Assembly (NCBI GenBank): GCA_018127085.1
Contig: CM030724.1
Location: forward strand, 1-64,000
Length of the DNA stretch: 64,000 bases
Direction of reading: 5' to 3'
Source: Pneumocystis sp. 'macacae'
Lineage: Eukaryota; Ascomycota; Pneumocystomycetes; Pneumocystales; Pneumocystaceae
Shown: piece after piece, positions 1-64,000 of the stretch
Numbering within the stretch: the first letter of the stretch is position 1
How the letters are laid out: every line of letters starts with the position of its first letter
Program-made: the position numbers and the translations under genes
Notes under the pieces: model-generated
Database searches by the model: none
What the model was told of the DNA's origin: nothing
The model's input: the letters and a program-made list of their open reading frames with translations, nothing else

Positions 1-3000
1 GTTTACAAGAAATTCTTTTTATTTTTTATTTCTTTTCTAACTCCAATTTAAACCCACTTCTAAACGTAATTCAATCTAACTTTTACTTCTGCTTTTTATC
101 TCTTTTGTTTTTTGTTTTTTATCCACTACCATCCTCTCTACTCATTCTTGCTCACTCGTTACTTGTTCATTTACGAAAAATACGTTATTCTTTATTCTTT
201 TCCAACTCTAGTCTAAACCCACTTCTAAACGCAATTCAATGTAATCTTCGTGTCTGCTCCTTATTTTTTGGTGTTTTTATTTTTTATTTACTACCTTCTG
301 CTTTACTCATTTCTACTCGTCACTTGCTCTTCATTTACAAAAAATACATTATTTTTTATTACCCTTTAACTCTAATCTAAACTCACTTCTAAATGCAATT
401 CAATCTAATCTTCGTGTTTGTTCTTTATTTTTTGGTGTTTTTATTTTTTATTCACCACCACCCTCTCATTTATTTTTGTTCACTCATTACTTATTCTTCA
501 TTTACAAAAAATACTTTATTTTTTATTCCCCTCTAACTCTAATTTAAACCCACTTCTAAACTTATTTAAATCTAATTTTTGCATTCCCTCTTTATTTTTC
601 ATGGTTTCTGTTTTTTATCCACCTTATCTCCACCTCTTGGCAATTCTCACCCAATTCTTGACTTACAAAAAATTATTTTTATTTTTCATTTCTTAAATCT
701 AATCTAAATCTACTTCTAAACTCATTCTAGTCTAACACTCAGTTCTACTTCTTTTCTCTTTCATTTTTACCTTTCATTTACCACCTCCAACTCTGCTTAA
801 CTCTTGATTTTTGGTTTACAAAAAAATTCTTTTTACTCTACTCTTAAAGCTAATCTAAATCTAATTTCTACTTCTACTTCTACTTCTTCTATCTTGTTAC
901 TCCTACTCTCCATCTCTACTTCTACCTCCCCTCAACCCTCTCTTATCTTCGTATTGTACACCCTACCTTTCAGCACCGCGCACACGCACTTATACCCCTC
1001 TACCTCACCTCCCCTACCCCCTACCTCCCCCTACTCCTGGTGCACACCAACCTTATCTGCACCGTACACACTTTTTTCACACCCGACCTCCCCCACCTGA
1101 GCCCATCTCCTTTGTGCACCCACCCTACCTCGATGCCTCGTGCACACTCTCACATCGTTGCTTGGTGCACACCATCTGCCTCACTGCCTTCTGTAGACCC
1201 TCTGCTACTCCCCACCTTATTCTTATTCACCTTTGATTTACAAAAAAAAAAATTATTTTATTTTTCATCTCTCCTTAAATCTAATCTAATTCTATCCTCA
1301 ATTCAATCTAACATTCACTTCTACTTGTTATCTCTTGCTATTCACATTTTCTTATCCATCTTATCTACACCTTCCAACTCTTCTAGTCTTGACTTACAAA
1401 AAATTCTTTTTACCCTTCATTTTTCTTTAATTCTAACCTAAATCCAAGGTCTAATCTACCATTCACTCTCACTCCCTGCTCTTTATATTTTTACCTTTCA
1501 CCCACCACCTCCAACTTTGCTTATCAAGTGCTCACTTTTGATCCATAACAAAAAAAATTCTATTTTCTTTTCTCTCATAAATAATACAATTCTAACCTAA
1601 TGTTAATCTAACTCTGCTTCTACTCTTTTCTTTTTATACTCTTCTTCTACTCTCCACCTCTACTCTCACTTCCCCACCTCAGCTTATCTGTACACCGCGC
1701 ACACCCACTTCTACCCCCTCTCTTGCTTATGTACACCCACACTACCCCTCTCCTACCTCACCTCTACCTCCCCCTACTAGCTGCTTGGTGCACACCATCT
1801 TATTTGCACCGTACACATTTTTTTCACATCCAACCTCCCCTCCTCACCCCATCCCCTACTCTGCACACTCCCACCTCGGTGCCTCGTGCACACCTCCTAC
1901 CTCGCTGCTTGGTGCACACCTACCTCGCTGCCTTCCACTAACTTCTGCCCACTTAGTCACATTTATTTTTTATTTGTAAAAAACATTTTATTTTTTCCTC
2001 TTTTAAATCTACCCCAGTTCTATTTCAATGCTTAGATCTACTTTTTATCTGTTGTGCTTTTTATTTTATTCTTCACCTCATCTTTATTTCTTATCAGCTT
2101 TTGCCCATTTATGCTTTATTTATTCTTGTTTTAAAAAAAATATTTTATTTTCATCTACCACTAAAACTAATCCAATTCTGCCCTCAATTCCAATCTAACT
2201 TCTGTTTTTTATTTTTTGTATTTTTGCCCTCCAGTCATTATTTACTCCATCTCTTAGCAACTCTTACTCAATTCTTAGTTTACAAAAAATTATTTTTACC
2301 CTTCATTTCTTCTTAAATCCAATCTAAATCCAAGTCTAATCTAATACTCATTCACTTCTACTTCTTTTCTCTTTCATTTTTATCTTTCACCTACCACCTC
2401 TGCTCTTCTTATCAACTCTTACTTTTGATTTAAAAAAAAACTTTTTGCTTTTTATTTATTAAAATTAGTCTAATTCTAACCTAATTCTAATCTAATCTGT
2501 GCTTCTACTCTTTTCTTTCTATACTCCTCTTCGACTCTCCACCTCTACTCTTACCTCCTCCACCCTCTCTTCGTATTGTACACCCTACCTTTCAGCACCG
2601 CGCACACGCACTTGTACCCCCTCTCCTATCCCTCCCCACCCCTACCTCCCCTTCTACTAGTACTCACTGCTTCGTGCACACCACTTCATCTGTTCGGTAC
2701 ACATTTTTTTCACACCCGACCTCCCCCACCCTCCCCAATCTTACCTCGTAGACACCCTCCTCATTGCTTGGTGCACACCTCCTACCTTACTGCTTGGTGC
2801 ACACACTCACCTCATCATCTCGTACTCCTCTCCACCTTGTTCTTGCTCGTCTTTTATTTACAAGAAAAAAGCTTTTTACTCTATTCTTTCTCCCTCCAAC
2901 TCCAATCTAAACCCACTTCTAAACGCAATCCAATCTGATTTTTGCTTTTAATTATCTCGTATCCTATCTTTACCCACTATCGTTTCATTTCCACCTCATT

Positions 3001-3640
3001 CTTCTACTTTTGATCTCCTGAAAAAACATTTTTATTCTATTCTTCCCCTTTCTCAATCTAGTCTAATTCTACGCTTAATTTCAATCTAATCTCTACTCCT
3101 AGTTTTTATCTTGTATTTTTTCCCTTTACTCGTTATCCACTCCACCGTCAATTCTCTTGTACTTTCGATCTGCTCGAAAAAACTTTTTGTTCTTTACTTT
3201 TTAAATATGAATCAATTCTAACCTAAATCCAAGTCTAATCTACCATTCACTCTTACTCTTGGCTTTTTGTATTTTCACCCTTCACCCACCATCTCCAACT
3301 CTGCTTATCAACTCTTGCTTTTAGTTTACAAAAAAACTTTTTATTCTTTATTTATTCTTAATTCTAATCTACATTTAATTCTACATCTACTTCTTTTATT
3401 TTATTTTTTTGCTCTGTTACTCAGCTCTACCTCTTGCTCACCCTGCTTTATCTGCACCGTGCACACCCCAACCACTTTCCAGCTTTGTGTGTTCCAAGAT
3501 CTGTGCAGAGACTGCCACTCAATTCCAGTCCCCTTCTTGCGCCCAACCCCCCCTGTCCACCTCAACCTCGACTGTGTGCTCATTTTTCGTCCAGAAAAAT
3601 CTCAACTCTAACATACTACTGCCAAATTGAGTCGAAATCA
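1..3640. repeat. Pyrimidine-rich subtelomeric satellite, ~165-base period, with GTGCACAC-rich long units
   Basis: The + strand is extremely poor in G and rich in C and T. A landmark 'TTTACAAAAAA' recurs near 2, 169, 334, 501, 663 and 815, then 1228, 1392, 1546, 1974, 2131, 2279, 2430, 2857, 3018, 3173 and 3325. Most steps are 148-167 bases. Three steps are 413-428 bases (815-1228, 1546-1974, 2430-2857), and these long units each hold several GTGCACAC motifs and a CACACCCGACCTCCCC-like stretch. A second landmark, 'CACTTCTAAAC', recurs near 55, 221, 384, 550 and 711 with the same spacing. Copies are diverged. Open frames here are low-complexity translations with no family features, so I call no gene. 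The position beyond the msg cluster suggests telomere-proximal DNA, and the left edge of the array lies outside the window. Confidence 0.8.
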
Positions 3641-4114
3641 ACGTAAATCCCGTGCAAACATCGACACATTATTCCTTAATCTGTCCCCCCCCACCCCCTC
3701 TCAACTCTTGTGCACACCTTCGCTCATTCGTTTTACCCCACATTTACCCCACATTTACCCCACACAAATTCTGCTTTTTTCGGTGGGGGCGTTTCCGTTT
3801 TCGGCCACAAATGCGGGGTAGCCGCCCTCCCCCTCTCTTATCGGCCCTGCCCCACACAAATTTTATTTTTTTGCGGGGTAAATGCGGGGTAATTTCGGAC
3901 TAATTTCGGGCAAACACGCGCGTCCAAAACACGCCCACACGCATCTAACGCGCATCCAACGCGCACACAGCACACATTCAGTGCAAGAGCGGGCTACACA
4001 GTGCGGGGGAGGCTGACGTGCACAGTACGAGGTGCAGGGAGAGTGTCCCGGTAAAATGCACTCATCATTCCCTAAATATATATATACATGCCTTCCCAAA
4101 TATGCCCACCCAGC
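3641..4114. other. Spacer downstream of the first msg gene
   Basis: This is the 3' flank of the msg gene that ends at 4115. It contains three perfect TTTACCCCACA units (3732-3764), a GCGGGGTA copy near 3813 and two copies on the opposite strand at 3872-3892. A GC-rich stretch near 3910-3975 repeats CGCGC and ACGC words. No gene is seen. The stretch just before the stop (about 4065-4114) resembles the equivalent flank at about 7385-7435, so msg units are duplicated together with part of their 3' flank. Confidence 0.6.
3732..3764. repeat. 11-base minisatellite, three perfect TTTACCCCACA copies
   Basis: Three head-to-tail copies are identical. On the other strand the unit reads TGTGGGGTAAA. The same family appears inverted at 3872-3892 and, as GCGGGGTAAAC, at 7234-7266. 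The units put runs of four G at 11-base intervals. Confidence 0.85.
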
Positions 4115-7099
4115 CTAAATCATAACCGAAATCATCATCCCCAACAACACCCCCTTCATGACTCCCCACCCACTCATCTTCAGCCCCCCACTCGGCTTCA
4201 CCTCGCCTGCCTCGTCCCCTGTCGTGCACCTCGTCGGCTTGCACCGCCGGGTCGACGTCAGCGTCACCGTCGATGTCGTCGTCGATGTGGACGTCGATGT
4301 GCTTGTGTGTGTCGATGTGTGTGTGACCCAGACGTCCGTTGTCTGGATCGACGTGCATTTCTCTGCGTCTCCTGTCTTTTCTCCTCCTGGCCCGACTGTC
4401 TCTTTTATCGTTATTGTTATATTCTTTGTCTCTATCTGTACTTTGTGCTCCGTCACCTCCAACGGTTTCAATCCATTGCATTTATTTTCTATTGTGTTGC
4501 ATGCATCTTTGCATTTTTCACACTCTTCTTTAAACCCACAGTCCTTCAGTAGATCTTGGCACTCCTCTTTCAATTCTACATATAAACTCAACGCCTGTGA
4601 TACCAAATCAAATGCCTTTATTTCGTCTTCTGTTATTTTTGCTGCTAGATTTCTTCTTACAAGTCTAAACTGTGCTGCATTTTTTGCCGCATCAGGTTTG
4701 GCTGCTGCTTTATTTCCTGAACCGTTTGTTGCCTTTGTTGTAACTAAAACAAGGCTTGCTTTTTTCAATGCATCTTCTGTCTTCTTTTTGATATCTTCAT
4801 ATTCACCTGCTTTCTCTTCCAGTTCCTTTTTAGCATTTGTGAGTTTCCTCTCTAACGTAGGGCACTGCTTCTTCAGCTCTTCTACAAGTTTTTCACAAAG
4901 TCCATTCCTAAAATCATCATCACTTTTTTTATTTGTAGTACTTTTGTCTGTGCACAAAGTCTCAAATCCATTGGTTGCATTCGCCCATTCCGTGCAATAT
5001 CCATCAAGTGTTTTTCTGCACTGATCTTTTGTTTTCAAGCTACCTTTTAATTGATCAAGTAGCTTCACTTCCAATTCTTGTTGCTTAATGAATGATCCAC
5101 ATTCTTCCTTTAATTTTTCGCAATTGTGGTTGCCATTGGTCGTTAGATTCTTGCAGCTCGACATGAATTTGCTACAGAACGGCATCCAATTGCTGCATGT
5201 TTCTTCTTTTTTGTCCTCTTTCTTCGCCTCATTTACAACTTGACTCTTTTCCATGCGCTCACCCAGCACGGCGCACTTCGCGCCCACGTTTTGCGTGAGG
5301 TACGTGCAGGTGGCGTTCGGCGCGACACACCCAAGCGCGTACCGCGTCCTCCCCCGTCTCCCCCACCCACTGCATCGCCCTCTCAGTGTTTCTACGCACG
5401 ACTCAAACTTATCTAGGTCATTGACCTTCTCCTGCAAGAAGACCTCCTCCAGGTGCTCCGCAACGCCCAGCCTTGCGCAGTGGTGCCTCAGTGTCCGGCA
5501 GGGCCACTCGATGTGCTTCGAATCCTGCTCCAAGTCTTCGCACTTCTTCAATAAATCCGTGCAGTGCTGCCTCGTTGGGAGATCCCGCTTTGCGTCCAGA
5601 TGTTCTTGCAATATGTTTGTATTTATATTCAAATACGTTAACAGTACAAAAATAGAATCCATTGGCTGCAAGCATAATGCAAATATCTCCTTGCTCTTTT
5701 CTTTTATGCCCGTACATACGTTTATCAGGTCCTTTGGAAATGTTTTAAGCCATGTGTCATGATTATTAAATTTCCCCCGCAGATTTCCTAGCAATGCTTC
5801 ATTTGCTAATATATCAAGGCCTCTTTTATAACACCCTGCTTTAACATTCTTACACAATTTCTCAAAAGACGTTTGACTTCCATAGTAAAAACAGTCCGAT
5901 TGTAATACTGTGCAATCATATTCATTAAAAACATCTGGTAAGTCGCTCCACAACATAACTTCATCCTTCTTAAAATGTTTATTCTCTATTCTTGTAGTAA
6001 GAGCTTTTGTTTCCTTTTTAAACTCATCATCTAATTTTTCACATTTATCATCATGTTCAGATGCATTGCCACATAATTCTTTTATACCTCCTCCAAGATA
6101 TTCAATAGACTTGCATTTACTACTCAGTATAATTTTGCATTTATCTTTATCAAATTTTTCATTTTTTGATAACAACAGCAACAAATCAAGAGGATCTCTT
6201 TCTAGTGGTTTTTCTATAAGAACGCCATCTTCTGCTGCTTCTTTGTAAAGCTCCTCTAACCCTACTTTTTCCATCACGGTAGGCTCTGGCCGCGTAGGAT
6301 CAAAATGTGAGCCCGGTGGAACATAAACAATTCCTTCTTTTCTACACTTGTCTTTCAGGTTATCGCACTTACTATCTTGACAGTCTAGTCCGTAAAAATA
6401 ACACTTCTCAAGTAATGAGTGTACATTTTCTTTCAGTTCATTATTGCTTAATGTTGTTTCTACTTCTTTTTTCAAGAGCTTACACTTATCCTTCGCTGCC
6501 TGCACTAGATGTTGGCATGTATATTCTGAATTAACACATTTCTCCAGCAATTCATCACTTCCTTGAATCAAAACTGGGCAAATTTCCTTGAGCTTTTCAT
6601 TACATTTATTATTATCAAGATTCCCTCTAAGCGCCCTCAAAAGAGCTTCCTCTGCCACCTCCTCACGCTTCTTCTGGTAGCAACTCGTCCTTAACTTATT
6701 ACAGTTATCTTTAAGATCATCAGGATATGCATCTTCCAAAAACAAACATTCTTCTTGATTTGAACAATCATCCTTCGTTAACTGTGGAATTTGCTTTGTA
6801 GCTGCTTCTTGGAGCTTTGTTTTAAAAGTACCATGCTTTTTACCAACATTGGTTTTTAGATCTGTACATTTTGCTACGCCGTCATCTTTGCAAATTTCTT
6901 TTAATTTTGGATAAATATTAAAGTTTTCATCTATTTCCTTCAATTTTTCACAGTATTCTTTTAGTCCTTTTTTGCATTTTGCTTCGTCTATTGCATCTTT
7001 TTTTAGAATAAAAGCCAAAAGATAATCTTCATCATCATACACATCCTGCACCCCTACTTGTGCCCGCCTCTTAACCGCCCGCGCCACCCCCCGCGCCAA
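4115..7099 (-). CDS. Major surface glycoprotein, CRJE-type (msg-I / Msg-A1), probable silent donor copy
   Basis: An uninterrupted frame of about 990 residues has the regularly spaced Cys pairs and Lys/Glu-rich helices of the Pneumocystis MSG repeats. It ends in a Ser/Thr-rich stretch (STSTSTSTTTSTVTLTSTRR), then a CKPTRCTT motif, then a hydrophobic tail expected to be exchanged for a GPI anchor. The 5' end carries the CRJE coding ARAVKRRAQ, with VKR a likely Kex2 cleavage site. There is no signal peptide and no intron. The frame opens with TTG, and the position where the neighbouring copy has ATG is GTG (7085-7087), so this copy cannot start on its own at the junction. In this family, copies are expressed only after joining the upstream conserved sequence at the expression site, which is not in this window. 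Role: abundant surface adhesin and antigen on the fungal cell. Confidence 0.93.
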   Translation of the reverse strand: MARGVARAVKRRAQVGVQDVYDDEDYLLAFILKKDAIDEAKCKKGLKEYCEKLKEIDENFNIYPKLKEICKDDGVAKCTDLKTNVGKKHGTFKTKLQEAATKQIPQLTKDDCSNQEECLFLEDAYPDDLKDNCNKLRTSCYQKKREEVAEEALLRALRGNLDNNKCNEKLKEICPVLIQGSDELLEKCVNSEYTCQHLVQAAKDKCKLLKKEVETTLSNNELKENVHSLLEKCYFYGLDCQDSKCDNLKDKCRKEGIVYVPPGSHFDPTRPEPTVMEKVGLEELYKEAAEDGVLIEKPLERDPLDLLLLLSKNEKFDKDKCKIILSSKCKSIEYLGGGIKELCGNASEHDDKCEKLDDEFKKETKALTTRIENKHFKKDEVMLWSDLPDVFNEYDCTVLQSDCFYYGSQTSFEKLCKNVKAGCYKRGLDILANEALLGNLRGKFNNHDTWLKTFPKDLINVCTGIKEKSKEIFALCLQPMDSIFVLLTYLNINTNILQEHLDAKRDLPTRQHCTDLLKKCEDLEQDSKHIEWPCRTLRHHCARLGVAEHLEEVFLQEKVNDLDKFESCVETLRGRCSGWGRRGRTRYALGCVAPNATCTYLTQNVGAKCAVLGERMEKSQVVNEAKKEDKKEETCSNWMPFCSKFMSSCKNLTTNGNHNCEKLKEECGSFIKQQELEVKLLDQLKGSLKTKDQCRKTLDGYCTEWANATNGFETLCTDKSTTNKKSDDDFRNGLCEKLVEELKKQCPTLERKLTNAKKELEEKAGEYEDIKKKTEDALKKASLVLVTTKATNGSGNKAAAKPDAAKNAAQFRLVRRNLAAKITEDEIKAFDLVSQALSLYVELKEECQDLLKDCGFKEECEKCKDACNTIENKCNGLKPLEVTEHKVQIETKNITITIKETVGPGGEKTGDAEKCTSIQTTDVWVTHTSTHTSTSTSTSTTTSTVTLTSTRRCKPTRCTTGDEAGEVKPSGGLKMSGWGVMKGVLLGMMISVMI
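7062..7087 (-). promoter_or_regulatory. CRJE recombination junction, variant copy
   Basis: Read on the minus strand this codes VARAVKRRA. It differs from the 10422-10447 copy at two bases: G for A in the start codon, and T for C in the Val-Lys junction. The first nine bases are preceded by a near-duplicate GCGCGGGGG. The site is where, in Pneumocystis, the expression-site leader and the msg body share identity and exchange. Confidence 0.75.
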
Positions 7100-7435
7100 A
7101 TTCTGACCGACGACCTGAAAGCTGAGTTTGCTGGGTCATTTTAAGCTTTCACGCAGAAACCAACCGTGAGATAAACATAGTGTCAGTGTGCCCCTTCTTA
7201 TCTTAAATGTCACGTGATAAATTTAATTTTTGTGCGGGGTAAACGCGGGGTAAACGCGGGGTAAACGCGAAAATTGAATTACAATAAATGGAAATAAAAA
7301 ACATGGTAAATGGGCATAAAGAGCATAGGTAGATGAAAATATGGGCAGATTACGCGAGAGTACGTCTCGTTGAATGCACTTCATGTCAATTGTTCCTTAA
7401 TATACATGCTTTTCCCAACCATGTTCATTTGTCCC
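7100..7435. other. Spacer between the two CRJE-type msg genes
   Basis: It contains an 11-base minisatellite with three perfect GCGGGGTAAAC units (7234-7266), then AT-rich sequence. No promoter or open frame is evident, which fits a donor gene that lacks its own transcription start. Confidence 0.6.
7234..7266. repeat. 11-base minisatellite, three perfect GCGGGGTAAAC copies
   Basis: Head-to-tail units are followed by a partial GCG. They are related to the inverted TTTACCCCACA units at 3732-3764, with one base changed. Three G4 runs are regularly spaced. Confidence 0.85.
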
Positions 7436-10400
7436 TTAAATCATAACCGAAATAACCATTCCTAATAACACCCCCTTCATTACACTCCACCCTGTTATCC
7501 TCAACCCCCCGCTTGGCGTCACGTCTCCCGCTTCATCCCCTGTTGTGCACTTTGTAGGCTTGCACCGCCTTGTAGACGTCAGCGTGACTGTAGACGTAGT
7601 AGTTGATGTAGATGTAGACGTGCTCGTGTATGTGGATGTCTTCGTGATCCACGTATCCGTTGTCTGAATAGACGTGCATTTTTCTGCGTCTTCTGTCTTT
7701 CCTCCTTGTCCGACTATCTTAGTCGTCGTCGTTGTCTCTGTCTTCGTCTCTGTCTTTACTTCATGCTCCTTCACTTTTAATGGTTCTAATTCCAAACATA
7801 TTTTATTTATTTTTTTGCACGCATCGTCGCATTTTGGACATTCCTCTTTGAACCCACATTTCTTCAGTGAATCGATGCATATCTCCCTTAGCTCTATATA
7901 CAAACCAAGTGCCTGTGACACCAAATCAAATGCCTTAAATTCCTTCTCTGTTACATGCACTTTTGCTGGTGCATCTCTTCTAACAAGCTTGAATTGTTTT
8001 TCGTTGTTTGCTACTGCCGCTGCTGCAGTTTTATTTTCTTCTTTATTACCTGCAGTCTTCGTTACAGATAAGATAAGGTTTGCTGCATCTATCGCTTCTT
8101 CTGCTTTCTTTTTGATATCTTTATACTCTTTTTCTTTTTTTACCAAGACTTCTTTAGCTTCTGTAAGTTTTTCTTTTAATTCAGGGCATCTCTTTTTCAC
8201 TTGTTGTACCAGCTTTTTACAAAGCTCTTCTCTAACTTTAGTATCATTGTTTTTGCCATTGTTATCTGTGCACAAAGTTTTAAGTGAATTAGTTGCCTTT
8301 TTCCATTCCGTGCAGTATCCGTCGAGTGTTGTTTTACATTCATCCTCTGTTTTCAAGTGGCCCTTTAGTTCAGCGACTACTTTCTCTTCCAATTCCAGTT
8401 GTTTAATGACTGTTTCGCATTCCTTTTCGAGTTTTTTGCAATTTTCTTCACCATTAGTCGCTAGATCCTTGCAACTTGACATATATTTGTTGCAATATGG
8501 CCACCAAGAGCTACATAATGATTCTTTTTTGCCATTATTCTTCTTCACCTCCTCTACAACTTTTTCTGTTTTCATATGCCCGTCTAATGCTGCACACTTG
8601 GTCTTAACGCTCTTCGTGATAATCCTGCACGTAACATTCTGCGCCAGGCATGCAAGAGCAAACCGATCCCTCCTCCTACTCCATGTATTGCATCGCTCAC
8701 CCAACTTTTCTACACACTGATCAAAGTCATCCAAATCTTTTGTCTCCTCCTTCAGCAACACCTCCTCCAACTCTTCTGCATTCTCCAATCGTCTGCAATT
8801 CTGATTCAGCGTGTGACACGGCCATCCAATCTCCCTTGAATCCGGTCCCAGCTCCTTACACTTCTTCTCCAACACTTCGCAGTCCTTTCTCGTCGGAAAA
8901 TCCCGTCTTTCATCCAAGAGCTCCTTCAAATAAATTGCCTTCATCCGTAAATCTGTTGAAAGTGCAAAGGCGGCGTTTTTCGGATCCATACACAGTACAA
9001 ACAGTTCATCGCTCAGTCCTTTTAGTTCTCCACAGGCTTTTACCAACTTCTTTTGAAGATCATCAAACCACGTTCCATTTGAACCCTGCAATGAACCCCG
9101 CAATTCACTTTGCAACTCCTCATTTGCTATAGCATAGAGTCCTCTTTTATAACACGCTGCTCTCAGGTTACTGCAGGGCGTGTCTGTACCTCCCTGACCT
9201 TCTAGATAAAGACAATCTGATTCCAAAGTTCTGCAATCTTTCTCAGTAAGAAACGTTGACAAATGATGCCATCCAATAATTGTATTTGGGCTAGTATCAA
9301 CAAGATATTTATTTTTGAGTTTTGTAGTAAGGCCCTGAGCGCTGTCCGCTGCTTTTTTTTCCAATTCATCGCATTCTTTCGTTCCATTATCACTTGCTTT
9401 ATCAGTACTTTTATTACAGAAACCCTTCAGAAGTTCATGTTCTTTAAGGTCTTTGCATTTTTCCTCAAGTACTTTTTTACACTTGTTACTGACTCCTGAT
9501 CCTGCATCTTTCCGGCTCAACAGGAGCAAAAGTTCAGTTGCATCTCTTGTGGGCGGTCGCCCAATATAGACCCCATCCCTTGCTGCCTCCCCATAAAGCT
9601 CTTCCAGCTCTATTTCTTCTGCCACTGTAAGCCCCGGCCGCGTGGGCTCAAAGTCTGAACCCGGTCTCCCGTAAACTATCCCTTGTTTTTCGCAATTACT
9701 TTTGAGTTTATCGCATTCTGGTTGATCTTTAGTACAATCTGTGCGGTAAAAGTAACATTTTTTGAGTAACGGTAAGCATTTTGTTTTTAACTCGTCTTCA
9801 TTTTTTTTTCCCAGAAGGCTATCAACTTCCCCTTTAAGAGAATTGCAAGTATTTTCTTGCTTAGTTATAAGGCTTCCACACGTTTGCTCGTCAAAACACA
9901 GCACCGTCAATTCATCACTTTCTCCGCTCAATTCCAGACAAACTTCCTTGAGCTTCTCCTTACATGACTTATTGTTAAGCTTCCCGCTAAGTGCCCTTAA
10001 AAGGGCATCCTCTGCTACTTCTTTGCGCTTTTTTTGATAACAATTAACTCTTAACTTATTACATTTATCTTTAAACTCGCCAGGGTATGCGTCCTCCAAA
10101 AACAGACATCCTTTCTGATTTGAACAATGTTCATCCGTCAGCTCTGAAATTTTTTTTCCAGATGCATCATCAAGTTTTTGTTTAAAACTATCACGCTTTC
10201 CATCAATTTTAGTTTTTAGTCCGGCACATTTTGTTGCACCATCATTTTCGCAAATTTTTTTTAATTTTGGATCTACATTTTCTAATTCCTTATCTGCTTC
10301 TTTTAAACTATCACAGTATCCTTTTAGTTTCAGTTTACATTGTGCGTCTTCTAAATTATCTTTTTTCAAAACCAATGCAAAAATATGCTCCTCTTCAATC

Positions 10401-10447
10401 TCATCCTTCTGTGCTGCTTGCGCCCGCCTCTTGACCGCCCGCGCCAT
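7436..10447 (-). CDS. Major surface glycoprotein, CRJE-type (msg-I / Msg-A1)
   Basis: A single frame of 1003 residues is closely related to the msg ending at 4115. It begins exactly at the CRJE with ATG (MARAVKRRAQ), shares many Cys blocks (for example LKKCYFY, CEKQGIVYG, LFLEDAYPG) and has the same ending: Ser/Thr-rich stretch, CKPTKCTT, PSGG and a hydrophobic GPI-type tail. No signal peptide and no intron are seen. The ATG belongs to the junction element and need not be used as a start. Expected role is a surface antigen after recombination into the expression site; at this position it is most likely a silent donor. The alternating conserved and variable blocks relative to its neighbour suit mosaic gene conversion. 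Confidence 0.94.
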   Translation of the reverse strand: MARAVKRRAQAAQKDEIEEEHIFALVLKKDNLEDAQCKLKLKGYCDSLKEADKELENVDPKLKKICENDGATKCAGLKTKIDGKRDSFKQKLDDASGKKISELTDEHCSNQKGCLFLEDAYPGEFKDKCNKLRVNCYQKKRKEVAEDALLRALSGKLNNKSCKEKLKEVCLELSGESDELTVLCFDEQTCGSLITKQENTCNSLKGEVDSLLGKKNEDELKTKCLPLLKKCYFYRTDCTKDQPECDKLKSNCEKQGIVYGRPGSDFEPTRPGLTVAEEIELEELYGEAARDGVYIGRPPTRDATELLLLLSRKDAGSGVSNKCKKVLEEKCKDLKEHELLKGFCNKSTDKASDNGTKECDELEKKAADSAQGLTTKLKNKYLVDTSPNTIIGWHHLSTFLTEKDCRTLESDCLYLEGQGGTDTPCSNLRAACYKRGLYAIANEELQSELRGSLQGSNGTWFDDLQKKLVKACGELKGLSDELFVLCMDPKNAAFALSTDLRMKAIYLKELLDERRDFPTRKDCEVLEKKCKELGPDSREIGWPCHTLNQNCRRLENAEELEEVLLKEETKDLDDFDQCVEKLGERCNTWSRRRDRFALACLAQNVTCRIITKSVKTKCAALDGHMKTEKVVEEVKKNNGKKESLCSSWWPYCNKYMSSCKDLATNGEENCKKLEKECETVIKQLELEEKVVAELKGHLKTEDECKTTLDGYCTEWKKATNSLKTLCTDNNGKNNDTKVREELCKKLVQQVKKRCPELKEKLTEAKEVLVKKEKEYKDIKKKAEEAIDAANLILSVTKTAGNKEENKTAAAAVANNEKQFKLVRRDAPAKVHVTEKEFKAFDLVSQALGLYIELREICIDSLKKCGFKEECPKCDDACKKINKICLELEPLKVKEHEVKTETKTETTTTTKIVGQGGKTEDAEKCTSIQTTDTWITKTSTYTSTSTSTSTTTSTVTLTSTRRCKPTKCTTGDEAGDVTPSGGLRITGWSVMKGVLLGMVISVMI
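10422..10447 (-). promoter_or_regulatory. CRJE recombination junction
   Basis: On the minus strand this is the GC-rich element coding MARAVKRRA, at the very start of the msg reading frame. It is much richer in GC than the sequence on either side. Known family behaviour makes it the crossover site with the upstream conserved sequence. Confidence 0.82.
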
Positions 10448-11014
10448 CGCTCGTATAGGATCATACAGAACAAGGCCTTAAAGCACGGAACACTTCTATT
10501 TCATCCTGCTTTATCGGTGTGTCAAAAATAGTGAGATTTTCATATTCCTCAAAAAAACAAGTAATCCCATGCCATTCTAGCACTAGTGACTATTCTTGTG
10601 CGCCCTTATAATCAATAGTGAGTAGAGTTTGGAAATATCCAACTGAAAAACCAAAATCTTCTGATTCGACAAGGTTGAACGCTAACTTCAAAATACAATT
10701 CTCAACTTTATAAAATAGTAATTATCCAAAAAAACCAAAATGCGATTCAGAAAGATAAATTTGGGATTGAACGCTTAGTAGTTAAGCACCAGGCAAGCTT
10801 GGGACTCTAAATGACTAGTATTTTATTCAATGTCCAGCATTTCATATCTATGTTGAAAGCATGTTCTAAATATTCATATTTTTATATTGCATATCTATAT
10901 TCTCTCTAAGAATCATTTTTAAATTATCTTCTAATTCCCCAATTTTATAGCCCAATACAAATGCTCATTATTTTCTTTTAGTTTTTAACCCAATGCAAAT
11001 GCCCATTATTCCCT
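10448..11014. other. Spacer between CRJE-type and intron-containing msg genes
   Basis: About 570 bases with no convincing open frame. It is more AT-rich than the msg bodies and lacks the GGGGTAAA minisatellite of the two leftward spacers. It lies upstream of a promoterless donor gene and downstream of an independently expressed one. Confidence 0.5.
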
Positions 11015-14000
11015 TTAAATCACAATAAAAGCTCCCATTACCCATATAACAATATTCATTACTGTCAACCCTGATATCTTCGTCCCCGCGCTCGGCACTT
11101 CCGTATCTGCTCCACCTGTTTCTGGCTCTTTTGTTCGTGCATCTTCCGTCGTACACGGCACTGGCTTGCATTTCTGTGTAGATGTTGTCACTGAAATATG
11201 TGTCTTTGTCTTTCTAGAGACCGATTTGCTTGTCACCCAGGTTGTCTTTGAATCGATTACCACGCAGATCCCATCTTTCATCGTTACAGTGGGCTTCGGT
11301 TTGTCACCCGTCATGGTCGTTGAGTCTGTAACCGTTACGGTCAAGACAGACGTTTCTGTTGGAGACACTGCTTTAGGCAATACAAATGCCTTACAATGCT
11401 CGCGTATTTCCTGGCATGGATTCTTAAAATTAAGGCAATCATCCTCAAACGCACACTCTTCGATAAAATGGCCACAGATATCCTTGGCCTCTAAGTACAG
11501 CTCTAGAACCAGAGACATCAGATCAAATGCGAGTCCATGACGCACAGATGACTCTATATCCAGATCGTCTCGACGCACAAGTCTGATGTAAGCCGTGACA
11601 TTGCCACGTGCGGCAAGGCGATGATTCTGCTTCTCATCCGCTGCCTGAGATGCCACTAAGAACAAGCCTGAATCGCTAGCGGCTTTTTCGGCCTGCTCTT
11701 TAGTTTTTTTAAATTCAGCTGCCCTATCTTCCAAATCTTTAGCAACTTTATCCAGCTTAGCTGGCAAATTATTGCACAAAATCTCTGTCCATTTTATAAA
11801 CTTATTGCAAATTTCACCTCTCACATTATCATCTTTGCTATATTCGTTGCATGAATCTTCAAGCGTTTTATTTGATTTTGCTGAGCTTGCGCAGTAGTCC
11901 TTTAACCGAGTAGTGCATACATCCTTGTCTGTTAAAGATCCCTTTATATTGTACATCAGGGCTCTCAATGAAGGAAACTTGTTGTGAAATGTCTTGCAGT
12001 TCTCTTTAAGCTTCACACACAGTCCATCTCCATTATTGTCTTGCTTCAGTTTATGAGGGCAGTTCTCCATGAGCATATCGCAGTATTTCTCCCAAAGAAA
12101 ACAAACATTATCCCTTTCTTTATCGTCTTCTGATTGCTTGACAACATTCTCGATTTTCATATTCTGCTCAAGTGCAGAGCAATGGTTTTGTACATCCTCG
12201 CGTATTCTAAGACATGTTTTGTAGTGTGCTACACATATAAGACTAAATGGACTCATTTCCCTCATAAACCATCGAGGACACTTCGTTTCTAAATATCTTG
12301 TGCAGTTATCAATCGTTGCCAAAACGTCATTATTTTTGTTCAACAAAGCGTCTTTCAATTTCTGCGCATTTCTCAGATGAGCACAATTCCTTCTCAATGT
12401 GCTGCAAGGAGCATTAAGCTCTTCGAAATCCTTTGACAGATTCTCGCATTCTTTCTCCAAAACAATACAATCTTTTTCTTCTGGATAATCCCTCTTTTTA
12501 CCCAAAATAGAGTATAATTGGGAACTTCTTCTTCCAAGATCCCACATAAGTTCTTCGCACGTTTCTCCTGGTTTCAAACACATTGAAAGCAAATCTATAC
12601 TGTCGTTTCTAACTTTTTGACACCTTTCTACAAGTTTTACTGCACATTTCTTAACCCCATCTGAAGTCCAATCATGAAGAAAACCAAATAATTCTTCCAC
12701 TAATACTTCTTTTGCTAAATTGAAAAGCTGTGCTCTAGAATATGCCGCTTTCAGAGTTCCACAAGCATCCACGAAATCAGTACCGCAATGTGATTGCAGG
12801 TAATAGCATTTTGAAATAAGATCTGCATACACTTTTTCATGAATCATTTCAGATAGTTTATCCAAAGTATAAAACATGTCTTTAGCTCCACTTTTTAATT
12901 TAAATAATCCTTTTTCTTGAAGAGTTGATTGAAAAGAATCACATTCTCCTTTTACAGTATTGTTTATTTCTTCACATACTTTAGTACGGTTAGTCGTATT
13001 ACATAAGCTCCCTAATTCTTTTAAATGGCGAAAAGTGCAGTTTCCTAGATAATAAGTACATCTCGCTATTTCCTCATTACTTGGATTCGTATTATGATAT
13101 GCTAATAGCAAAAAACGACGAATTTCTGGAAACGAAAGTTTAACGTTTAAGACACCCATAGCTTCTGCTTCAGCAAAAAGCCGATCAAGACCTATTTTCT
13201 CTTGAAGTGTAGGTGGAAATTTCAATGGGTCAAAAAGATGAGTATGGGGGGGGGGGGGGGAATACACGATATTTTCCCCTTTACAATCGTTTCTAAGCTC
13301 CATACATTCCTGTTGTACCAGATCCTTACAGTTTGGTGAGTGGAAGTAACATTTCTCAAGAAGAGAGTGACAATCCTTTTCTAATTTATCACTATTTTCA
13401 AGCACAGTTTTGATATCTTCCTTAAGAGATTTGCAGATTTCTTTTTCTCGAGCAGGAAGAACTTTACATATATGTTTTTGAAGGAAACAATACCAGAATA
13501 AATAATAGTTTTCCCCTGCTAACACCGGGCAAAAGTCAGGAATTTTTGCATTACACGCTTTTTCAGTTTCCAAATTCCGGACAAGGGCCCTTGAAAGGGC
13601 TTCATACGTTAGAGTTTCAAGTATAGCTTCATGACATTGTTCATCTAAACTATCGCAGAGAGAACGAAAACTCGTGAATTCCCGAAAAATTGTATATTGA
13701 ACATGAACATAATTACATTGGACTTTGTTTAAAGTAAATTCCGCAGAAGTAAGACTACTAGAAAGATCCAAAAGAAAGCTTCTAGCATTTCCAGACACAT
13801 TAGTGATCTTAGTTTTGAGATCAGTGCATTTTTGTTTTGCTTCTTGACAAAATTCCTCTAATGCAGGGTGCAAATCCTTTGGCTCTAGACCCATACCTCT
13901 TAAATTCTTACAGTATTCTTCTAATTTCTGCTCACATTGATCATCTATTGCATTTTTTCCCAAAATCAAAGCCAAAATCTGCTCCTCACTGGGTAAAAAA

Positions 14001-14223
14001 CATTAACTTTGTACATTTTGTTCCTGTTTAAATGTTTCTATACCCTAATAAATTTATTGATGCATCTGGTGGGTCCAATGATCTATCTAGTTTTTTTGAT
14101 GCAGAATATCTTTTATGAAGAACTAAAAAAATTAAAAAGGAGAAAAAGAAAAAACGCGATACCAATATTTTTCGAGAAAGCATGTGCTATGCCAAGAAAC
14201 CCGGCTAACACAAATGCTTTCAT
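11015..14223 (-). CDS. MSG-family surface glycoprotein with its own signal peptide (Msg-A3 / family II-III like)
   Basis: I reconstruct three exons: 14163-14223, 14044-14122 and 11015-13988, with introns of 40 and 55 bases and GT..AG ends; phases fit. Exon 1 starts MKAFVLAGFLGIAHAFSKNI, a clear signal peptide. Exon 2 supplies VLHKRYSASKK, with a Kex2-like KR. Exon 3 enters at GEEQILALILGKNAIDD, the usual first MSG block. The roughly 1035-residue product keeps the Cys-repeat blocks (SLLEKCYFH, CTTEDA) and ends in a hydrophobic GPI-type tail. It has no CRJE, so it should be transcribed from its own promoter. It contains a 15-base C tract in the coding strand (13246-13260). Antigen or adhesin function is inferred from the family; the family subdivision is my inference. 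Confidence 0.88.
13246..13260. repeat. 15-base homopolymer (G on +, C on the coding strand)
   Basis: Fifteen consecutive G. On the minus strand the tract codes the Ser-Pro-Pro-Pro-Pro-His run in IVYSPPPPHTH. The msg relatives here read IVYVPPGSH and IVYGRPGSD, so the tract has replaced a mixed sequence at a conserved site. The frame is open at length 15. Confidence 0.9.
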
Positions 14224-15726
14224 TTATAATAGCAATAAGCAATAGTTTTCATGAAAAATGCTTCATATTTGACATTGGAATATCGGGAAGCGTTCTCATA
14301 AAAAATGGGGAAACGATAATAAATTAATAATGAATATACAATAGATAAACAGACAGATAATTACTGTTTTAACTGCTGTCCTCTGCTACAATTGTATAAC
14401 CTGTTTTTTGCTGAGTTTATAAGTTTGTATCTTAATATCTGTAAATTTTTACAAAATTATTTTTGGAGTTTTAAATATGATTTTATTGGCAATATTTTCA
14501 TAGCTCTTATCTTCCGCCATTTTCCAGTAATTTCCTTTATTTTTTAGTGTCTTCATATATGTAAATATTATCATTTCAACCTTGATTTTACCAAATTTAC
14601 CTTTATCAGACTTAAGTTTCTTCTAAAAAGATAATTTGACTTCATGTTATCTATTGTTTATTTAAAGCTACTTTGCATATTTATTCATTTTTACTCATTT
14701 TTTATATCTAGTTTTATTGATTTAAACTTAAAGTTATGCATATAGTATTCGTATTTTTAAAACTTCTGTTAATTTCTTCCATTTTATATATAATTTAAAT
14801 TATAAAGACAATTTTTAATAATAACTATTTTTTGAAATTTGCATGTTCTTGAACGCTTTATTTCAAAATCCTATGTTCTTAGTTATACAAGTTTTTTATA
14901 TATCTTTTGTATTGATAAATTTCAATACATGGTTTTGATCCGCTTGAGAGATTTACCTTTGGTTTTGTTTTGCAGATTTCTGCTTTTCAGAATATCTTTT
15001 GAATATTTTTGAAAAAACTTTAGACTATTTTTTTTCTTTTTTAAGATCATTTAGTTTGCTTTAATCTTCTATGATATATTAAATATCTTTTCCTTTGGAT
15101 CTTATATTCTCATTGATCTTTTATATATTTACTATTGTTTTAGATTTACGGATCTTTAAACTACTATGTTTTGGGAATTTGGACTTTTTTGATTATCTAA
15201 AAGTTTTTTAGTTTTTGATATATTTTTTTGTAATTTATTAATTGATTTTTTAAATTTCTATATTAAGATTACATTCGTAAAATTACAGAATATATTTTTT
15301 TTAAAGTATTTTTTCTGTATACTGTTGATATACAAAAGTTTTGGTTTGTCTTAGATAAAATTTAAATTTTGTTTAAAAAAATTAAAATATGATAAACAAT
15401 CGTATTTTTTAAAAAAATGCCTTTTGAAAATAATCAAATAGATATAATTATTCAAATATTTAATTACATGTACATTTTTGTAACCTAATTAGAAATGAAA
15501 CGATAATATATTTTCCAAATTACAATTAAATGCCAATGCTTAAAAAATTGTATTTTATTGGTTTGATGCAGATAAATCGATATACCCTAAAATTATTCCT
15601 CAAAAATGTCTAAATAATTTCCCCATTTTAATGAGTTATTGATTTTATAAATATGATCAAAAATGCTTTATAAAAAATGCTTCATAAAAATACACCATGA
15701 AAATATTAATAAATACTGTTTTAATC
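14224..15726. other. AT-rich spacer between two msg-type genes
   Basis: About 1.5 kb, very AT-rich, with only short open frames. It must contain the promoter of the gene starting at 14223 and the 3' end of the one ending at 15727. I see no other gene, RNA or ordered repeat. Confidence 0.55.
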
Positions 15727-18700
15727 TTAAACAAGTATCCATGATCCTAGTATTACTCCCGTAGTTATCCAAAACAACTCTATCATATATAATCCTTGTG
15801 TTCTAATTCCATAACCTTTTCCATAACCTTTTCTATGACCTTTTCCATGACCTTTTCCATAACCTTTTTCATAATCATCTTCGCAATCGTCACTAGGTAA
15901 TATTGTTGGTCTAGCTCTTAAGCGTGTAGATGTTGAACATGTAGCTTTCGTGCATACACTTGTCTTGCGTGTAGCTGGCGATGTTGCAGTTGGTGTTGTA
16001 GTTGATGGAACTGCAGTTGGTAAACTCGATGATGAATCGGATGGTTTTGGTTTCGATGGTGCTGGTTCTGAGCCTGGTTTTGGTGCTGATTCTGAGCCTG
16101 GTTTTGGTGCTGATTCTGAATCTGGTTTCGGTTTTGACCCTGATTCTGAATCTGGTTTCGGTTTCGACCCTGATTCTGAATCTGGTTTCGGTTTCGACCC
16201 TGATTCTGAATCTGGTTTCGGTTTCGACCCTGATTCTGAATCTGGTTTCGGTTTCGACCCTGATTCTGAATCTGGTTTCGGTTTCGACCCTGATTCTGAA
16301 TCTGGTTTCGGTTTCGACCCTGATTCTGATCCTGGTTCTGGTTTTGGTCCTGGTCCCGGCACTGATCCCGGCACTGGTCCTGGTTCTGGTCCTGGTTTTG
16401 GTCCTGGTTTTGGTCCTGGTTCTGGTCCTGGTCCTGAAACTGGTTTTGATTCCGGCAGCTGTTCTGGTACTGGTTCTGATCCTGGTGTCGATGGTAATGG
16501 CGTTGATAACTCACATTTATTAATAAAATTAGCACATATAGAAGAAACCCTGTCATTAATTCCAGTACAAGAAGACCCTATAAATAAACATAAAGATTGT
16601 ACTTTGTTACATTTAGTAGTAAGATTAGAAATAGTATGAAAATACGATGAAATTTTTAATATGAATTCATCGCATACTTTTTTTAAATATGGTACTAAGG
16701 AATTGCATTCATTAGTTTTGCTGCACAGAAGTTTTTTTTCTTGATTTTCTGATTCTTTGCATTTTTCTAATTTTTTTTCACATAGTTCAACTGTAGGTAT
16801 TTCTCCACCAAGCGTTCTAGCTAATGCAAGAAGATTCCTATGTCGGTCTACTGCAGTATTACATATTTCCGCAATTTTCTCACAGAGATTAGAGCTAGGA
16901 CAACTTGAATATAAAAGACAGTAATTTTCAAAATAAAAACAACGACTAAGAGCAGCATAAGATACATCATAAAGAGTATTTAAATAATTTCCCAGAAGCT
17001 CGAAAAATTGATCACAATCGTTCTGAAGTTCTTCGAATATGTCCAGACACGTATTTTGCACCTTAGTACATCCATAAGCCGCATTATTTTCTGAACAATA
17101 TGTTTGAAGATAGCCAACGCAAACAGAAATACTTTGTAAGCTAAGGGATTGGTTGTTTAGCATTTCTAATTTCAACTTGTTAAGTTTATCCATCTTTCTA
17201 CAATATGTTTCGAGTTCCCAACATAATCCTAAAGTAGATTTATCACAAGACTTTAAATTATTGCATTCTTCTCTTGTTTTGCCGCAAGAATGACGTGTAA
17301 ATTTTTTGTTGATTTTCTTTAAATAACCATTCATTTCTTTGCATTTTTCTTCAAGAAATGATATTAAATCTTCGCATGTTTCTTTCAAATGCAGACAACT
17401 AGTGAATATATGATAATTGTGATGCATATGTTTTTTACAAGCAAGAAAAAGATAAAGTTGGCAGCTATCCTCAGTTGCTGTACGATCTAAAGATTTATCA
17501 CTTTTTTCTACAAATGTGAATTGTCCATTCATTTCTTTTATTAAATTTATTTTAGCAACCGTTTCCAAACCTGTCTGACAACAAAAGACTCGTATTTCTT
17601 TGCATATATCACTTTTGTCCCAATGATCGATGTATGAAGTAATAAAATAACATAACGATAGATACTTTGCACATTCTTCTTTTGAAAAGGAGTTTTTGAA
17701 AGTTGATAAAGATTTGTTATTGGTGAAATTTTTAAAATAAGATTGAAAATGTGATTCGCCTTTATCATTTATTTCTATACAAGTATCGTGTTTACCATTG
17801 TTAGATTTTTTAGTACATATAAGCTTAAAAATATTCAAATAATCTACTAAAGCACATTTTTTATTTAACTCTTTTTCGCAGTTTTCGGTTTCTGTATTAC
17901 CATTTTGAATCAAAAAACTAGTAAATACCATATCATTGAATTTAGATACTTCACCAACATAGATACCTAAATTATCTAATTTACTATATCCAGACTCGAC
18001 AACATTCTGTTTTGGAACAGCAAATGGGTTTTCGAAGAGACTAAGATCAAAATCACTTAGAATATCATAAAAGAAACCTTTTTCTGCACAATCTGCTTGA
18101 AATGAGCGGCAGACAGCATAAATACTTTGACAACCAAAAAAGGTAAAATAGCATTTTTTTAGCCAAATTTTACAATTATCTTCTGTTATTTCTTTTTCTT
18201 TTTGTAGTAATAATTGTTTTTGAAAAACTTGACATTTTCTATTAGATTCCGAGACAAATTCTCCACAAATATGATCGCTATTAATACACAAATCAAGTAA
18301 TTCAGGACTTTTCTGGCTAAGCGATAAACATTCAGATTTGAGCTCTTTTAGGCAATAAGTTGTAGTACTTAGAGTTTTCTTTAAAAGATTATAGAGAATC
18401 TTTTTCGCTAATCCCTTACAGAGTTGAATGTAACAGCGTTCTTTTAGTGTAGTGCATTTTGAAGAAAGTTCTGAATTATATTTTTCTAAGAAATAACATT
18501 CCATTTGCAACATTCTACACTGATGGTTTAAATCCGTTTTACTTGAAAGACTCTGAATAACTTCTTGTATTTTTTTAGATACTTCACTTTTTGAATTAGA
18601 ACATATTGTACTAATGTGTGTACAAATATTTTGAATTTCATGATCTAGCGTTTTTACATTTGCATTAGAGCATATTCTTTCCAGTTTTTGTTTACAATTA

Positions 18701-19107
18701 TTATTATTTTCTTCCAGACCCACCAAACTAACAAGATAAAAGACCCTATTATTAATATTTTTATTTCCAAATCCTAATTTTACGACTTCTTCACCTAATT
18801 CATTCTTATATTCATCACTTATAAGTGTATGGAGAAATAATGGATGTTGATCATGAAATGGAGAAAAGGTTCTAACAAGATCTAATAATTTAGAATTAAA
18901 TCAAAAAGAAAATATATCACCTAAAAACTCATTATCTAGCGAAAAAACTCCTTTTATGTTGAAAACCAAAAGAATCCATGTTTTTGTGAATAGCAGTACA
19001 AAGAAGAAAGGAGAAGAAGGTGAGAGAGGAAGGAATAAAAGAGCCAGTCTTTTAATTAATGATTCAAAAATATGGGTAAAAACTGAGATACTGTAGAAAT
19101 AATTCAC
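15727..19107 (-). CDS. Divergent MSG-like surface protein with Pro-rich repeat and GKGH repeat
   Basis: The main exon (15727-18881) codes over 1000 residues. The N-terminal three quarters has MSG-type spaced Cys pairs (CYFLEKY, CYIQLCKGL, LKKCYFTF, CFYFENYC), but sequence far from its neighbours. There follows a Pro-rich region with GPEPGPKPGPKPGPEPGP-type runs, then tandem SGSKPKPDSE decapeptides, a Thr-rich block, CTKATCST and a GYGKGHGKGH repeat. It ends in a hydrophobic tail (MIELFWITTGVILGSWILV). A short intron (18882-18920) probably joins to an upstream exon ending LDNEFL; the only in-frame ATG there is 19107, preceding hydrophobic stretches such as WILLVFNIKGVFS, so the start is uncertain. 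Coding sequence is more AT-rich than the CRJE-type genes. It resembles the Pro-rich, independently expressed MSG subfamilies. Confidence 0.8.
15808..15870. repeat. ~12-base repeat coding the GKG(Y/H) tract
   Basis: Five units of the form ATAACCTTTTCC, with small changes, lie near the 3' end of the divergent msg-like gene. On the minus strand they code alternating Gly-Lys-Gly-His/Tyr-(Gly/Arg)-Lys, a His/Lys-rich tract just before the terminal hydrophobic segment. Confidence 0.7.
16111..16320. repeat. 30-base minisatellite, six identical copies plus one near-copy
   Basis: The unit begins TGATTCTGAATCTGGTTTCG. Copies at 16141-16320 are identical (6 x 30 bases); that at 16111-16140 differs at one base. 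On the minus strand it codes the decapeptide SGSKPKPDSE. Degenerate 12-18-base Pro/Gly units continue to about 16440. Because the unit is a multiple of three without stops, other frames are open across it too. Confidence 0.92.
19010..19065 (-). promoter_or_regulatory. Pyrimidine-rich tract near the 5' end of the divergent msg-like gene
   Basis: On the minus strand this is almost pure C/T (CTTCCTCTCTCACCTTCTTC and similar). Such tracts commonly sit just upstream of starts in fungal genes. If it is a leader element rather than coding sequence, the translation start given for the downstream gene (19107) would be wrong. Confidence 0.3.
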
Positions 19108-22100
19108 ATGTATATTAGATAAATGATTTCGATAATTAGATAACCAAATATTTTTATAGTATGGTAATTTAATAATAGTATAATTTTATTTTGATAATTT
19201 TTAAATTATTTTATTATATTATTTAGTGAATTTATTTTAAACTGATCACTTTTTTAAGCTAAAGTTATTTATCTACGAATTATAATTATAAAACTATTAA
19301 TAATTTGTTTCTGTTTTATTTAAAATATTATGGTTAATAAAAGCATTTTATTTTTTTGAAGATATTTTTTCGGTTTGAATCATCTCTTATACATTGAGTT
19401 TATCCTTTATTTTAAGGAATTGTAAAATAGAATAAATGTGTGTTTATAAATGAGATTTGAGATTTTTCTCTAATCTCCGGAATTTCCGATCATTTATTTC
19501 ATTATTGTCAATTTATACTTAGATAGGTTAAATTTAATTTATAGTTTTTATTTTTTTCCAAATTCGTATATTTTATTTTACGCTTTTCCAAATTTATATT
19601 TTTTATCTCTAATCAGTGTTAGTTTTTTTTAATTTAAATTATTAGTTTTTATTAAATTTTAATTTTTTGACTTATTTTTTAAATATTTAGGCTATGATTA
19701 ATGATGTTATTTTAATTTTTTTTCTATTTTTTATAAATTATGTATATTAAATATTTTATAGCCTTTTATATGTTTGATATGAGGTATTCTAAGATAATTT
19801 GTTTTATTTTATAGATGTTTTTAATATCTTAAAAATTTTTTTGAACATATCTATGATTGTAAATATTAGTGAATATCGTTTAATGTATTTAATATCATAT
19901 AAAGTATAGATATTTTAGCATAGCTAAAATTTAAGTTAGAATTCAAAGTATTCTATTTATGCCAAGTTTTATGAATAATTATTATTTTCTTTGGTATCTA
20001 ATTATATTTTATGGAGGAATACAAGACAAAGTTAAAATAATTTTTTTGAAAAATTGGTCCAAATTCAATGTAAATAAATTGTATATAAAAAGTGTAGATG
20101 ATACACAGAAAGTGGTAAGATTAAGAGTATTTTTAATTTGGATGAAAATGTTGGTTAATATAATTTAAAATGTATAATAAACCGACGAAAATATTTTTCT
20201 TTGTTTTTTATTTTACTTCATTTACTTATTTTTTTCTTAATCTTTTTTCAAATATACCTCATTTTTATATTCTTCTCATCTATTCATCTTTTTAGATTAT
20301 AAGTATAATTACTAATAGTGCTCTTTTTATAATACTTTATTTATCTTTAGTTTTTTACACGGTTTGATTTGCTAGAATATATTTGTTTTCTGCAGATTTA
20401 TGAATTTCTATTTTCATATAGATGCTAAATTATTAATCTAAATAGTATCAGATTCATGTTTGTTGATATTTTTTAAATGTGAACATTAACATTAAGGATG
20501 ACATGTCTATTGATGTTAGAGATAACGTATTTTTAGAAGCTCTGATTATATTTATCTGTACATACTATTTATTGTTACTAGTGTACTTTTTTTTATCTTT
20601 TGTGTTCTTATCGTTAATGTTATTGTTAACCCAAATGCTAAAGTCAATCCCATCTTTAAATAACACTGGATTCTAGATAACTTTAGCTTTACATTCTTGG
20701 ATAATTTTTGCTTATAAATATTTCCTAATTTTAAATAGTTATGTAATATAAAGATCACTGTGTAGATGCTTTAGCTTCATTATTGACTCTTTATTTCACT
20801 TTCTGTTTTTTGTTTAACTTATTTAAGCTTGTATTATATTACATACCTGCTTTAATTTTTCCCAATTTAACAATATATTTTCTTTAAATATTCTAATATT
20901 GAGCTCATCTATTGCTGCATTTTCCCTAATTATTTTTTGATCATGATCTAATAATGTTTCAGCATTGAACATACTATATTGGTAATGTTTATTGTTTTCC
21001 TATGTTTTTTTTTAAATCCCTTAAAAGCATTAATTTTTTCATCCTATTGATATTTTTATTGGTTTTATTAATAATCTTTTATATTCTTCTAGTTTATCTT
21101 TAATTAAATCCTAGACAGCTTTTTTAATCATTACATCATCTTTTTTATTTTTGCTTTTAATATGAGTTGTTAGCAGCAAAGTTTTTTAAGTCAATAAATT
21201 ATATATAATAAAGATTTAGTTTTTATATATAATGATTTAATATCTAGTTTTTTCAAATTGTTTTGAAAATTTTTAGGTATTTCTTCTAAAATATAGAATA
21301 ATTTGTAATTTTTTAAGTTTTAGATAGGGCTTATTATTCCTATTGTTTTTAATATATCAAGGATAATATGCTATATATTATAGTGCGATTTTTAAAAAAA
21401 TAGTATAAATCTCGTCTCTATTCTATTTTATTAAAAAGATCGTTTTTACATTGCTTTCGAATCTCACATTAACATTGAAAATTTGTTACTATTATTTTGT
21501 ATATGTTATTTATAAGAATATATGTTAGAACATATTATTTATTTTTTTTTAAATCAATTAGAATGTTTTTCTTTCAAATATACTATATAATTTTCTTAAA
21601 TATTTGAAATATCTTTATGTATCGATAGAACTTGTCTTTATTTTTGGATTCAAAATAATTTCTTTTTAACATACTATATTGTCTTAGAAGTATATCATTA
21701 ATCCGTAAACTTTTCGTGTTTTGCTTTTATTCAAAACAATCATCTAGAGAATTTTATTTACTATTTAATAGTTATTGTAAATTATAATTCTTTTGTTTGA
21801 GAATAAAGATCTAAAAGAATGCTTTTTACTAATAAATTGATTAAAAGTATGGACATTCTTGTTTTTGAAATAAAATTATTAAACGTAGATATAAAAAGGA
21901 ACAATAGTTTTCTATTCTTGTTTATTTTTGAAACATCTATACATTTAATTGTTTTAGTTATTAAATTTTATTTTTATTTATTTTTAATTTTTTTTTATAA
22001 AATATAAGTTTTAGATTTTTAAGAATTATAATAATATCGTATGGAGATTGAGAAGTTATTCAAAAATATTTTAATTTATAAATTTGTATATTTGTTTAGA

Positions 22101-25100
22101 AGGAAATATTTAGTTGGTGGAATAGAACACTTATTAAAATCTGAATAATTATAAAAGATATCATGTTTTTTCATTACTATATTTAATTTATTGTATTTAT
22201 TAATAATTTATTTGACTTTTGTTTTTCTAAAGAGTTCTGTTGAGATAGTTTTTTTTGTTAATATAAGTTTTGTTAAATTAAAAAAAATTCAAAGTACATC
22301 TGCATGATATATTTTATCTCCTAAATTCATTAGTTTAATATTGTAGTATAATTTAAATTATAAAAATATTTTGTCTTCAGAATTTTTAAATATATATTTA
22401 AGATTCTTTTAGAGTCTTAAAGTTTTTTGAATATTTTAATAAGTTTTCGGTAGATTTTATTTATATAAATATCTTTTTAGAATTTCATCATTTTCTATAT
22501 TTTGTTCTATGCATTTTTTTTAAAGAATCTTTCTATAATTATTCTCTTGAATTCATGTATTTATCGATTTAATAGTTTCATTAATAAAATCATTGTTTTT
22601 TCATATAATATATAAATAACTAGAATTTTTGAATTTAGGTAATCTTCCTAAATGAAAACACTCATTTCTAAAGTTTGTGTATTTATAATCTGTAATTAAT
22701 TCTATATCTATTTTTCTTAATACTGAATTAATGTCTTTGTTTTTTTTTAATTTTAATTTTTAAATTTTTACATTTATTTTTTATATTTTTCATATATATT
22801 CTTTAATTTTTTATCTATATTTTCTATGCTCGTGTTGTTACTGCTTTAATGTAATACTTATCAAGAATTGCTTTATACTTTAATGATATAATTCTTTTAT
22901 ATGGTTTATTGTTTAAATACTAATCTTATTAAAATTTATTCTTTCTAGAAAAAGTATTTTGTTAAGGTAATAAATAATTAAAAATTAACTAAAAATTTAA
23001 GAAAAAGAAGAAAATTAAATAATATTTCTGGCATACCTATATATTTTTACTATCATTAGTTTTATTTTGTTTAAAACAAACATATATTCAATAATGATTT
23101 TCTATATTATTATTTAATTTCTTTTCTAATTATACTTAAATGTGATAAATAGTAAATAGTTATTACAAAAAAATATTCTTTTTTTGATAGTTTTTATTTT
23201 TAGTTCTTTAATGTGATTAATTAATACTATTTTTTATTGTTTTTAAGATAATTAATATATAAAATTTAATAATAAATAATTTAATTTCTAGAATACTTTT
23301 TCAATTTAATTAATTTCCAGTTTTTGAATATAATTTTATTTTATTTATGTTTTTTATATATCTTTATTAATGAATATTTTTTTGAAAATATAATCATTTA
23401 AATGATGATAGGTATGCTATTAAAAAGTAGATAATTTTGTTGATATAATATTTTCTAATTTTGATTTGTTCTTAGTGGTTATAAACTAATATGAAATAAA
23501 TTGAAAATAAATAGAAAATGGATTAAAAGCAGATAAATAGGTTCATGGATAATTAAGAATAAATTTAAAGAATCTAAGATAAACGGTAAATTGTATGAAT
23601 CAATTGAAAATAAGTATAAAAATAATATTTTAGGTTTTTTTTTATTCCATTTATCCTTTTATATTTTGCTCAAACAATATATGTTTATTTCTTATCTAAT
23701 GCTTTTTATTTTGATATTTATTATTTTTTTGAAATATTATAAAAAAAATTATAGTAATACTTATAAATTTTGTTATATTTATCTTCTTAATATTTATATT
23801 TTCATTTTTTTCACTGAATTTGTTTAGTTATTTTTATCCTTAGGTATTTATTGGTTTAAATTCTTATTTTGCAACGGTTAATACAATCGATATATTATTT
23901 ATCTACATTGTCAATATTTAAATATAAAAAGTATTTTCATTAATATATAGTTCTATTTTATTCATTATATTGTTATTAATACTATAATACTATGTTTTAA
24001 ATGATAGCATATTAATGTGGTTTTTTCCAGTTAATGTTTCGAATTTTATTAGAATTTGAGAAATTCTGTCATTACAACGTTATTTATTATAATTGTAATT
24101 TTTATATAAGCAAAAGTTATTCTTTGTAGATTTAATATTTAATCTTTTATGATTCCATTTCAATTTAATGCATCTGATTGTTATATTATAAAATTTTTTT
24201 TATAAAAATTGTATTTTTCTTATGACGAATGATATTCTGTTTTAAAGTTATTTTTCTATCTTTATTATTATTATTATTATTTTGTATTTTTATTTTAAGA
24301 TATATTGTTCATTTTTTATTATAGGAATTTAAATTTTTATATTTTTATATTTTCGTTAATTTTAATTTTAGAATTTAAATATAAAAATATATTATTATAT
24401 TATGATAATAAATGTAACTTCATTTAGGTTTAATATAATTATATATATTACAAGTCATAAATAATATAATTAAAATAATTTTTAAGTTTGAAATTGCTAT
24501 TTTAAAAGTTACTTTTTCATATTATTTCAGAATTTCATATTTTCTGACTGAAATTTTATAATTAATTAATAATAAATTTTTAATTAAACAAGCATACATA
24601 AATAATTTATTTTTAGTTGTTTTTTGATATCTCAAATGCTTTTAAATATGATAAATTATTTTTAAAATATCTAGATTTTTCAAATTAATGCAATTTATTA
24701 TAAATATTTTTACTCAAATTTTTAAATTTTATTTCATTTTTTTGAAAAATATTATATGTATTTTTAGATTTTAATTGTTACGTAGTTTAAGTTCATATAA
24801 ATTTATATTTTATTTTTGTACTTGATTTTATTTGATATCTTTTATATAAAAATATAATACATATTTTCTTAGAATTACTAATTTTTTATTGTAAATAAAT
24901 ACAATCGTTTTATTAATATCAAGACTATACATATAAATAGAGAATATTTTTTATTTTGTTTAGAAATTGGTTGTTTATTTTGAACCCTAAAAACTTGCTA
25001 GTTTTAGAAAGTAAGAAACAGTAAATAGAAGTGAGTAGAATTAAATAATATCTAATATATATAGATATTGTGCTTTTGTATTTTATTATTTTCTAATATT

Positions 25101-25541
25101 TTTCATTAATTTTATTTAAATTTCTTTGAAAAATGTTTACTTCAAAAGTATTAACTTATTATATTCAAAAAATATGTAAATATTCTTTATTTTATTTTTT
25201 ATGTGCTAAATTTTATAGATATTAATTTATATTTTCTGAATTTTAATTTTGAATTTATGAGGTAGGGTTAGGTTTATTCATTGTTTGTCTTTAAGATTAG
25301 GGTTCATAATTTTTAGAATAAACGATATTCTAAAAATGCTTCTGATGATATTTATATTTAGGTTTTTATATAGAATTCTACTTATATATACTAATATACT
25401 AATACTAGGTAGGAGTTTTAGATAACGCTTATAAAGGTGTAAAATAAAGAAAACTAGACAAGAGTAGAATTGTATTTTTTAATTCAAAATTGTTAATTTT
25501 AAAAAGTTGAATTTTATAACTTGTTTTTGTAGTTAGCGTTA
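19108..25541. other. AT-rich gene desert between the msg cluster and the chromosome core
   Basis: About 6.4 kb at very high AT, with stops in all frames and no open frame above about 80 residues showing family features. It is dominated by T- and A-runs and short words such as TTATT and ATATA; (ATT)n runs at about 24262-24282. A stretch on the minus strand near 20480-21250 looks like decayed coding sequence (listed separately). No tRNA, rRNA or ordered satellite is recognisable. The desert marks the boundary between subtelomeric and housekeeping DNA. Confidence 0.6.
20480..21250 (-). pseudogene. Possible decayed coding sequence
   Basis: On the minus strand several protein-like fragments appear in shifting frames, separated by stops: KKDDVMIKKAV, DLIKDKLEEYKRLL, SMFNAETLLDHDQ, IRENAAIDELNIRIFKENI and NPVLFKDGIDFSIWVNN. 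Their Lys/Glu/Asp-rich, mixed composition differs from the Ile/Phe/Tyr/Leu-only translations around them. I cannot name the parent family. Helical Lys/Glu-rich fragments such as KLEEY faintly recall MSG repeats, but the Cys pairs are missing. It may equally be chance. Confidence 0.3.
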
Positions 25542-27309
25542 ATGCTTTCTAATAATGCATATGATACATCAAGTAAAGTGATTGCGGTAGTGGCATCACC
25601 ATGGATCATTATATTGATTGCTCTGGTATTCATATTTTCACTTTATGTGTATGTTTTGGCTTTTGTTTTTTTTTCCTTCTAATATTTCTAGACTTTATTA
25701 TCGTCCAAGGCTTTATTATCCATATCCTTCATATCCTTCGTCGCCAACTATATATTTTTTGCCTCCTTGGAAAAGAATTAGGGATTTTAACCGAAATCCT
25801 ATACAGTATCTTCTGACTGCAGTTTCTAAAACATCTCATTTAGGTATGATTTGGATTGACGTTGTTAAACCATATACATGTCTTTCAATTATTCTTCCAT
25901 TAGAATCTTGTGTAGGTAATCAATTTTTGTTAACAGATGAGTCTGTATTATCTTGGGATGCCGCATTACGCCAAAATTGGCATCATATATTTAAAGATTC
26001 TAAACAAATGGATAATATTGATAATTTTGGACGTCGTTCACGTTTTTCCAAAGCAAGTAATTTATGTTTAGCTCGTGCATTTTCTGCCTCTCGTACAAAT
26101 ATCGGGGGATATTATTATTCATGTATTATATCAGAAGCGTTAGTTGCTTTAAGTCATAATACGTCGAATTCTATAGACTTGAAAAGGTTCATTGATGATA
26201 TTGTTAGTAGAGCTTTACTTTCTATTTTTTTTGGTTCTTATGAATCTGATTATGAACATATATTACAACTTATCAGTACTATTCATAAATCTTTGGAGAA
26301 GTCCCACTCTTATGATTCTAGTGCTTTAAAAGCAAAAAACGAATTTATAAAAGTTATTTCAAACCTTTTGATTAAACGATGTGATGATTCTGAAACATAT
26401 ATAAATGGTCTTGATTATGTTCAATGGCTATTGACACATGGGTCAGAAAACGAATTATCTATTGGTTCTACTATGGTTCATGATAATTTATTCAATTTTT
26501 TAAATAATCATACTATTATTAATATAGATGATCAAAAAAAAGAAAGTCTTTTTGAAATTTTAAAAGTAGATATACCTGTTCATCTTTTGGTTTCATTATT
26601 ATCTACATGGATTATATGCACTAACACTATTTTATGGATGATTGTTAATAAATATCGTGTTTCTGAAAAAGAGGCTCCTTTTGACCCAAATCCACTTTTT
26701 CTTGTGAGACGTGCACGAAAAGATGTCTTAATTGGCAAATTTTTGGTTCCGAAGAATACATATCTTTCTGTTTGTTCTTCTGTTAGTAATTTGAGTAATT
26801 TTTTTATGAATAAATCAGTTTCTTCTCAACTTTCTGTTAATTCTGAAATTTATTTAAAACGCCAATCTTTAGATAAATTAGCGATGAGAACATCTACAAA
26901 TCATAGTCAAGGAAATGTTTCATTTTTTTTTCAAAAGAATAAGGATAGTATAATAGAAAGTTCGAATTCCTCTACAAACTGTCATTACTCTCAAGAAACC
27001 ATTGTTTCTAATTCTATATCAGAAAGTACATTTTCAGCTTCAGATATAGGGTATATTACACCACCATTAGAACGTTTTCAAAACTTTAATGGGATTAAGG
27101 ATAGAATATATCCTCATCAACATTTGATTAAGCTTATTATCACTACAGTATTGAATCATATTTCATCAGCCGTTGTTATTAATAATAAAATTGCTTTTGA
27201 AAAGTTAACTGTATTTTATACTGCGAGACATTTATGGTTTCCTGTTCCATCTCGACCTATTTTTGTTTCTATACTACCAGGTGCTTTTGTAAGATCAAAT
27301 ATTGATTAA
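25542..27309 (+). CDS. Cytochrome P450-like membrane protein lacking a recognisable haem-ligand motif
   Basis: Exon 1 from ATG 25542 codes MLSNNAYDTSSKV and a hydrophobic anchor (SPWIIILIALVFIFSLYV). A short intron (donor GTATGT, branch CTAAT, acceptor TTTCTAG before about 25692) joins it to a long exon. The rest follows P450 order: a Tyr/Pro-rich hinge, LPPWKRIRDFNRNPIQYL, a beta-1 like region, an I-helix-like segment (LLVSLLSTWIICTNTILWM) and a stretch like the strand after the K helix (RRARKDVLIGKFLVPKNTYL). It ends with an L-helix and terminal-strand-like segment. I find neither an ExxR K-helix motif nor FxxGxxxCxG; a Ser/Asn-rich insert sits where the Cys loop should be. About 575 residues, open throughout, so apparently maintained. 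Function unknown; P450 relationship is pattern-based. Confidence 0.6.
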
Positions 27310-28911
27310 GAACAGAATGTTATTTCTTTTTAGGATAATAAGATTATTGTATAGGTTATTGTATGTGATTCTATAAAAATAATTATTTTTCAAATAATAA
27401 TGGTAAATAGTATAACTCAAGATTGAAATATGGTTCTATTTTTGCATTTATTATTTTTAATATTGAATTTTTTTATTTGGAAAATTTCGTAAAAATTGGA
27501 AGATTACATTTTTGCATTTGATTTTATAAGATTGTTTTTACATTATTATATTAATAGAATTTTATAAGGTTTTGGTATACTTATTTTAATTTTAAAAGTA
27601 TAATTCGTTTGTATATAATAGATGATTATTTTTATTAGGTATACAAGTTTTTGGTTTTTAATACGTATATTTGTATATTATAATTTTGAGATTTAAACAT
27701 TATAAATTTAATATTTTAAAAATTTTCATAAAATTATATTTTAATTTATATTTATTCAGAAGTATAATGAGCTGTTAATTCGTTTTGGTTTTAGATTTAG
27801 TTGTTATTCTAATCTATATTTTTGTTATTTTTTAAAAAAGTAAAATTTTATTTTAAAATAAAATTGAGGAAAAAATTGACTGAAAAAAAATTATTAAGGA
27901 TAATTTTTATATTGTATATGTTCTGATTATTATAAAATTTTTAATTTAAATAAACATTTATGTAATTTTCAATATCTAAAAGAATTAAGGTTTAGATTTA
28001 TAAATATCTTTTAGTAATAATTTAAAAAGACAGTAATAAAACTTCTAAGGTTCATATTTTTTGAATAGTATATATTGACTTCTATGAAATTTTAAAATTA
28101 TATATATAAATTTAATAAATTACTTTTAGCGTTTATAAAAAGTAAAAATAAGTACTATAAACTTTTGATTTTATTCTAGATAATATTTTTTTTAAATTTA
28201 TAATTATAGCTTTAAGAGTTAAAAGTAATCATTTAAATAGTTCCAATGTTTTAAATTTTTAATGAAATCATAAAAACATCATATTTCGTAATTTTCTATA
28301 AAACAGATTATGTTAGTTTTTATTATAACGTTAATAAATATTTAAAATGTTTTAAAAAATTATTTTTAAAATATATAATAAAATATAATATATTTTTATT
28401 TTTTAAAGAATGAATAAAAATATAACATTTATAATTGTTAATTCAGTTTAATGATAAAATTATAAAATATATTTGTTTCTAGTTATTTAGTACTAATGTA
28501 TTAAAACATTTTCAAATACAAATATTTTTTCAAATACAATACATGTGTTTATTATATTTGCCTAATAAATTCGAAATATTGTTATTTTGATTACAATATT
28601 TTATATTTTTTTATTTCAATATCGATTATTTTTAGTTTTTTCACGTTTATTTAATAAAAATAATTATATAATTAGATAATTAATTTTAAATACTTTCAAT
28701 ATGGAAATTTTATATAAAAACTTAATTTATTGCTATTATAGTATTGAAGATATTTATTTAGTATCAATATATTTTATTTTATGTTATTAATATTTTTTAT
28801 ATTCTTCTAACAAGTTTTTTTAAAATATTACTAATAATTACGTATATTCAGAAACTATTTTGTAATTTATTAACAAATATTAAATGTTTGTAGTCTTTAC
28901 GAATAACAAAA
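27310..28911. other. AT-rich intergenic region
   Basis: About 1.6 kb between the P450-like gene and MGS1. It is very AT-rich, has stops in every frame and shows no spliced-gene pattern I can support. It should contain the MGS1 promoter. Confidence 0.55.
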
Positions 28912-31037
28912 ATGAATCAAGAAATCCATGTTTCATGTCCTATATGCGGAAAAAATATTGAGATCAGTTTAATAAACATTCATTTGGATAGAAAATGTCA
29001 AGATTACAACAAAGAGTCTGTAAGTTAAATATTTATGCTTAATTAAAAAAATTTTGAAAGTAGTAATTAGGTTACTTTAAATTTGACTCAACAAAAATTA
29101 TATGATAATGAAAATTCTGCGAATTTTAAAACTTTTTTCTATGAAAAACATCCTAAATTTTCTGAAAATACTTTATCCAGCTCATCTTTATCTAAAAAAA
29201 AAATAGAAGAAAACGAGTTTGATTTTAAGAAGTCTTTAAAAAAAGCTAATAGCAATAATAATTTCGAATCATATATGCCTCTTTCGGAAAAAGTTCGACC
29301 TCAAACATTTGATGATTTCGTAGGTCAAGAAGATTTAGTTGGAAAGCATGGTTTACTTCGAAAATTAATTGAAAATGATAAATGTCCATCATTTATATTA
29401 TGGGGAAGTATGTTAGTTGCGTTTATGAAAAAATAATTAATTTTTTAGCATCTGGAGTAGGGAAAACTACATTAGCAAAAGTATTTGTTTAATATATATA
29501 TTTCTAAAATTAATTGTTTCAGATAATTTCAAAAATTACAAATAAACAGTTTAAGGAATTTTCTGGAACATCTAGTCATATATGTGATATTAAAAAGGCT
29601 TTTGATGAAGCAAAAAGAATATTATCTTTAACAGGACGTAAAACAATTATATTTGTAGATGAGATTCAACAATTCAACAAGGTTATATGCATTTTTTAAT
29701 AGTTATAATAATTAAAAGTAGATGCAACAAAATATTTTTTTACCATATGTAGAAAAAGGAATAATCACATTGTAAGTATATTTATTTATTTATTTATTTA
29801 TTTATAAGTATTTATTTATAAAGAATTGGTGCAACTACTGAGTGAGTCATTCTTTGAAAGACTTATGATTCTAATCATCTATTAGAAATCCTAGTTTTAA
29901 AATAAACAATGCTTTACTTTCTCGATGCAGGGTATTTGTTTTAAAGAAACTTTCTTCAAAACATATTTATGAAATTTTGAAAAATGCTATATCAATAACT
30001 AAACAATCTTCTGAAAACATAATTAATATTGATGATAATATTTTAGAGTATTTAGCAAATTTATCTGACGGAGATGGTATTTTTCTCTTTTTATTATTTT
30101 ATTAACGTTTTAAGCTCGAATTGCGTTAAATATACTAGAAATGATATTAAACTCTAAAATTGATGATCAAAATATAATTACAAAAGAAAGTATAAAGAAT
30201 ATTTTGAAAAGAACGTCTTTCATTTATGATCGTGTTGGCGATTTTCATTATGATACTATATCTGGTATTTTAATGTAGTTTATTTTTTATACTGATTATT
30301 AATAGCATTTCACAAAAGTATCCGTGGTTCCGATGCTAATGCAGCATTGTACTACCTTGGAAGAATGCTTCTTGGAGGTGAAGATCCTCTCTATATTGCT
30401 CGTAGAATGGTATTTTTTATGTGCTTTTTGTTTTTTTTTTTTTACTTTCTCTTAGATACGTATTGCCTCTGAAGATATTGGAACAGTAGGTTTTGTAAAA
30501 CAAAGAATTCCATAATCTGAATAAGATAGTCTGATAATAATGCTCTTGTTTTAGCAACATCGGTTTACCAGGCTGTTCAATTTGTAGGGATGCCTGAAGC
30601 AGATATTTTTTTAGGTTTTTTTGTTATTATTATTGTTATATCATAATTTTTATATAGCTCATGCTGCAGTTTATTTATCAGAAGCAAAGAAATCAATTAG
30701 AATCTATTCAGCACTAAATCATGTTAAAAACATTCTTAAAACAGAAGATGGGGCATTTAGTGCTGAAATTCCATTGTAGTGTATTTGGATTTTATCTATA
30801 TTTAACATAAATAGGCATATTCGAAACTGTCCCACGACTTTAATGAATGAGCTTGGCTACGGGGTAGGTTATAAATACAATCCTCTCTATAAAGATGGAA
30901 GAGTAAAGCAAGAAGTATAGTTATTATTAAGTAATTTTAGTTAATAACTGCCCTAGTATTTACCAAGTACATTAAAAACCAGAGTGTTTTTGGATATAGA
31001 TGAAAAAAAAATAGTAGATTCTGAACTTTTAGAATAG
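28912..31037 (+). CDS. MGS1: Mgs1/WRNIP1-type AAA ATPase with N-terminal zinc finger
   Basis: At least twelve short exons. Exon 1 codes [14 protein letters not shown] and INIHLDRKC, a Rad18/UBZ-type C2HC finger that in this family binds ubiquitin. After a linker come [20 protein letters not shown], Walker A (SGVGKTT, split from WG by an intron), Walker B ([12 protein letters not shown]), sensor [18 protein letters not shown] with the arginine finger, and the MgsA-like C-terminal part ([53 protein letters not shown]). The product is a clamp-loader-like ATPase that acts with DNA polymerase delta and PCNA at stalled or damaged replication forks. Every motif is present in order once introns are removed, so the gene looks intact. 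Confidence 0.93.
29774..29822. repeat. TTTA microsatellite inside an MGS1 intron
   Basis: About a dozen ATTT/TTTA units, slightly interrupted near the end, lie directly after the donor GTAAGTA that follows the exon coding GIITL. They make this intron longer than most in the gene. Confidence 0.7.
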
Positions 31038-31324
31038 TTTTTAATTATTCAAGAATTTTATGTTAATGTCTTTATAAATATAATACAATTATTATATTTA
31101 TGGTCGACTTGTATTCTCTAATTTATCTTGCTATGTTTAAAATTTAAAATTTTTCATAGATTCTTTTAAATGTCAATTTCTTAATATCGTTGTTTATTTA
31201 TAGAATCGTGATAATATATTGTTTTTGTTTTTCGAGTGATAACAATTTATGATAAAAATAGAGAATTATAAGAAATTTCAAAAAATATAGAGTGTATTGA
31301 GATCTTTTAAGAGATATCATCTAT

Positions 31325-34300
31325 ATGGTTTCTCGGCTTGGTACTCTTTTTGTTCTTAGGAAAGGTACTGAAGAAGAATATGCACAATTTCCAATTACGA
31401 AAAGATTAAATACTTTTGGAAGGTAAAATATTAGTTTAAGAAATGGAAGTAAACTAATAATTTTTGAAGACATTTGTCATGTGATGTAAGGTTATATGAT
31501 GAACTTATTTCGCGTCAACATGCTCGTCTTGAAATAGATGATAATGGAAATGTAAATTAAATTAGTTATATTAATCTTTCTTATATTAGAGTTAGGCATT
31601 TTTGGAGAACCTAAGTATAAATGGCACTTTTGTTAACAATAATGAACTGAATACTTCTGGGAATAAGAGGTTCCAGTTAAATACAGGTGATATTATTAGT
31701 CTTGCAGGTCATAAGTTTCGATGGGAATATCCAGTAGATGAAAAACAAACCGATCAGGTAGTAATATATGTAAGTCAAGTTGTTGTTTTTGAGGAATTAT
31801 GTTAATTCTCAAAGACCCCTCAGTCAAAAAGGCATGTTTCTATTAAATCAAAGAGGAAATCTTCATTGTTTTTTGAAAATATGGTTTGTAATTTGGAGTT
31901 TTAAAATATTGTTGATCATTTTAAGAATATTGTTGATATATCTTCTGAAAATAAGAAAAACCAAACCAATCAGCAAATATTTTCAGAAAACAAAGTTTCA
32001 AAAAATATTGTAGTAAAAACTAAAAATGTATTTGATATGGCCGATTTAAAACTAAAAAGTGGAATATCATCTTCGAATGAAGCTTTCAATTTGAAAAGTT
32101 CAGTTTTACCTATTTTATGTTCTCCAAGAAAACATAAATTGGATCAGAGTTCTATCAAAAATGAAATACATGGTCCATCTACGAATTGTATTATAGAATA
32201 TAATACTCAAATAACGGATGATTTTCTTAAGTCCAGCTTTAAACCAGAAGGTATGTTATAAAGTAAAAGTATATGATTTCTAATTGTTTTTAATACAGCT
32301 TTTGTTTTTTCTGATAAGCTTCCGATGGATATTTTAGTGTTAAGGAAATCTTTTGAACCTATACTTCACAATTTTGGTTTAATTATGGATTTTATATCGA
32401 TTAAAAAGGATATTGTTTTTTCCAATGAAGTTAATGGTATGTTTAAAAATATTAAAATAACTGAAATATTTATATTGTGTTAGAGTTTATAAGTAAAGAT
32501 TTGCGTGGTTCTTTTTTAAAATCAAACCAGTCAGATCTTGAAAAACGTAAAGAAGCATTATCACAGTCGGTAACATTTCTTCCAAAATTTTTTCCACAAA
32601 AGAAAATCAGTACATCAGGGACTAATGATCCTCCTTGTGGTTTTCGAACTCTTAAATTAGAGGATAATATTTTTTTTAGTCCCCCAAAAGAAAAATCTTA
32701 TGATATTTTGCCGAATAGTCATCCTTCGCCATTAAAACATGGTTCTCCTGTTTTACATTTTACTAAAAAATGTTATACTGATACGCGTGATTTACCACCT
32801 CGACCTGAACATGTTATAAAACAAAATAGGTATAAAAAGAGGTCAAGTTTCCCTCCTTTTATACCTTCCAAGATTTTAAATAATCCTATACTCACAAATT
32901 TACGATTTAGACGTTCAGCGTCTAATTTGCCCTTTTTTTCATCTACTTATGTTACTAGAGCGAAATCAGCAACTAAAAAACAAGATAATTTACCTGCAAC
33001 TCCTTTGGAATTTTTAGAAATATTAAATGATTCAGAAAAAAAGCTTTTAGGATTAACACCATTGCTGTCTTCTGATAATGATTCCAAGGAAAATCACATT
33101 GATCTATTGATGGCTTCAAAATATAATGTATCTTTGAAAAATGATACAATTTGCGATACAGATTTATATAATTTTGATAAAACGGAACATCATAACAATA
33201 ATTTAGAGAACAGTATTCTGAAAAATACAGTTTGTTCAGAGTTTAAAACATTTTCTCCTGGGAAATGGGCTGTTACAATTAACGGTAAAAAGCAAAAGCT
33301 TTATGAATCACCTATCCATTCGGTTAGTAAAAATATTTTACTAAGTAATTCATCAATAGTTAATACGGATTGCTCAAGTCGATATTGTTCAGTAAATCAG
33401 TTAAAGGATATTGATAAAACTTTTTCTCCTGGAAAATGGGTTCTTACTGCTCCTGGGAAAAAAATGAAATTGTATTGTTCTCCAGATATTAGAGAAAAAT
33501 CTACGGATAAATTGATATATAATAACCTTAAATCAAAGTCAATTAAGGATGTTTCGCAAAAAATGGGTACTACTTTAAATTATAATTTAGATAAATTTAA
33601 TTTTGGAATCGATAGTTTTCAAAATTTTTATACTAATACTGACAAAAAGAGTTTTAAAGCTACTGATATATCTGATTCTATAGTTAATGAGAATGGAGAA
33701 TCTAATAATGTTTTTCTTCTATTAAATAATGAAGAGAAAAATTTGTATTCTAATAAAAATTTATATGCAAACATGAGCGAATCGATTGAAAATGGGATGA
33801 GTTCTTCGGAAGCTATTATAAATAATGCGGATCATAAGAATATCTTGACAAATAGTCCAGATAATATGCAGAAATTGTATACGAGTAATAGTTCTAGCAT
33901 AAATGAGTCTGGAATTAGATTACTAGATCAGGATGTTGGAGAAATTAATATAGGATTCACTAGTGATCAGCTGTTTAATTTTGCAAAATTATCTAGTTCT
34001 ACTACTATTAACTTAGGACTATTTCCAGAAAATGCTCAGAGATTAAATGATAAGCTTGATTTTAAGGATAATGATTCTTTTTCGGAATTATTTAAGCATC
34101 ACATTTTTAAAGAGGAACAAGAAAAAATGAATTTGGATTTGTTTCAAAATGATATACAGAAATTTCAATCTAATGATCTGAAGTTAATAGCTCAAATTTG
34201 TGACCATAATCGCTATATACCTATAAATGAGTGTTCTTTATATGGCCATGAGAAATATAATAGTTCTGAGAATATATCTATTTCTTCGGTAAAATCTAGT

Positions 34301-35572
34301 GGTATCAGAAACAATGACTCTAATTTGGGTAATTTGCTTCTTTTTGATCAAGTTGAAAATATAACTTTTATGGAATCGCCAAGTAATATGTTGTGTTTGC
34401 AAAATCAACATATTCACCTTGATAGTGCAGATAAAGATGTTTATCATAAAAATATTTATTTAGCTAAGGATAACACTAATTATTTAAATTTTCAGAAGTG
34501 TGATGAATTAAACTACTTTGAAGAAAATAACGTTTTTTTTAATGATATGATAAATGAAACAAATTCTTTTTCTGATGGAATAGCAGACGAGCTTGAAGTC
34601 GGTTCTTTATCAGTAGAAAAAAGTGATAGAAGCATCTTTAGAATGCATAATTCTTTAGAATCTAATTTAGTTATTCAAATTGATCAGTGTTTTCAACCTA
34701 TGACTATAAATTCATTGTTTACTGGTATTGAGGATAATACAGATATTAAAGATAATACAGATATTAAAAATAATATAGATATTAAGGATAGTATAGATGT
34801 TAAGGAAACATCTATTCCGGAAGCACAGTTAAAAAATACTGGAAATATGTCTATTAATTTAGCAGAAAATGCAACTGAGCTAGATGTTTATAAAGAGAAT
34901 ATCGAAAATTTTACAATAGGGAAGTCTGTTAAAAAGACACAAGTTCTGAAACCAGTTCGTGCATCGAATAGGATAAAGGAAAAGTCTAGAATTAATGGTA
35001 ACGATACTGATAATCCACCTAAAAATTATAAATCTGGGACTGTAATTTCTCAAGAAAAGGTATATTATAATAATCGCAGAGTAACAAGAAGTCATGGAAA
35101 GTTGAATCATATAAATGGAAGTAATGAAAAGGTTGTTAATTCGACAGAACATATAAAAACTTCTAAAAAAAAAGGGAAAAAAATATTGGTAGAAAAAAAT
35201 TTTTTTATCGATGTTTCTGAAAAATTAAAGCTAAGTCCTTCGGAAAAACGTATAAGGATAACAAGAAGTACTGCATCATTGAGTGGGAAGGCTGTTCAAT
35301 CTAAAATTCAAATTGATTCTACGAATCTTACTAATATAAAAAAATCACGAAGTAAAACACATATTTTTCAAAAAAGTAGTACTACTGTTGAGTCAGCAAC
35401 CGAAACATCTATAAAGAAAAATGAAAAACAAATCCCTAAGAAAAGGGGTATGTCTCAAGTTGTTTTGAATCCTCAAGAAAAAATCTCTAAGAGTCGCAAT
35501 ACTTCATCTAATAATAATAATATAGGACCTTCTTTAAAAAGAATTCAGTCTTTAAGAAATAGATCCAAGTAG
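31325..35572 (+). CDS. Large FHA-domain protein with a basic C-terminus
   Basis: Exon 1 starts MVSRLGTLFVLRKGTEEE. Short exons then give a forkhead-associated domain: RLNTFGR, CDVRLYDELISRQHARLEI, FLENLSINGTFVNN and GDIISLAGHKFRWEY, with the S-R-x-H and N-G-T signatures that bind phosphothreonine. A further set of exons leads to a 1030-residue exon (32477-35572), Ser/Asn-rich, with two copies of a TFSPGKW-x(6-8)-GKK-x-KLY-x-SP motif (about 33247 and 33418), a short IKDN(T/I)D repeat (about 34730-34805) and a Lys/Arg-rich tail with ITRS/VTRS elements. N-terminal FHA plus a long disordered basic tail suggests a nuclear, cell-cycle or chromatin protein (compare fungal Tos4/Plm2 or Ki-67-like architecture), but I do not recognise the orthologue. 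Confidence 0.78.
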
Positions 35573-36055
35573 ATTTTATGAAATTATTTTTAAGATAATA
35601 CTAGCATTTTTTGGAATAGTATATTTTATCTAAAATTTCAAGAATATTCAATTGAATTGGAAATATAAAAATACTTAGTTTAGTAACAAGAGATTAGATA
35701 TTTCATGAAAGGATTAACTATTTATATTAAGTGGAAACTTGAAAAAAAAGTTGGAAATTTTTAAAGATATAAGTGGGGTTAGCAGTTTAAATATGGAATT
35801 ATTTTTTTTGAAGGCAATATGTATGAAGTAATTCTGAAGTCTGGTGATTTTGGTAATTGTAAATATTAATTTATTTTAAATGTGTTATAGTTTCTATGAA
35901 TATTAAATTTAATGTAATTTCTATTCTCAATATTTGTTTTTAAAAAATACTTTTGGAGCATAGATTAGTTTTGAACAAAGTTACCATGTAATAAACATTT
36001 TTCAAATTAGTAATTTTTTATTTAATAATAATTCTATAAATTTCGATCGTATGAA
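35573..36055. other. Convergent intergenic region
   Basis: About 480 bases between the 3' ends of the FHA gene (+) and FPR1 (-). It is AT-rich with no supported feature and must hold both polyadenylation regions. Confidence 0.5.
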
Positions 36056-36701
36056 TTAAGATTTCCCATTTATTTCCAATAGTTCAATATCACTAATGTG
36101 TTAGATATTTAATAATATTAAATTTATTCCCTACAATATTAAAGTTGCATTTGGAGGTATTATACTGTAATATCTAAGTATTTAATGTAAACTTATGTTT
36201 TTTACCCTGGATATCCCGCTTGACCATATCCATAATCACCAGTAATTATAAGTTTAGCGTGTTCACCAATACTCATTTGAAGAATAGCTTCTTTAAAAAA
36301 AGTTAATTTTGTTATTTAAAAAAATGTTTAATATACCATCCCAGCCACGAATAACTTGCTATATATTAATGTTAAAAGACTCGTATATAAAAAATTAAAG
36401 ACAATATACCCCCATCCCAATAATTGTAGCAAAGGGTCTGCCTCTATCATATGAAGAATCTATTTTTTTCCCATTTTCAAGTGTTCCTATCTAATATTAA
36501 AAGTTATTAAGTTTTTTATGATCAAAATCATATACATAATGTATAGAAACTCTAAATGAATAAGCTTTATAAATATAATAAAACGAAATTTCACCTGTCT
36601 CCTTTTGTAGGATAATCTTTTTTGTTGCCTTCCTGATTATATTAATAGGTTTAGTATAATATAACTACCTTAACTTTAATAATTTCTTTAACAACACCCA
36701 T
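36056..36701 (-). CDS. FPR1: FKBP12-type peptidyl-prolyl isomerase, seven exons
   Basis: No long open frame exists; the gene is rebuilt from seven exons with GT..AG introns. In order: MGVVKEIIKVK; EGNKKDYPTKGDR; a 16-base micro-exon (36536-36551) coding VSIHY; IGTLENGKKIDSSYDRGRPF followed by ATIIGMG; QVIRGWD; EAILQMSIGEHAKLIITGDY on to GYGQAGYPG; IIPPNATLI; FDIELLEINGKS. The micro-exon boundaries are fixed because HY must join IGTL. About 113 residues, the normal FKBP12 size. Active-site residues Y26, D37, F46, V55, I56, W59, Y82 and F99 (human numbering) are conserved; F36 is Ile. FKBP12 folds proline bonds in the cytosol and is the receptor of FK506 and rapamycin. Intact as read. Confidence 0.93.
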
Positions 36702-36907
36702 TATAAGAAAAAGAGTTTAAAATGCAATTTTATTTTAGAAACTAGTAAAATTAAATAAATGAAGCGATACAAAATAAATTAGTTTATCGAGATAAAAAAG
36801 CTCGATGTTTTTAAAATTAGCTCTTAATATAAGAATATTTAAATGAAATATTTCTAGAAAACATATAAAATAACAGAATAAAACAATAAAGTATTATATA
36901 ATGGTGT

Positions 36908-39900
36908 TTATGAATCCCAGTTTACCCATGATTTTGACATAACTCTCCAAACACAAATTTCACCAGTTTTAAGATCATTTAGTTTGAAACTTGATTGAAC
37001 AACTTTTTTTGAATTTCGACCTTGTTCCCATACTTTAATTTTTCTTTTAGTTCCGTCCCAGTCCATGACTATCGCAACATGATCTGGTTTACCTACATCT
37101 GTGCTGTATTTTGTATGTAACCCCCCTTTATGACCTTGAAATTTCGCATTTCGAAATGAAATAATATCACCTGTTTTAATTTCATCTCTTTGATCAGTAG
37201 AGGCATTTGCTCTATTTTGATAAATTAATGCTCCATATGCTCTTACGCCAGTAGATGGTAATGCATGTGGGATATTACTAATAATATCTTGTATGAAAGC
37301 AAAAGGAGTGCCATCGCCAACAGTTATTCCAAAACACTGACTTGCCAAATTTGCAATTTGAGTTCCAAATTTTTCATATGCAATTTCTAATTGGTTTTGA
37401 TTTGGTTTTATTGGAGCAGGTCGATGAGTTTGCTTTAAGTTTACATCTTCTGGGTTTTCCTTGTTAAATATTGCTAAAATATGTGTTTCACTATAATCAT
37501 GAAAAAGAATGCGAATTTCTTTTGTGGTTATAGTATTTCCATCTTCTAAAAGATGTGATGATTCAAAAAATTTTAGAAGTATGTCTTTTCTGTTTTGAAA
37601 CACAGAAGGAAGTGCATTAGGAAGGGTCCACCATAGTGTATCTTTTTCTAAATCGATATTGTGTGCAATGTATTCTATTTGGTTAAAAGGATCATAATTA
37701 ATGTTACATTGATCCATAGAACAAGGAGATAATTTATTTATAGGTACTTGATTAAGAATAGACAATCTTTCTTTTGGAACTTGAGAGTCATATGATTTTT
37801 CATACGTTTTTGGTATATTAGGTATAGAAGAAAAATGTTTTTCTGAATAGTTATGCTGAATTTGATAATAGTTTGAATATTTAGTCGGTTTTTGTTGCAT
37901 ATTAAATGAAATTTCATCATTTTGAAATATATTTTCATTGATAATTTTTTCGTTTTTTTCGTTGCTATTTGTAAAATTTTGAATATGTGAATTTTCTAAT
38001 GAAATAGGACTTATATTCTTAGAATTATAATCATCATTATTAATGCATAGCTGGTTGTTATTATAATGAATAATTTCATTTTTTAAAGTTTTGATTTCTT
38101 TAAAATTATTTTTATCAATGTAAGGATGTTCATCAAAAATATATGTATATTCTGATTTATTTTTAAAATTCTGATATAAAATACGATTTTGAGTCGTACC
38201 TTCTGATACATATTCTGATTCAGGAGATATATTCGAACTATAAGAAAACTTATCATTGTAATAAGACAAGTTAGGAGATGTCTGTTTGAATGTATACGGT
38301 TTTGGAATAAAAAAAGGTTTTGATGGTTTGCAGGGGGTAGACTGTTTTTGTATAGAATCATTTGTAATATTTTGTAGTTCTGGTGAATTTATTAAGTAAG
38401 AATGATCAGGTATAGATGGTGGTTCCTTAAGTGGTTTTTGTGGTAATTTTGAATGCTTGAAAGTTCCAGGAGACTGCATATTAGCAATTGGAGACATATA
38501 TTTTTTATTTAAATTTGGGGAATTATCCTTTGAATCTTTTTGAAATGTAGAAAACGATTCTGAAATAGGTGTAGGAGTATAATAAGCTATAGATTTTTCT
38601 AAAAAAACATTAATATAAGGTAAATAAAGCTTAATTATATACCGAAGTCATCATTTTCATCTTTGAAAGAAATATCATTTTTAGAAGTATTTATAAGATT
38701 ATTATATTTTTGAGGAGTTGATAAATCAAGAGATGAAAATGGTTGTTCTATCGTTTCTAAAGAATTGATTTCATTATTTATTTTTTCATTCGTATTTTGG
38801 GTATAAACTTTAGGTGTATTATTAGATTGAAGGTCTTTAATTGGCTGTTTAATAGGTGATGGAATAACTTGAGTAGAAAAAATAGGAGCTACAGTTTGAT
38901 GTTTATCTTCATCGTAATTATGAGATATTACTTTTGGAGGAGATTTAGGTTTCATCTGTTTAATAGATTCTTGTGATATTCCCAAAGCCATATGCATGTT
39001 CATACCAACATGAGATATTTTCGCTATGCGCTCTCGAATAGCAGCTCGACGAGCAAGTTCTTCTTTTATAGTAGAATGAGTTTCTTCACTCTGTGAAGAC
39101 TTTGCTATTTCTTCTTGATTATTCTGTGATTCTTCAATATTTTTTTTTTCTATATTTTTCTGTTTATGACACGAAATATTCTTATTAAACTTAATTAAAT
39201 CATTATATATAGATGTATATATGTATATACCTCGTTTTCTATGCTTTCATGTATTACATCAGTCTTTCCTGTATCTTCCTCAAGAACATTAGCTAATGGT
39301 AAATTATTTTTATGCGCATTCAATCCGTATTAACTTACGCAAATCAATTTTTATATTTTTAAGAGCTGAAATTCTATTTTTAAGAGATCCTAATTGAGGC
39401 ATATCTTTTTCAATATTCTTGTATGAGGTATTTGTTTGGATTGGTGTTGAATTATATGACTCTGATTGCATTGTATTATTAATATGTGTATTAAACAAAT
39501 ATGGTTTAGGTTTTGGTGCACATGAATGTTTATAAACTGTATTTTGAACTTCTTTTTCTTTAGGACGATCAAACGATGCAACAATTTCCTTAAATGATTT
39601 TCTTTCGTCCTTCTTATCGTCTGGTTTTTCCGTAGAGAATGTATCTGATTTTTCTGAATCCATTTCTTTGTTATTATTTTTATCACCGTCAAGTGTAGCC
39701 TCAATAACTGTAATATTATTCCCCCTTATGTTTACCCTTTTGTTTTCTATATAAGCTGATATTTGTACATAATTTTTGGGAAATATTCCACTACAATGAC
39801 AACCTTCTGCATTAATATATTCTCCAATATACCACTCTGAATCTTCTGTCCCTAAAATATTAATTATTTGTCCCTTTTTAAATTTCAAATCTTCTGGATA

Positions 39901-39936
39901 TTCTGAAATATAGTCATATAAAGCTTGGCATTGCAT
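36908..39936 (-). CDS. BBC1: Bbc1/Mti1-type SH3 protein of actin patches
   Basis: Several exons form one gene. The N-terminus is an SH3 domain (ALYDYISEYPEDLKFKKGQI, SEWYIGEY, GIFPKNYV). A long disordered, Ser/Asn/Pro-rich middle follows, with proline motifs such as KLPQKPLKEPPSIP and a basic helix (RAAIRERIAKISHVGMN). The last exon (36908-38497 and in-frame sequence upstream of it) ends with the conserved Bbc1 C-terminal domain: THRPAPIKPNQNQLEIAYEK, GITVGDGTPFAFIQD, GDIISFRNAKFQGHKGGLH, KPDHVAIVMDW and VWEQGRN. Bbc1 binds type I myosin tails and Las17/WASP and limits Arp2/3 actin assembly at endocytic sites. Only 52 bases separate its start from RTR1, so the pair shares a bidirectional promoter. 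Confidence 0.9.
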
Positions 39937-39988
39937 ATTGATAGATATTGACTTTTTTAAAAGCTGATCGATATCGAACTTTAAAATT
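39937..39988. promoter_or_regulatory. Compact bidirectional promoter between BBC1 and RTR1
   Basis: Only 52 bases lie between the two divergent start codons. No TATA element is evident. Both 5' leaders must be very short, or transcription must start within the neighbouring gene. Confidence 0.45.
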
Positions 39989-40683
39989 ATGTCTGAGCTT
40001 CAGGCAATTTTATTATTGTTAAATCCTGTAGATTCAGTAACATTGTGTGAAGTTGGATTAAAGTTAAGGCCTCAGGATTATGAAAATGTGTTATTAGAAC
40101 GTAATTTGAAGAAGTTCTGTGGTTATCCATTATGTCATAATCCTCCAAGAGTAAAGATTACAAAGTGGAATTTTAAGGGCTTATAAAGTAATAGGAGCAG
40201 AAATACCCTTATAGAATTTCTTATAGAAAGTGTAAGATTTACGATCAGCGAAAGTTATTACGTTTTTGTTCCAGTAATTGTTTTAAGAAATCTGCATTTT
40301 TTGCTGCACAGCTGAATCCAGAACCTCTTTGGCTGAGAAATACTCAAACAAGTTCAGATATTCGTCTTTTAGACGAACAGTTAGAAGGTTCTATGAGTAT
40401 AAGTGATGCTAAGTTATTTCAGGACACGAGTGATCCAAGTTTAAATATTGCTAGTTCAGATTTAAATACAAATAATTTGCTTGCCAAAAAACATGCTAAT
40501 TTACCTATTTTTAATGAAAGTGTGCAGTCTATCTCTTATGCAAGTTCTTTTAGTACATCCTTTCCTATTGTTGAAAGACTATCATCAATAATGAAATTTA
40601 ATGTTGTAGAAAGGTTTCCAGATGCAAAAGATTATGAACATATTGAGGGGTTTGCTGCGCGAATAGATAAATGGAAAAAATGA
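39989..40683 (+). CDS. RTR1: Rtr1/RPAP2-type RNA polymerase II CTD phosphatase
   Basis: Exon 1 codes MSELQAILLLLNPVDSVTLC, then KKFCGYPLCHNPPRV. A short intron around 40180-40240 leads to KIYDQRKLLRFCSSNCFKKS and AAQLNPEPLWLR. The CGYPxC and FCSSxC pairs are the zinc-binding Cys motifs of the Rtr1 family, which removes CTD Ser5/Tyr1 phosphate and helps import Pol II. A less conserved Ser-rich tail ends with RFPDAKDYEHIEGFAAR. The exact splice is not certain because two acceptors (…TTATAG) lie close together. Total length of about 215 residues suits the fungal family. Confidence 0.88.
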
Positions 40684-41153
40684 ACTATAGAAATTTCATA
40701 TATGAATGAATAAATTTTTAACACGTTCACAATTTTTTATATAACAGGATTTTTATTTATGATGTGAAAACTGTTTTATGATGATAAACTAAATTCAAGC
40801 ATGAAATCTATATAGAGAAGCATATGATATTGTTTAATAAAGTGCGTTTGTTATATAGGATATAGATCTGTAAAGATTAAAGGATGAATATTAAAAGTAT
40901 AAATATTAAAATTTTCAAACGGAAGATCTGAGTTTTGCGTTGTTTTAATGAAAATTAGTGTTATGAATAGTCATTTTTGAGACATAAAATAGATATTTTT
41001 ATGTTTTAGGATCTTTTTTGATTATATTTTAATATTGTTAATCTATAAATCTATATTTGTATTTAAAATCGAGATTCATTTTATCGATACCATGCATTGA
41101 TTTTCAAAGTATTATTTAAATCTTAAGGTATATGTAAACGAAAAAGCGGAAAT
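40684..41153. other. Intergenic region RTR1-MSP1
   Basis: About 470 AT-rich bases with no supported gene or RNA. It contains the RTR1 3' end and the MSP1 promoter. Confidence 0.5.
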
Positions 41154-42445
41154 ATGCGAGATACGTCTGCTTTTAGACGTTACTTTCTTTCTGCTGGAAT
41201 TCTTTTAATTTCTAATTTAGCATTTTATTATTTATTTAAACAGATTATAAAGAGTATGGATATATTTAGTGAACGTAGAGCACAAATGAAGAGAAAAAGT
41301 AATAGTATTCTTCTTAAATTTCAAGAAGAGTTTGGGATATCTGGAAAAGAATTGAATTTAAATGAGTATGAAAGGGATATTATTACAGAAGTTGTTTTAA
41401 ATAAAGATATTAATACTACTTTTGATAGTAAATGACATATATGTTTTTAGGTGTTATTTAATTTCATCTAGTGATCGGTGGTCTTGAAAATATAATATCT
41501 GAGCTTCATGAAACTGTTATTTTACCTCTTAATTATCCAGAACTTTTTGTATCTTCTAAAATTCTTCAAGGTTTACCAAAAGGACTTCTTCTTTATGGAC
41601 CACCTGGTGTTTTTATTATTTTATAATAGATACATTTTAATTCATTTTAGGATGTGGAAAAACGATGATTGCTAAGGCTTTAGCATATCATTCTAATGCA
41701 ACATTTATTAACATGCATATTTCCACACTTACTGATAAATGGTTTGGAGAATCAAATAGATTGGTTGCTGCTCTTTTTTCTTTAGCTAAAAAGCTTGAAC
41801 CAACAATCATTTTTATTGATGAAATCGATTCTTTTTTGGGAAAAAGGCAAAAAATGGATCATGAAGTGACATCTATGATTAAAGCTGAATTTATGAGGTA
41901 TAGACAAGTATATTTTTTATTTTTATAATATTAATAGTTTCTGGGACGGGTTTTCTACTGATGAAAATTCTAGAATTCTAATTCTTGGTGCTACTAATCG
42001 TCCTAATGATATAGATGAAGCGATTCTGAGAAGAATGCCAAAAAGATTTTTTATTTCTCTTCCAGATACTTTTCAAAGAAAAAAACTTTTAGAATTAGTT
42101 TATATATATATATATGTATCTATATTAACATTTTCTAATTATTTGTAGTTTCTTTCGGGCATAAAATTAGCATCTAATTTTGATTTTGACTTTCTTGTTT
42201 CGAAAACAGAGGGGTTTTCTGGGTCTGACATAAAAGAATTATGTCGTGAGTCAGTATTATTTCCTGTTCGTGAATTTATTTCATTAAATATTGGTTTTAA
42301 TAAAAAAGATGTTGACATTATTCAACTAAAAGATATTAAAAATCAGATACGTGCATTAGAAACAAAGGATGTTGTTGAATGTCTTGGCTCATATAGTCAA
42401 TTTAGAAATAATTCTAGTTTTTATAATAGTATGGATTTGGATTAA
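41154..42445 (+). CDS. MSP1: Msp1/ATAD1 AAA ATPase of the mitochondrial outer membrane
   Basis: The N-terminus has one membrane segment ([19 protein letters not shown]), then a linker and the AAA module: [20 protein letters not shown], pore and Walker A region ([13 protein letters not shown] then [10 protein letters not shown], split by an intron), pore loop KWFGES, Walker [15 protein letters not shown], sensor [12 protein letters not shown] with arginine finger [11 protein letters not shown], and [13 protein letters not shown]. These are the family's hallmarks, including the GATNRP and RRMP signatures that mark Msp1. It extracts mislocalised tail-anchored proteins and stuck import substrates from the outer membrane. 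Five exons; length of about 365 residues is normal. Confidence 0.95.
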
Positions 42446-42793
42446 AGATATTTATGTTTTTATTATGTGTTTTATTTATATAATTAACAAAAATGTAATG
42501 TTTTAGAATTATTAAATATAAATATATATACATGTAGATACTGTGTATATATATGCTAGGTTTAAAATATTTTTTAGGTAAAAAAATCTAATATAAAATA
42601 TTTTTATTAGTATTCAGTTGATTTAGTTTTTCAAGATAATGTTTTTGCTTTTGAATATATAATGTTAACTTTTGTTAGTTGTTTGGATTATCGTCTAAAA
42701 ATATTGAAAATAAAAACTTGTTTTTAAAATAACAATTTCTTATGTCACTTAAATATTTATTAAGAGGATATTGTTAAAAAATAATTTAATATT
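42446..42793. other. Convergent intergenic region MSP1-MRP51
   Basis: About 350 AT-rich bases with no supported feature; both flanking genes end here. Confidence 0.5.
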
Positions 42794-43783
42794 TTAGGTC
42801 ATATTTTTTGAAAATTGGTATTTGAGTGATTTTGAATTTTTAACAGAATCTAAAAATTTTACATAAATTTGTAATTTTCCTTCAGGTGATATTTGTGCAA
42901 AGTTAGGAATCACTGGAACAATTCCTTCACGAATTTCTTTTATTCCATTGATAGATTTAGGTATTGCATTTTTCCCTAAAACATATGCAACTATTCCTCC
43001 AAAAAGGACTTTTCTATCATCCGGTTTTCCAGATAATATACGGGCTGGAAATGATTTCTTTCTTGATCCATTGAATTCCATAATAGGTGAGAGATAGCCA
43101 TTAGGACAATAATCTAATCCTGAATTTGGAAGAGTTTTTTGAATTTTCTGGTTATTTTCTGGAATGTTTAAAAAATCCCCAATATATTTATTTATTAAAG
43201 AATGTGTTTTTTGTAATCCTATTGATTTAGAAAAGGGAGGTAGTTCTGTTTGTTGATAGGTTGATAAAGATTGCTTTTGTTGCTGCATTATAAATTGTAT
43301 AAAATCATTTTTTTTTGTTTTTAACTTTAGAATATATTTTTTAAATTCTTTAAGTGACATATCTGATATGTTTTTATGTAAGGCGTTTTTTTTGGGTATT
43401 TTAACTGGTACAAAAGGTGAAATTGGTGTTTTTTGAATTTTTCTAAGGTCTTTTTCCCCTTTTTTGTCATTACTTACTAATTTTGTAGTATATAAATGTA
43501 TTCTCATTTCTTTCCAGCGTTGAAGAAAATTGAATTTAGTGCTTTCGCTTTCAAAAGGTGTTTGATGTTGTAATGTGTCAAGTGAGTCGATAGAAATATA
43601 TGAAGCTTTTATTAATGGCATATCGCGCTTAAGACCCCAATTTCCTCGGAAATGAGAACTAGGTGGTGACTTTATAATTTGATGTGTTGGGTAATATTTT
43701 TCTAATGTTCGTTTTCCAATTGCTTGTGGAAGTGCTACTAAACGTGATCCTCTCAAAAGTTGATAATAGTTTGCTGGTTCCAT
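42794..43783 (-). CDS. MRP51: Mitochondrial small-subunit ribosomal protein Mrp51 (bS1m family)
   Basis: A single exon of 329 residues. The N-terminal half matches the fungal Mrp51 pattern: LLRGSRLVALPQAIGKR, YPTHQIIKSPPSSHFRGNWG, LKRDMPLIKASYISIDSLDT, LQHQTPFES and RWKEMRI. A basic N-terminus suits mitochondrial import. The C-terminal part includes LSGKPDDRKVLFGGIVAYVL and GIVPVIPNFAQISPEGKLQI, also typical. The protein sits in the mitochondrial 37S subunit and in yeast supports translation of mitochondrial mRNAs through their 5' leaders. It is intact and unusual here mainly in having no intron. Confidence 0.88.
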   Translation of the reverse strand: MEPANYYQLLRGSRLVALPQAIGKRTLEKYYPTHQIIKSPPSSHFRGNWGLKRDMPLIKASYISIDSLDTLQHQTPFESESTKFNFLQRWKEMRIHLYTTKLVSNDKKGEKDLRKIQKTPISPFVPVKIPKKNALHKNISDMSLKEFKKYILKLKTKKNDFIQFIMQQQKQSLSTYQQTELPPFSKSIGLQKTHSLINKYIGDFLNIPENNQKIQKTLPNSGLDYCPNGYLSPIMEFNGSRKKSFPARILSGKPDDRKVLFGGIVAYVLGKNAIPKSINGIKEIREGIVPVIPNFAQISPEGKLQIYVKFLDSVKNSKSLKYQFSKNMT

Positions 43784-44441
43784 TGTTTTTTAAAATGTTT
43801 TTAAATATTTATTTAAACAAGAATTTTTTTAAAAGTGTTATCAAATATAATGATTGAAGATATTTTGATGTTTTAAATGTTATGTTTTGAAAATAAATTA
43901 TTTTTTAGAATTTTCGAAAATTACGTTTGAAATTTTAAATAAGACATTTATAATTGAAGTTTTCTTAAGTATTTTTTACAATATTGAATATTGATTGTAT
44001 AAATTTATATGTAAATTTATGTAAATTAATTTTGAAATTTTATATAAAATGTTTTTATGTTTTAAATTTTTATTAAATATTTGATTTGTTTATTAAAATA
44101 TTTTTATTTAATTTTGTTTAAACTTTTTTATAGAAATTATACTTAAAGATATATATGTATATTCTAGTATTGTTAAATCTAATGTGATATTTATAAATTT
44201 TATAATGCAAAATTTCTGTTTAAAAAGTTATATTTTATTTATGGAATATTTCTATTAAATATTTCTATTGTTTTTATAAAATTATTGAAAACAAGTACTT
44301 TTTACGTTTATAAATATTAATAGGATATGTACTTGAGAATTATTTAAATGTTTAAATTTTTATTTTACTAGATATTTTCTTTAAATAAATTAAAAATAAT
44401 AAATAATATATAATAATTATTTTTATATTCTTTTTTTAAAA
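43784..44441. other. Divergent intergenic region MRP51-PGI1
   Basis: About 660 bases, very AT-rich, between two start codons. No open frame of note; it must hold both promoters. Confidence 0.55.
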
Positions 44442-46619
<2,178 letters not shown>

Positions 46620-46901
46620 AATATTTAGAATTTAGATTATATAGAATTTATGTTAGAACATTAAATTATAATATTGAATAGACTTGTTTTTTCAATTTTT
46701 TATCAAAATAATATAATTAATACTTCGACAAAAATCTTAAAAACTACTAGAATATGTTAATTATGATTGATAAATATTGAAATATAGTTTATTGAAGTTT
46801 CTATACTTTAATAATATAACATAATATATTTAAATATTAGTTTAGACAAAAAAATATATGTAATTATAATGAAATTTGTTAATATTTTTATTAAATATTT
46901 T

Positions 46902-49035
46902 TTAATGGTTTGGAGATTTATTTAGGTTAAGTCTGCTACGTAAAACCCGACTATTTCGTATTTCTTTTGTTTTAGAACCAGGTATTAGCTGTGATGGTGT
47001 TTTATAGTAAATATTAGACAAAGAACCTAAATTAAGACATAATTCATCAAGAGTTCTTTGATTAAAACTTGGAAAAGAAAAATTAACAGATGGCTTATCT
47101 CCAATAACTATTTTTTTTGCGATAGTGTTATCTTCCAGCAACAGTCTCCAATACATACAAGCACGATCTCGAAGATCTGGGTTATTTGTATTTTCGATAA
47201 TTTCTTTTATTATAGATAGAACAAGATTTTGACTTCTAGACGGATTCCGAACGAAAAGTTTTACTGAAGCTGTTAAGAGTTCAAGCTGAATTTGATCAGA
47301 CTCATTGGTAAATGTAGAAAAGAATTTATTTAAAAGTTCATGTGCATTTTTAATAATATTTGAATATTGTCCTATTATCCATATCATTGCTGCTTTTGTT
47401 TTTGAGTCGTCTAGCGTATTTAAATTATCACACAACGTTAAAATTATTGATTCATATTCATTAGGATATTTCCGAAGTATGTCTTTTATTGCTAATATGG
47501 ATTCTTGAACCATATAAGTTTTTTTTTCTTCAATAAAACTAATTAAAATTTGAACACATTCTTTAGTTATATTTTCAAATTTAAGTGCTAGATTACCAAT
47601 AGATTGAATAGATTTTTTAACAAAGTTTATGTCCATTTCTGTAGTATATCTGTTAGATATTAGTTATGTTATTAAGGAGAAAATAATAATACTCTTTAAG
47701 CTCTCTAATAATTACATATATATTTTTATTATTTGCTAGTTTTGTAAGTATTTCGAGTTTTGTTAGTTTAATGTATAATGGATCATTATATTTACAAAAA
47801 AAAACATCTATATTGCTTTCTATTTCAGATATTTTCTGAAGTATTACCTGTGCATTTTTAAGAGCAACATATTCTATTTCAGGTTCTTTTGATAAAAGAG
47901 TAACTGAAAAAAATAAATTCGAGAATTTAAATTAATAAAAGTACCTAAAGAAGAAAATACTTTTTGAGACAAAGTTCTAATAGTTTTTTCATTATGCATA
48001 TAATTCATTAAGTATAGTATAACTTTTATTGACATTAAAATAATACATGTGTTAGAATGTTGTAGGCGAGGAGTAATTTTTTCTGCAAGGCTTTCTGCAT
48101 CATTTTTTTCTTGAGGAACGTAATTCATCAAAGCACTAAGAATATGTGTTTGGTTCCATCTGAAATAATAAATATTGATGCAAAATTTGGGTTACCATAC
48201 TCAGCACATTCATTAAGCATATTTGCTAGTTTATTCGCATATGATGTTGAAATATCTATTTTTATAGAATCTGAGTATTCTACAATTTCATTTAATGATA
48301 ATAAACAACTAGATACAACCTTTTGGTCTATTAGTAATAATTTGGCTGCAAAATATTTTTTTACAATTGAATTAGTATCATGAAGTTTTTTTTTTAGCTC
48401 ATCTATAAGATTGTTTTCTTCGATAATATTTTTATTAATATGATAAAGTTTTGCAACACATATTGCTCCAGTCTTTCGAACATATGGATCAGGATCGGAC
48501 AATAATTGACGTAATGGTATTATAATAGAATCAATAAATTCTTTAATATTAATATAGGACATAGTTCTTAGAGCCAATGCACGAATTAGAGGATTTCTGT
48601 CATTAAGATCCTAATGATATTTATAGATATATATATATATACGTTAAAATTTTACTTTAATTAAAATAGGAAGAGCTTGTACTGCCATATTTGGTTTTAA
48701 TCTAAATTTTGTTAAAATAGAATTAAATATAATATATAAAAGATACTTTGAATAATTAATTAAAAATAAAAAACACATCTTCTTTATCTCAAGAACAGGA
48801 ATTTCCATACACCGGATGATGTCTGGAAATAAAGATGACATATCATTTGACATGGTCATGTTTGCTATAATTTTTTTAAGTGTTGCTTTTTTCTTGGTAT
48901 GTTTTTTGTCTTTTTTTTCATCTGAAAGTTCTGATCTTAATTTTTGGACCTTTTCCTATGAAAAATAATAAGTATGTTTTTTAAATTAATAAAAGATTAT
49001 TATACTTTTACGAAAAATTTCTTGTTACGGTTCAT
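46902..49035 (-). CDS. APL2: Beta-adaptin of the AP-1/AP-2 clathrin adaptor
   Basis: Start MNRNKKFFVK at 49035, spliced to EKVQKLRSELSDEKKDKKHT, then IIANMTMSNDMSSLFPDIIR, a degenerate KKMCFLFLINYSKY, NPLIRALALRTMSYI, DPDPYVRKTGAICVAKLYHI and, in later exons, IQSIGNLALK and MIWIIGQYSNII. This is the beta-adaptin alpha-solenoid trunk. The protein ends soon after the trunk at SRLNLNKSPNH without a clathrin-box hinge or ear domain, comparable to the shortest yeast forms. It forms the large subunit of a clathrin adaptor at the trans-Golgi/endosome (AP-1) or plasma membrane (AP-2). AP-1 (APL2) versus AP-2 (APL1) cannot be settled by eye; the symbol is provisional. Confidence 0.82.
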
Positions 49036-49845
49036 TTTTAACAAATGCTGTTTTTTTCTATAGTTAGAATTTTTTATTGTTAGACATATTGTATATTGAA
49101 TTTTAGGATTTTTTCTACTTAGATTAAGTGTAGATTGATCGAAATGTAGATGTCTTGATTTATAAAAAGTTAATAATATATATAATAGATATATAACTAG
49201 ATAATTTTATTTAATAATAACTATATAATAATTTTTTTATAATATTTTTTATTTAACTTTTATGATAAAAATTAATGAATAGTAATATATTGATTTTATA
49301 AATTTTTGCTTATTTATTTCTGAAATATAGTATTATGATTTTTTGAATTTAGAGTGTCTTTAAAAATATAGTAATATTATCTTGATTTTGTTTTATTATA
49401 TATATAATAAAATAATAAAACATTTTTTGTAATTAAACTACTTTATATTCTATGTTTAATTTTTAAAATTAATTATAAAAAATAATTTAGTAGTTTTTTG
49501 GAGACTAAGAATATCAATTGTATTGAAAATATAGAATGTTTATTTAAAAATATTTCTATTAGGCCTTTTAAATAAACATTTTAATATAATTAAATATTGT
49601 ACTTTTTTATCCAATTTAGAAAATTAAAGTGTTTTAGATTTAAAATAATAAAATCTAAGATGATTATAATAAATTAGGTGTATATAATAGTCAAAAGAGT
49701 TTTCAGAATACATTTATTTAAGTAGTATATGAAGTAATAAATTCCTTATAAAATAATATGAAAAAAATTGCTAAAAAATAGTAGTATAAGTCTTAAATAC
49801 ATCTAAGATAGTTTATGTGTATGAAAATGTAGAATATTCAAGATA
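49036..49845. other. Intergenic region between EMC4 and the beta-adaptin gene
   Basis: About 800 AT-rich bases, upstream of the beta-adaptin gene and downstream of EMC4. No open or spliced gene is supported. Confidence 0.5.
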
Positions 49846-50603
49846 CTATGCAAAATTAGAAATGAAGACAAAAACGATAAATAAAACATTTTTTTCTTGT
49901 TCCCAAGTAAGCCAATCGCTTTGAGTAATAGGCAGAAGTCTAGATATTAGATGAAACTCCTTAAAAATAAACAATTACCCCATCCACTGCATCTTTATAA
50001 GACCTAGGCTAACTGTGATTAATTGGATAAATATAAATGCTAATTTTGGAAAGAAAAGCTTAGAATGTGTTGTCGGAGATTCTAAGTGAACAAAAATTGC
50101 ATTTATATTAGAAATGCTCTTTATCGGATTCCAAAAAAGCATAAATGTCATAATAAGCGAAAATATCTGAACACTGTTTCCTGACTAAAACCATAAGATT
50201 TTGACTATCTTGTTCATCAAATACCATATATGCCATTATTGCAGACATAGGCAACCTGTTTATAGTAATCTATTTGTTTTTTCTTGTAATTTCAGCCTTT
50301 TTACATTTTAGCTGGTGTAAGAGCCACTTCCCACGCTTTTTTTATTTTTAAACGTTCTGTCTCTTCTTCTGAAAGGGTAGATGCCAATGGTTGTGCCAGT
50401 TTCTACTATTCTATAAACCCAACATCGCTAAATATTTAAAATACCACTTGAATTGGCTCTTCGTCTGAGATATAACCTGGAGGATCTGCAAGCTTCCGTT
50501 CGCCTACTAACATCCCTCTAATATCGATTAATCATTCTTTAGCTTCAAGAATGTACCTTTTTTCTGCGTATATCATTTCTTCAACCCATGTAGCGCCAGC
50601 CAT
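49846..50603 (-). CDS. EMC4: ER membrane protein complex subunit 4, six short exons
   Basis: First impression is a pseudogene because stops interrupt the reading, but all fall inside GT..AG introns. Rebuilt order: MAGATWVEEMIYAEKR; GMLVGERKLADPPGYISDEE; KLAQPLASTLSEEETERLKI then KKAWEVALTPAKM; LPMSAIMAYM; SGNSVQIFSLIMTFMLFWNP then IKSISNINAIF; QLITVSLGLIKMQWMG; LLPITQSDWLTWE. This is the EMC4 pattern, including KKAWE-ALxPAK, PMxxxMxYMSGNSxQIF and GLLPxTxSDWL. Two membrane segments are present. The complex inserts tail-anchored and polytopic proteins into the ER membrane. The start at 50603 is the only nearby in-frame ATG. It is divergent from the ECM11-like gene, 122 bases away. Confidence 0.9.
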
Positions 50604-50725
50604 GTCTGTGTACATGTTTATGAGTTTTTACTGAGTGATCGGTTGTTCAATTTTATAAAATTTATAAAACGATATACGATTTACGATCTGTGATTTACGA
50701 CTTATCAGACTTAAAATTAACCAGA
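50604..50725. promoter_or_regulatory. Bidirectional promoter between EMC4 and the ECM11-like gene
   Basis: 122 bases between divergent ATG codons, with short near-repeats of the form TATACGATTTACGATC / TGATTTACGAC just before the rightward start. Confidence 0.4.
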
Positions 50726-51929
50726 ATGGTGGGTAAATTCAAAGATAGTGTACGAAATACAGAAAAAAATTGCAATCAGAATAGCCTTGATAATATAAAA
50801 ACATATTTTCCACGTTTTTCTAGAAAATCGCATTCAGGACGTTATGGAGCGCCTTTGGTGATGACAAAGGTGCCTAATGTTGTTGATTTTGATGAGCCTG
50901 AGGAGAACAAGATGTCTGAAAACATCTCAGAAACTTCGAAAATAGAGGATGCAGAGTGCTCGGATAGTTTGAATGTAGTTGTAGGCGGAGAAAATGGTGT
51001 ATTTGTGAATACAAATGGATCAGAAACAAGTGTCCGGAGTATCTCAGAGGGAAGATTATCGGACTCAAGTGAATCATTGGAGAAGGGTGTTCATCTGTTT
51101 TGTGAATTGGAGCAGAGTAATGTTTTTTTGCCATGTATGCAGGAAGGTGAACAGACAGGATGGGATAAAGATAGTGCTTTTTCAGCAATTAAAGAAGGAC
51201 CAGGTATAGAGAGTGTTCAAGAGATTGATTTTGTTTGTGATACAAGTATTTCCGTACCTCAAGAAGTAGAAAAGTTATCATCGTCTTTATACAACGCATA
51301 TACGAAAATAGATATACCATTGGAACAGGAGATAGTAGAAGATAAACAAATGGATCATGAAAAGCTGTATGATGAGATAAGAGAAGGTAATGAAAAAGAA
51401 GATTTGGAAGTTTTAGTAAGTATATCCCGTGATTCTCCAAAGGATGATCAGATTCTACGGGAAGAGATTTGTGACCGTATAGTGTTCGATCCTAATGCTC
51501 TAGCCCATAATAATTCTTCTGATGATAAAGCTTCTCAGCATAAAAATATACATTCAGCTCAAGAATTATGTGCTTCGCTTTCAGCATATCCTAGAGAAGA
51601 AAACCTGCTTCCGTTAACATTGCCTGATGATTTTTCTGATCAAGAAAGAGCTTATGCTGTGCTTAGTATTAAAGAATGGGAAGATAAAGGCCTAGAGATT
51701 TCAAAAAGGGGTCTTCAGTTAATCGAAAAAGTTATTTTGTTGCGAAAGTGTTACTCCTTGATTTGTCAATAATAAAACTTATGTAATTAGACGGAAAGAA
51801 GAGCTTCTTTTTCAAGTACAAAATATGATTGATGTGCATGCTGAAAAGTTAGTTCAGCGTGAAGAAAGTTTGCGTTTACGGGCATTAGATGTTAAAAAAC
51901 GAGGAAAAGAGTTGCTGGATGGTATGTAA
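50726..51929 (+). CDS. ECM11: Ecm11-like meiotic/synaptonemal protein
   Basis: The first ATG codon of the frame is 50726 (MVGKFKDSVRNTEKN). The first two thirds are acidic and disordered with no domain. The C-terminus has DDFSDQERAYAVLSIKEWED, a GLQLIEKVILLRK helix, a short intron at about 51750-51791, then RKEELLFQVQNMIDVHAEKL and LRLRALDVKKRGKELLDG. Spacing and composition follow the fungal Ecm11 C-terminal domain (LSIxEWExxG followed by a coiled coil ending KKxGxxLL). In yeast, Ecm11 with Gmc2 forms the central element of the synaptonemal complex. The stop at 51927-51929 overlaps a strong GTATGT donor-like site, so one more exon is possible. Assignment rests on a short domain. Confidence 0.65.
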
Positions 51930-52080
51930 ATTGAACAATTTATAAGATATATTAGGTAACGCATGATGTAATTGGCTTCTAAATATATGAAGCATGGGTA
52001 ATTGAATTTTAGAATATAAAAACATAAGTTATATTTTATATAAATAGAATTTGCATATTTTTTTATATTTTTATCAAAAT

Positions 52081-52784
52081 TCAAAGACGTCTTTGGTTCC
52101 TAAATGCACGTTGTTCAACTGAGCCAGCAAGTGCTGTATTCACTGTAACAGCAACAGAATCATGTCCTAATGACTTCAACATACTCTTTTTAAAATGAGT
52201 GATAATTTTATAAATCTAGTATAAGAATGTTACCTTAGTATCTGCATCTACTTCAAGGACATTGATGCACGTAGTAAGAGCTGATACTTCTGGAACATAC
52301 TGATCTTTCCGTTCCCTTTCCTCTTCCTGAAGCTTGAAACTAATACCACAGACTGGACCCTTTTGTATTCTTTTCATTAAATGCGTTGTATATCCTGCAA
52401 TTTTATTTCTTAATTTCTTCGAACAAATAATAGCAACATCATCACAGATTCTTTTATTTGTATGAAAATCATTAGTTAGTCTTGGATAATACTGAATTTA
52501 TTAGTAGTGAAAATTGTGCTTGCTTATTTCACTTTTTCTATAATTACGCGTGATGCACGTTTAACTGTTTTGGTTCGAACACGGCCCTGTAGAAAAAGAT
52601 GAATTTGTACATAAATAAGGTTTATTTAGATCAAAAAGCATTATTAAATATGTATAAATGTTAGAATATTTTTCCACTTAGATAAGAAAGAGATGTTTTA
52701 AAATTTATAATTTTTAATATGAAAATTTTCGTCAATGCAAAATAGACGATGCTTTTTAAGACCCCAATATAATGTTCTTACCAT
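52081..52784 (-). CDS. RPS17: Ribosomal protein eS17, with a start-codon-only first exon
   Basis: Exon 1 is just ATG (52782-52784), followed by the donor GTAAGA. Exon 2 gives [18 protein letters not shown]. The third codes [59 protein letters not shown] and [19 protein letters not shown]. The fourth gives [15 protein letters not shown] and ends RAFRNQRRL. This is complete eS17 of about 135 residues, a component of the 40S subunit head. The conserved MGRVRTK start demands the single-codon exon. The C-terminal quarter is less conserved, as usual in fungi. Confidence 0.93.
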
Positions 52785-53216
52785 GACTTGTAAAGGTTTT
52801 AAAGAAATATTATTAAAATTATTTGATTTTCAGTTGTATAAAAAAAATTATTTTTAAGTATTTTTTCGTAAAAGTCGTTATGTAAAATTTAAAAGAAATT
52901 AAAATATATATAAAGTATTAAAATATTATATATATATATATTAAAATTTTATCTTTGAAAAAACTTTTGTTCAGTTTTTGAATGTTGTTTTCATTGTAAT
53001 AAATTATAAAAACAGTAGAAAGTATCTATATTATTAGAAAACGTTTAAAATGTTTCTCAAATATTTATTAAAGTATTATTTAATCAATAAAATGTTCTAT
53101 GTTTTTTGAGTTTAAATATTAAATAGCTTGAGTTGCAAAGGGTTCGGATACTAGACCTTTGGATGTTAAGTAGAGATACTAAATTTATGTTAATAAAATT
53201 CTATGGTAAAAAAGAT
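52785..53216. other. Intergenic region RPS17-STEEP1-like
   Basis: About 430 AT-rich bases, including a (TA)n run near 52927-52941. A short GGGTTCGGATAC stretch near 53140 recalls a tRNA T-arm, but no cloverleaf forms. It should contain the RPS17 promoter. Confidence 0.5.
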
Positions 53217-53560
53217 TTATACATTTTTTGCTGTCTCAATATCTGGTAATTCATAGGCTAACCAGACTTCACATCTACGACAATTGTACATCCAACGTTT
53301 TTCATAGCCATCCTCTCTATAAAAATGTGTTAAAATATATACAAACGATTTTCGTAATATTATATGTTTTACCTTTCTAGTATTATTGGTTCTGGTTGTT
53401 TTATGAATTTTATACGAAAAGTATGCCTTGTTTTGTCAATTACTAAGGCATCATCATGTTGTCTTCTTGGAAGGTTCTTGAGATCTGCAGAAATGGATAA
53501 AGAATATTCCCCACATAGACAGAAATAGCTATTAAAGTCTTTGGAAATAGCTTCTTTCAT
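53217..53560 (-). CDS. STEEP1/CXorf56 (UPF0428) family protein
   Basis: Two exons. Exon 1 (to about 53374) codes MKEAISKDFNSYFCLCGEYS, then LKNLPRRQHDDALVIDKTRH and PEPIILER. Exon 2 codes EDGYEKRWMYNCRRCEVWLA and YELPDIETAKNV. This matches the UPF0428 pattern: YxCLCG, LPxRxxDxxxVID, then a C-x2-C pair after a GxExxYxxxC-like stretch; both Cys pairs could bind zinc. About 95 residues, lacking the N-terminal extension of animal members. In mammals STEEP1 promotes ER exit of STING; fungi lack STING, so the ancestral role is probably in splicing or trafficking and is unknown here. Confidence 0.82.
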
Positions 53561-53728
53561 ATTATTTAGGTATAAATACGATTATAATTTTATATGATTA
53601 AAATGAAAAAAATATTTATATATTTTAGAAAATGATTTTATATTAAATATGTTATTAAAAATAGATGTAAATGGCATAGAATATTATATTCATTAATGAG
53701 GTGTATGTATGAATGCTAGTAGACATTT

Positions 53729-55216
53729 TTAAGTAGATTCCTTATTTTTAACCCATCCTTGATTAATCATAAAATCAAGGATCTTCGAAGTTTTATTAAC
53801 ATCAATTTTTATCAGTTCACGAGCTTTTTTTTTTCTTAACCGGTCCCCTGTTTTTATGAGTTTTCGAAAGATTGTTTCTTTAATAACAAGATATGGTTTT
53901 GGTAAAATGCGCAATTGAGTACAAAGTGTTTGTTCGCTAGGTGTAAGAAGATGTAGTCCAGATGAAGTTGATAGGCTAAAAGTAGTTTGTTTTTTCAAAG
54001 GTTTAGAATTGGAGTCTTTTGTTTGATTTGAAGTAGATTCATCTGAAGATATAGTTTGTGGTAACTTTAATGAGTTTTTTGCATGACGTGAAATAGTTCG
54101 ATCTGAGGTTATTAAAGAAATAGAATTCCGCATTGCTAGTTGCTATCTCAAGTTAAAAATATATATTGGAATGGCGGATTTTACTACTTTTTGAATTTTG
54201 TCACGTTCATATTTTTGACCTTCCTCTAGTGTAGTAAACCCGTTTTGTCTCCATTTTTGTAGTTCTGATATTTTTTTTCGGATTTTTAATTCATCTAAAT
54301 TTAGTAAAAAAAAGTATTTTACCTAAAAACAATTACTTAGTAGGCCTTTAGAAAATGCATTATAGTCGGAAGCATTTTGTAATCTAGCATAAGCTTTGAT
54401 TCTATTGATAAGTTCTTTTTCATTCTTAGTCATTTTTTTTTCGTTAGCTATGTTTTTTTTATAATCTAAGAGTCCATGTTCAAGAATAATTCTTTTTCTT
54501 TCTGAACGTTTATTTAATTTAGAATTATATATATCTAGTATTGTTAATTTTAATTCAACAACATCTTCCGTGTCTTCAGAAACATCGTCACCAAAATTTA
54601 TGTCTTTAATTGTGAGCTCTGCATCATTTTCATATTCTGTTTCAAATTCAAGTCGACCTGGCATATATCCTTGTATTTCATGACATGATGGAGTAGAAAC
54701 TATTGGTTTCTGTTTTTGTAAAAAAGAAAGCTTATCTATTATTGATAATTGTTTAATTCTTTCTCTTCTGCGTTTTAGAAGTTCTTCGTGATTAATATTA
54801 AAAGTTAGATGTTTCTTATAAAAAATTATATTTTGTTGAAAATTAAGGTAAAAAGTTACCGCATATGGAAAAGAAGGACTAGATATATATACCTCGTTAT
54901 AATGTCTTTCACATTCTTCTTTAGATCTACCACTGCCAAGATAATCAGCAACATCTTGCCAGTTGCCAAGTCCATAGCTATCAAGACCTTCTATAAGCAT
55001 CAATTCTTCATCAGCCCCCCAGTCCTTATCAAAAATAGGAAATGTCGGTTGCTCCATAATACGGTATGAATGATCAGATTTATGTGTACCTATCTCAGAG
55101 CCTGCTGAAAAACATGGTATACAAAGATCAAAATCGTCACATTTTGCACATCGAATATGTGTAACTCGAGAAATATCTAAAGCACAAATATCACAGTGGT
55201 ATTTATTTAAAGGCAT
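53729..55216 (-). CDS. ADA2: Ada2 subunit of the SAGA histone acetyltransferase complex
   Basis: N-terminal exon: MPLNKYHCDICALDISRVTH, CAKCDDFDLCIPCFSAG and HKSDHSYRIM, a ZZ-type zinc finger. Then FDKDWGADEELMLIEGLDSY, GLGNWQDVADYLG and CERHYNEVY, the SANT domain. After an intron, PGRLEFETEYENDAE and LKLTILDIYNSKLNKRSERK form the conserved middle. Another exon has KWRQNGFTTLEEGQKYERDK, and the last (from about 54143) has a C-terminal SWIRM domain: LLTPSEQTLCTQLRILPKPY, KKARELIKIDVNKTSKILDF and INQGWV. The apparent separate gene at 53729-54133 is this last exon; the open frame upstream ends in an intron. Ada2 stimulates Gcn5 on nucleosomes in the nucleus. Confidence 0.93.
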
Positions 55217-55640
55217 TTTTTATATTAAATAGTTTAAATAGTATATGATTCTTCTGAAGAAAATGCAAATTTCTCGATCCAAAGAACTATGCTTAAAGAG
55301 TATTTTAAAAACTGTTTTTTCCTTAAATTAATAATTTTTCACAATGCACTAATTTGATTTAATAAACTTGTTTATAAAAACTATACAATTAATAAAAACC
55401 AATTATATGTATTGATAGATAACAATTGTTTTGAGTTTTATTTTACGAAAAGTTTGTATCTTTTTCTATCAAATCATTAATAATTAAAGTCAAATTTTTA
55501 GGGGAAAAAATATTAAAACGAATCATTTTAAATATTCTTAGTTCTATATTTGAAGTGTTGAAGATTTTATTTGAAGGTATATTACTTGATTTTAGTTGAG
55601 TTTATCGTGGTTGAAGTGTGAAAATTGAGATGTTTTAAAA
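55217..55640. other. Divergent intergenic region between ADA2 and the complex I gene
   Basis: About 420 AT-rich bases between two start codons, presumed to carry both promoters. No gene seen. Confidence 0.5.
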
Positions 55641-56748
55641 ATGAAAAAATCATCTTTTACGAATTTTTCTTTTTTTAAACTACATTGTTTTCCTTTTTCT
55701 ATTCAGAATATGATAAGAAATGATACAAGGCATGTTTTGTATAAATCGGATTTTCATCCTTTTCATATTAGTTTGATACGAAGGAGCTCTGGGTCTTTTG
55801 GTAATTTTCATAAGTGAATATGATTATAGTATAATTTATGTTTTTAGTTCATAGAAATAGTCCACATAATAACCCTGTAAGATCTGGATTTTTTTAGTTA
55901 TATGTATTTTCGTTAAATTAATATGTTTTTAGGACATTCCATTTGAGTTTACTCCTGAAAATATGGAACATGCAAAAGTTATAATGAGTCGATACCCTGT
56001 TGAATGGTCATATTCATACGTCTATATTCATTTATATTAATATGATTGTTAGGAAAAAAGCTGCTGTCATGCCACTTCTTCATTTAGGACAACGTCAGCT
56101 AGGTTATACTAGTATTAGGTATATTTTTAAATGTTTTTTTTTCTAATATTTTGAGTGTTATGAATTATGTAGCAAAGCTTTTAAATATTCCAAAAATGCG
56201 TGTTTATGAAGTAGCGACTTTTTATACAATGGTATATACCTTGATTCGAGTCAGAAATATTGATTTTTATAGTATAATCGCGAACCAGTAGGGACTTTGG
56301 TGCAAGTCTGTACAACAACTCCGTGTCAACTTTGTGGATCAGATGAGATTCTTAAAGCTGTACAAGATTATCTTGGTGTTACTCCTGGACATACTACAAG
56401 TGATGGGAAATTTACGCTTATGGAAATGGAGTGTGCAGGGGTGAGCTTTGTTTTAATTTTCGTTTTTTTTAAGTTTTTGAGGCATGTGTTAATGCACCGC
56501 TTCTTACTATTGGAGATAATTATTATGTATATATTTTCCATGTTTTTTTAAATCCTCTAATAAGCATAAAGGAGGATCTTGATCCAAAGGCTTGCATTGA
56601 CATTTTAAAAATGGTTAAAGATGGCAAAATTCCAAAACATGGTCCACAGACTGGTCGCCAAAGTTGTGAACCTAAATCTGGTCTTACATCACTCACTGAG
56701 GAGCCTTGGACATCGTTCTCAGTACTTCGAAAGGATGGCGCATTGTAG
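55641..56748 (+). CDS. Mitochondrial complex I 24-kDa subunit (NDUFV2/NuoE)
   Basis: Start [20 protein letters not shown], a basic/hydrophobic mitochondrial presequence. Exons then give [93 protein letters not shown] and the tail [20 protein letters not shown]. The four [2Fe-2S] ligands are visible: CTTTPC (C-x4-C) and C-x3-C in MECAGACV, the latter split by an intron. The protein carries cluster N1a in the NADH-oxidising arm of complex I. This indicates that the organism retains complex I, unlike Saccharomyces and Schizosaccharomyces. At least seven exons. Confidence 0.94.
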
Positions 56749-56915
56749 TAGAACTATGTTTGTATTTTAGTTTTTGTGTTTTTATTGGTATTTTTAATAT
56801 AATTGTCTACAATTTTTTTCTATGTTTCAACAACTATATACCACAACTTTCGAATAGAATTTGGTTCTTAAAAATATATTATATGTATGGAGAAAGGACA
56901 TATATAAACAGATAA

Positions 56916-58920
<2,005 letters not shown>

Positions 58921-58978
58921 AAATCGATTGAATATATGAAATAAAACACTAAAACTGTGAATATAAATCTATGATTTA

Positions 58979-59077
58979 ATGGTTATCCGGGCTGTTAATG
59001 AGCATTTGCGTTGGATTGGTTTTGCTATTTTAGTTTGTTGTCTTGTGTTTCTACGGGCATTTTGGGCTTTTATATGA
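58979..59077 (+). CDS. Possible 32-residue membrane micropeptide
   Basis: An ATG-started frame codes MVIRAVNEHLRWIGFAILVC, then a continuing hydrophobic run, and ends FLRAFWAFI, in the gap between two convergent genes. One membrane-spanning helix would be predicted. I recognise no family; it could be the 3' untranslated region of the kinase gene. Confidence 0.2.
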   Translation: MVIRAVNEHLRWIGFAILVCCLVFLRAFWAFI

Positions 59078-59078
59078 G

Positions 59079-59588
59079 TCATATCCACCATTTTTCTTTC
59101 CATAGCTCTTTGTTATATCCTTCTGTCAGCTCTTCATCTTCACCATACTTCTTTTGCCACTCACTAAATCCTCCTCGGAGTACATAGACCTTCTATGTAA
59201 CAATAAGGTTTTTATAAAAAAGAATGATAAGATACCGGGATTTTTTTTTGTATATTTTCTGTATTTTGCTGTATTTTTTGTGTTTCTAAAAATAATCTAG
59301 CTCCTCTGGGTCCTCTATATTCTATGAATATGTTTTTTTACATACAAATAGCTAATACCTCTGTTGAGAAAGAAAACAATAAAATATTATTTCCTCTGTA
59401 TTTTTTGTTTTTTGAACTAAATTTAAAATATTTGACGGTAGTTCATATGAAGGAATATGTAGTGCACCTTTGATATATCCGCCAATGAAGTCATCTTCCC
59501 GTACATCTACAATGGTTATTTTTCCTTTGTTTTTTGTATTTTTAAGTTTTAAACAAAGCTCTTCAGGCTCAAGATATTTCAAGTTCAT
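59079..59588 (-). CDS. Ibp1/Ych1-type rhodanese-fold phosphatase (Cdc25/Acr2-like)
   Basis: Start MNLKYLEPEELCLKLKNTKN, then ITIVDVREDDFIGGYIKGAL HIPSYELP-type strand/helix order and the active-site loop C-F-L-S-Q-Q-R, a Cys-x5-Arg pocket. Short exons follow with GPRGARLFLE, VYVLRGGFSEWQKKYGEDEE and KELWKEKWWI. The VLRGGFSxWQ and final LW motifs are typical of yeast Ych1 and S. pombe Ibp1. The residue before the catalytic Cys is Tyr rather than the usual His (FYC for FHC). Expected activity is a small Cdc25-like protein tyrosine phosphatase. About 150 residues, four exons. It converges on the kinase gene. Confidence 0.82.
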
Positions 59589-59688
59589 TGCTATGGATGC
59601 GTTGTCATGGTAATGTTTTAAAGGATTATTTGTTTATTTTGGAAATAACTTTTTATTGAAAAATGGTGGTAAAAAATATTGAAAATAA

Positions 59689-60265
59689 ATGAGCAGTGGT
59701 TTACATTTTAAGGATTCTTCGAATAATGCTTATAAAGAGGCCTTTTCTTTGTTTGACAAGCGTGGAAAAGGCACTATTTCTCGTGACTGTATTGGAGATC
59801 TTTTGAGAGCAGTTGGGCAGAATCCTACGCTGTCAGAAATTGCAGAAATTGAGGGATCTATTCCAGAAGATGGTAATCCACTTTTTTCTCCCTTTTTGTA
59901 TAAATGGGTGCATAGTTACTTTTGATGCTTTTCTTCGTGTTTTAAATAGGCCAAATGGGTTTCGTTCTGTAGGAGACCATGCGGATTTTATTCGCGGGTT
60001 TCAGGTGTTTGATAAGGACTCTACTGGGCTTATAGGTGTTGGAGAGCTTCGATATAGTGAAGATTATATGTTTTTTGCTTTTTATTAATTTAAGTAGTAT
60101 TGACAAATCTTGGAGAGAAATTGTCAGATGATGAGGTTGATGAGTTGTTAAAGGATATTAATACCAAGGATGGCGTTGTAAATTATGGAGGTTAGCTTTT
60201 TCGAATGATATGTATATATAGTTTAATTTGATTTAGAATTCGTAAAGACGATTTTATCTAATTAG
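59689..60265 (+). CDS. CDC4: Cdc4/Mlc1 myosin essential light chain
   Basis: MSSGLHFKDSSNNAYKEAFS leads into EF-hand 1 (FDKRGKGTISRDCIGDLLRA), GQNPTLSEIAEIEGSIPEDG, an intron, VTFDAFLRVLNRPNGF, EF-hand 3 (FQVFDKDSTGLIGVGELRY), an intron, VLTNLGEKLSDDEVDELLKD, INTKDGVVNYG and, after a last intron, EFVKTILSN. This is close to S. pombe Cdc4 throughout (NRPNGF, GFQVFDKD, TGLIGVGELRYVLT, NLGEKLS). It binds IQ motifs of myosin II/V heavy chains and is needed for the cytokinetic ring. About 148 residues, a normal size. The third hand is the only one with a near-canonical loop, as expected for essential light chains. Confidence 0.95.
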
Positions 60266-60272
60266 TATTAAC

Positions 60273-60390
60273 ATGTTACTGGGTAAACGTAAGTAGTATT
60301 TTTTTAAGAATAGTACATGAATAATATATATATTTTTAAAGATGTATGCGGTTTTTTTATTTCCAATGCTTTCTACTGGGCTTTATGTTA
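60273..60390 (+). CDS. Possible two-exon micropeptide
   Basis: ATG TTA CTG GGT AAA is followed at once by a GTAAGT donor; an AAAG acceptor about 55 bases downstream would give MLLGKHVCGFFISN and a short hydrophobic continuation of about 28 residues. It sits in the convergent gap between CDC4 and MCD4. The 5' end LLGKxV is faintly like fungal ATP synthase subunit k, but too short to claim. Confidence 0.15.
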
Positions 60391-60473
60391 TTGTAATGTT
60401 TATTTTGTGTAAATTTTATTTGAAATGCTATGGTTATTGATTTAGATTAGAAATTTTTATAATAGTAATTGTA

Positions 60474-63400
60474 TTAGTTTTTTTTTAATTCAAGTTCTTT
60501 AGCAAAGATATATGAGTTTCCAATTAAAAAATCGGATATTTTTTCTAAAATAATTATATATATAATTAAAAAATTTCCTATGCAAAATGTAGAAATAGTA
60601 GAACCTATTTCAAACCAACTTCCTTCGTTTTTAACAAGATAGAAAAAATTTAGCGTCAAAATATCAGATATGGTTAATATAACCATGAATAATGTTGATG
60701 GAGGGTTTTTTAATTTACGATTAAGAATTCCCAGATTAGCTGACATGATTATAAATGGGACTAAAAGTTTAAATAGTAAAATAGCTGCTTGAAAAAACGG
60801 ATTAAATATAACGATTAATCTATAAATTGAATCTAAAGAAAAAGATGATATAGATGCAATATTCCCGGTTCCAAAAAATGCTTCTTGAATAAAAAAAAGA
60901 TAAAATAATGCTATTCTTAGATTTTCTGAAAATAATTTTTGATTTTTTTCGAATTTTGTATTTTTATCTTGAGCTGTTTTTAGTCTAACCTTATATTCTA
61001 TTTCAACCCATAATACTAAAATACCGAAAAAGCATATATAAAAAAGACCTTCGTATGAAATAGAAAGAATAATAAAGATAGGTGAGAACATTAAAAAAAT
61101 TATGAAAAGTTTATGAACGTAATATGTTTTTTTTTTAAGTGTTATTAGTGGAATTAACAATGATAAAGCTAATATTTAATAAGATATTAAATGTATTTCT
61201 TAAAAAAAATTATACCTAAAATCAACCATCCAACTACTTGATTTCCAAGTGGTAAGCCTTTTTTAGTACGTAATGATAATACACTTAAATGTGTCACTAT
61301 CATTGAAAGAATAAGTAACCCTAACTATAATAAAATTATATTAATGTAATTTTAAAAATATATGTTTGTATATACCTGAAAGCTAATCATATTTTTAGGC
61401 ATTTTAGATACAATTTCTTGGTTTTTTATTAATGAGTCTCCAAAGATTAAATATATAATTCCAGATAAAAGAATAATAAGGCCTCCCATTAAACTAATAT
61501 AATTAATTAATTTTTAAAAAAAGATGAATACATTAGAGTTAAATTTTCTTTTTTTACTGTATCAAGTAAAGTAAAAATGCTTATTATTAAGGAATTTAAT
61601 ATCCATAGAAAAACCAATGTTTTGTTGTTTTGAATAAATTTAATACCATACGTCAGAGGCCAAAATGAAATTAGAATAAAATATCCTGTGAAAATTTTTC
61701 TTTCGGAATATCCAATAACCTAAAGTTATTAAGATCATAATATTATATAACATAAACTTACTATAATTTCTAAAAGAGTTAAATATATTATAAAATCTAG
61801 AAAAAAAAATGTTTTTTTATATGATCTTTTGATATTTTTTAAAAAAAAATGCAAACATTCATAAATAATTCTTCTATTGGTAAAAACGTATTCCCAGAAA
61901 AAGACAGGGAATGCAATATAAGCACAATAAAATAGTGGTGACTTTTCTATATATATTAATGTAAATAAACCAAATAAAATAGATAGAAATATTGTGGATG
62001 AAAAAGTAGTTCTTTTTATTTGATAAATATCTTTTGGAATATAGGAATTAATTATTTGAATAAACATAAATACTATCCAACCAACATATCCTAGTGTAAT
62101 AATTGAATGTAAAAATAGTCTATCGTATCTAGAAAATGTAGTGAAACTATTAGTTAATTTTAGAATTAGCTTACGTTTGAAAGTAATTTAAGCCGGCTAA
62201 ACATAACTCTATCATTTCTTTAGAAAGCTGTATTGCTTGGTTATACTCATGGTTATCAATAAGAGTTCTGATTTTGTTGTTATAGATATCTAAATTATGT
62301 GTTTTGTTATTTAAGTGTTTAAATGGCTTAAATATGATTTTTGTTGAAGATTTTAGTTCTATAATTACATTAAAAAATAAGATAAAGGAAATATTTTAAT
62401 AATACTGTGTTTCATTTTATATTGCTCGGCTATTTCTAATGCGTTTGTGAAAGCAATTTGACTTTTAATATTAGGAGGACATGATAAATAGTCTAGAGGC
62501 AATTGTCCAACAGAATTTACTGGGAAATTTAGCCCAATAAGATAAGCCTAATTATTTTAATACATTTTTATTAAATTAGATAAATACCATAAGCGGTGCA
62601 ATATCTGCTTGAAGAACATCTATACGTTTTACTACGTTAACAGCCCAGTTTTCTGAAAATTTATCATGACCTGTAACATTTAGTTTATCAGGTTTGTTTA
62701 TGCCAGGACCCCAAACGATTAAAGGCGTACGAGTATTATCAGGATGACCATCTCCATGACTTCCTAGATCACTCATTCCATGATCAGATGTAAATATCCA
62801 TGCAGTTTTATCATCATTGTAATAGTTTTCTACAAGTTCTACAATTTTTTTGATACCTGTATCTACAACTTTAATATTGTTTAGATATTCTTTTGAATAT
62901 GGACGATATGAATGACCAGCTGTATCTAATCCAAGCAAATGAAGAAAAAATACTATTTTGTCTTGCGATAATGCTTTTTTTGTAGTTTTATTAAATGTAG
63001 AGTTTTTAAATAATTCTGTTATCTTGTCAAAAACCCATGTATCTAAAACTGTAGAATCTTTAATAATTTTTAAATATATATATATATATATATTTGATTA
63101 AAAAAATACCTTTAGAAAAATCTTCCATTTTTTTTTCATACATAAATGTTTCAACTCGTGAAATATTAGATGTACCATATGCAAACATAGGTAAAATATC
63201 AGGAGAGCCAAAAGACCATGTATGACGTGATTGGTTAAAAATAGAATCAAAATTAACAGGGTTAGTTTTCCAACCTATTCAAAAAATATTAGTATTTATT
63301 TAAGTGTTTTTTATATCTATGCCTTTAGTTACTGCACTAACATCTTCATAAAATCCTGCGATAATAGCAACATGTCCTGGTCTAGATTCCGTTGGAACAC

Positions 63401-63743
63401 GAGTATGAGATATTCCAAAACAGCCTTTGTTAAGTACTATTGAATGCAAAAATGGTGCGAACGTTTCGTATGTGTTTGTTTCGGTATTTAAATGTGATTC
63501 AAATAATTTGTCTGCTCTTAAACCATCTCCTAAATAATATGCTTTTAAAAATAGAAACTTTAAAGAAAGTAACAAACCAACTATAAGAAAAAGTCTTTTT
63601 GCTGGGACATGATTTTCTACTTTGAATTGTTGCATTCCATGGACCAATGGTGATGTAAAATAGATATCAAAAATAGATCGAAGATAAATAAGATGAAACA
63701 AGATCCCTATAATTAATATGTTTTTTTGAGAAAAATGTGACAT
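60474..63743 (-). CDS. MCD4: GPI ethanolamine-phosphate transferase 1 (Mcd4/PIG-N)
   Basis: Many exons. The N-terminal one codes a membrane segment ([20 protein letters not shown]), [10 protein letters not shown], then [10 protein letters not shown] with the first metal-binding Asp, and [20 protein letters not shown] carrying the catalytic Thr. Next come [70 protein letters not shown] and [12 protein letters not shown]: the alkaline-phosphatase-superfamily metal sites (DxxGH, SDHGM, GxHG). [17 protein letters not shown] links to the multi-span C-terminal half, which ends at 60474. It adds ethanolamine phosphate to mannose 1 of the GPI precursor in the ER lumen. That supply serves GPI anchoring, presumably including MSG proteins. 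Confidence 0.93.
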
Positions 63744-64000
63744 GAATTATTTATATTTTTGTGTTTTATATGAATTATCTTTTTTCAGCAAAATAATTAA
63801 GATTGTAAGAATTAATAGAATGTTTAATATACTTTTTTTCGTAAATTTGAAATTGTAATAAAATTTTTCATATGAAACATAAAGTAATTTTTGTTTTTTT
63901 AAAAAGCGACATAGGACTTATCTAGAGACGAGATTTACGATAATTTAAGGTATTAATAAAATTAATAAAATATAATGTTGATTCTAAATATGAATTTTTG
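63744..64000. other. MCD4 upstream flank
   Basis: About 260 AT-rich bases upstream of the MCD4 start. No further gene is visible before the window ends. Confidence 0.5.

Follow-up and report, generated by a model that had tools for sequence, protein, structure and literature searches.

Trypanosoma brucei carries 70-bp and 177-bp repeats near its antigen genes, the 70-bp repeats upstream of VSG, and in Plasmodium falciparum the TARE elements follow one another in a fixed order between the telomere and the antigen genes. In Pneumocystis jirovecii, telomere exchange has been proposed for the switching of msg-I genes on the ground that they adjoin the telomere, and single recombinations that swap msg with the telomere have been placed at the CRJE, a sequence of 33 bases at the msg-I gene start (PMC10622565 and PMC5676039, in their accessible text). 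The accessible part of the long-read study of P. jirovecii reports that no telomeric repeats were identified, yet it proposes the telomere-exchange model for msg switching (PMC5676039), and the stretch separating the last msg gene from the telomere was thus left open there.

The satellite described here lies in that region in Pneumocystis sp. 'macacae'. As for subtelomeric tandem repeats in general (Louis, as cited in the accessible text of PMC8381367), it is restricted to chromosome ends, is present on many of them, and consists of tandem repeats on the distal side of duplicated genes, but it differs from the usual kind in its higher-order array, in units positioned alike across ends, and in lying directly beside an antigen family. 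With P. falciparum TARE1–6/rep20 and SPE2 near var it shares non-coding repeats in fixed order from telomere to antigen genes. It also shares one-strand motifs that have a GTGCA core and a conserved position (PMC2829057, accessible part). The organism is unrelated, however, and unit length and sequence differ; SPE2 is bipartite and bound by an ApiAP2 protein, and the satellite has GTGCAC words. Like the T. brucei repeats, the satellite is located near antigen genes and may serve or accompany recombination, but it is found downstream of msg, on the telomere side. It also resembles the CRJE as a proposed site of exchange, but is situated beyond the msg 3' end and not at the gene start. No description of the array was found in the accessible text of the literature on Pneumocystis or its telomeres (PMC10622565, PMC8305976, PMC7940399, PMC4764891, PMC5676039, PMC10327204), and older papers or supplements might contain one. 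A subtelomeric satellite is a known kind of element, and as far as our literature search showed, this one is new for Pneumocystis.

Layout of the array and its junction with msg genes

The window analysed is a stretch of 64,000 nucleotides at the left end of contig C5 (GenBank CM030724.1, positions 1 to 64,000, forward strand), and has the following features:

1..3480, no strand assigned: telomere-associated satellite array of 13 short units (149–167 bases; the first less certain) and 3 long units, from A-tract spacing and 8-mer lags
181..826, + strand: four short units of 164, 167, 161, and 154 bases, classes a, a, c, and d; best-kept words TCTAATCTAA, CAATCTAAT, and the closing A-tract
827..1252, + strand: long unit 1, 426 bases, with GTGCACAC at 1040, 1140, and 1165
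1558..1983, + strand: long unit 2, 426 bases, with GTGCACAC at 1788, 1886, and 1912
2441..2870, + strand: long unit 3, 430 bases, with GTGCACAC at 2674, 2771, and 2797
2871..3336, + strand: three innermost short units of 156, 156, and 154 bases, classes g, f, and i
3460..4100, no strand assigned: conserved junction between the satellite and the terminal msg gene, matched at 33 contig ends (alignment of 7 ends)
3725..3915, − strand: junction inverted repeat (ACCCCACATTTACCCCACA ... GCGGGGTAAATGCGGGGTAA) with a long stem, 200–390 bases past the msg stop codon
4115..7135, − strand: terminal msg open frame, 1006 aa, 3' end facing the telomere; Pfam MSG and Msg2_C
7436..10477, − strand: second msg open frame, 1013 aa; Pfam MSG and Msg2_C

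The satellite is diverged, with short units of about 156 bases and long units of about 430 bases. Its telomere side is cut off, the contig starting inside the satellite, and the transition to the conserved junction is near 3460–3480. With the A-tract as landmark, the order is five short units, one long, two short, one long, three short, one long, and three short. The A-tract intervals between 180 and 3599 are 164, 167, 161, 154, 426, 151, 154, 426, 157, 149, 151, 430, 156, 156, and 154 bases, followed by 263 bases that reach the junction; the outermost short unit, which precedes position 180, is less certain. Identical 8-mer pairs at lags of 41–999 within positions 1–3440 number 1396, compared with a mean of 317 in 50 dinucleotide shuffles, and peak at lags of 140–179 (76 and 113 in two 20-base bins against shuffled means of 7.9 and 7.7), with further peaks at 720–759 and 880–919. 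The periodicity given in a preliminary description of this DNA is therefore real, since A-tract steps and 8-mer lags agree, and the higher-order sequence stated there was also correct. The long-unit length of 413–428 bases was close to the values of 426, 426, and 430 obtained with the A-tract landmark. A + strand nearly free of G is likewise seen (5.9% G), but with 22.7% A the array is not a pyrimidine strand. Tandem Repeats Finder does report repeats, but only at 2–623 (3.5 copies, 77% matches, score 635) and not over the whole array.

In the 64 kb, GTGCACAC has 11 matches, where 0.22 are expected: nine lie in the long units, three apiece, and the other two are at 3459, on the array edge, and at 3710, in the junction. 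Its spacings inside the long units are nearly constant (100/25, 98/26, and 97/26 bases). The array does not qualify as coding sequence, the stop-free stretches reaching only 195 and 152 aa and unit lengths not being held to a multiple of three, and positions 1–8000 gave no Rfam match at gathering score.

On the msg-sense strand, the junction inverted repeat folds with −76.2 kcal/mol (z = −4.56), and this predicted structure may terminate the msg transcript. Words of the GCGGGGTAA type from this hairpin recur as GCGGGGTAAAC, repeated 3.3 times, at 7234–7269 in the spacer that separates the terminal from the second msg gene. A telomere-directed frame of at least 250 aa is placed directly inside the junction on 13 of the 16 left ends examined, three of these 13 frames being cut by the end of the piece. 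Further inward, a msg-like frame at 15727–18900 (− strand) has 10-aa repeats (PDSESGSKPK) at 15901–16512, within a Pro/Ser-rich stretch. The G-poor + strand continues from the satellite through the msg genes (positions 1–13000): the GC skew is about −0.66 within the array and −0.45 at the array edge, and along the msg genes it mostly lies between −0.16 and −0.31. The strand richer in G serves at once as msg sense strand and as telomere G strand. As for the origin of the window, the frame at 32465–35572 has five relatives at E <= 0.001, with 64% identity in P. jirovecii and 41–42% in P. canis, P. wakefieldiae, P. murina, and P. oryctolagi, values that fit a sister of P. jirovecii. Its relatives in other Pneumocystis species carry an FHA domain; the frame itself has no Pfam match, perhaps explained by an exon outside it.

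Distribution and common plan of the chromosome ends

The genome comprises 8.27 Mb in 19 contigs, 16 large and three short, and ends are denoted by contig number and L (left) or R (right). The first 660 bases of the window have at least 173 matches in the genome, and among the matches listed all are near contig ends by inspection, with + polarity at left ends and − polarity at right ends. An exact 13-base word of the long units, CTTGGTGCACACC, occurs 97 times in the 8.27 Mb and its reversed pattern not once. All 97 stand on the distal side of the junction that belongs to their end and at most 9.4 kb from the contig end, again on the + strand at left and the − strand at right ends. Inspection of the 89 matches to a core-pair pattern put every one no further than about 8 kb from an end; the reversed control has 33 matches (a count, with no places listed).

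The conserved junction (query 3460–4100 of the window, all contigs) was located at 33 contig ends, namely 30 of the 32 ends of C1–C16 together with C17L, C18L, and C19R, and was not found at C3L or C12L. At C19R the match consists of short pieces only, on about half of the ends it starts at approximately position 163 of the query and thus covers only the inner 460 bases or so, and one more junction piece, of 39 bases, lies further inward at C10:476070. The distance from junction to contig end is 2.6–10.9 kb (median 5.2 kb), the ends being assembled to unequal depth. Neither the exact long-unit word nor the junction revealed an internal copy of the satellite in the 8.27 Mb, and the scatter through internal regions that had been named as a counter-indication is not seen. 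End-only motifs, duplicated on many ends in one orientation, identify the array as a telomere-associated (subtelomeric) satellite, and its junction at nearly all large-contig ends bears out the original proposal of such a satellite, with higher-order units, adjoining msg.

Across all contigs, three TTAGGG repeats in a row give 31 overlapping matches, every one of them at the left tip of C10 or C15. These are the only ends assembled that far, and on both the telomere repeats lie outside the array. Between TTAGGG and the satellite of C10L and C15L is a telomere-adjacent element with GTCACGTG and CCATAA words, which has a G+C content of 58% (C10L 124–1800) compared with 36% in the C10L satellite. 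Words of this element are found on six ends (C2L, C8L, C10L, C15L, C16L, and C12R), where the distance from the first landmark to the junction is 2.9–7.3 kb. As far as the ends are assembled, their plan from the outside in is TTAGGG (two ends), a GC-rich element of about 2 kb (six ends), about 3–7 kb of satellite, the junction with its hairpin-forming inverted repeat, and the 3' end of the last msg gene. The telomere-adjacent element contains the word GTCACGTG at 853, 1425, and 1473 in C10L and at 809, 1393, and 1441 in C15L, and on many left ends the word recurs in the spacers that separate msg frames (position 7209 in the window). It would be a Cbf1-type site, and as such could link the element and the msg spacers.

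For analysis of the units, 31 arrays (16 left and 15 right ends, several partial) were cut at the A-tract landmark; C3L, C12L, and C19L, having no array, were excluded before counting. The 410 intervals below 480 bases comprise 287 short units (135–180, median 156), 74 long units (370–479, median 430), and 49 others, 40 of which measure 300–349 bases and are mostly doubles with the landmark lost. In all 31 arrays the units are arranged head to tail with defined lengths, which makes the satellite tandem. Best conserved in the short-unit consensus are TCTAATCTAAA, CAATCTAAT, and the closing A-tract, the enrichment of the latter being partly by construction since units were cut at A-tracts. The motif GTGCACAC is carried by 72 of the 74 long units, none of the 287 short units, and 6 of the 49 others; 225 copies are on one strand and 6 on the other, and the commonest spacing is 20–29 bases (104 of 330). 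The core word CTAATCTAA occurs 244 times in the units compared with 1.8 in shuffles. Exact CCCTAA is depleted (5 against 62 in shuffles), and the array was rejected as a degenerate telomere on this count; TCTAA is enriched (1129 against 313), and with CTAATCTAA a telomere-derived unit core is possible. A recurrent module of one long and two short units spans about 730 bases. Class a comprises the outermost short units (62 of them, spread over 21 ends), whose median distance to the junction is 4.8 kb. Three other classes have near-fixed places relative to the junction: class g at a median of 601 bases (13 ends), class f at 444 (16 ends), and class i at 284 (9 ends).

Sequence sharing between ends

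The mean identity of short units is 0.555 within an array and 0.559 between arrays (287 units, 31 arrays), which disfavours array-specific evolution by local unequal crossing-over alone. For 281 of the 287 short units the best match is on another end, and the same holds for 271 of 287 when matches of at least 90% are ignored and for 250 of 256 once C16L and C18L, which are near-duplicate arrays, are left out. With unit numbers made equal and one other end chosen at random, the other end was closer in 57% of 5740 draws. Of the 132 best-match pairs in which both members have a next short unit, 105 have next units whose match is in the top 5%, a figure that partly reflects module order.

With cut-offs of our choice (at least 1 kb and at least 97% identity), eleven shared blocks were obtained, all distal to the junction, and these near-identical blocks common to different chromosomes agree with the exchange between ends that the preliminary description had suggested. 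Six of them have both ends free inside the array (C10L/C16L, C10R/C11L, C1L/C7L, C18L/C7L, C10L/C18L, and C3R/C8R). The longest, C10L/C16L, extends over 5927 bases at 98.8% identity, while the msg 3' ends of that pair are 72.6% identical; C10R/C11L share 2500 bases at 98.6% and C3R/C7L 2233 bases at 99.7%, and the block C8L/C8R joins both ends of one contig. The distal count of 11 out of 11 is weaker than it appears and partly forced, because 14 of the 15 right-end pieces contain nothing inside the junction and five of the 11 blocks reach, on one side, the end of the contig or fetched piece or come within 32 bases of it. Furthermore, blocks of lower identity cross the junction region (C18L/C1L, 5186 bases at 96.4%; C5L/C8L, 2039 bases at 92.4%), so that exchange is not limited to the satellite.

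From the C13 tip inward, C12R and C13R have 100% identity over 5655 bases, and beyond that the scores stay equal and the words keep one offset as far as C13:433387. Their junctions differ (88% and 77% identity to that of the window), and the identity must therefore break within the innermost 0.8 kb of the satellite. This pair may represent a recent tip duplication or assembly redundancy, and complete identity is typical of what assemblers produce.

Among 13 left ends (78 pairs), identity in the inner 900 bases of the satellite is unrelated to that of the terminal msg genes (rho 0.005, p 0.97). Its relation to junction identity is weakly negative (rho −0.30, p 0.008), which simple tip exchange does not predict. 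The satellite is thus found only at ends, is polar and ordered, is shared between ends, and is uncoupled from msg.

Possible roles of the satellite

Based on the near-identical shared blocks, the lack of array-specific units, and the broken linkage to neighbouring msg, we consider it probable that repeated ectopic recombination between ends keeps the arrays of this subtelomeric satellite on different chromosomes alike, and that the satellite serves as a homology zone for the copying or swapping of tips. Aligned units would allow ordinary homologous recombination or break-induced replication to transfer a chromosome tip to another chromosome with the msg gene left uncut, and terminal msg genes would in this way be recombined with new tips. 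A role in msg tip exchange is conditional on such events: exchange is read here from sequence comparison, old duplications or faulty assembly could also account for the shared blocks, and the true platform for exchange may be the telomere or the junction. A bolder proposal, which we offer tentatively, is that the telomere-adjacent element, the satellite, and the junction hairpin form a portable cap cassette that is copied onto any chromosome end. Its ordered units, with one A-tract each, would be maintained for tip exchange right behind the last msg gene, as a dedicated 3' landing zone beside the 5' CRJE.

Equal identity within and between arrays and the presence of shared blocks would also be expected of a satellite with no function at all, spread and homogenised merely through tip recombination or repair and acting only as a buffer for msg variation, and distal tandem repeats are usual in the domain structure of subtelomeres (review PMC8381367, accessible text). 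Selection for exchange and passive spread are inseparable at this level of evidence. We nevertheless regard a passive satellite as rather unlikely, given that unit order is kept, with classes g, f, and i at near-fixed distances from the junction, that the bounding junction is present on 30 of 32 large-contig ends, and that CTAATCTAA is far more frequent than in shuffles and GTGCACAC almost exclusive to long units. The regular A-tracts lend themselves to another interpretation, in which one tract per 156 bases or so phases nucleosomes and the GTGCAC blocks recruit a putative DNA-binding protein, such that the satellite would act as a platform for silencing or clustering between telomere and msg, by analogy with Plasmodium TARE2/3 and PfSIP2. 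The intervals (135–180, median 156, n = 287) are close to the nucleosome repeat of fission yeast, and GTGCACAC is almost always on one strand, its commonest spacing being 20–29 bases. SPE2 motifs of P. falciparum, which include a GTGCA half-site, keep the same place and direction within TARE2/3 at all chromosome ends (PMC2829057, accessible part). The long-unit length of 430 bases, however, is not divisible by 156, the protein binding the GTGCAC blocks is hypothetical, and the likeness to Plasmodium would be convergence. In addition, a Pneumocystis ChIP-seq preprint describes, in its accessible text, H3K9me2/3 peaks only at pericentromeres (PMC10327204), which speaks against a classical heterochromatin role, although such repeats are possibly hard to map. 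We find a chromatin spacer of this type unlikely.

The strand bias of the units (T 42.0%, C 29.9%, A 22.4%, and G 5.7% over 92 kb) would favour triplex-forming homopurine/homopyrimidine DNA, an H-DNA element that would stimulate recombination, and in P. jirovecii the 33-base CRJE has itself been suggested to form a triplex (PMC10622565, accessible text). Triplex-forming DNA, which the preliminary description had considered, does not hold up against dinucleotide shuffles: the longest pyrimidine run in the window array is 15 bases compared with 18–34, runs of at least 20 in all units number 6 compared with 39–55, and mirror repeats are at chance (1 against 0–1), so the units show no excess of the long pyrimidine mirror repeats that characterise H-DNA. 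The longest single run over all units, 41 bases, slightly exceeds the 34–35 of the shuffles. Triplex DNA is thus rejected as highly improbable. An assembly artefact or contamination, to which the short contigs C17 and C18 and the identical C12R/C13R pair might point as assembly redundancy, is in turn exceedingly improbable, since one conserved junction, with base differences among its copies, joins the array to msg at 33 contig ends, polarity is consistent, and telomere repeats lie outside the array on two ends.

Returning to the satellite as a homology zone, the array fills the gap between the last msg gene and the telomere for a close relative of P. jirovecii, and allows the satellite and the neighbouring msg genes to be seen as uncoupled. 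The order of its units and the variants of the junction provide end-specific markers with which tip exchange can be followed in isolates. The array is a fungal counterpart of the repeats that accompany var genes in Plasmodium. On almost all chromosome ends of this Pneumocystis it occupies, with its units in one order, the stretch from the telomere side to the terminal surface-antigen gene, where it is likely to be a zone in which tips are swapped.
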